Below, piece by piece: positions 1-64,000 of a stretch of DNA of 64,000 nucleotides (the first letter of the stretch is position 1; each line of letters starts with the position of its first letter). Below the pieces are notes generated by a model. The model was not told where the DNA came from. It worked only from the letters and a program-made list of their open reading frames with translations, and searched no databases. This DNA comes from Pachyseris speciosa (Eukaryota; Cnidaria; Anthozoa; Scleractinia; Pachyseridae): contig JAEMWC010000158.1 in assembly GCA_016490735.1 (NCBI GenBank), positions 163,501 to 227,500 of the forward strand. The letters are read 5' to 3'. Made by a program: the position numbers and the translations under genes.

Positions 1-363
1 CTTCCCAGACAAATAAATAACAATGAATGTGGGATAGTCAATCTTGACTCCAAAATTGGACCTGGTACACATTGGGTATGTTATCGAAATATGGACACAT
101 ACTGTGAATACTTCGATTCATTCGGTTTGATGATGCCAACAGAAGTTCAAATATATATGGCTACAAGCGGTAAACAACTTGAATACTCTGGTGATGAGAT
201 ACAAGAAAGGGATTCAGTCTTGTGTGGATATTGGTGTTTGTACTATCTTCTGGAGAGACAAAAAGGCAGATCAATTCTGGATACAAAACACAATTCCAAA
301 TTCAGTTCAACAGATACGAGTGTCAATCACAGATTCATCATAGACTACTTTAAAAATATCTAA
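1..363 (+). CDS. Adenovirus-type cysteine protease (Polinton), 3' part only
   Basis: The frame is open from the window edge to a TAA at 361-363, giving 120 visible residues, so the start is missing. Adenain-family proteases process capsid and core proteins during virion maturation. The visible catalytic elements are in family order: a His in GTHWVCY (codons about 23-29), an acidic residue in YFDSFG (about 38-43), and the nucleophile Cys in LCGYWCLYYL (about 74-83). An internal ATG at 91 would lose the catalytic His, so it is unlikely to be the true start. The next small gene follows in the same frame after a 12-base gap. Confidence 0.85.
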   Translation, partial: LPRQINNNECGIVNLDSKIGPGTHWVCYRNMDTYCEYFDSFGLMMPTEVQIYMATSGKQLEYSGDEIQERDSVLCGYWCLYYLLERQKGRSILDTKHNSKFSSTDTSVNHRFIIDYFKNI

Positions 364-375
364 CTTACTGATATA

Positions 376-534
376 ATGGTGAAATCATATTGTGTCAAAC
401 AGAAGAAAATCACTGAATGTGTACCAGGAAGTGAAAGATATCAAAAGACTAAAAATGGTCGAACTATGATGAAATGCACTTGTGCTGAATGTGGGATAAC
501 AAAGACTAAATTCATCAAGAAACGGGGAAACTGA
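376..534 (+). CDS. Small zinc-ribbon protein (DUF5679-like), N-terminal module of the PLA2-like gene
   Basis: A 52-residue frame with four cysteines: one in SYCVKQKK, one in ECVPGS, and a CTCAEC pair near the end, plus a basic C-terminus. Its layout resembles DUF5679-like small zinc ribbons found in adenovirus-like elements; this is from family memory. It stops at TGA 532-534, directly after the heptamer GGGAAAC. In the -1 frame the reading continues without a stop into the PLA2-like protein, so this may be the first domain of a longer protein made by frameshifting, or of a gene broken by one base. Its role is unknown; DNA or RNA binding inside a virion core is a guess. Confidence 0.6.
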   Translation: MVKSYCVKQKKITECVPGSERYQKTKNGRTMMKCTCAECGITKTKFIKKRGN

Positions 535-557
535 TTGGCCCGTCTGAAGGGGCGGGC
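525..557 (+). promoter_or_regulatory. Candidate -1 ribosomal frameshift site 1: G GGA AAC, spacer, stem-loop
   Basis: The zero-frame codons of the zinc-ribbon gene are CGG GGA AAC TGA, so G525-C531 fits the X XXY YYZ slippery pattern in exact register. A -1 slip moves reading into the frame of the PLA2-like gene, which is open from 531 onward. Six bases after the heptamer, GCCCG (538-542) can pair with CGGGC (553-557) around a 10-base loop, a typical stimulator distance. The stop codon directly after the heptamer is also typical. A plain one-base deletion in a formerly continuous gene is the alternative. Confidence 0.55.
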
Positions 558-578
558 ATACTAGATTCAGCCGCAGAT

Positions 579-1232
579 ATGGCACTAACAGGATTCTTGG
601 AACACGGTGTCCCTTATTTAGCGAAGAAAGGTGCCGAAATGGGGAGATATTATGCTTCAGAAGCAATGAGAAATCCAAAGCTGCAAAAGCAATTGATTGA
701 TAAAGGACTTTCCCTAGCAAAGCCAGTGATTACAAAGGTTGGTAAAGAAGGCTTAATGCAATTGAGCACTGCTATTAGACCCAAACGCTCTGACAAGAAA
801 AAAATGTATAAAACGGATATTAAAGGATTGGATTACGGCGGTGCTATTGACATTCACAAGATGATCGGTAAACTACCAAAACCAAAAAGTGGATGGACAC
901 CCGGACAATATAAATACATGGGGCCTTATAATCCCCTCGATAAACAGTTAGAGTATGATAAAAACACAGGTGAGGTCACAAAATGGTATGTCCAACCTTA
1001 CAACAAAGTGGATGAAATAGCAGCTTACCACGATATTTGTTATGATATGGGAAAAGATAAAGGTGATTGTGACAGAACAATGGTACAATCTCTAGACCAA
1101 ATATCATATGGTGAAATGCCAAAATGGGGACAAACAGCAAGATTCCTAATCAACAAAAAGGAGAAACTAGGTCTTGGTGTTTCAAAAAACGGAAAAAGCC
1201 GTCGAGTGAAGAAAACTGGCAAGAAAAATTAG
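579..1232 (+). CDS. Phospholipase-A2-like protein (Polinton minor virion protein)
   Basis: 217 residues from ATG 579; the same frame is open back to 531. A PLA2-like fold is indicated by a calcium-loop-like segment YMGPYNPLD (about 113-121) and the catalytic pair HD in AAYHDICYD (His141, Asp142), the combination used by parvovirus-type PLA2 domains for crossing membranes during entry. The N-terminal part is helical and basic, the tail strongly basic. The end overlaps the integrase frame by 109 bases from the integrase ATG, and A AAA AAC at 1184-1190 could shift ribosomes into it. Whether it is made alone, as a fusion to the upstream zinc ribbon, or as a fusion to the integrase cannot be settled here. 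Confidence 0.78.
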   Translation: MALTGFLEHGVPYLAKKGAEMGRYYASEAMRNPKLQKQLIDKGLSLAKPVITKVGKEGLMQLSTAIRPKRSDKKKMYKTDIKGLDYGGAIDIHKMIGKLPKPKSGWTPGQYKYMGPYNPLDKQLEYDKNTGEVTKWYVQPYNKVDEIAAYHDICYDMGKDKGDCDRTMVQSLDQISYGEMPKWGQTARFLINKKEKLGLGVSKNGKSRRVKKTGKKN

Positions 1233-2146
1233 CTGATGAATTACATGCACCCATAAAACGAAATTTTACTCGGCGGCGTGTGATTGTAAATAAAATTGAT
1301 GAAATATGGGCTGCTGATCTTGTTGAAATGCAACAGTTTAGTAAATGGAATAAAGGTTATAAATATCTTCTAATGGTTATTGATGTCTTCAGCAAATATG
1401 GTTGGATTGTCCCATTGAAGGATAAGAAAGGTGAAACAGTTACTAAAGCATTCCAAACCATCTTTAGAGATAGAAAACTGGAATATTTGTGGGTTGATAA
1501 AGGTAAAGAGTTCTATAACAAACACTTGAAGGACTTGCTAGAGAAACATAGTGTACAGATGTACTTTACTGAAAATGAAGAAAAGTCCTCAGTGGTTGAA
1601 AGATGGAATCGAACAATGAAGTCCAAAATGTGGAAGCAGTTCACTGTTCAAGGTAATACACAGTATTTAGACATGTTACCAAAACTAGTAAAACAGTATA
1701 ATAATACCAAACATTCAAGCATAAAGATGACACCCACAGAGGCTTCAAATAAAAAGAATGAAGGAACTGTTTACTTTAATCTATACGGTGATATGGAGCC
1801 ATTATCAGCTAAACCAAATTTTAAGGTTGGTGACAAGGTCCGGATATCTAAATATAAAAGAAAGACTTTTGATAAAGGCTATACACCAAATTGGACTGAG
1901 GAAGTATTTATAATTGATAAAATCCAATATACAAACCCAATCACTTACAAATTAAAGGATCTCAACGATGAAGAAATACAAGGAAGTTTTTATGAACAAG
2001 AATTATTAAAAGCCAGACAGGATGTTTTCCGTATTGATAAAGTCATTCGCAGAGATTACAAGAAGAAACAAGCTTTGGTGAAGTGGAAGGGATATAGTGA
2101 TGAATTTAACAGTTGGATACCATTTAGGGATTTAAAAGATATATGA
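1124..2146 (+). CDS. Polinton integrase (DDE, retroviral type) with C-terminal chromodomain
   Basis: 340 residues from ATG 1124. The rve core is clear: first Asp in AADLVEM (D65), second in WVDKGKEFY (D125) and Glu in SSVVERWNRT (E159), giving the DDE triad for strand transfer. An SH3-like stretch follows (about 225-300, VGDKVRISKYKR onward), then a chromodomain (about 302-340) with VIRRDYKKKQALVKWKGY and an aromatic W, probably steering insertion to modified histones. The first 36 codons overlap the PLA2 gene in another frame; residues before about 35 have low similarity value, so a fusion starting at the A AAA AAC site is possible. All catalytic residues are intact. Confidence 0.9.
   Translation: MGTNSKIPNQQKGETRSWCFKKRKKPSSEENWQEKLADELHAPIKRNFTRRRVIVNKIDEIWAADLVEMQQFSKWNKGYKYLLMVIDVFSKYGWIVPLKDKKGETVTKAFQTIFRDRKLEYLWVDKGKEFYNKHLKDLLEKHSVQMYFTENEEKSSVVERWNRTMKSKMWKQFTVQGNTQYLDMLPKLVKQYNNTKHSSIKMTPTEASNKKNEGTVYFNLYGDMEPLSAKPNFKVGDKVRISKYKRKTFDKGYTPNWTEEVFIIDKIQYTNPITYKLKDLNDEEIQGSFYEQELLKARQDVFRIDKVIRRDYKKKQALVKWKGYSDEFNSWIPFRDLKDI
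1184..1190 (+). promoter_or_regulatory. Candidate -1 frameshift site 2: A AAA AAC at the PLA2/integrase overlap
   Basis: The PLA2-frame codons here are TCA AAA AAC, so A1184-C1190 is the classic A AAA AAC heptamer in correct register. A -1 slip enters exactly the integrase frame, while the zero frame ends 40 bases later at TAG 1230-1232. I see no strong stem-loop just downstream, which weakens the case compared with site 1. The arrangement mirrors retroviral gag-pro-pol expression. Independent initiation at ATG 1124 is the alternative. Confidence 0.45.
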
Positions 2147-2302
2147 AATTCTTATAAAAGAATATTATCTAACCTATTAATAAGAACTGCAGTGTTTGCT
2201 GTTATTTGCTCATGGTAGCCAAGAATATTATTATTCCTGACTATATTTAAACACAGGTCGAAAATGAATTTAAAAAATAAATTATTATAATATAATATAC
2301 AA

Positions 2303-3152
2303 ATGCAAAAATATTCCTACGATAATAAAGAATTAGATGTATCAATTGATTGCTATCTTGATGATAAAAATGATGTTTGGTTCAGAGGAAGAGATATAGC
2401 CAAAATTCTTGACTATAAAAATCCACAAAGAGCGGTTAGAAATTATGTTGTATCTCATGATAAAATCTTGATAGACCTCAAAATAATGACGAATAGCAGA
2501 GGGACCGAAAGTGTCCATCAGGTCGGAAGCAGAAGGACCGAAAGTGTCCATCAGGTCGGAAGCAGAGGGACCGAAAGTGTCCATCAGGTCAAACAGTCTT
2601 ATAAATGTTTTTTTTATAAATGAATCAGGATTTTATTCCCTTATACTGTCTTCCAAAAAACAAGAAGCCATAAAATTCAAACATTGGGTTACATCAAAAG
2701 TATTACCATCAATCAGAAAACAGGGATATTACAAACAGTTCAATGATAGGAGTAATAACATGCTGATGATTGAAAGTGAAAATGATCTGCACTGCAAGAT
2801 TGTATCATTCATCAGAAAAAAATATGAAGATGCTTTAATGATTGTCGGTCTAGGTGAAAATCAAATAAACTCAAATATGAGAATCAGAAGTTATAACAAA
2901 GGATATATGGCTGGTCAGTGTGATTTAATGCTGTTGAATCCAACTAGAAAATACAATGCTCTATGTCTTGAATTCAAAAGTCCAACTGGTGTGTACCAAG
3001 TGTCGGATAAACAAAAAATTATGAAGCAGATGTATGAGAAAAATAAGTGCAGATACATCATTAGCAACTGTTTCGAAGATTTAATTTATGAAATAACTAA
3101 GCACATGGAAGAGAGTAAAAAATACTTATCAAGAAGGATAAAGCATATTTAA
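2303..3152 (+). pseudogene. BRO-N domain plus PD-(D/E)XK/VRR-NUC-like nuclease, split by a frame change
   Basis: The N-terminal half (ATG 2303) reads as a BRO-N DNA-binding domain (VWFRGRDIAKILDYKNPQRA). It runs into three 33-bp repeats and stops at TGA 2621-2623. The second half of the domain (FFINESGFYSLIL, then KFKHWVTSKVLPSIRKQ) lies in the +1 frame and continues to 3152. The C-terminal half has a nuclease-like signature, Asp in AGQCDLMLL and EFK in CLEFKSPTG. The repeats are multiples of three and do not shift the frame; the simplest single cause is one base too many in the T8 tract at 2607-2614. It could be mutation, assembly error or slippage. Such proteins are common in large DNA viruses; their function is poorly known. 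Confidence 0.65.
2497..2589 (+). repeat. Three tandem 33-bp repeats inside the BRO-N gene
   Basis: The unit, with core GGGACCGAAAGTGTCCATCA, is present three times with one or two differences. Encoded in the BRO frame it gives GTESVHQVGSR-type peptides. GACC near the start and GGTC near the end of the unit are complementary. The repeats are inserted in the middle of a domain that normally has no such linker, which suggests recent slippage expansion. Confidence 0.85.
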
Positions 3153-3892
3153 TTGCAAATTTTTCTGTGATATTGTCTATTATTGTTTTTCATCACTTTG
3201 TCACATATTGGACATTTGTACTCCTTGTTTTGCCATTTTTTCATAGCTTGTGAATGGTGCTTCTTTTTATCTTCATTAGGGACTCTATTTTTACGTTTAT
3301 TAGCTGATTTCAAATAATTATCAGGCATATCCTCTTTTTTGACATACTCAAATTTATAAAATTGACCATCTTTCTTTGAAATACCTGATTTACAATATCC
3401 AAATCCATCACAAACCATTTTAACAATACCGGCATTAATTTGAAGATGTTGTTGAACAGCATACATACTATTGAAGTATAATACTTCTTTGGTATTGACG
3501 TTAGTTGCTTTGACACATTTTTTATTTTTATGATTATCAGCAACAAATGAATAATCCCGACATTCTGCTGATTTCTTGCAATTCTGTTGTTGTGTTAAAA
3601 GTTGTAGATTACACAATCTGTTATCGTCTCTTATATTATTGATATGGTCAATGACTTTTCCTTCTGGAATAATACCGTTATGACATTCCCATACAAAACG
3701 ATGAACAAAATGTGATTGTTGTTTTCCACCATATTTCCTTATACAGCATGTCAAATAACCCTTAGGATGTTTGACCCCCTTCATTGGTACTTTTTTGATA
3801 ATATTTATAATATTTCCATCATTATCAGAGGCATATAAATCATAAACTGGATGAATATGGTAAACGCATTTCTTAATTTTAATCTTACTCAT
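3149..3892 (-). CDS. HNH endonuclease with C-terminal zinc finger, opposite strand
   Basis: 247 residues on the minus strand, overlapping the end of the BRO/nuclease gene by 4 bases. The middle holds an HNH_3-type core: HFVHRFVWECHNG, then VIDHINNIRDDNRLCNLQLL (about 92-124), with the His-Asn-His/Asn pattern that binds a metal at the active site. A NUMOD-like helical region follows, and the end has one C2H2-like finger (YKCPICDKVM with a later RQYHRKIC). This looks like a free-standing homing-type endonuclease. Its reversed orientation among plus-strand genes suggests it was captured as a module. The start ATG 3892 is preceded by a TATATTATA-like stretch. Confidence 0.8.
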   Translation of the reverse strand: MSKIKIKKCVYHIHPVYDLYASDNDGNIINIIKKVPMKGVKHPKGYLTCCIRKYGGKQQSHFVHRFVWECHNGIIPEGKVIDHINNIRDDNRLCNLQLLTQQQNCKKSAECRDYSFVADNHKNKKCVKATNVNTKEVLYFNSMYAVQQHLQINAGIVKMVCDGFGYCKSGISKKDGQFYKFEYVKKEDMPDNYLKSANKRKNRVPNEDKKKHHSQAMKKWQNKEYKCPICDKVMKNNNRQYHRKICN

Positions 3893-5402
3893 TATAATAT
3901 AGTTTTATATAATAATTGCCAACGAGTCACCCTCGCGAGGACGCGAGGGTGACGAGGCAGCAGCATTATAAAGCCGTGTGTGCGAGTTGATTTTGGTACA
4001 GGGAGACGAAATCTCGAATGAAAAAAGTTAGCATAAGGTAATGTAAGAGTGACATCATCGGTGATTGTTTTCGAGTTAGCCAATGGCATCGCGGTATTTT
4101 TTTTATCTAAACCAATCACATCAGGAGGATCATGATCGGTGACAAGATGACCACATTGACCTCATGGTGGCTTGTGCGGGCTTAGGCAGGAAAAAGTGAG
4201 TGGAAATATTGATATTATTCACTTGTGAGCGTTGTCTTCTTGCGTGTACTTTAATTTAGTGTTTTTGGGAGCCAGAGTGTCAGAAATCTAACACCTAGCA
4301 GGCTGAAAAATCGCCCAGCGAGGCAGTTATCGAAATCAGCTCGAAAACGGCTAGCTTGCCAAAACAGTCAATTGCCTCGACAAGATCGGCCAGCGTGCCA
4401 TTTAAGAAACAAAAAACAAAACCACTTGAACATAATCACTATAAACTCAATCAGAGGGCGTATAAAGCCTCTTCTTTTATCGAGCTAGTGTGCTCAAAAT
4501 TACAAATTTGACAGTCACGGCGAGCGTGACAAAACAGCAATCTTGCCAAAACAACAGTCAATTGTTTACAAAATCGGCCAGCGTGCTATAACTAAGGAAA
4601 AAAAAACACACTTGAATATATTCAAATATATTCACTATAAACATAATCAGAGGGAATATAAAGCCTCTTTCCAATCGAGTCACGAGTCACACGACGTGTC
4701 GCTGTTAGTTTGTGCTCATCCATTAGCGTTCACAAAAAACAGTCTAAGCTCTGTTTGCCAGAAAACCACTATCTGTCAAGCTTGAGGGAACTTAGCAAAT
4801 CAATTTGGATAGTCTTCTTATTCCAAAATTTCAGGGGGCTTGCAGCTGTAGCTTCGTTTGAAAATTATCCCATCAGAAGTGCTCAGGTCCAAAGTGGAAT
4901 TTGCATTTTTTTTGTTACAAGTTGTTTTTAAATACATTTAAAAAAACAAAGAAGACCATATTAGATGTGCATTTGTAATCTACGTTACAAGTTTTGTTCT
5001 TAAAAACATTTAAAACAAGAGCATGTGGGATTTGCGTTCTAAGAACATGTTAAAACACAAACATGTCACATTTGAATTCATGCTCATTTCTAACAACAAT
5101 GTTGATTTCATCTCTCTCAAGTAATGCAAGGGACTCATATTTCACCTCTAATCTACCCCACAAGTTTAATTCTTATAGACATTTTAAAAAACAAAGAAAA
5201 ACATGTGAGTTTTGCACTGCTTTTTTAAACAACGATTCAGTTTTAAAAAATCGACTGTACTCTGGTTACTTCTTAATTTTCTCTGCGCACACAACTGTGC
5301 CAGTGTTTACTCGTTGGCACTCTACCGGCAGGTATTCCTAGTTCTTTATAATATTTCATCCATGTTTAAGGTTTGAAGAAATAAAACCTATAGTTTAATA
5401 TA
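3893..5402. promoter_or_regulatory. 1.5 kb divergent non-coding region with tandem repeats (HNH/polymerase)
   Basis: No convincing gene is present. Two imperfect direct repeats, about 4350-4500 and 4535-4690, share CGGCCAGCGTGC, a CACTATAAAC segment and ATATAAAGCCTCTT / GTATAAAGCCTCTT, with a period of about 186 bp. Each has a TATA-like TATAAAG. A second series of looser repeats (about 4910-5210) carries AAAACATTTAAAA-type cores. The last 60 bases before the polymerase ATG include CTATAGTTTAATATA. The region separates two oppositely transcribed genes, so it probably holds both promoters and perhaps a replication or packaging signal. Confidence 0.55.
3926..3953. repeat. GC-rich perfect hairpin upstream of the HNH gene
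   Basis: GTCACCCTCGCG and CGCGAGGGTGAC are perfect inverted copies separated by four bases. It lies 34 bases upstream of the minus-strand HNH start, at the edge of the non-coding region. It may be a regulatory or replication structure; nothing decides which. Confidence 0.7.
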
Positions 5403-8400
5403 ATGGAAAATTTTATCTCACCCATTAGTATGAACAAGAGTGATCTTGAAAAACTAAGCAAAAATGAATTAATCAATTTGCTGTTGAAGCAGCAGCAGAA
5501 GAAACCAAAAATTGTTATAGTAGATGATTACATACCAATCCCTCCACCAAGAACTAAAAAACTGAAGCAACAGAAGAAGCCAAAAGTTATTGTGGTAGAT
5601 GATACCAAGCCTGTACAGAGACCAGTGCCAGCGCCTCGCAGGAGTGTAAAACAAATGGTTCAAGATTATGAAAACGACATAATTCTTCCGCCATTGGAAT
5701 TCAGGGACAGACCTGTGCCAGCACCCAGAACTAAAAAGGCGGTTCAAAAACCAACTCCTGCACCCAGGACTAAGATTATACAAACAGAGAAAGCTCTGAA
5801 GGGTTACACTGAGTCTTTCGAAATTGATATAAAAAATGACAAAGACCCGCTAGAGCAACTACTAAACACAAGAATGGCAATCGAAACACACATTAAAAAA
5901 TTGTTAAATGAAATGAAAGGACTGAAATTTGTTGAAACGCTGAAGGTAACATTCACAAAAACATCAGATGGACAAATAGAGTACAAAACAGCATATTTCA
6001 ACAGCACAGCTCAAACACTTGTGAATAATCTGGAAGTCACTGAATCACTGCAATTGTCAAAACAGCAAATCTTGAATAAGATAGCTCAATGGATATCTGA
6101 AGGTTCAGGTTGGACTGTTGATTCAGTTGATAGTCATTATATCAATGTTGTCAAATATCAACCAATGAGAGGTTCTTCATACATAAAACTGCCAGCAGAA
6201 TTACGAAATAGTGCCAAAGGTTTAATTAACTTGAAAAATGAGGATAATGAATGTTTCCGATGGTGTCACATCAGACACTTGAACCCACAAGAGAAATACC
6301 CACAGAGGATTAAAACATCAGACAAGCAATACATTGAAAAATTGGATTATACAGGGATTGAATTCCCAGTAACAACCAAACAGTATAACAAGATAGAAAA
6401 ACAGAATAAGATCAACATCAATGTATTCGGTTATGAGGATAAACAACCATATCCAATTTATGTTTCAAAAGAAAAATATGAAGACTGCTTGAATCTCCTT
6501 CTGATAACTAAAGATGAAAACAAGCATTATGTGTTAATCAAAGATTTTAACAAGTTGATGTACAATCAGACTAAACACAAGGAAAGAAAACATTTCTGCA
6601 TGCATTGTTTGCAGTGTTTCAGCTCCGAAAGAGTATTAACTGATCATAAAGACAATTGCATTCAAGTGAATGGAACACAAGCAATAAAAATGCCAGAAAA
6701 GGGTAAAAACATATTGAAATTCAATAATTTTCATAAACAACAACCTGTACCATTTGTGATTTATGCTGATTTTGAAGCCATAACTGAGAAAATACATGGT
6801 TGTCAACCTAATAATGGTAAATCATACACTGAGGCTTATCAGAAGCACACTGACTGTGGATATGGTTATAAGGTTGTCTGTTGTTATGACGATAAACATA
6901 GCAAACCTGCGACAGTTTACAGAGGTGAAAATGCTGTGTACAAATTCATGGAAGCTATGTTAGATGAAGTAAAATATTGTAAAAAGGTTATGAAAAAGGA
7001 ATTCAATAAACCATTGAAAATGACTGAGGATGATGAAAAAGAATTCCAAAAAGCTGAAATGTGTCACATCTGTGATAAGAAGTATACTGAAAAGGATATT
7101 AGAGTCCGAGATCATTGTCACATTACTGGTAAATACAGAGGTTCTGCTCACCAAGATTGTAATCTGAAACTCAGAGTGAACCCAGAAGAAATAAAAATTC
7201 CAGTTATATTCCACAATCTGAGAGGTTATGACAGCCATTTCATAATGCAAGACATTGGAGCCATTGTCAGGAAACACACATACAAAAACAAGAAAGGTGA
7301 AGACTGTCAAATGAATGTCAATGCTATCCCAAATAACATGGAGAAGTATATGGCCTTCATGCTTGGTAATCATCTTACCTTCATTGATAGTTTCCAATTC
7401 ATGAGCTCCAGTTTGGATAGACTAGTCAATAATCTACCAAAAGAAGCACTGAAATATACATCTCAAGAGTTCAAAGGTAATGATCTTGATTTAATGACAC
7501 AGAAGGGAGTATATCCTTATGACTACATGGACAGTTTTGATAAATTTAATGAGAAGCTACCACCAAAAGAAGATTTTTACAGTATATTGAGTAATGAGCA
7601 TATATCAGATGAAGACTATATGCGTGCTCAGAATGTATGGGACAAATTCTCTATGAAAAACATGGGCGATTATCATGACCTGTACCTTAAATCTGATATT
7701 CTTCTATTAGCTGATGTATTTGAAAACTTCAGGAAAACATGCTTAGAATACTATAAATTGGATCCATGTCACTACTTCACATCTCCAGGTCTATCTTGGG
7801 ATGCAATGCTTAAAATGACAAACATAAAATTAGAATTGATGACAGACATTGATATGTTTCAATTCATTGAAAAGGGCCTGCGTGGTGGTATATCATACAT
7901 AGCCAACAGATACGGTAAAGCAAATAATAAATACATGAAAGATTACAATGAGAAGGCGCCCTCTAAGTATATTATGTATCTAGATGCTAACAATCTTTAC
8001 GGTTGGGCTATGTCACAATACCTTCCAACAGGTGGATTCAAATGGTTGTCAGAAAAACAAATAAGCAATTTAGACCAGACAAACTATAAAGAAGATGGTA
8101 AAAAGGGATTGATACTTGAAGTTGACTTGGAATACCCCCAAGAGCTGCATGATTTGCATAATGACTATCCACTTGGACCTGAAAAGATCAAAGTAACTAA
8201 GGACATACTGTCAGATTACTGCAAAAACATAGCTGATAAATTCAATATTTCAACAGGCTTAGTTCATAAGCTAATCCCAACATTAAGCAACAAAGAGAAG
8301 TATGTGCTCCATTATAGGAACCTCCAATTATACACCAATCTCGGTTTGAAAATAACTAAAATCCATAGAGTTCTTGAGTTCAATCAATCCCCCTGGCTTA

Positions 8401-9245
8401 GACAGTATATTGATTACAACACTCAGAAAAGAACTAATGCTAAAAATGCATTTGAAAAAGACTTCTTCAAACTTATGAATAATTCAGTATTTGGTAAAAC
8501 AATGGAAAACCTAAGAAAGAGAGTAGATGTAAGACTAGTAACAGATGAGAAGAAACTTACAAAATTAGCAAGCAAACCCACTTATGTAAGCAGTAAAATA
8601 TTCAATGAAAATCTAGTAGCTGTGCATAAGATTAAAGAAACACTTACTTTAAACAGGCCGGCATATGTAGGAATGTGTATTCTAGATCTTAGCAAGACGT
8701 TGATGTATGATTTTCACTATAATTACATTAAACAAAAGTACGGTGATAAAGCAAAGCTACTATTCACAGATACAGACAGCTTAACATATGAAATTGAAGC
8801 TGAAGATGTATACTCAGACTTCTGGAATAATAAAGATAAATTTGATAACAGTGACTACTCTGAAAGCTCGCCATATTATAACAAGACAAATAAAAAAGTG
8901 ATTGGAAAAATGAAAGATGAAGCTGCTGGTATTCCCATAACTGAATTCATTGGTTTGAGATCAAAAATGTATAGCTATATGAAAGATAATCAAAAAGGAG
9001 GAAAAACAGCCAAAGGAATCAAAAAGATTGTAATCAAAAAGAACATCAAACATGAAAATTATAAAGAAACATTATTCGATAATAAACAGTTGCATCACAA
9101 AATGAAAACAATCAGAAGTCAAAATCATCAATTGGGTAGTTATGAAATCAACAAGGTATCACTCAGCTGTTTCGATGACAAACGATATATATTAAAAGAC
9201 GGAATCAACAGTTTTGCATATGGACATTATCTCACCAAAAACTAA
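5403..9245 (+). CDS. Protein-primed family B DNA polymerase (pPolB) of the Polinton
   Basis: 1280 residues, intact. The N-terminus is unusual: four proline motifs (PIPPPR, PVPAPR twice, PTPAPR, residues about 45-122) among basic stretches, resembling SH3 ligands. A C2H2-type finger (HFCMHCLQCF, about 396-420) precedes the 3'-5' exonuclease: Exo I in VIYADFEA (about 451), a CHICDKKY...HCHITGKYRG treble-clef zinc module (about 555-585), Exo II in FHNLRGYDSHF (about 602) and Exo III in LKSDILLLADVF (about 761). Polymerase motifs follow: A in YLDANNLYGWAM (about 859), B in KLMNNSVFGKTM (about 1022) and C in LFTDTDSL (about 1121). All catalytic aspartates are present, so it could be active and copy the element from a terminal protein. 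The TATA-like CTATAGTTTAATATA touches its ATG. Confidence 0.95.
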   Translation: MENFISPISMNKSDLEKLSKNELINLLLKQQQKKPKIVIVDDYIPIPPPRTKKLKQQKKPKVIVVDDTKPVQRPVPAPRRSVKQMVQDYENDIILPPLEFRDRPVPAPRTKKAVQKPTPAPRTKIIQTEKALKGYTESFEIDIKNDKDPLEQLLNTRMAIETHIKKLLNEMKGLKFVETLKVTFTKTSDGQIEYKTAYFNSTAQTLVNNLEVTESLQLSKQQILNKIAQWISEGSGWTVDSVDSHYINVVKYQPMRGSSYIKLPAELRNSAKGLINLKNEDNECFRWCHIRHLNPQEKYPQRIKTSDKQYIEKLDYTGIEFPVTTKQYNKIEKQNKININVFGYEDKQPYPIYVSKEKYEDCLNLLLITKDENKHYVLIKDFNKLMYNQTKHKERKHFCMHCLQCFSSERVLTDHKDNCIQVNGTQAIKMPEKGKNILKFNNFHKQQPVPFVIYADFEAITEKIHGCQPNNGKSYTEAYQKHTDCGYGYKVVCCYDDKHSKPATVYRGENAVYKFMEAMLDEVKYCKKVMKKEFNKPLKMTEDDEKEFQKAEMCHICDKKYTEKDIRVRDHCHITGKYRGSAHQDCNLKLRVNPEEIKIPVIFHNLRGYDSHFIMQDIGAIVRKHTYKNKKGEDCQMNVNAIPNNMEKYMAFMLGNHLTFIDSFQFMSSSLDRLVNNLPKEALKYTSQEFKGNDLDLMTQKGVYPYDYMDSFDKFNEKLPPKEDFYSILSNEHISDEDYMRAQNVWDKFSMKNMGDYHDLYLKSDILLLADVFENFRKTCLEYYKLDPCHYFTSPGLSWDAMLKMTNIKLELMTDIDMFQFIEKGLRGGISYIANRYGKANNKYMKDYNEKAPSKYIMYLDANNLYGWAMSQYLPTGGFKWLSEKQISNLDQTNYKEDGKKGLILEVDLEYPQELHDLHNDYPLGPEKIKVTKDILSDYCKNIADKFNISTGLVHKLIPTLSNKEKYVLHYRNLQLYTNLGLKITKIHRVLEFNQSPWLRQYIDYNTQKRTNAKNAFEKDFFKLMNNSVFGKTMENLRKRVDVRLVTDEKKLTKLASKPTYVSSKIFNENLVAVHKIKETLTLNRPAYVGMCILDLSKTLMYDFHYNYIKQKYGDKAKLLFTDTDSLTYEIEAEDVYSDFWNNKDKFDNSDYSESSPYYNKTNKKVIGKMKDEAAGIPITEFIGLRSKMYSYMKDNQKGGKTAKGIKKIVIKKNIKHENYKETLFDNKQLHHKMKTIRSQNHQLGSYEINKVSLSCFDDKRYILKDGINSFAYGHYLTKN

Positions 9246-9478
9246 ACCACAGAACAGAACCAGTATTTCCAAGAATTTCACTCATGGTTTTATTCAGAGA
9301 ATTCTATCAAATTAATAAACTATAGATATCATCAAATTATTCAACTATAGATTTCCAAAAATAAAATAACTATAGTTTTTCCAAAATCCGAGATCATTTT
9401 GCTAAAACACCCCCCTAAACCAGTATGTGATTCCATTTGATTAATTTTTGATCTGGTACCCCCAAACACTATACTACT
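9246..9478 (+). repeat. Right terminal region of the Polinton (expected terminal inverted repeat)
   Basis: About 230 non-coding bases after the polymerase stop. It contains three ACTATAG copies (around 9320, 9344 and 9371), a run of six C, and ends in CACTATACTACT. The matching left terminus is outside the window, so the inverted repeat cannot be checked. The first six host bases, GTGGAA, should be the target-site duplication. Confidence 0.7.
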
Positions 9479-9515
9479 GTGGAAGCGGTTGTTAAGAGAA
9501 ACAAATTTTTTGAAA

Positions 9516-10004
9516 ATGCAAGAAGGACTCGGCTATTTCGACAAAGGAGCTCCTGAGATTGCTGTTCGTAGTCTGTTTGATAAGTACGATGCAAACAGGA
9601 ATGGGAAACTCGAGGGACACGAAATGCAGACTTTGCTGGAAGAAGATCTTGGCCTCAGCCCGGAACAGTCATGGGTGTATTTTCTGCTGTTAGACAAAAA
9701 TGGAGATCATGACATATCCTTTGAAGAATTCAACGATTGGCTTCGTAGCGGCGAACACTTCGAGGTTTTGAACAACAAGGCAAAGTTTCACAGCCTTTCG
9801 AAAGCTTTAAACTATTTCAAGAGATTTGATACTGATGATAGTGACACGCTTGACCGGGCACAGTTCGAACGGATGATGATTTTTTTCGGTTACGGCGCGA
9901 TCAACATGGATAAGGCCTTCGCGAAGATGGATAAAGACGACAATGGAGCTGTGTCATTCTGGGAGTTTATGCTGTGGCTCAAGTGGGTCCCAGTTGTTAA
10001 CTAG
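9516..10004 (+). CDS. Four-EF-hand calcium-binding protein, copy A1
   Basis: 162 residues, single exon, starting at ATG 9516. Four loops are visible: 1 at residues 25-36 (DANRNGKLEGHE), 2 at 60-71 (DKNGDHDISFEE), 3 at 105-116 (DTDDSDTLDRAQ) and 4 at 139-150 (a DKDDNGAVSFWE loop). Loop 3 has Gln where the bidentate Glu is usual, so it may bind weakly. The C-terminus ends in WEFMLWLKWVPVVN. It is a small soluble calmodulin-like or sarcoplasmic-type sensor or buffer; I do not recognise a named orthologue. It differs from A2 by an extra Glu (LLEEDLG against LLEDLG) and a few substitutions. The Polinton lies 37 bp upstream and has displaced the original 5' region, so expression may be altered or lost. 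Confidence 0.85.
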   Translation: MQEGLGYFDKGAPEIAVRSLFDKYDANRNGKLEGHEMQTLLEEDLGLSPEQSWVYFLLLDKNGDHDISFEEFNDWLRSGEHFEVLNNKAKFHSLSKALNYFKRFDTDDSDTLDRAQFERMMIFFGYGAINMDKAFAKMDKDDNGAVSFWEFMLWLKWVPVVN

Positions 10005-11030
10005 CTGATGACAAACGGATGAAGATTAAAGTGATAAAGACGGTGTAACTGAGATAAGCCTCCTTAATCATTTTCCAGTCAGGATAAGATTGTAGAAGTT
10101 TGAGCATTCAAGTGAAAGCTACTAGCCAGTATTTTCCTTTGGTTTTGCATTCGGTTTCCATTAATGCCAAGCAGAAGCTAACAAAACTTTTTAACATACG
10201 TCTGCCTTACACCTTACTTTTTACATAAAGCGGCTCATGAAGTTTTAGTGAACTTTGAAAGGGAAACTGAGGGCGTGATTAATTCTTTGATTGCACTCTC
10301 GTGATAAGACGGCCATGTTGGTGCCAAAACAATAGAAAATGTAGCTCAAGGTTTGCATTATAATAGAGTCAAATTCCCAAAAGACTTTTTCGCTATTGTT
10401 CTTTCCACCTACATGGCCACCGTTGCGTCAGGTGCTCTCAAGATGTACCCTCTGAGAGGGATCTTTTTGAACGCTTCTTTTGTGTACTGATTCATTCTCA
10501 GAAGCATTCAGTATCCATGCAACAAAAATTGGAAATTGCGAATACTACACCTCCAGCACGCGCAGCCAATACTGAATAGCTTTCATCTGATTCATGAATC
10601 TCCCTCACAAAGAATTGTATATAATATAGTTCTCTATCGGTATAACATTTTTATTAGAATATATATATGTAAAGAGAACGTGCGCAAGGTTTTTCACTCA
10701 ATCGTTTTTCGTACACTTTACGACGCATGAAATTCCAGTAAACACGACTTGTATATTTTAACGAGAGATGTTCTTTATTCTAATACACATCCTTATTTCG
10801 ATGGACTCTTATTCTTTGGTAAATAGAACTTGTACTGACACATTTAAATCAAAGTTATGAAAATAGGAATGATTATCTGTACCTGCCTCTACGGTTTCTT
10901 GTTGTTGTTCCTGAACCTGCAAAATGATCTTATAAGTGGTCGGAAAACCGAACTGCTTTGCAAACTGTGTTACGATTTTGGTGGTCAAGTGAAACCGACT
11001 TGACGTCATACTGTAAAAACCCTTTGTATA
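10005..11030. other. Intergenic sequence shared by both duplication copies
   Basis: This stretch matches 23527-24552 almost base for base. No gene is supported. It holds AT-rich sequence, including the line TATAATATAG near 10620, and a CGGCCATGTTGGTGCCAAAA segment (10310-10330) that resembles the end of a MITE family seen at 46.7 and 52.0 kb. Confidence 0.6.
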
Positions 11031-11246
11031 GGCCCTGGCAAACGAGTACACATTGTTGCGGACACATTGTTGCTCATGATGTTTCTTGGGTGAGCAAACG
11101 AGCGTGACACAACGCAAATGTTGTGTTTCCATACTGCGCAAACTGGGAAACATTTGTTGAGAACGCAAATTTTGTGTCGGCAACAAATGTTGCGCGCTCG
11201 GGCCAACAGGGAAACATTTGTGTCCGCAACAACGTTTGCCAGGGTC
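11031..11246. mobile_element. MITE, GGCCCTGGCAAACG termini (shared copy, in copy 1)
   Basis: The 216 bp element starts GGCCCTGGCAAACG and ends CGTTTGCCAGGGTC, giving 13-14 bp inverted termini. Its interior is rich in AACATTTGTTG and CAACAAATG words on both strands. The same element sits at the same place in copy 2 (24553-24768), so it was inserted before the duplication. Confidence 0.8.
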
Positions 11247-11371
11247 TTATCGCGTGATTGATGCCGTATCATTTTCATTTTCAGTTTTTCTCTGAACAGA
11301 ACGATGGGAAATTTCAAAGAATTAACGAAAATCTTCATGTATATACACCCAAGTAAAACTTTGGAGTCTTA

Positions 11372-11372
11372 A

Positions 11373-11429
<57 letters not shown>

Positions 11430-11845
11430 TATCACATTTATATTGCGCATTTTCTATGCAATATTCTGAATGCGCATTACAACACTGGCCGGGGACTTTG
11501 CCAGACTGCTTATAACACAGTTTACAATTAATGAAGTAGAGTTATGAGTGTCCCCGTAATGTCAATATCAAATTAAGACAGACACTAGGGGTGACCACTG
11601 CCAGAGTTTTGTTACGTCCCTAGTGCTTCTTTTACGTCCCAAAGAATCAGAAAATTGTGAAGAGTTGTGAGACGGGGCCTACGGTTTATCGTCCTTATCC
11701 GAGGAGACTAGAAAGTCTAACCGTTTGTAGATGTCATTACAAAGGCAACACTTTCTCCTCAATTATTTGTGTTGGCCCGGCCGGGTTTGAACCCGGGACC
11801 TCCCGCACAGTAGTCCGATGCTCTACCACTGAGCTAACCGGTCGT
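11372..11845 (-). mobile_element. tRNA-derived SINE with (TTA)n tail, absent from copy 2
   Basis: Read on the minus strand, the head has an A box (TAGCTCAGTGG) and a B box (GGTTCAAACC) within a tRNA-like 70 bases (11774-11845), followed by about 330 bp of body and a (TTA)n tail (plus strand (TAA)n, 11375-11429). The acceptor and anticodon stems do not pair properly, so this is not a functional tRNA gene. Copy 2 (about 25205-25225) has uninterrupted flanks (TTTGGAGTCTTTAATCGTC), so this SINE entered after the duplication. No clear target-site duplication is visible. Its 3' part has paired GCGCAT words like the tail of the LINE at 55.9 kb. Confidence 0.8.
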
Positions 11846-12317
11846 CTTTTTTTTTGTTCCACCAAAATCTTAAAAAGTCCTGGCATCAAGAGTATACGTG
11901 ACGCCGGAAAGCCTCAACAAAACTAACAGGTTGGAATCAGTTACCTAAAACGATACCTCACTGCTAGGTTGAGAGCGATCTTCGTTTCCTTTGCATCATT
12001 AAATTTCCTGAATTTATGACGCCATCAGCCAATATCTTGTAAGGCAACGAATGTTCTCAGTTAATACCTCCTAGAATTTACTGCCGTAACAGAATTTTTT
12101 TGACAGAAAAAAATAAACCCCAAACTTTCGGTTGATTTTGATACATTCCCCAATTCTCTAGTCTATAACTTGGATGTAAGAAAGTTTAGAAGTTCAGCCT
12201 GATTCCGGGACGAGACGAGTAAAATTTTCCGTTCGAGAGTTTAGACGGGATGTTATCATATTTTTTAATTAAATCACGGTTAATGATAGCTCACGAAAAT
12301 TTAATGAAAACGTTTAA

Positions 12318-12700
12318 AGGAGCACTGTCACCGGTATTTTTGCTGTTTTTGGTTCAATTCTACCAAAATTACTGCCTTTTGCCTGTTATCGTGCAAAAAA
12401 TGCTCCTACAGAATCAGCAAGATGAATTCCAATGAAATTTTAGCAGGAAGAGCTAAGCATAATAATTTTTTTTGTGATTTTTCAATACATAGCTTGAAAT
12501 TTTGAAAAAACTGGCAAGTTTTTTCAAATTTCAATCCATTTCCATCCTCGTCATCTTACATGGAATACAGACGTTTATGGTGTCAATGCAGTACTACAGT
12601 CTTTGGCAACAAAACTAGACCATTATTTTAAGGTTTCCATTGATGCATTAGCAGTTTTAAGCTTTTTAAAGTGATGGTACAATAGCGTGACACTGCCCCT
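12318..12700. mobile_element. TTAA-flanked MITE, AAAGGGGCAGTGTCA family (copy 1 only)
   Basis: The left end is AAAGGAGCACTGTCACC and the right end complements AAAGGGGCAGTGTCACG. TTAA lies at 12314-12317 and 12701-12704, the target duplication of piggyBac-type elements. The matching part of copy 2 (around 25668) lacks it. A second member is at 36706-37069. It has no coding capacity. Confidence 0.75.
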
Positions 12701-12813
12701 TTAAGCGAACATGAAACAGAAGTCATGTGAGGTGGCTGACCACACGTGACTTGATTCTGACGTTAGAAATCGTGATTATAAAAGCGACTTGCAAATCGCA
12801 TATTAACCTTTAA

Positions 12814-14270
12814 CTTATTTCCGTCATGCTCTGCAGTTACGGGTGTATATCCACCCATGCTTTGATATACCTGCAACTTTTCCAAATCCCGGTCTATGGT
12901 TGAAATGAGCCATTGTTATTGCCAAATGCTCAAGCTTTTATACTTTGCCACCCTAAACCTCCCAATTTTCATGGAATATGACCGTTTATTCTGTTGCAAA
13001 CAAAAAATGTTGCCTTAGAACAGGGGCACCCAGCGACAAGTTTCGGTAGAGATCTGTTCGGTGGAAAGTAATTCGCCTTGGGCTTTCGGCGTCAATTATA
13101 AGAGTGCACTCGGATTTTCGTAACTAAAACGTGGCCTAAAAGATTCGCAATTGGGAAATCATATCCCCTGGGGTTTTCGGAAAGGTCGTAATTGCTGTTT
13201 TTGGTACTCAAAAACGTTAGCTAGCATTTTCGGAAAGAAAATAGTTCCCATGAAAATTCGTTGAAAGTTCATTTCAGCTAGTTTTTTCTTAAAGAAAGAT
13301 TTTGTTCCCTAACATTTTCGGGCAGTTAAAATTTCAGCTAAGGAATCCAAACAGATAAACTTCTTCTAGCTTATGAAAGCATCACTTTAAACTTACTTCA
13401 AACACCATAAGGTACTTAAAAGTTCCTTTTTACAGCTGTTGGTTGATTTGGCTCGTTGGGTGCCCCTGTTAGAACGCCCTCGTACAACACCAAACAATAT
13501 GCAACTTTGTCTGGTAGTGTCTAAGACAAAAAATCCTCTTGAGCTTAAAGTCTACGTTGGCAGAAAGCTTCGACTCCACTTCTTGCAATCTATTCCACAT
13601 TTTCCCACTCACTTTGTTAGTGCGACCTGGATAACGCTATTTGATTTCAATTGCTCTCACGGTCTGTAATGTTCGCGTTTGTGACCCAAAGGAATTCTGG
13701 GACGCTCTTGCGTAACGGCGACATGGAGGTCCACCAATTTTCATTTCAGATATTTTTTAGCACCGTGTCGAGCCACCCGGTTCTGCTGGCAAAACATTGC
13801 ACCGATTGCATTATTTACATGTCAAAAATCGCCAAAATTGTCATGCCAGGTCCTGGAATCCACTCACAAAACGGCGAAAGACACAACTTCATTCCGTGAA
13901 TGGCCATCACTCGATCGCATACTTTCGGCGGCCTACTTCGTGTGAAATTGCTTCTCACCTCCGTTTTCTTTCAAAGGATTGCCTTTACCCATCAACCCAG
14001 CTTTATGATGCCAGGCAGGGGGCTTCTAAGGTGGAAAATGGCTCCAAAAACACACTTATAAATCAAATAAGCAACGAATTGTAGCTGCAGTGTTCGTTTA
14101 GAAATAAACGACAGCTAGCGTGACAAGCGTGACAACAAAGATAGAGCCTTCGGTGTTGTGGCCCAGCGAAATCGCCGTGGTAACCCCTTATATGGAGTAG
14201 CCAGGTCGATTTGACCTCCTACCCTCCGAAAATTGGAAAAAAGACGAACAAAATGTCCGTCGGAAAAGAG
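12814..14270. mobile_element. 1457 bp TTAA-flanked insertion (copy 1 only)
   Basis: Copy 2 has the empty site (ATTAACCTTTAAACTCTTG, near 25775). Copy 1 has TTAA at 12810-12813 and 14271-14274 flanking the insertion. The ends are weakly inverted: CTTATTTCCG on the left, CTCTTTTCCG on the right complement. TTAA targeting points to a non-autonomous piggyBac-like element. No transposase is visible; the open frames between 13439 and 14084 are short and unrelated to known domains. Many ATTTTCGG words lie between 13100 and 13330. Confidence 0.72.
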
Positions 14271-14381
14271 TTAAACTCTTGAAGGAAGCGAAAAAGTCAA
14301 CAAAACAATATCAGGACATATAAAGAAAGAAGTTTCAGTTAAAAGAAGACGGTTGAAAGACATAAAAAATGCAGGCTGGCC

Positions 14382-14954
14382 ATGCATACGTATTTCGCCC
14401 GCGATGCACCAGAAGTCGCTGTGCACAGGCTGTTGGAAAAATACGACGTCGAAAAAAATGGAAAACTTGACGAAGCAGAACTAAAGGAATCGCTAGAAGG
14501 TGATTTGGGTTTGAGCCCCGAACAGTCTTACCGTTTGTCGGTTGATGTTAGACCAAGCCGACGAAAATTGTGTCACTTAGGACGAATTTTTCAACTGGCT
14601 ACGAAGCGGAGAACGCTACGAAGTGGAGAACGCTTTGAAAACATCAACAACAAAGGCAAGTTTGAGAAACTGTCCCTTGCGTTGGAGATATTTAAGACAT
14701 TTGACCAGGACGATAGTGATACTTTGGACATACAGCAGTTTGAACAGTTGATTTCGTCGCTTGGATATCGCAATGTGAATTCCAAGGATCTTTTTGAGGA
14801 GTTGAACAGCCATCACAATGGAAAGCTGTCTTTTTGGGAGTTCATGAAATGGCTGAATTGGGTTCCCATTGAAGCATATGACAAAAAACCAAGCCTGAAT
14901 TCATTCGACTCGTATGATTTATATTTATGCACCACGAGAACGTATTTACTCTAA
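14382..14954 (+). pseudogene. EF-hand protein copy B1, damaged
   Basis: The ancestral start (ATG 14369, matching 25876 in copy 2) is out of frame because of a 4-bp duplication (GCAT) at about 14382. Translation could restart at the new ATG 14382 with eight fewer codons. Inside, one inserted base (about 14530) scrambles EF loop 2, and a 17-bp duplication (about 14610-14627) restores the frame. EF loops 1, 3 and 4 are still readable (DVEKNGKLDEAE, DQDDSDTLDIQQ, NSHHNGKLSFWE), and the end is extended because the copy-2 stop is lost. Net 190 residues against 167 in B2. It may be a pseudogene or a diverging truncated protein. Confidence 0.75.
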
Positions 14955-15412
14955 GTTTATTTTTGATTGTAAAGGATGATTCGGTTCCTATTCTTGGAAA
15001 TATTATATGAATTAAAGCTAATTAAGGGAGAAAAATCCTTCTTTATTTAGTACAGATAAATTGAAGTGAAAAGGAAATTTATTTCATTTTGTTTGAAAAA
15101 CTCCCACTAAGTCATGAAACATTTAAATAATTTTAAACGAAACGGTTGAAATGTAAAACTAATCCGCTGTTATTTCTTGAAGGTAAAATTCAAGGTAAAA
15201 AAATCGTAATATTGTACAATATTATTTAAGACAGTTTAAAGGATAAACTATTTATTGAACATATGTAGCTACCATATCTTATTTCTCTTTCGAAGTATTA
15301 CTGAGGTCACATCGTGTTGTTATGGAAATGCGTCCACAAAAATAAACGGACTTTTTTGAACACGTTCTTTTTCGACTGAAGTTAATCAATGCAGTTTCAA
15401 TCCCACCCGAAG
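14955..15412. other. 3' flank of EF-hand B1, no gene seen
   Basis: AT-rich sequence matching 26380-26860 of copy 2, with short indels. Contains the shared word GTTATGGAAATGCGTCCACA (15319-15338), which recurs in part at 17202-17219, on the far side of the nested insertion at 15413-17185. I see no coding evidence. Confidence 0.5.
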
Positions 15413-17185
15413 GGCAATTTCTCGCCCGTTTCAAACGTCGAGCTACTGTCGTGTTGAACTCAATTAATCGAATTAAATTCGACTTAAGCACGACGTTTGA
15501 AACCAAGTCGTGCTACTGCCGTGTTGCACGGTAAGAGGCCCTGCCAGAGGAGGGTCCCATGTCGCTTGTCTGAATATTAAAATCTCCCGTGTCGGTGTTT
15601 ACAGCGCTTACCAGTTACACGCGCCCTCCAACGATTTTTCCCATTTTTGGTGGACGTCAATCAAATGTTTCCATGACAATATAGTCCTCGTTTCGTGTCA
15701 GGTTCACTGCCATGTTCAATCGTCGTTGTGATCAGGTATATAAATCGCTCAGTTATTACTGACAAAGTCGTTTCCAGTTCAATTCGTTGAGTTGGAGGAT
15801 TATGTCGAGACAACGTGGTCTTTCCTTGAATCACATAGCATGCAGAAACACTATTTGGGAGCAAAACGTTTGTGAAGAAGGCGATTCGATTGTACTTCAA
15901 CAGTGGAGCCGTAAGTAATCCGCCAAAGAGAAGATCAAAGAAACGAGAAATATCAGGTAGCTGAAAACGTTGGCCTCAGAAAATGAGTCGAGTTGTGTGG
16001 CAATTGACTTTTTATCAGCTTTTTACGGATGTAGATTATTTTAGCCGCAGAAATTCTTGTCATTCGTTATGCTATAAATGAAGATAATCCAGAGCTCTAT
16101 CTTGACGAGTTGCAAGCGTGGTTGGAGTACGAGAGATCGAGGTGAGGCGTATGGAATGCAAACCCTCAGCAGAATTACACGACAAATGGGATTGACAGTA
16201 AAAAAGGTACTGAAAGCCGCAAGAGATTAGCAGTCAAATTTTTGTAGTTCATCCTGTAATAAAGGTTGTTATTTAGTTGTCATGTTGCTGTGGTTGTACA
16301 CTGTTCGTAAATTTGTAGCCTCAAATCATTGCCCGCGAGCAAGACGAACGCAAAGGCACAGAGTTCAGACGATTTACTCAGTCTCAATTTCAACCAAAAC
16401 AGTTTCTCCGAGTAGTTCGTTTAAAAGAAACCCTGTTATTGTCATGGTTACATTTGATTGACGTCCACCAAAACTTAGTTTTCGAAAAAGAAAAAAGCCG
16501 TTGGAGGGCGCGTGTGACTGGTAACCGCTGTAAATCGCTAATTCTCGGCCTTGATGCCACTGTCGGAATTTTGCCGGGAATGATGTCGCCTGTCGGGATT
16601 TCATTTTCCGTGCTGTCGCTACTTTCTGGGCCATGTTGCTTGTCGGAATTTACCCAGGCAGGGCCTCCGGCAAGCCTTGTCGTGCTACAAGGCAGTAGTA
16701 CGACTTGGTTCCAAACGTCGTGCTACTGTCGTGTCGAGCTCAATTCATAAATTAACATTTTGGATTTGTTTCGTACAACGGCTGGTCAGTGTTTTGATTA
16801 CAGCACTCGACGATTCTGGGGCCCGTTTGTCGAAACACCCGGTAATTACCGGGCCCGTTAAGCTGATTTGTTTTCCATTTCAGATGGGAGTTTTAAATGT
16901 TTTGAAAATTATACAGCAAAGTTATCAGCCAAAGAAACAAAATGGACTTCATTAGAGGACAGAACACACCCTACGTTTCACGAGATTTTAATTTCAAAAC
17001 TCCCGTGGTTTCGGGCCCGTTACGTTACCGGGTCTTTCGAGAAATGAGACCCTGGGTCCGAGATTGAGCAACAGCTTTTTATTCGACGGAATTAAATTCG
17101 ACGTCTGAAACCAATTCGTGCTGGAGTCGTGCGACAGTCGACCCAGCTAAGCACGGCAGTAGCACGACGTTTGAAACGGGCCTTA
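15413..17185. mobile_element. Nested DNA-transposon block, GGCCCGTTTCAAACGTCG termini (copy 1 only)
   Basis: The outer ends read GCCCGTTTCAAACGTCG (15434 on) and CGACGTTTGAAACGGGCC (to about 17184), followed by TTA. Inside are a second inverted pair (AGGCCCTGCC near 15537, GGCAGGGCCT near 16668) with long subterminal arms (15600-15690 against 16434-16520, including TTTGGTGGACGTCAATCAAA), and a third element at 16815-17056. It separates the EF-hand B1 3' flank from the BTB1 5' flank; copy 2 lacks it. The GGCC ends with a TTA/TAA target fit PIF/Harbinger-like elements. No transposase seen. Confidence 0.65.
16815..17056. mobile_element. MITE, CTGGGGCCCGTTTGTCGAAA termini
   Basis: The left end has GGGGCCCGTTTGTCGAAACA and a CCCGGTAA word. 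The right end has TTACCGGGTCTTTCGAGAAA and GACCCTGG, its imperfect complement. GGGCCCGTTA occurs inside both arms. It is nested inside the larger element at 15413-17185. Confidence 0.6.
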
Positions 17186-17354
17186 TTCGTCTTGCAGTTG
17201 CCGTGGAAATGCGTCCACAAAAATAATTAACAAACAGACTCATCACACATGTATATGACAGATTTACTGATCACTAAGCCATTGTCAAATTATTCTGTTC
17301 CTTCTCATGCCCGTTTGCTCTGTGTTGATGTCGTTGATGGTATTGAGTTCCCAA

Positions 17355-18047
17355 ATGAACATGGAAAAGTCGAAAAGTGACGGTCAACAGCAAGATTTTT
17401 CACAGCCATGGAAATTCAGTGATGTTGTTCTCGTCGTAGAAGATGAGCGATTCCATGTTAATCGAGCTGTGCTTGCACTGTATTCGCCATTCTTTGACAA
17501 AATGTTTACATCGGATTTTCTAGAGAAAGAGAAGAAAGAAATCTCTCTGCCTGGCAAGTTATCGATTGAAGTTAAAGAATTGCTTTTGGTTATTTATCCG
17601 CCTTCGCCAAAGCCTATAACCGAGGAGAACTGTCACTTCCTTGTAAAGCTTGCTGATGAGTATCAGATTGACGTTATTGTCCAGAGATGCGAAGATTTTC
17701 TTGTTGCCAAACTGAAAACGAAACCAAAAGATGTCTTCCTCGGAGAGCTGATATTTGCCCAGAAATACAATCTTAATACGCTGAGGAAGGCGGCTATTGA
17801 TCAAGCTCAAAATCTCAGCCTAGGCGAGCTAAAAAGAAACGAGGTGTATGACCAAATTGAGGCGGGGAATCTAAAAGAGATTTTGGAAGGTATTATCATG
17901 CGGCTGGAGAGAGAATTACAATCTGAAAGAAGCAAATTAGGCAGTGGAGCGCAAGAGTTCGGCAGTGGAGCACAAGTGTTCGCCATTGGAGCACAAGTAT
18001 TCGGCATACCGCCGCAAGAACCTGCCGGCAGAAATTTGCCACAGTAA
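17355..18047 (+). CDS. Small BTB/POZ-domain protein, copy BTB1
   Basis: 230 residues from ATG 17355, the start shared with BTB2; an in-frame ATG at 17307 would add 16 residues with no support in the paralogue. The BTB fold spans about residues 17-115 (KFSDVVLVVEDERFHVNRAV, then VLALYSPFFDKMF and EELL-type helices), followed by a short BACK-like helical part to about 190. BTB domains dimerise and often recruit Cullin-3 ligases; whether this one does is unknown. The C-terminus carries an extra tail absent from BTB2, built from imperfect 24-bp repeats encoding GSGAQEF/GSGAQVF/AIGAQVF. Single exon. Confidence 0.82.
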   Translation: MNMEKSKSDGQQQDFSQPWKFSDVVLVVEDERFHVNRAVLALYSPFFDKMFTSDFLEKEKKEISLPGKLSIEVKELLLVIYPPSPKPITEENCHFLVKLADEYQIDVIVQRCEDFLVAKLKTKPKDVFLGELIFAQKYNLNTLRKAAIDQAQNLSLGELKRNEVYDQIEAGNLKEILEGIIMRLERELQSERSKLGSGAQEFGSGAQVFAIGAQVFGIPPQEPAGRNLPQ

Positions 18048-18684
18048 TACCCAAAAATATAAGAACCTGTTTAGCCAAGCAGGATCAAGCAGGTTCTTAT
18101 ACAGGTGGGTTACGTGTTATAAATTAGCCCTCTTTGCCTCATTTTCATAAATATTTTCCACATGTTGACTGAGGCAAAGGGGTAATTAACATGTAAACAA
18201 AAGGATAAAAAATTGACTGCCATTTTGGAATAAGGTGTGTGAGTGAAGTGAAAGATGCCGAGAGGTAGACGCAGGAAATAGATGACATGTAACATGTTCT
18301 TGTTGGTTGTGTGTTGTTGAAAAAAATTATCAATTGCTGTGGAAGCGCGTGTCTTCAACACATTAGGACAAGATAATCAAAGACCTTACATGATCTGAAA
18401 TGGTATCTTGTCCCATGCAGTACATTGCTTGGGTCCCAGCATGACTTTTTGTGTAGGATACCTGTGGTATCCCACACTACTGCTATCGGCTACTCATCGG
18501 TACAAAGCGAACTAGCTTAGCTAGGCAGGTAACATGCAACATTCCGACCTTTACCCGGAGCTGTTCGAAAGAGAACGACGATATTTGACTGGACACACTG
18601 ATACCGACCACTACCCGTAACTGTTTGACTGAGAACGAAATCGCTTCAAAATTGATTGATTTATCGAACGGAATTCTCACAGAA
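18048..18684. other. Non-coding stretch with AAGAACCTG hairpin
   Basis: At 18057-18100 ATAAGAACCTG and CAGGTTCTTAT form an inverted pair. A related AAGAACCTGCTT word occurs at 22388-22399, so this may be a short dispersed repeat. GGTATCCCACACT at 18467 recurs at 21071. No gene seen. Confidence 0.45.
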
Positions 18685-19890
18685 AGCCGTAGAAAACGGC
18701 ATGCACTAAAACCAGCAACATTGGAACACCGGAACACCCTGGAACAGCGGAACACCGGAACACCGGAACACCACGGAACACCGAAACACCCCGGAACACC
18801 AGAACAGCCGCAACACCAGAACACCCCGGAACACCGGAACACCGAATTTGACGGTGTTGTTATGTTTTCCCATTACAGACCATGTAAAAAATAAAATATA
18901 AATGTAATTTGTTTACCCACGTAACACAAAGAGCTTAGAAGCAGGCGCTAAAAATATAAAAAGTAAAAAGACAGAAAGAAAGAACGAATAAATAAAAATA
19001 AAGAAATAAGTAAATAAAGAAATAAAGAAATAAGCAGGTAAAGAGGTAACGAAAGGAACAAATAAAGAAACAAAAAGGAAGCCCCCCCCCTCCCCCCCTA
19101 ATCTCAGACGCAAAATTCCACTCCCGTAGAAGTAAGTTGTAGCTTTTAAAACTTTTTTTACTGTTTTAAGAAGCCAAATGGGACGTTGAACAAATTAACA
19201 AGACTAACAGATTTCAGTGGTTATACACCAAAATGACCATCATGCATTTGGGGTATTCACGCGACCATTTGAAAATTTGTTGAGACTGTGATCACTTAAG
19301 GGGAACTGGAATGGTGGAATGGCACTCGCCTCCCACCAATGTGACCCGGGTTCGCTCCCCGGACCCGCCGTCATATGAAGATAGTTGTTTGTTTTTCTCC
19401 GGGTTCTCCGGTTTTCCTCCCTCCACAAAAACCAACACTTCTAAATTCTAATTCGATCTTAAACACGTACACTTTATAACGAGCTCTAAGCTCTTCCGTT
19501 ATACGTGGGTAAACAAATTACATTTACAAATTACATTTACAATCGCATGTTTTATTTTTAACTTGTAATTAGTCAGGAGCCCATTACTGGTGATGGGCTC
19601 CTGAATTAGTTGATTAAATCAGGGCCACAAGTTTATTAGCCTGTGGCTATTACGTGCTATCCTGGATAAATAAAGTCTTTATTATTATTCTTATTCTTAT
19701 TCTTATTCTTATTCTTATTATTATTATTTATTTTTATTTTTTTATTTTTTATAATTTTTTTTACATGGTCTGTAATGGCAAAACAAAAGAACACTGTCAA
19801 ATCCGGTGTTCCGGTGTTCCAGTGTTCCGGTATTCTTGTGTTCCGGTGTTCCGGTGTTCCTGGTTTTAGTACATGCCGTAGAAAACATTT
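18685..19890. mobile_element. 1.2 kb inverted-repeat element whose arms carry a GGAACACC minisatellite
   Basis: The left arm (about 18685-18900) and right arm (about 19738-19890) are inverted copies. Both contain the GCCGTAGAAAAC...CATG edge, the minisatellite (GGAACACC units at 18719-18845; GGTGTTCC units at 19803-19862), and an AT-rich end with TTACAGACCATGTAAAAAA. A second inverted pair lies inside (AATTTGTTTACCCACGT at about 18907 and its complement at about 19503). The left arm has about twice as many minisatellite units as the right. A purine-rich tract (18955-19080) and a SINE lie between. No coding capacity. Confidence 0.7.
19303..19745 (+). mobile_element. tRNA-derived SINE with ATT/TTCTTA tail
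   Basis: The head (19303-19372) has an A-box-like TGGTGGAATGG and a B-box-like GGTTCGCTCC. A CTCCGGGTTCTCCGGTTTTC block follows (19398-19417), then a 3' end, GATAAATAAAGTCTTTATT, and a TTATTC-rich microsatellite (19678-19735). The CTCCGG block also occurs, reversed, in the repeat at 39903-40090. It lies inside the larger inverted element. Confidence 0.6.
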
Positions 19891-19936
19891 TATCGGGGGA
19901 AGATTTGTGTCACGTGTTAGGCAACCAGAGTCATCA

Positions 19937-20293
19937 TGGTTGTTTACCATTTACCACAAATTCCCGGAAATTCCAGTTGGAATGTAAATGGTAAACGTTT
20001 TTTTGGTTCGTCCCACTGGAAAATTCCCGGGACAAACGGGAGTTCTGAAAAGGTAGTCCTGTTTTCCCGGTTGGGACGTTCCCGATGGAAATTCGTTTAC
20101 CATTTAGAAGTTTCTGTGTTTCGTACTAGTTTCAGTCCTCTTGGCTTTTGGCCGAGCGTAATCTATCCAATCAGCGAGCGCGACGTGATAATCCGGAAAT
20201 TTTAGGCAAATGGTAAACAAAACGTACCATTCCTTCAGAACGAAAATTCCCAACCGAAATTTCCGGAATTTTTTTCTAAATGGTAAACAACCC
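19937..20293. mobile_element. MITE, TGGTTGTTTACCATTT termini
   Basis: It starts TGGTTGTTTACCATTTACCA and ends TAAATGGTAAACAACC, an inverted pair of about 16 bp. Extra GTTTACCATTT or AAATGGTAAAC words occur inside at about 19985, 20095 and 20210. No open frame of note. Confidence 0.72.
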
Positions 20294-20835
20294 ATATTTC
20301 AGTCGATCATTTACATAGGCGGATGTTTATGGCTCTTCGATGTTTCGACATTTCTTCAGCCAGCGTGTAAGAAAACTTGGTTTTACCATTTTGCGGCAAT
20401 GTTAACATAAAAAAACAGCGCTTATTCTAAGGCAAACAAGAAAGACGTTTTTGAGCTTATTTCACATTGCCATGCGGTTGAAAGCCGAACAGCAATTTGC
20501 TTTATTGAATGTTATCTCATGTTATCTAAGCTTTGTGATAAAATTCTAAAGTCTTTGGTAACAAAAACAACAACTGAACAGTAAGTCAGAGGGAGCGAAA
20601 TTCAAATCTATCTCGAGATGAAAATAGCAACTGGTTATGATGACTGTTCGCAATTACTCAGTGTGACTGTAATTATCAACAAGTTGAAAAGGCGAAAGGT
20701 AAAAGCATGTTATGATGTTCGCTTAACATCCGAACAGCCTGCGCCGGTTTCGCGGTGAAGTGATTTTACTGGTTTTTCCACCCAGTGATTCAGTCAAATA
20801 ACGGACCTCAACAAGCGTTGATTACAGCCAGCTAA
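20294..20835. other. Unassigned non-coding stretch
   Basis: I see no gene, clear inverted repeat or microsatellite in this interval; it lies between two MITEs. Confidence 0.4.
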
Positions 20836-21052
20836 GGCCTGTTCAAAGGTCGCGCTATTGCAGTGCCGAACTATTAGAATTCGAGAATTAAATTTGAGTG
20901 GCATGACGTTTAAAATCTTCCAGTTCGGCAGGTTGAATTTGTTGCCACTGAATTAAAATTCGACGTTTCAACCAGTGCTGCCCTATAGTCGTACCACTCT
21001 GGGTCGATCAACTGAGTTCGGCATGGCAGTAGCAAGACGTTTGCAACAGGCC
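20836..21052. mobile_element. PIF/Harbinger-like MITE, TAA target
   Basis: The ends are GGCCTGTTCAAAGGTCG and GACGTTTGCAACAGGCC, with TAA at 20833-20835 and 21053-21055 as a 3-bp target duplication. Internal words (GACGTTT, GCAGTAGCA) match the bigger element at 15413-17185, so it is the same family. Confidence 0.7.
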
Positions 21053-21119
21053 TAAGCTGATAGTACTTTGGTATCCCACACTTGTAGCCATTGATGTGAG
21101 GCGGCTCCGTGCCAGTTTA

Positions 21120-21672
21120 AAATACTAAATGACGACACCGCGCCCGACCTCAGGAACTCTTTTGTTAGAAAGAATGTTGATCAGACTAATAACCATCTTA
21201 GAAATAGTGCTACAGATCTGACACTTCCTAAACGGAAGAGAGAGTTTCTAAAAAGAAGTTTCAAATACAGCGGTGCGATGCTTTGGAACCAACTCCTAAA
21301 TGAAGCAAATCTAACGGAATCGATAATCAGCTGAATAAATATATCAAAACGTAATTGGGTCATGTCATGCTATATAGTCTTGGGTTAGTCATGTCCTAGC
21401 TATCCTAACTTGTCAAGGAAAACTTGCTCGTCTGTAACCGGCTTTAAATACTTTTTAATATCTAGTTTATAACTGTTAGTTTTCGTTCTTGGCTGAATTT
21501 TCGTAGTTTTAGATTTATCATATTATTAATCTCGTATTATTAGCTTTAGTTTTTTCTTTATGTCTGTATAAACACGCCCTCCATGGAAACCAGCTAGGTG
21601 TTGTTGGGGCTAGCGTGTTTCTTGATTGAAATAAAGTATACCTACCCTGCCTACCTACCTACCTACCTACCT
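21120..21672 (+). mobile_element. LINE 3' end (non-LTR retrotransposon ORF2 tail), degraded
   Basis: From about 21204 to 21333 the plus strand reads as the C-terminus of a CR1/L2-like ORF2 (RKREFLKRSFKYSGAMLWNQ, then an in-frame stop). A 3' UTR follows with TGAAATAAAGTATACCTACC and a (CTAC)n tail at 21647-21671. The 5' part of the element is missing, as usual for LINE insertions. Confidence 0.65.
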
Positions 21673-22967
21673 GCAAAGGGCCCTTTGCCGAAATCCAACG
21701 CGATGTTGTTTCCTAGGATAATTTTTTTTTTTTTGCCTTGATTTATGACAACAAAAGGCACTCTGGCAAAGCCGCAGTACAATCCTCTATCCCGTCCTTT
21801 TTTTTTTGCCACAGCCCATAATCGGGCATTTCAGTCGGAAATTCTCAATGAACTTTCACGAAAATCTTTCTCGTCATCTGCTGAGTCTACTCTATTTCTA
21901 TGTAAAATTATAAAGAATACTACTACTTCAATGTTGGATGAAAATGTTTGATCTAGATCAAACATGGAAAGAATAAATGCAATGTTGAGAGAGGTGGCTA
22001 AACGGTCAAACACGATGTTGGGTGAAAATATTTAATCATTATTTGATTGTTAAATTTGTTTTCGAACAAACATACGCTTTTTGTATTGTTTTTGAACCGC
22101 GGTCAATTCCTGTTGACTGCTCTAAACATAAAATATTGGCGCAAGGAAAGCCATGCGAAGTTGCTCAATGCCAATAAAAAAAAAATAATAATAATGTGGA
22201 GCTCCGCTATAAGGCTTGGCTAAATATATATATTAATACACCGTTGTGAAAAAACACTGTATATTTTAAGACCAAACCCAAGTTTATTTGTCTTTCTGGT
22301 AATCAACAGCCATATCTCCTTCATAGAAATTAAAAACCTAATTAAGAACCTACTCAGCCAAAATTGCCAATAACTACCCCAAAATACAAGAACCTGCTTT
22401 GGCAGACTTCAAAAATGTAGGTTTTTAAAATTGTAACATTCATTTCATCTCTTTCCAAGAATACAAATCTTCCATAGTAATTTTTAATTTAATGTTTCGC
22501 CAGCATCAATATTAAGTAAAGCTTTTAATCAATTTAATGACCGTACCCGTATGTCTGCCTGCTCACCAAAGGGAAAAGACAACTGGGCGAAGCGAACTTC
22601 CTGCCTTTTTGTAAACAAAGGGGGTCACGTTTTATCCATTTAAGGTTATGGATCTGTTATCGTTCGGAAATCCACTTAACCGTGCGTTTTGTTTAATAAG
22701 ACGATGTTAAAGGGTGGGTCTTGTTTATGTGATTTTCAATATTGTTCAATAAACAATAGTTGAAGCAAGAATTGCGTAGGCGTGTTGTCTGATTAAGGAG
22801 TTTACAGGATGGGCTTCTTCTGTATTGTTTACTGAAAAAAGTATTTCACAATTTAATTACCGAGAACTCTGAAAGGAAGACGATGGCGATTGAAAAGTGT
22901 GATTCTATTTTTAAGATGAATTTTAACGAGTTGCAACAGTATATAATCCAGGGACTTAAACGCTAGA
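21673..22967. other. Repeat-derived and 5'-flanking sequence before EF-hand A2
   Basis: 21930-22030 holds ATGTTGGATGAAAATGTTTG and GATCTAGATCAAACATGG, words shared with 50790-50910, so part of a dispersed element. An A-rich stretch is at 22178-22195. From about 22600 onward the sequence appears unique and includes a TATATAA box at 22940-22946, 101 bp before the EF-hand A2 ATG, the likely core promoter of that gene. Confidence 0.5.
22940..22946 (+). promoter_or_regulatory. TATA box of EF-hand A2
   Basis: TATATAA lies about 100 bp before the EF-hand A2 ATG. An ATG at 22968 opens a short out-of-frame upstream frame that overlaps the EF-hand start and stops near 23079. TTATTTTCAG at 22995-23004 could be a splice acceptor. 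The corresponding region upstream of EF-hand A1 has been replaced by the Polinton. Confidence 0.4.
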
Positions 22968-23040
22968 ATGCCAGAAGTATCAAGATCAGAAGAATTATTT
23001 TCAGTGGAAGCGGTTGTTAAACGAAACAAATTTTTTGAAA

Positions 23041-23526
23041 ATGCAAGCAGGTCTCAGCTATTTCGACAAAGGAGCTCCTGAGATTGCTGTTCGCAGTCTG
23101 TTTGATAAGTACGATGCAAACAGGAATGGGAAACTCGAGGGACACGAAATGCAGACTTTGCTGGAAGATCTTGGCCTCAGCCCGGAACAGTCATGGGTGT
23201 ATTTTCTGCTGTTAGACAAAAATGGAGATCATGACATATCCTTTGAAGAATTCAACGATTGGCTTCTTAGCGGCGAACACTTCGAGGTTTTGAACAACGA
23301 GGCAAAGTTTCACAGCCTTTCGAAAGCTTTAAACTATTTCAAGAGATTTGACACTGATGATAGTGACACGCTTGACCGGGCACAGTTCGAACGGATGATG
23401 AATTTTTTCGGTTACGGCGCGATCAACATGGACAAGGCCTTCGCGAAGGTGGATAAAGACAACAATGGAGCTGTGTCATTCTGGGAGTTCATGCTGTGGC
23501 TCAAGTGGGTCCCAGTTGTTAACTAG
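23041..23526 (+). CDS. Four-EF-hand calcium-binding protein, copy A2
   Basis: 161 residues from ATG 23041. The four loops match those of A1: DANRNGKLEGHE, DKNGDHDISFEE, DTDDSDTLDRAQ (Gln at position 12) and DKDNNGAVSFWE. Few residues differ from A1, mostly conservative (AG for EG at 3-4, LSG for RSG, NEA for NKA). Predicted small cytosolic calcium buffer or sensor; family not named. A TATA box lies 100 bp upstream, so this copy keeps its promoter, in contrast with A1. Confidence 0.87.
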   Translation: MQAGLSYFDKGAPEIAVRSLFDKYDANRNGKLEGHEMQTLLEDLGLSPEQSWVYFLLLDKNGDHDISFEEFNDWLLSGEHFEVLNNEAKFHSLSKALNYFKRFDTDDSDTLDRAQFERMMNFFGYGAINMDKAFAKVDKDNNGAVSFWEFMLWLKWVPVVN

Positions 23527-24552
23527 CTGATGACAAACGGATGAAGATTAAGGTGATAAAGACGGTGTAAATGAGATAAGCCTCCTTAATCATTTTCCAG
23601 TCATGATAAGATTGTAGAAGTTTGAGCATTCAAGTGAAAGCTACTAGCCAGTATTTTCCTGTGGTTTTGCATTCGGTTTCCATTTATGCCAAGCAGAAGC
23701 TAACAAAACTTTTTAACATACGTACGCCTTACACCTTACTTTTTACATAAAGCGGCTCATGAAGTTTTAGTGAACTTTGAAAGGGAAACTGAGGGCGTGA
23801 TTAATTCTTTGATTGCACTCTCGTGATAAGACGGCCATGTTGGTGCCAAAACAATAGAAAATGTAGCTCAAGGTTTGCATTATAATAGAGTCAAATTCCC
23901 AAAAGACTTTTTCGCTATTGTTCTTTCCACCTACATGCACCGTTACGTCAGGTGCTGTCAAGATGTACCCTCTGAGAGGGGAGAACTTTTTGAACGCTTC
24001 TTTTGTGTACTGATTCACTCTGAGAAGCATTCAGTATCCATGCAACAAAAGTTGGGAATCGCGAATACTACACCTCCAGCACGCGCTACCAATACTGAAT
24101 AGCTTCCATCTGATTCATGAATCTCCCTCACAAAGAATTGTATATAATATAGTTCTCTATCGGTATAACATTTTTATTAGAATATATATATGCAAAGAGA
24201 ACTTGCGCAAGGTTTTTCACTCAATCGTTTTTCGTACACTTAACGACGCATGAAATTCCAGTAAACACGACTTGTATATTTTAACTAGAGATGTTCTTTA
24301 TTCTAATACACATCCTTATTTCGATGGACTCTTATTCTTTGGTAAATAGAACTTGCACTGACACATTTAAATCAAAGTTATGAAAATAGGAATGATTATC
24401 TGTACCTGCCTCTACGGTTTCTTGTTGTTGTTACTGAACCTGCAAAATGATCTTATAAGTGGTCGGAAAATCGAACTGCTCTGCAAACTGTGTTTCGATT
24501 TTGGGGTCAAGTGAAACCGGCTTGACGTTATACTGTAAAAACCCTTTGTATA
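23527..24552. other. Intergenic sequence shared with copy 1
   Basis: Near-identical to 10005-11030, with small indels (for example a GAGAA insertion near 23980). No gene is supported. Confidence 0.6.
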
Positions 24553-24768
24553 GGCCCTGGCAAACGAGTACACATTGTTGCAAACACATTGTTGCTCATG
24601 ATGTTTCTTGGGTGAGCAAACGAGCGTGACACAACGCAAATGTTGTGTTTCCATACTGCGCAAACTGGGAAACATTTGTTGAGAACGCAAATTTTGTGTC
24701 GGCAACAAATGTTGCGCGCTCGGGCAAACATGGAAACATTTGTATCCGCAACAACGTTTGCCAGGGTC
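24553..24768. mobile_element. MITE, GGCCCTGGCAAACG termini (copy 2 of the shared insertion)
   Basis: Same element and position as 11031-11246 in copy 1, with a few substitutions. Shared presence dates it before the duplication. Confidence 0.8.
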
Positions 24769-24771
24769 TTA

Positions 24772-25088
24772 TGCACATGTCATCGGCTTCCCCGTGGGGT
24801 CGACCCCCGGGCTAACTAGGGGGATGGTAAAATCTTGAGTAATTTCCCTGGGGGTCGGGAAATCTCTCAAGACAAAGTCCCCTGGGTTAGATGTCTCTCA
24901 GCTGAAAATTCCCGTGACATCCTTTTCACACTTGTGAATTCCCCCACCCCCTAATCTTTGATCGTAGAACAATGTCAACATTTCCCCTACCCTCGGGCAA
25001 AGAATCCTGTCCATCTCTTTGTATTCCCCCACATATCTCCCTGGTAGGCCCGGGGGTCGACCCCACGGGGAAGCTGATGACATGTGGA
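24772..25088. mobile_element. MITE, TGCACATGTCATCGGCTTCC termini (copy 2 only)
   Basis: Inverted ends of about 34 bp (CACATGTCATCGGCTTCCCC on the left, its complement with one mismatch on the right). TTA flanks it at 24769-24771 and 25089-25091; copy 1 shows the empty site GGGTCTTATCGCG near 11243-11255. The 3-bp TTA target suggests a PIF/Harbinger-like family. A second member is at 50261-50533 with a TAA target. Confidence 0.8.
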
Positions 25089-25875
25089 TTATCGCGCGAT
25101 CGATGCCGAATTATTTTCATTTTTAGTTTTTCTCTGGAAAGAAGAATGAGAAATTTCAAAGAATTACGAAAATCTTTATGTATATACACCCAAGGAAAAC
25201 TTTGGAGTCTTTAATCGTCTTTTTTTTTTGTTCCACTAAAATCTTAAAAAATTCTGGCATCAAGAGTATACGTGACGCCGGAAAGCCGCAACAAAACTAA
25301 CAGGTTGGAATCAGTTACGTAAAAGGATGCCTCACCGCTTGGTTGAGAGTGATCTTTCCTTTGCATCATTAAATTTCCTGAATTTATGACGCTATCAGCC
25401 AATATCTCGTATTAAAAAAAGACAACGAATGTTCTCAGTTAATACTTCCCAGAATTTACTGCCGTAACAGAATTTTTTTGACAGAAAAAAAATGAACCCC
25501 AAACTCTCGGTTGATTTTGATAAATTCCCCAATTCTCTAGTCTATAACTTGGATGTAAGAAAGTTTAGAAGTTCAGCCTGATTCCGGGGCTAGACGAGAA
25601 AAATTTTCCGTTCGAGAGGTAATAATATTATTATGTCATGGTTCATGATAGCTCACGAAAGAAATCGTGCAAGCGAACATGAAACAGAAGTCATGTGAGG
25701 TGGCTGGTCACACGTGACTTGATTCTGACGTTAGAAATCGTGATTATAAAAGCGACTTGCAAATCGCATATTAACCTTTAAACTCTTGAAGGAAGCGAAA
25801 ACGTCAACAAAACTATATCAGGACATATAAAGAAAGAAGTTTTAGTTGAAAGAAGACGGTTGAAAGTCGTCAAAA
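25089..25875. other. 5' flank of EF-hand B2, shared with copy 1
   Basis: Matches segments of 11247-12300 and 12705-12810 and then 14275-14368, allowing for the insertions in copy 1. CATATTAACCTTTAAACTCT (about 25767-25786) is the uninterrupted target of the TTAA element. No separate gene is seen. Confidence 0.5.
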
Positions 25876-26379
25876 ATGCAGGCCGGCCATACGTATTTCG
25901 CCCGCGACGCACCAGAAGTCGCTGTTCACAGTCTGTTCGAAAAATACGACGTCGAAAAAAATGGAAAACTCGACGAAGCAGAACTAAAAGAATTGCTAGA
26001 AGGTGATTTGGGTTTGAGCCCCGAACAGTCTTGCATTTATCGGTTGATGTTAGACCAAGCCGGCGAACATTGTGTCACTTACGAGGAATTTTCCAACTGG
26101 CTACGAAGTGGAGAAGGCTTTGAAAACATCAACAACAAAGCCAAGTTTGAGAAACTGTGCCTTGCGTTGGAGATATTTAAGACATTTGATCAGGACGATA
26201 GTGATACTTTGGACATACAGCAGTTTGAAAAGTTGATTTCATTGCTTGGATATCGCAATGTTAAATCTAAGGATCTTTTTGAGGAGTTGAACAGCCATCA
26301 CAATGGAAAGCTGTCTTTTTGGGAGTTTATGAAATGGCTGAATTGGGTTCCCATTGAAGCGTATGACAAAAAAACATGA
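25876..26379 (+). CDS. Four-EF-hand-type protein, copy B2
   Basis: 167 residues from ATG 25876, single exon. Loops: 1 DVEKNGKLDEAE (canonical), 2 DQAGEHCVTYEE (degenerate, Cys in the loop), 3 DQDDSDTLDIQQ (Gln at position 12), 4 NSHHNGKLSFWE (Asn at position 1, two His). It has roughly one good calcium site and three altered ones, so it may be a weaker or structural relative of EF-hand A. The shared N-terminal GxxYFxxxAPEVAV and C-terminal SFWEFMKWLNWVP blocks show A and B arose by an older duplication. The linked BTB gene follows. Confidence 0.85.
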   Translation: MQAGHTYFARDAPEVAVHSLFEKYDVEKNGKLDEAELKELLEGDLGLSPEQSCIYRLMLDQAGEHCVTYEEFSNWLRSGEGFENINNKAKFEKLCLALEIFKTFDQDDSDTLDIQQFEKLISLLGYRNVKSKDLFEELNSHHNGKLSFWEFMKWLNWVPIEAYDKKT

Positions 26380-27120
26380 CTGAACTCATTCGACTCGTAT
26401 GATTTATATTTATGCACCACGAGAACGTATTAACTCTAAGCCAAAGTTCATTTTTAATTGTGAAGGATAATTCGTTTCCTGTTCTTGGAAATATTATATG
26501 AATTAAGGGAGAAAAATCCTTTATTTACTACAGATAGAAGTGAAAAGGAAATTTATTTTATTTTATTTGAAAACCTCCCACTAAGTCATGTACGTAACAT
26601 TTAAATAATTTTAAACGACTCTTGACGAAACGATTCAAATGTAAAACTAATCCGCCGTTGTTTCCTGAAGGTAAAATTCAAGGTAAAAAAATTCTTAATA
26701 TTGTACAATATTATTTGAGACATTTAAAGTAAAAACTATTTTATTGAGCGTATCTTATTGCGATTTTGAGGTCATCTCGTGTTGTTATGGAAATGCGCCC
26801 ACAAAAATAAACATACTTTTTTTTTATCACGTTCCATGTCCACTGAAGTTAACCAATGCAGCTTCAATCCCGCAATTTTTTCCGTCCCACATCTTACCGA
26901 CTATAACTTTTTCTTTCACTACTACAAGTGACGTCTGTCGAATTTAAAATTCATGAATACCTTCGTTATTCAACAGAGTGGTCACACAATTTACAGGGGG
27001 AGTACATTGCACACAAGATCCTTATCAAATATGCTTGCAGATCGTTAAGCCGTCTGCAAATTATTCTAGTTCCTTCTTACGCCATTTTGCTCCGTATTGT
27101 TGATACTACTGAGTTCCCAA
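26380..27120. other. Intergenic, EF-hand B2 to BTB2
   Basis: AT-rich; the first part matches 14955-15410 in copy 1 and the last 110 bp match the sequence before BTB1, which defines where copy 1 took its nested insertion. No gene is supported. Confidence 0.5.
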
Positions 27121-27708
27121 ATGAACATGGAAAAGTCGAAAAGTGAAAGTAAACCGCAAGAGTTTTCACAGCCATGGAAATTCAGTGATGTTATTCTGGT
27201 CGTGGAAGAAGAGCGACTCCATGTTCACCGAGCTGTGCTTGCGCTGTATTCGCCAGTGTTTCACAAAATGTTTACATCTGAAATTCAAGAGAAAAACAGG
27301 AACGAAATCCCTCTGCCTGGTAAATCATCGGCTGAAGTTAAAGAATTGCTGTTGGTGATTTATCCGCCATCGTCAAAGGAAATAACCGGAGAAAATTGTC
27401 ACTTTCTTGTGAAGCTTGCTGATGAGTATCAGATGGACACCATTGTTCAGAGATGCGAAGATTTCCTTGTTAGAAAAGTGTCATCGATACCGAAAGCTAG
27501 CATCATCGGGGAGCTGGTATTTGCACAGAAATACAATCTAGACAGGTTGAGGAAGGCGACTGTTGAAAAAGCCGAATATCTCAGACTGGAAGAGATAAAA
27601 AGGGACGAGCTGTATGATCAAATTGCACCGGCGAATCTTAAAGAGATTATGGAAGGTATTATAAAGCGGCTACAGAGAGATTGTGACAGAAGAGGGCCAA
27701 GATATTAA
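27121..27708 (+). CDS. Small BTB/POZ-domain protein, copy BTB2
   Basis: 195 residues from ATG 27121 (MNMEKSKSESKPQEF); there is no in-frame upstream ATG. BTB fold at about residues 17-115 (KFSDVILVVEEERLHVHRAV, HKMFTSEIQEK), then BACK-like helices (FAQKYNLDRLRKATVEKA). It ends in RDCDRRGPRY without the GAQ-repeat tail of BTB1. A likely protein-interaction adapter; cnidarian genomes have many such short BTB genes, but I cannot name an orthologue. Confidence 0.85.
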   Translation: MNMEKSKSESKPQEFSQPWKFSDVILVVEEERLHVHRAVLALYSPVFHKMFTSEIQEKNRNEIPLPGKSSAEVKELLLVIYPPSSKEITGENCHFLVKLADEYQMDTIVQRCEDFLVRKVSSIPKASIIGELVFAQKYNLDRLRKATVEKAEYLRLEEIKRDELYDQIAPANLKEIMEGIIKRLQRDCDRRGPRY

Positions 27709-28858
27709 TTTCCCCAAAATGTCATTTTACTGGTACTCTTGAAAGTGACTCACAACAGTATTTTTGGCCTCGTAGTGTATCTTTGAAATAGAAATTTCGC
27801 ATAGAATACACGCTGTATTATCATGACTTCATCAGTTTTCATTTCCGGCGACAAATTCTGATTGTTATTCCAGTTTAGGGATAAGTGAAATATACAAGAA
27901 ACGGTTTTCCAACTGACGGCGCCTAGAAGCCGCCTCACTGGCGACCCGTCAGACAAGTGCAAAGTGTAGCCTGTGATATAAAGCTGATTTTCAGTTTAGC
28001 GAAAGGGAATATATATTTTAACTTTGGGCTACTGCTTTGTTGGAGCGTTACCTCCCCAGATCAACCAGCATCTTGTCAGATCACAGGCCGAGGGTTCTAC
28101 TCTGAAAGACGCTGGCATGATAAAAGTAGCAAATGAATTTTCGAAAACATTTCCAAACTACTCTGATTACGCTAACGTAACTGAGAGGATGACAGTTGCC
28201 AAGGGTGGGCTTTTAGTACAAACGTTATTTCAGTCAACTGCCAGCTCTTGGTCCAAGCGAACGTGAGGGTGCAGAAGAGTGTGGGAGATCAAAATTTCCA
28301 CAGGTGAGGTCTCGAAGAGTTATTGTCACTCTCTCAAAACAGAGCTTTCCCACATGACACCATCTTGCAATTGGTAAGAGGGGAAGCAAACGCGGGTAAA
28401 ATTACAGTCAATCTATGGGATTTGACCGACTTAGAGCCTCTATAAATCAGGCAATAGTTATTGGAGAAATCCAAAGAAAAAGTTCACTTAATTCTGCGGA
28501 AGCCAAGATCACATAACGCGCAGACTTCATTCACGGTGGTGATTAATTATTAGTGAGTTTAAGAGGCTGCTTTTTATGGTTTTCGAACTCAGAGTTCTTC
28601 TCGTTTCTTTAAGGAGGATTTGCTTCTTGATGGCAGTTCTTGGAATAATCCTAGACCCGCTTAGTAAATAACCAGCTGGCAAGCAGCCAAGCCAATTGAG
28701 ATTTTTTAAAAACGTTTTTGCTAGTTTTTAGCATTTACAGTGTCAACGTCAGTAGAACAGTGCTCAATCAATCGACATTTCAGTATTACAAGTTTTATTA
28801 CGGGGGCTTTTACTCAACCTTACATTATTGCCTTGACGCAGTTGCAAAGCGCAGTTTT
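27709..28858. other. Intergenic, BTB2 to PIGG 3' end
   Basis: No gene is firmly supported. A frame at 28024-28266 without an ATG (VGALPPQINQHLVRSQAEGS) looks protein-like and could be a retroelement or gene fragment, but I cannot place it. TTTATT at 28794-28799 is AATAAA on the minus strand, 60 bp past the PIGG stop, a likely poly(A) signal. Confidence 0.4.
28794..28799 (-). terminator. Candidate polyadenylation signal (AATAAA) of PIGG
   Basis: AATAAA on the minus strand, 60 bases after the predicted stop codon in exon 8. Position and hexamer fit; no transcript evidence is available. Confidence 0.45.
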
Positions 28859-31800
28859 TCATTCTGTCTTCTGAAGGTGAGATCGTGTAGTCCTTTTGAC
28901 AAAGCGCACCAAACAAAGAAATAATACAACAGCTAACGAACACAACAAAGTTTTCGAAGTCTCGTACAACAACTTTGGTGAGAACACACTCCAAACGAAC
29001 AGGTGATACCGCTGACCAAATACCAATGTACAGTAGACACACAGGACCAAAGACTGACAGAGGACGATGACGTAACACACCTCGCGGAGAGAATTCTGTA
29101 ACCTGGGGAGATAAATTGATTGGCAAGGACACTCGAGTCGAGACTGATGTTTGTGCGACTCTCCAGGTTTTCAGATCTTCCTCAGGTGGGTGGGGGTGGG
29201 TGGAAGAATGGAGAGGGATGGGGTGGGAAATAGCTTGTCTATCACCCCCCAGAAAAGCTTAACGTTCAAGTTAGCGGCGACAGTCGGGTCACTAAATGTT
29301 CTAGTGGCAAGTCGCGTGGAAAAGCTGAGGCGCGCGGCTCACTTGCAAGCCAAGGACACTAGGAATTTTCAATTTAAACTCTGTCTTATCCCCTCCCACT
29401 TGCAGCTGAAGACGGGTATTTACACTTCACAAAACTAAGAGAGTACGCACAAACAACACTGAACTTTTATGTTTGTTTTTCTTTGACTCTAAAATGCCTT
29501 TAAGCTTTTCAATATTTTAAATTTTAAAAGGCTAATAATTTCTTTGATCAACCATTTGCTGTTTTCGAATGTTTACATATTTCAATCATTTGTGGAATTT
29601 TATTGTGGGTATGCGATAAAATTGAGTTGCGTAATGACAGACAGTAGTGCGGCAAAATTTAAACTAGGCTAAATACAGGAGCAACGGAGCACCGCATTCC
29701 TCTTACCTTGTAACATCACGGGCGTCTCGGATGATGGACAAGACTCCAGCAATCAGCCACAAACAGGGCCCACAGTAGGTGGCTACATACGTGAGAGGGA
29801 CCATTATACCAGGGACAAAATCCTCCATCCCCACATAGCCCGCAGAGATGTCGACAGAAGCCAGGCTGTTGGAGTTCCCCAATGAAAAGTACATCGCATG
29901 GCCCATCCACAAAGAACTGACAATGATGACCCATGACGTCCCTTGGCTGTAAAGGATACAAAAGCACAACAGATGTAAGCAAAAGAGTTGAGGTCAGTTC
30001 AGTGCTGTGAAACTAACTCGTACCCACTTTTCGCGCTACGCGGGCTAATCCAAATCTGGCCAATCACAAAAGCCATAAACAGCAAAATGAACCAATCAGA
30101 ATTCGAAGTCAATTGAGAACCCGGATTACCTTCGACACTCAATTGGACAAGTGCAGGTAACGCATATATAGCGGCGGAAGGGGCGGGGGAGGGAACATCA
30201 AATGTCACGGAGGGTACTAATAACAGGCATGTTGGCCACCTTGTGACAATATTTAGGGGGGAAATTAGGGATTTTTTCCCTGAAAAGTAGGGATTTTTAG
30301 GGATAAATGGTTAAAAAGTAGGGCTATTTTAGGGCTTTTATTTAGGAGAGAATGAAGAATTCAGCTTACCTTTCTATCACTGTTTTCCAAACAGAAAGAT
30401 ACTTACTCAAATGAAATACTGGTTTATAGCATTAACGACTTAGACAGGAGAGGGATTGTGCACATCACGTCTTGAAAATGCTTAGCATGGATCCAACATC
30501 ATTGAAAGTTGAAGCCTCTGGCAGCACAGTGAGCTAAAATATAAAATTTATTTGTTCAATGTAAGTACATGAGTTCATACAAGGTACAATGGTACTAACT
30601 CTCAGGACATCTGCCCTGGTTTATACAGGGTGTCCGTATCCCATTGCAATGCATGACTCAAGGAGCGTCAACTATATATTAAAACAACAATATACAACAA
30701 CAACAACAAGAATACAAGTTTGAATTTCTGAAGCACATAAACATTGCCAAACAAAACTAGCTACCTCGAAAAGTACTAGAAATGTAACGCAAGGAGATGA
30801 CTGTGTTATCATAACTAATCAGTGACTGTGATTAAGACTCCAGAGATTAAACGACACACCAAGGCACAATCAGCTACTGAATAGTCAACAGAAACAATAA
30901 GCCTAATGCTTTGCGTTATCAATCATTTTCATGCGTTTGCTGTCAAGGGATACTCTCCTTTTCTGAAGAAGTATGGTGATAGAACAACAGCAAGTGAAAA
31001 ACTAGTCAACCGTGTACATTCTCTGTGGGAGTTAGAAACATGTAACATTTTGTAAATGGTTTGAACCCAGGAGTCATATCATAACTAAGTGAAGCACGAT
31101 CGTCTGGGTTAGTGTAGTCCTGAGAAGGACTGTTTGTGGTGACATTGACTGACGTTTCGACTACCTGAGCGGAAGTCATCATCAGAGTCAAGTGATTGGG
31201 GTAACGTCAGGAGATGGTATAAGTACTCTGGTCGTTGATGTGATTGGTCAACGAAGTCGTGATGTTATTGGTTGTCTGTCAGTTAAGCCGTGATGTTATT
31301 GGCTGTGAAGACTGTAAAACCACGTTTTACAGTCTTCACAGCCAATAACATCACGGCTTAACTGACAGACAACCAATAACATCACGACTTCGTTGACCAA
31401 TCACATCAACGACCAGAGTACTTATACCATCTCCTGACGTTACCCCAATCACTTGACTCTGATGATGACTTCCGCTCAGGTAGTCGAAACGTCAGTCAAT
31501 GTCACCACAAACAGTCCTTCTCAGGACTACACTAACCCGGACGATCGTGCTTCACTTAGTTATGATGTAACATTTTCTTCATCTAAAATCTCAACTTTCT
31601 AACTCTTAGAGAGGATGCCATGGTTAAGTGCTACAAATCTGTAACTTGAACATTTACATATGTTCAAGTAAGATGAGCACAACTTTGCTCCCTCAAATTC
31701 TATCATTGGGAAAATTACATTAAATACCAGGATAAAACAAAGTTACTCACCTGGGATTGATAGAAGTTGAAGGATCCTCCCATGCTTCATAATTCCACAC

Positions 31801-34442
31801 CGACCAGGCAGGGCAAATGTTGAACCCACGCCAAGCACTTTCAATGACATCAGTTGCGCTCAACCATCATAGAAAGGAAAAAGTAGGAATTTTTAGGGGA
31901 GAATTGAAAAAAGGCTGAAAAAGTAGGGTTTTTTAGGGCAAGTGAAAATATTTAGGGATTTTTAGGAATTTTAGGGCCACCAACATGCCTGTAATAAAAA
32001 AAACGGACTTTGTTTAACGAGGGTGACACTTAACAGTAATTCAACTGACAAACCTGTGGCCCTCGAAATTCCGGATCGAATTGGTCTCACAGTTCAAAAC
32101 TGCTAAAATATTCCAAATACTGAAACAGCGCTTAAAATTAGTGTTTAAATCCAACCTTGATTAATTTCTGTTTAGATCCACTGGCATATGCGGCTTAGTG
32201 CTTCATGTTCTCTTGGGTATTTTAAAAAGATGAATGTTGCTTATGCCTACGAGAAAAGCCTCTTTCTCTTTGTGATGGTCGAGCAAAGTCAGTGATATAA
32301 ATGAGAAGAACCCAAGCAAAAATTACTTTCTACGCGAGAATTTGACCTACATAAATACAAACGTCGAGTTCTCCCGTGGCTTAAATCCTTAAGCTTCAAT
32401 CATATACTTCTAAATCAGTTTTCAATACACTTAGAGTCCCCGCCCAATCCTGAGATGTGTGATAGGCCAGACTGCAGCACTGTAAACTAGTAGGATATGG
32501 ACGATACGCGCGCTATAGAGTCTTGCGTTCGACGACACTTGCCAGAAGAGAGAATACTTGTAATTAATTCCCTAAAGTTCCTACCTTTTCCACATTATTC
32601 TGCTCATCACATGTTCTTGAGCTACAAAGACAGCCAGGAGTGCAGCGTTATGAGGTCGTTGTAGAAGAACTTCCAATAGCAACAAACTGGAGAGAAGACC
32701 CTCAAGCGATCCACAAAGCCCATTAATGTATTCTTCGAAATCCCACCCCTTTTCAATGCTCCTGTTTGTCTTGTACAAGAGAATTGCATTCCAAACCATC
32801 ATGGTTGCCATGCAACAGTAAGATAAACGCGCTTCACCAATCCCCTTTGTGATTGGCTCATTTTGTAACCATGGTAACTGTACACTACCCGTGACAGCGC
32901 GGTAAAGGTAGGCATACGCAGCACCAATGATAAACACTATGGAGGTTAGAAAATCTTGACGATTACAACGAAAGCAGAAGATGAAGAAAAGTGAGGTGAA
33001 ATAAGTTATCGAAAGCGCGGCCTTGTTTTCTGGTTTAACAAGCCAATCCCCAACATCAGGTATATCTGCCCATTTTATACCAGTCTGGTTCCAAGCTCTG
33101 GATAATCTCCCCAAGCCAAGAAGAACTAAAATATACAGACAGTTCCACAGGATTCCAGGTTTAGTTCTGGCTATCTGCGTTGATGTCCTTGCGAAATTTT
33201 CAGTTTTGCTTCCAACCGCTTTCAAGTTTTTTGCTTTACTTGAAAGAAGACTATCTAACTTTATGTTCTTGGTAGAAATGTCGTGATCCTTATAGAATTC
33301 CGTATTCCTGAAATCTTTTTCACAATCAAATGATTTATCATTTGCACATCTATGAGACTTCTGGTTCTCTAGGCTTCCCGACTTGAAGGCGTCTCCTTCA
33401 GATAATTTTGAATTGTTGCATTTCTTTCTTGTGCAGAAAAAAGCGTTTCTCTCGCAGAAAATTATTATGAAAAATGTCGACGTAAAGAAATACCATGTCT
33501 GATGTTCTTCCTCCACGAAACTACTCGAAAGAAGACTGAAAGTGTGTAATAAAATGCCTGTTACGAGAAAGATGCATGTTCTACTCTGGAAGAGCAAGGG
33601 TAAGGCTGAAAATAGTGATGATAAGAGAGAATTCTGGCTTGAAACACTTCGAGCAACGTAAAACATTATGGATGTAATCGTAACTCCTGTCTGCACAGCG
33701 AGCACTGAGGGGTACAGAATGGACTCAGCACTGTTGCCAGAGCACAAAATATCACTTCCACCTGAAAACGAGAGAGAAAAGAACAATGACAATCTTCTAG
33801 TACCAGGTTTTAACTCCGGAGACTGGGCAATCTGAGTAGAGTCATTGAGAGTGATAAAAAGAAACCTTTTCAAAAGGAATGTTGCTTCCGTTTCAGCGTC
33901 AAAAAAGTTAACAAATCGAATGTGGTTTCGGCTATTCGTCATTTTACCACAATATCAACGTCAAAGAAATGTTTATTTCAGAGCACGAAGAAAATCGTTG
34001 ACGTTGACGCGAGCAGCGTTGTCTAGACTCTTATCGACAGCGGCAAATTAGCTAGTAAGATTGCGAAATTACTAGCAATTGCGGTAAAAAACACAAACCG
34101 AATGTGGTTTAGCGTTGTCCATACTCTTATCGACAACGATATTCGTCATCACAGTGGTCAAAATTTGTTGTGGACTCACGACGCGCACAACATTTCGACC
34201 ACTGTGTTGTCGATAAGAGTATAGAAAACGCTAAACCACATTCGATTTGTTAAATTAATTACAACGGGGAACCACGAGACAAGAGACGCGAACCGCCAAA
34301 ACTCGTGAGAATTCTCGCGCGTGAACTTCGCGCGCGATTCTCGCGAGTCCGCTTCTTTCCAGTCACTTTTGGTATTTGAACTTGCTCAAGACTTCGAATT
34401 CTTGGGCCACTTTGGTTCGGCAAACTAACCCAAATAAGAGAA

Positions 34443-34488
<46 letters not shown>

Positions 34489-34570
34489 GAAGTGAAACAC
34501 GAAAATTTGGTTTATTAACGGAGTTGATAATTTAAATTGACCACCGTACAGGGATTAGCTAATCGAATCC

Positions 34571-34601
<31 letters not shown>

Positions 34602-37600
34602 CGTTGATAAACCAAATTTTCGTAACCCAAATAAGATAAGAGTGTTTAGAAAACGACAGCGCAAACTTTAGTGACTCTACTATTTCTAGAAAATTACACA
34701 ATGAAATGAAGGTTTATATCACATTGGAGAATTTCCAGAGAGTAGAATTCTGTTACAGGGGGTTCTTCTGTAGTCACTGTATTTCCTTACCAATCACTGT
34801 ACTGGAACAAGTCAACAAATGAAGAATGGCAACCAGTAGAACAACGCCACTCAAAATAAAAACACTTGTCATGGACGTGTTTCGCCAATCTTCAGTCTTC
34901 TTTTGAAATGAAAGTTGGAATAAGCCACAGGCAGCCCAGTAAAGTGTTTGTACAAGAACGGCTATACCACAAATCATTGCGTACAGGTCATAACTTGAAA
35001 GCGAGGCAGACATGTGACCACTCATCCTCTCAAGTGCCAGGATGTACTGCTTAGCAACCTTCCCTGCCATGGTCTCGAGGTTCTTGGTGTTGAGATTCAT
35101 GTCTGCAGATTTCAGCCAATCAGAATGCAGCCTATGGGCATGCTGAGGTTCCCACATACTGTCGACAGAGTGGCCATTTGCAGTAAGTGTTTTGGATAGT
35201 TGATAAGTGTTTAGCTGCAGAGCTCTAAGCATCTCCTTCGGTGAGTGAAAGTGAAAGAGGTTTGGAATTGTGATGCCCATACTGTGAGAAGAGTGAAGAA
35301 ACAAAAACAAAACAAAACAAAAGGATCAGGTGAGATGTGAAGGAAAAGAACTCCAGAGTAGAAAAAAAAAATGTAGAAAAAAATCATAAATAATTTATGA
35401 TTTTGTTTGCAGACTCGTCTTAATACCAACAATAATTCTTATCGTAGATATTTGGATGAAAGCTATAATAGGTCAGGAGTGATTTCCTATGGTGCTGTTT
35501 GTTATGCTGTACACCCCCACAATGTGGATGAACTCCTAACAAGTAACATTCATATGGAAGCTACTGAGCATTGCTTTCCCATTAATAAGGGCATGCTGTT
35601 TGCTATGCTGTACAGTATGTTTTCAACTTTGGAATCTGTGGATAAAATCCCACAGAATAACAATCAAAATGAAACCTAAGCAGTGTTTTTAGGGGTTCTG
35701 TTTATCATACAGTTCAAGACGCTTCTAAGTTTTGAGCCCATGAAGATTAGTTGCTAATTTTACACATCCTGTGGGAAAACCCTTCCCACAGCATGTTAAT
35801 TTAAGCCTATCTTTGTAATTTGCACACTTATATATTTCCATTATTTGTATACAGGTGTAGTTACAGTGCATGCATTCATTAGCGCTTTAATACTAGTTAT
35901 TTATATTCTGAATTGCATCTTATAACACTTGCACTGAAGAATCTCTTTCTTATGTTTAATTCTTATTTGTCTATTGTAATAACACTTTTATTTAGAGTTT
36001 TGGTGTGTTACTACACTGATTTTCCATTTTCTTTCCAGTAAAATGTCAAAATTTTAATTGGTACTTTCTTGTCCTTAAATGTTAACAGATTAGAGAGGAA
36101 TGTTTTTCGTTCTTTACCTATTTTGAGGTATTGGAAGCCCCAAAAGAAGACTCAAAGTTGGCACTAAGTCAATTTGTTGCACCTGTTCCCTGGAAAACAC
36201 TTCACCTCCACCACGTTCAAATAAAGGGCTCATAAACACTAGGGGTGTGCTAGTCTCTGCAGTAGATGCTCCACCATGGCTCCCTGCGTCACTCATCCCA
36301 TGGTCACCACAGAGCACCAACAAGGGGGCCTCACCCTGTTTATTCCATCTCAGCATTGCACTGTAAATCTTACTAACAACTTGGTCCATCTCCAGGAGTT
36401 TAGGTCCTACCAGAGGACTGGCTGGCCCTGCGATGTGTCCTATATGATCAAGACCCAGGTAGTGAAGAATCATTACGTCCCAATCATGAGTCCTCAGCTC
36501 TTTATCAATGTGCCTTGTGACATTGTTATCAACCTAAAAATAATTGAAAAGAAGTAGGTTAGTAAGTTCTTCCTGTGCTCTCCTGTAATTTATTATTTTA
36601 GCACAGTTTCACACTTCTTGCCAGAAAAGGTAAACAGGGAAAGTTGAACTTTGGGCCTTAATCCATCTTCATCTTGTGACTACCTAATTAAACTTAATTA
36701 ATTAAAGGGGCAGTGTCATGGATTTTTAGTAAAACTCAAATGAAGCCGTTTGTCACTGGCAAATGAGAAAATAATGGCCAAATTTTCTTAAAAATGGCAA
36801 TTTTAGATCACAGTAGCTACAGTTAAATGTGTCTGGTTTTGCATACATTGTAGCAAAGATGAAAATGGATACCAACTTGAAAACCTCTGCCCAATGTTTT
36901 CAAGTTCTTCTCTTGTGTCTAAGATGAAATTGGTAATAAATTGTTGCGGCTAATGTTTTTCTTTTAAAATGTACATGATTTCATCTCACTGGTGACCCAG
37001 AAGCAATTCATGAATGAAAAAGACACCAGAAATTGATTTGGAAATTCCAATTACCATGATACTGTCCCTTTAACCACAATGCAGTGCCACTAAGCCTACA
37101 AATTAGCATACATCATGTACTTAAAAGCACTTTTTCCCATGAATTTTAACTGTGAACTTTGTGGTTTGCTACTCCTGAGAAGTTAGGTCACAAATTCTTT
37201 GATTTTGGTTGCATAATGACATAAGTCACAGGTGTAGAACTACAAGAAAAAACGATTTAAAAGAAAACCTGTAGTGTACCCCAACCCACTTTAAAGCCTA
37301 TTTTAGTTTCGCACCTCTGTGTAATCTGTTACAAAGAAAGAAGTCGTTCCATCTGTTCGTGTAAAGTGTTCAGGGAAAAGCTTTATCCATGTATCATCAC
37401 CATAGAAAATGAGTTTCTTGCCTGCAAACTTCATCTGACTGATCACATTGTCTTCTTGTAAAAATTTTGAGTCTGCATTGAAAACTACATCAATAAAACC
37501 AGGAATCCCTCCTGTGGTAAGTGCCTATAAGAAAAGGAGACATTCAGTCTAAAATTATTTCGTTAAGTCCTGGAAGCGGTCAGCTTGATACCTGGAGTGG

Positions 37601-38821
37601 GAAATTTCATCATCATCACTGTCACTGTCACCGCCATCGTCAGTCCTTATACATGTTAAGGCACACATAAGGCCTCCTAAGAGGTTTCTGTGACCACCAG
37701 AGGCTCTTGGAGACAGGTGTCCTCACCCGGCCCATCACCCAGCCTACACCCAACCCTGAGATGTGTATGAGGTCAAACCACAGCACTGTGAACTACGTTC
37801 TCTACTTTTTTGTTATTACTGTGTGTGGGTTCTTTCATGTTCCCTTCAAGTTTTACACGTGGACGTAAAAGAGACAAGACCAACAGCTTAATATCAGTGC
37901 CAAATGATGCAATCATTTGTACTGAGGCAGATGTTGAGTAAACAACCAGCATGGGGGGGGGGGGGGGGGGGGGGATTTTCAATTTTTATGTTTTGTCATC
38001 TGCTTCAGCTCAAAGTTTTACACATAATACCTGTATTATTCTTCAAAATACTGACCTTTATTCTTGGCATGGTGACTGTTGGTGGGTGTGCCTTAGCCAA
38101 AAAGCTGGGGAAAATAAATTTAATTTAACAAAGTGCACATGTACAATAAGTCTCTGGGAAAAGTAGTTCAGGCATATGCCAAAAATTAGCATTTGACACA
38201 GCTGGGTTTTTTTGCTATAACTTCAAACATCAGAAAACTTTTACATTAGAAACCCTCCCCCAATTTCCTTCCCCTTGTTCAATATTTCATCTCAGCAAGA
38301 GACGTCATTTGAGAGAGGAATTTTTTCAAGAGAGATCAGAAAGAGGGTTGAGATAGTAGTACGGGATTTGTTGTATAAAATACAGAAAAGCACATTGTCT
38401 CAAATTGCGGTACAGCCCTATGAAACAATTACTTCTCCCCTCTCCTCCCCCCATAGGAAAAGGGAGTGGAGGAGTTGGGCAATTTATATGGTAGTATATT
38501 ATGAACATAAAAACAGCGCACAATCTGTTACCTGAATGACTTGTTATGTCGGATTATTTGTTTTGTAAAAGGCATCCTGGATTGCTCACTGAAGACGAAA
38601 TCTGCTCTCAGAGCATCAATCAACATGATCACAACTCTTCCAAACATTGGAGAGAGAGGATCCTTCGTTTTTTCAGCTGATGGTTCCGGCGGAAGATTAT
38701 CGTTCGTTGCCCTCCCTTGAATAGCCTTTTTCAAAGGAAAGAAACCTCTCAGGAACAGCGTGAGGCCCACGATTTGACAAAATAGGAGAACGACTAAAAG
38801 AATATTGTGAGTTAAGTGCAT
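28859..38821 (-). CDS. PIGG: GPI ethanolamine phosphate transferase 2 (PIGG), 8 exons
   Basis: Adds ethanolamine phosphate to the second mannose of GPI anchors in the ER membrane. Predicted coding exons on the minus strand: 38532-38821, 38056-38104, 37315-37524, 36118-36533, 34791-35281, 32585-33761, 29707-29946, 28859-29102. All junctions are GT-AG and phases join to 3117 bases, about 1038 residues, slightly longer than the animal family (near 980). Exon 1 has a signal-anchor helix and the catalytic MLIDALRADF (Asp69). Exon 2 gives AKAHPPTVTMPRIK, exon 3 LIFYGDDTWIKLFPEHF, exon 4 LHYLGLDHIGHIAGPASPL and LCGDHGMSDAGSHGG (metal ligands). Exons 5-8 encode the multi-span C-terminal part, including SFVEEEHQTWYF, NSNSLASVDISAGYVG and YHLFVWSVFSPKLLYE. 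Introns 3, 5 and 6 hold transposons. It shares a 259-bp gap with KRI1. Confidence 0.93.
31077..31567. repeat. Near-perfect 490 bp palindrome (two 244-bp arms, 3-bp centre)
   Basis: Left arm 31077-31320 and right arm 31324-31567 are inverted copies with a single mismatch seen (TCTGGG against CCCGGA). The centre is GTAAAAC-CAC-GTTTTAC. The outer part of each arm carries CTCAGGTAGTCGAAACGTCA, a word I associate with abundant cnidarian retroelement repeats. A transcript would form a very long hairpin. Confidence 0.92.
31453..31499 (+). ncRNA. Hammerhead-ribozyme-like motif in palindrome right arm
   Basis: TTGACT-CTGATGA-(T)GACT-loop-AGTC-GAAA-C-GTC-AGTCAA: 6-bp stem I, the CUGAUGA and GAAA core boxes, a 4-bp stem II with an 11-base loop and one bulged U, and a minimal 2-bp stem III (AC/GU) before the expected cleavage after C31493. 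Stem III has no loop, so it would work only as a dimer. Penelope-like retroelements are known to carry minimal hammerheads. The mirror copy is on the minus strand at 31145-31191. The bulge and tiny stem III leave function doubtful. Confidence 0.4.
34095..34253. mobile_element. MITE with long inverted ends in PIGG intron 5
   Basis: AACCGAATGTGGTTTAGCGT (34096 on) and its inverted partner ending at 34253, plus internal paired words (ACTCTTATCGACAAC, CACAGTGGTCAAAA) around a short centre near 34180. Some partial words recur at 33915 and 34020, suggesting an earlier related insertion. Confidence 0.7.
34295..34352. repeat. GC-rich hairpin of CG-rich arms
   Basis: CTCGTGAGAATTCTCGCGCG and CGCGCGATTCTCGCGAG form an imperfect inverted repeat around a 9-base centre. 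It stands out in an AT-rich intron for its CpG density. Confidence 0.55.
34500..34622. mobile_element. Short foldback element (57-bp arms) in PIGG intron 5
   Basis: The left arm, starting CGAAAATTTGGTTTATTAAC, and the right arm, ending CCAAATTTTCG, pair almost throughout, with TTGACCACCGTACAGGGATT next to the centre. The spacer is about 9 bases. Confidence 0.8.
36706..37069. mobile_element. TTAA-flanked MITE, AAAGGGGCAGTGTCA family, in PIGG intron 3
   Basis: GGGGCAGTGTCATGG on the left and CCATGATACTGTCCC on the right, with TTAA at 36702-36705 and 37070-37073. Same family as 12318-12700. Confidence 0.75.
37953..37974. repeat. G22 homopolymer in PIGG intron 2
   Basis: A run of 22 G, able to form a G-quadruplex on the plus strand (C-rich in the PIGG transcript). 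Length may be inexact, since such runs are hard to sequence. Confidence 0.85.
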
Positions 38822-39080
38822 TCTTGATCACAAATAAATGATATGCTGTCGTCAAACTACGGAAAAATCAAATTAACAGACAATCCTATAAAAGAACTGT
38901 TTTCTGCTATACTAGAAATCATCATTTCCGAAGGATCGCCGGACGAAAACAGACCAAAGTCGGCATTAATTATATTCTAACTAAATTTTCACAGATTCTT
39001 CTGCCATTTTGAAAAACGCTAATACGATACTTGAGGCTTGCGGTATCACGCAGAGGGTATGCGTAGCTTGAACAACCAAG
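38822..39080. promoter_or_regulatory. Bidirectional promoter region between PIGG and KRI1
   Basis: 259 bases separate the two start codons on opposite strands. No TATA box is evident; CATTTCCGAAGGATCGCCGG (around 38923-38942) has an ETS-like TTCCG core and is locally CpG-rich. The KRI1 start sits in CAAGATGGCGGAC (39078-39090), a YY1-like start-codon motif typical of housekeeping genes. Both 5' UTRs must be short. Confidence 0.6.
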
Positions 39081-55016
<15,936 letters not shown>

Positions 55017-55434
55017 TTTGTTGTAATTCACTCCTGAGGCATTTGCGGTCTCTCCTCTTGCTTTACTCCGAGTCCGCATTGAAAATGAATGCATGGATTT
55101 GCCAGTGCAACTCGACATGCAAATACTTGGTGGAACGGCCGCCCACCTCCACCCTCCTGTCACAAGAACATGTTTCTCTCTCCCCTCCCTTGTACAGGTC
55201 ATTGTTTCACTATTCCGCTGTAATGAACTCATGTGGGTTTTACTGTCACTCACATGAATTGTAGCATGTGTTTAAAACATTTTTCATGAAATTAAGGCTC
55301 AAACTTCAACTGTGATCCAAAAATCAAAAGAAAAACAAACACAGAAAACTAACAAGCCTCAAAGAAAACTACAAAACTCAATTCAACTTGTCAACGAGCA
55401 GGGCATGACACGTGATACCGCGCGTACGCGAAGG
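55017..55434. other. KRI1 3' flank, no gene seen
   Basis: No clear AATAAA at a usual distance. A stretch of A-rich sequence (55315-55380) precedes the start of the tandem triplication. No coding evidence. Confidence 0.4.
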
Positions 55435-55914
55435 CCGTACCGGATGGGGAGGGGAACGCAGAATTCAAACATTAACCATCCCACCCACCCACCCCTCCCC
55501 TTTTCCATTACACTTTCTACAGAGATGCAAAAATAATTACTTCGATTTCAGTGGTGATGCCTTAAAATCCTGCTGACATTCTCTTGAAGCAATTTTAAAA
55601 AAGTGTAATTTATTAAAATGGATATGGTTTACAAAAACAAAACAGAACTGACAGATAAATACTACCCTTCTCCGTTCAAGGCAACCTCTAATTATTACGA
55701 CACAGAAATGTATATCCTCTGCGCGCGCGAGATTTAAGGGATAAATTCAAAAGATACGATGTGTATGTTATTACTGGAGCACATTAGCAAAGACCACCGC
55801 CATTGTGACGGTCAGCTCATTTCTCCTTACATATTTAATGGCGGCGTATCTTCACCTGAATTTTTAACAAACTCTCCGGACAAACATCTCCAAGCAAGCA
55901 AATAGAATGAACAA

Positions 55915-55918
55915 TAAC

Positions 55919-55967
<49 letters not shown>

Positions 55968-56634
55968 TATTGCTTATATAGCGCTATTTACAATAAAAAG
56001 ATCAATAGCGCTTTGCATAATAAGATCTATAAAAATCAATGAGTCAAATAATTAGGATATTTACAATAAGTTAAAAAGTTAGAAATAATACAATTTAAAA
56101 GGTGATTACAAGTCTAAAAGGTAAAATAACATTTGTACATTTAACCACTAATCAAGAAAAAATTGCTTAAAAAGGAATGTCTTGGTTGACTTCTTAAAAA
56201 CTTCTACAGATTGAATAGTGCGTAGTTGTAATGGGAGCATATTCCACAAATGCGGTGCTGCTGCCTGAAATGCGCGCCCACCCAGGGAGAAGACTTATGC
56301 ATTTTGATGCTCTGGCTGTTAACGCTCTACAACCCTGTTACGCAAAATGTTCAGTCGTATATTCTGTTCTTTAGAGGACGTGAAAATTGAGAGAAATAGG
56401 GGAAAGTCACTAAAAAAAACCCCATCTTAATCAGTACTGCTTTGAAACTTCTGCAGCGGAGTTACAGAATAGCTTGTCTCCTTTCCCAATATTGCGTTCG
56501 AATCCGAAAATGTCAAACAACTTCTACCTTGCAGCACGGTCCGTAGTCCACAGTCGAATTTGCTAAATAATTTGGCTCTTATACAGACCAAATGATTTCC
56601 ACATCTTGAAATTAGCAATTAATCAGATTCATTT
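55915..56634 (-). mobile_element. LINE 3' end with (TTA)n tail; repeated at 57674-58396 and 59437-60157
   Basis: On the minus strand, about 56160-56270 reads as an ORF2 C-terminus (HLWNMLPLQLRTIQSVEVFK). A 3' UTR follows with paired AGCGCTAT words and the (TTA)n tail. A 63-codon frame upstream (56427-56618) belongs to the same element. The element was part of the unit before triplication. Confidence 0.68.
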
Positions 56635-56919
56635 TAGAGCCCTTTTCAATTGAGTGTCGTAAAACCAAAACCAAAGCAATTACTCTGACCAATCACAACA
56701 GGAGTAAGCAGTGCAACGAGCCAATCAGAATACGAAGCGATTACATGTAGCCGACGTAAAGCGCGGGAAAATGCGCGCGTGCCAGACGCGATTGGTTTTG
56801 GTTTTGCTTCTCATTGGTTGAGAAAGTGGCGCCAGTTATGCTGGCCAATCACAGAGCGAAGCAATGCAAAACCAAAGCAAAACCATAATTACTTTCGACA
56901 ATCAATTGAAAACCGCTCT
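56635..56919. mobile_element. MITE, TTTTCAATTGAGTGTCG family (also at about 58396-58681 and 60157-60442)
   Basis: Inverted ends TAGAGCCCTTTTCAATTGAG and TCAATTGAAAACCGCTCTA, with the central GCGCGGGAAAATGCGCGCGT block and CCAATCA words. Present once in each of the three units. Confidence 0.78.
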
Positions 56920-57077
56920 ATGACGAAGTAAAACCAATTGTTAAAGGCGATAATGCCAATGAAAAATTAGCGAATTTCGTCATAATGACGTACCTAAATT
57001 ACTGTTATTAATGTGGTAATGTCAATCGTAATTGAATTATATTGGTTTAGTTGAAGTATCTCTTTTACTTTACTTCA

Positions 57078-57332
57078 ATGGCTGAACCAAGACACTACCC
57101 TGAAAATTCTTGTGCGATAGAGGACGAATACCCCGATGACGTAGAATATCGCGATTCCGATGACGAAGTTTTTTATCCGAAGTTTTTTATCCGTACCGGA
57201 TGGGGAGGGGAACGCAGAATTCAAACATTAACCATCCCACCCACCCACCCCTCCCCTTTTCCATTACACTTTCTACAGAGATGCAAAAATAATTACTTCG
57301 ATTTCAGTGGTGATGCCTTAAAATCCTGCTGA
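57078..57332 (+). pseudogene. Truncated 5' copy 1 of the coiled-coil gene
   Basis: Starts at ATG 57078 with the same 34 codons as the complete gene at 60601 (MAEPRHYPENSCAIEDEYPD onward, to EVFYP), then crosses into the next unit and ends after 84 codons of unrelated repeat sequence. Its promoter region is the same, so it could be transcribed. Confidence 0.75.
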
Positions 57333-57674
57333 CATTCTCTTGAAGCAATTTTAAAAAAGTGTAATTTATTAAAATGGATATGGTTTACAAAAACAAAACA
57401 GAACTGACAGATAAATACTACCCTTCTCCGTTCAAGGCAACCTCTAATTATTACGACACAGAAATGTATATCCTCTGCGCGCGCGAGATTTAAGGGATAA
57501 ATTCAAAAGATACGATGTGTATGTTATTACTGGAGCACATTAGCAAAGACCACCGCCATTGTGACGGTCAGCTCATTTCTCCTTACATATTTAATGGCGG
57601 CGTATCTTCACCTGAATTTTTAACAAACTCTCCGGACAAACATCTCCAAGCAAGCAAATAGAATGAACAATAAC

Positions 57675-57729
<55 letters not shown>

Positions 57730-58839
57730 TATTGCTTATATAGCGCTATTTACAATAAAAAGATCAATAGCGCTTTGCATAATAAGATCTATAAAAATCA
57801 ATGAGTCAAATAATTAGGATATTTACAATAAGTTAAAAAGTTAGAAATAATACAATTTAAAAGGTGATTACAAGTCTAAAAGGTAAAATAACATTTGTAC
57901 ATTTAACCACTAATCAAGAAAAAATTGCTTAAAAAGGAATGTCTTGGTTGACTTCTTAAAAACTTCTACAGATTGAATAGTGCGTAGTTGTAATGGGAGC
58001 ATATTCCACAAATGCGGTGCTGCTGCCTGAAATGCGCGCCCACCCAGGGAGAAGACTTATGCATTTTGATGCTCTGGCTGTTAACGCTCTACAACACTGT
58101 TACGCAAAATGTTCAGTCGTATATTCTGTTCTTTAGAGGACGTGAAAATTGAGAGAAATAGGGGAAAGTCACTAAAAAAAACCCCATCTTAATCAGTACT
58201 GCTTTGAAACTTCTGCAGCGGAGTTACAGAATAGCTTGTCTCCTTTCCCAATATTGCGTTCGAATCCGAAAATGTCAAACAACTTCTACCTTGCAGCACG
58301 GTCCGTAGTCCACAGTCGAATTTGCTAAATAATTTGGCTCTTATACAGACCAAATGATTTCCACATCTTGAAATTAGCAATTAATCAGATTCATTTTAGA
58401 GCCCTTTTCAATTGAGTGTCGTAAAACCAAAACCAAAGCAATTACTCTGACCAATCACAACAGGAGTAAGCAGTGCAACGAGCCAATCAGAATACGAAGC
58501 GATTACATGTAGCCGACGTAAAGCGCGGGAAAATGCGCGCGTGCCAGACGCGATTGGTTTTGGTTTTGCTTCTCATTGGTTGAGAAAGTGGCGCCAGTTA
58601 TGCTGGCCAATCACAGAGCGAAGCAATGCAAAACCAAAGCAAAACCATAATTACTTTCGACAATCAATTGAAAACCGCTCTATGACGAAGTAAAACCAAT
58701 TGTTAAAGGCGATAATGCCAATGAAAAATTAGCGAATTTCGTCATAATGACGTACCTAAATTACTGTTATTAATGTGGTAATGTCAATCGTAATTGAATT
58801 ATATTGGTTTAGTTGAAGTATCTCTTTTACTTTACTTCA

Positions 58840-58992
58840 ATGGCTGAACCAAGACACTACCCTGAAAATTCTTGTGCGATAGAGGACGAATACCCCGATG
58901 ACGTAGAATATCGCGATTCCGATGACGAAGTTTTTTATCCGAAGTTTTTATCCGTACCGGATGGGGAGGGGAACGCAGAATTCAAACATTAA
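58840..58992 (+). pseudogene. Truncated 5' copy 2 of the coiled-coil gene
   Basis: Same start as 57078 but with one T fewer at the unit junction, so the frame differs and stops after 50 codons at 58990-58992. Confidence 0.75.
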
Positions 58993-59435
58993 CCATCCCA
59001 CCCACCCACCCCTCCCCTTTTCCATTACACTTTCTACAGAGATGCAAAAATAATTACTTCGATTTCAGTGGTGATGCCTTAAAATCCTGCTGACATTCTC
59101 TTGAAGCAATTTTAAAAAAGTGTAATTTATTAAAATGGATATGGTTTACAAAAACAAAACAGAACTGACAGATAAATACTACCCTTCTCCGTTCAAGGCA
59201 ACCTCTAATTATTACGACACAGAAATGTATATCCTCTGCGCGCGCGAGATTTAAGGGATAAATTCAAAAGATACGATGTGTATGTTATTACTGGAGCACA
59301 TTAGCAAAGACCACCGCCATTGTGACGGTCAGCTCATTTCTCCTTACATATTTAATGGCGGCGTATCTTCACCTGAATTTTTAACAAACTCTCCGGACAA
59401 ACATCTCCAAGCAAGCAAATAGAATGAACAATAAC

Positions 59436-59490
<55 letters not shown>

Positions 59491-60600
59491 TATTGCTTAT
59501 ATAGCGCTATTTACAATAAAAAGATCAATAGCGCTTTGCATAATAAGATCTATAAAAATCAATGAGTCAAATAATTAGGATATTTACAATAAGTTAAAAA
59601 GTTAGAAATAATACAATTTAAAAGGTGATTACAAGTCTAAAAGGTAAAATAACATTTGTACATTTAACCACTAATCAAGAAAAAATTGCTTAAAAAGGAA
59701 TGTCTTGGTTGACTTCTTAAAAACTTCTACAGATTGAATAGTGCGTAGTTGTAATGGGAGCATATTCCACAAATGCGGTGCTGCTGCCTGAAATGCGCGC
59801 CCACCCAGGGAGAAGACTTATGCATTTTGATGCTCTGGCTGTTAACGCTCTACAACCCTGTTACGCAAAATGTTCAGTCGTATATTCTGTTCTTTAGAGG
59901 ACGTGAAAATTGAGAGAAATAGGGGAAAGTCACTAAAAAAAACCCCATCTTAATCAGTACTGCTTTGAAACTTCTGCAGCGGAGTTACAGAATAGCTTGT
60001 CTCCTTTCCCAATATTGCGTTCGAATCCGAAAATGTCAAACAACTTCTACCTTGCAGCACGGTCCGTAGTCCACAGTCGAATTTGCTAAATAATTTGGCT
60101 CTTATACAGACCAAATGATTTCCACATCTTGAAATTAGCAATTAATCAGATTCATTTTAGAGCCCTTTTCAATTGAGTGTCGTAAAACCAAAACCAAAGC
60201 AATTACTCTGACCAATCACAACAGGAGTAAGCAGTGCAACGAGCCAATCAGAATACGAAGCGATTACATGTAGCCGACGTAAAGCGCGGGAAAATGCGCG
60301 CGTGCCAGACGCGATTGGTTTTGGTTTTGCTTCTCATTGGTTGAGAAAGTGGCGCCAGTTATGCTGGCCAATCACAGAGCGAAGCAATGCAAAACCAAAG
60401 CAAAACCATAATTACTTTCGACAATCAATTGAAAACCGCTCTATGACGAAGTAAAACCAATTGTTAAAGGCGATAATGCCAATGAAAAATTAGCGAATTT
60501 CGTCATAATGACGTACCTAAATTACTGTTATTAATGTGGTAATGTCAATCGTAATTGAATTATATTGGTTTAGTTGAAGTATCTCTTTTACTTTACTTCA

Positions 60601-61143
60601 ATGGCTGAACCAAGACACTACCCTGAAAATTCTTGTGCGATAGAGGACGAATACCCCGATGACGTAGAATATCGCGATTCCGATGACGAAGTTTTTTATC
60701 CGACAAGTAACGAAGCCTCACTCGCAGATATCGATCAACCGCGAAGAAGTCGAGAGGATTTGGCGGCCTCCGAATATTACCGTAACCTGTATGAAGCGAC
60801 AAGAGACGTGCTATCACGTGGTCAACTGGACAAGTATATTCAGGAGTTGCACAAGGCCTTGGATAACCAAGAAGAAGAAATTAAAAATCTCGATTCACAG
60901 CTCAAAGAACTTAGGGAAGAATGCCGCGAATATTTCACGAGCTTGGAGGAGAAGTTGACGAGCTTCGAGGAGAAAGTAGATTTCGTTATAAAGTTGGTCT
61001 CTTCATGGGTGAAAAACCCGAGCAGAGACAGGAGATGTCGCGGATTTTGCACCAAACATGTCCGTACAGAGAGATGTTTGTGTCGAGGTTTGAAGGAGCC
61101 ACACCGTTGCTGTGGACGAATTGGAGGAGTATGCGACTGTTAG
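60601..61143 (+). CDS. Unknown acidic coiled-coil protein with Cys-rich tail
   Basis: 180 residues from ATG 60601, apparently one exon. The N-terminal 45 residues are acidic (EDEYPDDVEYRDSDDEVFYP). A central part (about 85-140) is a heptad-rich coiled coil (LDNQEEEIKNLDSQLKELRE, then FTSLEEKLTSFEEKVDFVIK). The last 40 residues contain nine Cys in RCRGFC, RCLCRG, CCGRIGG and CDC, a pattern suggestive of metal binding or disulphides. I do not recognise the family. The 5' quarter plus upstream DNA was duplicated twice to the left. Splicing past 61143 cannot be excluded. Confidence 0.5.
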   Translation: MAEPRHYPENSCAIEDEYPDDVEYRDSDDEVFYPTSNEASLADIDQPRRSREDLAASEYYRNLYEATRDVLSRGQLDKYIQELHKALDNQEEEIKNLDSQLKELREECREYFTSLEEKLTSFEEKVDFVIKLVSSWVKNPSRDRRCRGFCTKHVRTERCLCRGLKEPHRCCGRIGGVCDC

Positions 61144-62700
61144 GAGTAGCTACCGGCGCGACAGTGGTGCAAGGTAGTCAGCTTTGGAGCCAGTTTTTGG
61201 CATCTGATAGTTGTATTATTCAGCACAAAGAATTTTATTGTATCAAGGTGTCAAGCACAAAACTAGCCAATCAAGTGAGCAGCTGCAGTCACGTGATATG
61301 GTCACGTGAAAAGTCAGCTTTCGTCCATGGGCGGTTACTAACTTGACCTCGATTTTCGCTGATCGAGACTTTCCCTACTGAGATTTCGAAAATTCTGACT
61401 TAATTTGAAAGGAAATTAGTATTGTTTGAAACAGTTAACCTCTTGACATTAAATTTGTTGTTACTAATGCGGCACATGAATCCGTTAATCTTTGAAATTC
61501 AAAAAGGACCTAAACCCACAATGTCGTCTTTTTCTGTTTCTTCAGCAGTGCCTTTAATTTCTTTCGCAGTTTTATAACATACCATGACTACATGTTGTCA
61601 GAAACACCTTTATTGCATCTTTCTAACAGCATCTTAACACACAGCTTTTATTTCTATCGCGTTTCCTGTAACAGGGATTTTCACATGCAAGTAGGCTGGC
61701 TTAAATTTTCAGAGACTTGCAAACACGCTTTACTGCAAACTCGTCATGCGCGCCAGCTACTGAACTCGCAATGAAATGTTGTTTCCATATGTTTCCCTTT
61801 AGTTCTCAGCCAGAAATCGGTGACACTGCTTCAAAACAAACAGTTGGGCACTTTTTGCTGCTTGTTCCTCATAAGTCATCGTATATTCCACAGCTGGAAG
61901 GTTTAACGTTCTCTCTAAGTCCAGACCGTTGTGCCTTGATAGCGTTTGAAAGGCTACATGCGATTCTAATGGTTTATGTAAAAAGAAACGAAGAAAAAAA
62001 AAACCCGGGCACTTCTCTTACATAAGATTGTCTCAGTTAAAAGTTGGATTTTTTTCGTTACTTTATAAAATGATTTTGTGTTTATTACCTAGATTCTACG
62101 CTAACATTTTACCTCAAACCACACTTTTTACTGTTAATTTTGATTTGATTTTGGAATCAGGGAAACTCTACTCAGACCTATAAATCTGTTGCCCCTATAG
62201 TCGAATCACGTGTTTAATTTGGTTTGTTGCCCTCTGCTGGCGCTGAACTGGGCGTTGGACTGCACTCATTACGGTAGGCTTTGCGGATAACTCTCCTGTA
62301 AACGAGAAGAAATACGTTTTAGACAATGAAAAAAGCACGTAGATGGGTCTTGTGGTAGTGATAGGCTTCAGGGCAAGGTAGCACGCTTCCACAAGGGCGC
62401 TAAATTCTGGTTTTTGTAGCATAAAGCAATTAGGAGTATTTCTAATAACAGGTCGACACCATTGTCAAATCGATGCTATACAAATACGATATTAATCGAT
62501 CTTTTGCCATAGTACGAATCTCATTATCGACATTTTGACGTCATCGTCCACTGTCTGTATCATGACGTACTTTCCGCCATGTTTAAGTTCTCGTGTGTAG
62601 TACTTCCGGTCATGTATTGTTTTTAAAAAATGTTTCTAAGGAGAGAAGACTGGTTACGAGAATCACTTCTCCAGAAACTATGAGAAGCCATGGGCTCCTG
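61144..62700. other. Unassigned sequence
   Basis: I see no gene, array or clear inverted repeat. TCACGTGATATGGTCACGTG (61290-61309) holds two CACGTG/TCACGTG words. Open frames are short and lack codon signals. Confidence 0.35.
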
Positions 62701-62928
62701 GAGAAGGCTGAGCGAGACAAGGATTGTGTAATCGTTTGGGTAGGTGGAAGATGACAAACGGTGCAGTTTTCGATGATTTCAGACCCATTAAAGCAGCTCT
62801 GGCCAAATCTGCTTCACCTAAAACAACCTTTCCTCCACAACGGACTACCGCGCTATTTACAACGAACAATCCCACAATCCTTCACTCGTACCAGTCTCCC
62901 AAATGATTGCGGAGTGGGGAACCGGTAC

Positions 62929-63147
62929 TAACCAAACATGTCGATGATCGTGCGGCGATTTAGGAAACATCTTGATTTCACCCACGGGCTGGCCACAGCG
63001 ATCGTAGACGAACATTGCACGCGGTTTGCATCCCAGAGTATCATCGACAAGACCTGGACGACGCTCCTCGAAAAAGTCGTCAGTTTCATTCCATTGATCC
63101 GAGTACAAATCGTGCCGAACTACTGTCACGACGACAATACCTGGCAT
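62929..63147 (-). CDS. Possible first coding exon of an unidentified gene
   Basis: On the minus strand ATG 63147 opens a frame with protein-like composition (ETDDFFEERRPGLVDDTLGC, then AMFVYDRCGQPVGEIKMFPK) that reaches a plausible donor, TTTG|GTTAGTA, at about 62928. I cannot find a second exon with confidence or name a family. Plus-strand frames at 62752-62906 and 62938-63207 compete. It may be a gene fragment. Confidence 0.25.
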
Positions 63148-63204
63148 ATTGCTATGGAAACAAGTGTTTTTAAATTAGTAAGGGTGGATAGAGAGATATT
63201 AAGT

Positions 63205-63390
63205 TGAGTGTCGTAAAATCAAAGCCAAAACTGACCAATCACAACAGACGCAAAGAACGGACGGCAGGGAACCAATCAGAATTCGAAGCAATTACATGTA
63301 TGGCGCCAAGCGCGGGAACATGCGCGCGTGGAAGTCACGATTGGTTTTAATTTGCCTGTCACTAGTTAACGAAGTGGCGCGTTTTGCCTA
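63205..63390. mobile_element. MITE fragment, TTTTCAATTGAGTGTCG family
   Basis: TTGAGTGTCGTAAAATCAAA at the left and the GCGCGGGAACATGCGCGCGT block match the 56.6 kb copies. The right terminus is missing; a short AGTAGC microsatellite (63391-63420) follows. Confidence 0.6.
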
Positions 63391-63420
63391 GCAGTAGCAG
63401 TAGCAGTAGCAGTAGTAGTA
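63391..63420. repeat. AGTAGC/AGT microsatellite
   Basis: Four to five AGTAGC units, ending in AGTAGTAGTA. Short, low interest. Confidence 0.8.
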
Positions 63421-63502
63421 AACAGTTCCTTCAGACTGCATAGGTTACGCTGTGCGCCCTATGTTGTTCCATTTTAGCATCCATACGTTTATCAACTGCT
63501 TT

Positions 63503-63880
63503 AATAATAACAATAAACTTTATTTCTATAGCGTCTATATCAGTAGCTGTTCTAGGCGCTTTACAATATAATGATGAAGAAGTGCTAAAAAGCGCAGGCG
63601 TCGAAGATACAGAACTGAAGCTAGTGAGAAATCTACGCTGGCTAAGTCACGTTTAGGGACGATAACAAGCCGGCAAAACAACTTTTGTAGTGTGAGTTGG
63701 CCTCTGGATCTCGAAAAGTCGGTCGTCCCAAGCTCCGGTTCAAGGACACTTGCAAAAACGCTTTGAAGTGTGGCAATATCCTCGATGTATGGCAATCAAC
63801 TGTGAATAACAGGCAGGAATGGAAAAGTCTGACTGGTATAGTCTGCATCAAGTTTAACGCAAAGAAGGTTGAGTAGTAGG
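63503..63880 (+). mobile_element. Degraded LINE remnant, with 3'-tail-like sequence to its left
   Basis: About 63691-63843 reads as a non-LTR ORF2 C-terminal tail (SRKVGRPKLRFKDTCKNALK, then NNRQEWKSL) with upstream stops. AATAATAACAATAAACTTTA and GCGCTTTACAATAT at 63503-63570 resemble the tails of other elements but point to the opposite strand, so two fragments may be joined. Confidence 0.5.
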
Positions 63881-64000
63881 AATGGAGAAGGCGAGCTGAG
63901 TCTAACTGTGCTACACCAGTTTGTGGGTTATAGGCCTGTACCGCGATCTAAACGAGTGTTATTGAAAATTGCTTTAATTTTATGAAATATTGATTTCGTT

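What the first reader, a model, noticed from the sequence alone, without database searches (positions are those of the whole stretch)
376..2146. Two tandem -1 frameshift signals may join zinc ribbon, PLA2 and integrase into a gag-pol-like polyprotein
Seen directly: the zinc-ribbon frame ends CGG GGA AAC TGA, where G525-C531 is a G GGA AAC heptamer in register, followed after six bases by a GCCCG/CGGGC stem-loop. The -1 frame is open into the PLA2-like gene. That gene then carries A AAA AAC at 1184-1190, again in register, and the -1 frame is exactly the integrase frame. Both heptamers are used by retroviruses (known). Two independent one-base deletions landing at correctly phased heptamers would be a coincidence. 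Inference: the Polinton may express virion proteins and integrase in fixed ratios, like retroviral Gag-Pro-Pol. I do not know of this being described for Polintons.
Basis: partly seen in the sequence, partly recalled or inferred. Interest (0 to 1): 0.88.

Follow-up and report, generated by a model that had tools for sequence, protein, structure and literature searches.

The report
Double ribosomal frameshift in a Polinton
A virus-like DNA transposon in an animal genome very probably makes its integrase through two successive slips of the ribosome, the way some retroviruses make Gag-Pro-Pol, and the slip signals are kept in dozens of copies.

Summary
In the window, G GGA AAC (525-531) and A AAA AAC (1184-1190) are in phase and lead from a zinc ribbon into a PLA2-like frame and then into an integrase frame. 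DNA of other copies in the same genome shows this is held. At site 2, 106 of 119 copies have the integrase at -1, and 102 of those 106 carry a canonical in-phase heptamer. At site 1, 72 of 82 copies are at -1 and all 72 carry one (G GGA AAC, G GGA AAA or T TTA AAC). In 65 of 73 site-2 copies the integrase frame is closed by a stop 24-42 nt upstream of the heptamer with no ATG, so internal AUG initiation fails. Both sites have a stem 6-7 nt downstream; the site-2 stem (13 bp, 1198-1210/1265-1277) was not in the finding. Both stems lie on rare synonymous codons that hardly vary. In-frame fused relatives exist too, so a fixed protein ratio is not universal. No translation assay was possible. My searches found no print report of frameshifting at these genes; one preprint suggests hypothetical -1 shifts in adintovirus Penton and Hexon-Adenain genes.

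The parts
1..363 (+). C-terminal part of an adenain-like protease ORF; the full ORF begins upstream of the window and is fused in this copy to a glycine/lysine-rich protein
   Evidence: Peptidase_C5 E 0.012, below cut-off; PDB adenoviral-type protease 4piq E 0.012
376..534 (+). zinc-ribbon ORF, frame 0 of the module, ends GGA AAC TGA
   Evidence: DUF5679 22.9 bits, below cut-off 27; 515 database relatives, 120 listed
525..531 (+). site 1 slippery heptamer G GGA AAC, in phase
   Evidence: canonical in-phase heptamer in all 72 copies at -1, of 82 copies with a readable zinc ribbon
538..557 (+). site 1 stem-loop, 8 bp (538-545/550-557), 6 nt after the heptamer
   Evidence: fold -14 kcal/mol; identical 20 nt in 69 of 79 copies, 4 more with one loop change only, 6 with other differences
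510..1232 (+). PLA2-like frame (-1 to the zinc ribbon); first ATG 579; stop TAG 1230-1232
   Evidence: first ATG downstream of site 1 lies 54 to 378 nt on in different copies
1184..1190 (+). site 2 slippery heptamer A AAA AAC, in phase
   Evidence: canonical heptamer in 102 of 106 copies with integrase at -1
1198..1210 (+). 5' arm of the site 2 stem, 7 nt after the heptamer
   Evidence: folds 13 bp with 1265-1277
1265..1277 (+). 3' arm of the site 2 stem, over integrase codons that include ACT CGG CGG
   Evidence: the ten pairs 1198-1207/1268-1277 are each formed in 101-106 of 108 anchored copies
1115..2146 (+). integrase frame (-1 to PLA2): rve core and chromodomain; used from 1184 on if reached by frameshift
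   Evidence: pN/pS median 0.134 over 15 comparable copies
1124..1126 (+). ATG in the integrase frame upstream of the heptamer, kept in only 8 of 73 copies
1328..1330 (+). first ATG of the integrase frame downstream of the heptamer, inside the rve core

Best explanation
This is a Polinton (Maverick) type element whose zinc ribbon, PLA2-like protein and integrase are encoded in three successive frames, each -1 to the one before, and linked by two programmed -1 ribosomal frameshift sites. Each site has a canonical X XXY YYZ heptamer, a 6-7 nt spacer and a stable stem. Most ribosomes stop soon after the zinc ribbon. A fraction slip at site 1 and make zinc ribbon-PLA2. A fraction of those slip at site 2 and make zinc ribbon-PLA2-integrase. 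Shown here: frames, heptamers, predicted stems, their conservation, and the lack of usable AUG starts in most copies. Inferred: that slippage occurs, its rate, and that the longest product delivers integrase with a membrane-active virion protein.
For: Site 2: 106 of 119 copies have integrase at -1; 102 of these 106 have an in-phase canonical heptamer (101 A AAA AAC, 1 A AAA AAA). Site 1: 72 of 82 at -1, all 72 with a heptamer (61 G GGA AAC, 8 G GGA AAA, 3 T TTA AAC). Integrase frame closed upstream with no ATG in 65 of 73; next ATG is 120-144 nt downstream in 70 of 73, a stop comes first in 3. PLA2-frame ATG not at a fixed place. Stems on rare codons: CCG 50 of 51 (4% elsewhere), GCG 49 of 51 (9%), GGC 50 of 51 (12%) at site 1; CCG 72 of 73 (2.7% elsewhere), TCG 71 of 73 (0.9%), CGG 72 of 73 (10%) at site 2. 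The one common change in the site 2 stem (G to A) keeps the pair with U (30 of 108). Database proteins: zinc-ribbon tails compatible in 109 of 120, PLA2 tails in 108 of 112 anchored unfused ORFs, including 26 LN tails that fit T TTA AAY. Frame control: at the upstream protease junction the frame is not held (11 same, 11 at -1, 8 at +1 of 30).
Against: No translation or peptide data. In-frame PLA2-integrase fusions are common in another sublineage of the same genome (31 of 88 rows have an open frame of 500 aa or more) and in the database (29 anchored). The five fused copies among the 119 still show a canonical heptamer at site 2, so its presence alone does not mark the offset state there. Four copies at -1 lack a canonical site-2 heptamer (L025, L060, L129, L132). 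Copies are related, so counts are not independent events, and they were picked by similarity to the window or to one PLA2 protein. No two-sided compensatory pair changes were seen. Fold z-scores are modest outside the minimal hairpins: -0.7 to -1.1 for longer site 1 stretches and -1.6 for 100 nt at site 2.
Confidence: 0.9

Rival explanations
1. Three separate overlapping genes: PLA2 and integrase start at their own AUG codons (leaky scanning or reinitiation).
For: The window has an ATG at 1124 in the integrase frame and one at 579 in the PLA2 frame; 8 of 73 copies keep the first.
Against: 65 of 73 copies have a stop and no ATG upstream in the integrase frame, and the next ATG, where there is one, lies inside the rve core. 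The first PLA2-frame ATG varies from 54 to 378 nt downstream of site 1, while the peptide before it is largely kept. Heptamer conservation is unexplained.
Confidence: 0.04
2. Decay or assembly error: the offsets are chance one-base deletions in dead copies.
For: Some copies are broken here (for example L007, L016, L036, L132).
Against: The same -1 offset is held at both sites in most copies fetched, whereas at the protease junction frames are spread 11/11/8 (Fisher p 1.4e-9 for site 2). Integrase pN/pS median 0.134 in 15 copies. Different heptamer types occupy the same spot at site 1.
Confidence: 0.02
3. Transcriptional slippage on the A-run supplies the integrase frame, without ribosomal slippage.
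For: Site 2 contains six A; a poly-A run sits at the upstream protease junction, where frames vary.
Against: Site 1 uses G GGA AAC, G GGA AAA or T TTA AAC, which are not long homopolymers; predicted stems are placed 6-7 nt downstream of both heptamers.
Confidence: 0.04

Closest known systems
Betaretroviral and deltaretroviral Gag-Pro-Pol (MMTV, MPMV, HTLV-1), tandem -1 frameshifts (recalled, no call)
   Same: Two successive -1 shifts with the same heptamer types, structure downstream, integrase at the end of the longest product.
   Different: Here a DNA transposon/virus; the first domain is a zinc ribbon, the middle one PLA2-like; the protease lies in the ORF upstream and is not part of the polyprotein; no reverse transcriptase.
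Hypothetical -1 frameshift in adintovirus Penton and Hexon-Adenain genes (PMC11071296; passages and section 16 read)
   Same: Related group of animal DNA viruses; -1 slippery sites suggested by KnotInFrame.
   Different: Other genes, called hypothetical there; the parts I read do not say that integrase is made by frameshift.
Bacterial IS elements that make transposase by -1 frameshift on A AAA AAx (recalled, no call)
   Same: A DDE recombinase made only after a -1 slip.
   Different: Bacterial, two ORFs, one shift.
Relatives with PLA2 and integrase in one frame (database proteins such as P0007-P0009, P0011-P0020, P0033)
   Same: Same domains in the same order.
   Different: PLA2 and integrase in one ORF, hence no slip needed at site 2; some keep an offset at site 1 (P0015 and others by their N-terminal reading; L135, L138, L139, L140, L142).

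Membership tests
Programmed -1 ribosomal frameshift site | In-phase X XXY YYZ heptamer in the overlap of a 0 and a -1 frame | tested here: met
   Site 1: 72 of 72 copies at -1; site 2: 102 of 106
Programmed -1 ribosomal frameshift site | Stimulatory structure 5-9 nt downstream | tested here: met
   Predicted 8 bp stem after 6 nt and 13 bp stem after 7 nt; synonymous-site conservation. Stimulation itself not measured
Programmed -1 ribosomal frameshift site | Downstream frame has no adequate start of its own | tested here: met
   65 of 73 copies at site 2, 8 of 73 keep an ATG; variable or distant ATG at site 1
Programmed -1 ribosomal frameshift site | Measured frameshift product | not testable with these tools
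   needs a reporter assay, ribosome profiling or mass spectrometry
Polinton/Maverick | rve-type integrase with chromodomain | tested here: met
   PF00665 and PF00385 above cut-off
Polinton/Maverick | A32/FtsK-type packaging ATPase | tested here: met
   PF04665 27.0 bits, cut-off 22.8, in L134, 4.4-4.9 kb upstream of the window
Polinton/Maverick | adenain-like cysteine protease | tested here: inconclusive
   PF00770 15.7 bits, below cut-off 21.3; 4piq E 0.012
Polinton/Maverick | protein-primed DNA polymerase B | tested here: inconclusive
   ORF 5394-9245 has B-family-like motifs by eye (recalled), but Pfam, PHROGs and PDB sequence gave no polymerase hit
Polinton/Maverick | double jelly-roll major capsid protein | tested here: inconclusive
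   candidate ORF L134:3782-4999 by position and look only; no Pfam hit, one weak PHROG of unknown function
Polinton/Maverick | terminal inverted repeats and target duplication | not tested
   element ends not traced
Retroviral Gag-Pro-Pol | Gag, protease, RT and integrase joined by frameshift | tested here: not met
   no Gag or RT hit in the three frames; only the expression strategy is alike

The most novel reading that the evidence does not exclude
An animal DNA virus/transposon lineage uses a Gag-Pro-Pol-like recoding cassette. Two tandem -1 shifts meter zinc ribbon, zinc ribbon-PLA2 and zinc ribbon-PLA2-integrase so that integrase enters particles as a tail of a membrane-active virion protein. 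A third, poly-A junction upstream lets the protease be made by slippage as well. Lineages switch between recoding and in-frame fusion at each junction.
Probability: 0.35. Interest if true: 0.9.

Novelty: new variant of a known kind. Interest (0 to 1): 0.82.

Why it matters
Integrase of a DNA transposon made by two ribosomal slips links the expression logic of Polintons, long proposed as kin of many eukaryotic DNA viruses, to that of retroviruses. It predicts a physical PLA2-integrase link, which would explain how integrase gets into a Polinton particle. It also means that ordinary gene callers split one product into three: several database integrases and PLA2 proteins of such elements begin with residues that look like the wrong-frame reading of the gene before (my reading).

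Tried and rejected
Single-copy folding of 50-80 nt after site 2 showed nothing, because it ended before the 3' arm at 1265-1277; longer stretches showed the stem. Related DNA was not found in viral contigs with integrase, PLA2 or zinc-ribbon queries or in genome contigs with integrase or PLA2 queries. Internal AUG starts, decay and transcriptional slippage were considered and rejected or ranked low for the reasons under rivals; splicing was not tested. Synonymous conservation in the 45 nt after site 2 is weak evidence by itself, since both frames are coding there; I rely more on the rare codons of the 3' arm, which lie beyond the PLA2 stop. No pseudoknot search and no protein fold prediction were made. 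The polymerase and capsid identities rest on eye and memory only.

Paper searches: Polinton + frameshifting (3 held, 2 listed, neither opened); Polinton + phospholipase A2; adintovirus + frameshift; Maverick, Polinton, ribosomal frameshift (141 papers, 40 listed); adintovirus + phospholipase; programmed ribosomal frameshifting + DNA transposon + eukaryot; Maverick + integrase + slippery (none); Polinton + coral + integrase. Read: passages and section 16 of PMC11071296, passages of PMC11071308 and PMC10120064. All other papers were seen as listings only. The adintovirus founding paper is not held. So 'not in print' covers only these searches.

Full report
What is in the window. Positions 1-9300 or so hold part of a Polinton-like element in a 984 Mb genome (window = G000:C158:163501-227500). 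In order: the end of an adenain-like protease (1-363), a zinc ribbon (376-534), a PLA2-like frame (510-1232), an integrase with chromodomain (1115-2146), a split BRO-N gene, an HNH endonuclease on the other strand, and a long ORF (5394-9245) that looks like a polymerase to the eye. 4.4-4.9 kb upstream of the window lies a packaging ATPase (Pox_A32), with candidate capsid ORFs nearer by.

G525-C531 is G GGA AAC in the phase of the zinc-ribbon frame, directly before its TGA. The PLA2 frame is -1 to it. A1184-C1190 is A AAA AAC in the phase of PLA2, and the integrase frame is -1 to that. An 8 bp stem starts 6 nt after the first heptamer.

One copy would not prove it. In-phase canonical heptamers occur at 1.3% of PLA2 codons in these copies (178 of 13,970), so finding one somewhere in each overlap is not rare. 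The test is conservation.

Site 2 in other copies. From the same genome I took 83 distinct copies of the module (98 sequences before removing duplicates) and 36 further short stretches of the PLA2-integrase junction, 119 in all. About 22 places of the list were not fetched (my count), and that list is itself cut short. The integrase is at -1 in 106, in the same frame in 5 (L021, L042, L080, L101, L104), at +1 in 5 (L005, L007, L016, L036, L100) and undetermined in 3 (L090, L105, L122). Of the 106 at -1, 102 have an in-phase canonical heptamer: 101 A AAA AAC and 1 A AAA AAA. The four without one are L025, L060, L129 and L132; L132 has three stops inside PLA2 and is decayed. Against a simple reading, the five fused copies also still show a canonical heptamer pattern.

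Internal AUG initiation is excluded for most copies. In the 73 of 83 copies with A AAA AAC and integrase at -1, I walked upstream in the integrase frame. In 65 of 73 a stop comes within 24-42 nt and there is no ATG between it and the heptamer; only 8 of 73, the window among them, keep the ATG 60 nt upstream. Downstream, the first ATG is at 144 nt in 68 and at 120 nt in 2 of 73, inside the rve core; in the other 3 a stop comes first. A complete integrase can therefore not start at an AUG in the 65.

Site 1 in other copies. 82 of the 83 have a readable zinc ribbon. PLA2 is at -1 in 72, and all 72 have an in-phase canonical heptamer before the end of the ribbon frame: 61 G GGA AAC, 8 G GGA AAA and 3 T TTA AAC (L044, L079, L083). 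The T TTA AAC copies matter most: three neighbouring bases differ and residues of both frames differ, yet the slippery pattern is kept; in L044 it sits at the end of a ribbon frame that is longer by about 70 codons. Of the ten others, seven score as +1 (five of them with a heptamer, the frame apparently lost farther on; L007 and L058 without one) and three as same frame (L016 and L084, whose ribbon is itself broken, and L097, a fusion without heptamer). The first ATG of the PLA2 frame lies 54 nt downstream in most copies but 63, 69, 75, 87, 114, 141, 228 or 378 nt in others, while the peptide between heptamer and ATG (GK[LR], two variable residues, then mostly PS[EK]GAG) is largely kept. So this stretch is translated and reached from the ribbon frame.

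The stems are kept at the RNA level. In the 51 copies where the ribbon frame stops right after the heptamer, so that only the PLA2 frame is read there, the stem codons are CCG in 50 of 51, GGG 51 of 51, GCG 49 of 51 and GGC 50 of 51, against 4%, 10%, 9% and 12% use of these codons for the same residues in PLA2. At site 2 the 5' arm uses CCG (72 of 73) and TCG (71 of 73), used 2.7% and 0.9% of the time elsewhere in the integrase. The 3' arm, which lies beyond the PLA2 stop and is read in one frame only, uses ACT in 72 of 73 (38% elsewhere) and, at its second arginine, CGG in 72 of 73 (10% elsewhere). The only frequent change, CGG to CGA at the first arginine in 20 of 73, turns a U-G pair into U-A. 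Each of ten pairs is formed in 101-106 of 108 copies; 11 of the 119 were not anchored by that script, some for lack of the heptamer and some, I believe, through orientation. There are no two-sided compensatory changes worth the name, so pairing rests on conservation and codon choice.

Selection. Against the window, 15 integrase copies that could be compared without gaps and at 75% identity or more have pN/pS 0.08-0.39, median 0.134.

Database proteins agree. Gene callers cut the module into three. Of 120 listed zinc-ribbon proteins (515 found), 109 end in or contain a triplet compatible with a heptamer: 104 xGN, 2 xKN and 3 xLN; 1 xGN is not compatible and 10 have none or are fused. Of 120 listed PLA2 proteins (840 found), 114 could be anchored; 112 are not fused to integrase, and 108 of these 112 carry xKN (82) or xLN (26) with a preceding residue that allows the needed base. 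The LN tails, with the FK of integrases P0051 and P0074, fit T TTA AAY at the same place. Anchored fused PLA2-integrase proteins number 29 in the two lists. The script finds a KN somewhere before the integrase in 13 of 29; by eye 7 of these are at the junction and 6 are farther on. With 7 of 29, Fisher p against 108 of 112 is 6e-16, with the caveat that sequences are related.

Results against the simple Gag-Pol picture. In-frame fusion is not rare. In the same genome, the best 88 matches to a fused protein include 31 with an open frame of 500 aa or more. I looked at site 1 in eight of these 31: five are at -1 with G GGA AAC, one at +1 with it, and two are fully fused and lack a heptamer (L137, L141). 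So lineages move between recoding and fusion at each junction. A low integrase-to-PLA2 ratio cannot be essential in all; but five of the eight, and the three fused window-like copies with site 1 in view (L021, L042, L080), still have one frameshift ahead of the integrase.

A useful control inside the element. At the junction of the upstream glycine-rich ORF and the protease, a run of 8-21 A is seen in 29 of 30 copies and the protease frame is the same in 11, -1 in 11 and +1 in 8 of 30. There the frame drifts; at sites 1 and 2 it does not (Fisher p 1.4e-9 for site 2).

How it most likely works. Ribosomes read the zinc ribbon; a fraction slip at site 1 and make zinc ribbon-PLA2; a fraction of those slip at site 2 and make zinc ribbon-PLA2-integrase. 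PLA2 domains of this Pfam family occur in parvovirus capsids (recalled), so the middle domain is probably membrane-active in the particle; that and the delivery of integrase with it are inference. What is known that resembles it: tandem shifts of beta- and deltaretroviruses (recalled) and a preprint's hypothetical shifts in adintovirus Penton and Hexon-Adenain genes. It works like Gag-Pro-Pol expression but is not a retroviral gene set.

Noticed in passing
L001:133-1488 (upstream of and into window 1-363) and the same junction in 30 copies: A glycine-rich, membrane-protein-like ORF runs into the adenain-like protease across a poly-A run (8-21 A in 29 of 30 copies); the protease frame is the same in 11, -1 in 11 and +1 in 8 of 30. 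Possible transcriptional slippage, or drift.
   Followed up: partly
window 2291-3152: BRO-N gene split into two overlapping frames near a 33-nt tandem repeat and a run of eight T; both halves match Bro-N.
   Followed up: no
G000, best 88 matches to P0048: A sublineage of the same element family has PLA2 and integrase fused in one frame: 31 of 88 rows with an open frame of 500 aa or more; site 1 was looked at in eight.
   Followed up: partly
window 55428-60440: Three near-identical tandem copies of a unit of about 1.76 kb.
   Followed up: no
window 31073-31571: Almost perfect 248-nt inverted repeat with a 3-nt spacer.
   Followed up: no
window 9441-10004, 14343-14954, 23004-26399: Duplicated EF-hand-like genes in the flanking host DNA (EF-hand by eye).
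   Followed up: no
L134:631-939 (minus strand): Short collagen-like (GxxGPxGP) ORF next to the packaging ATPase of the element.
   Followed up: no
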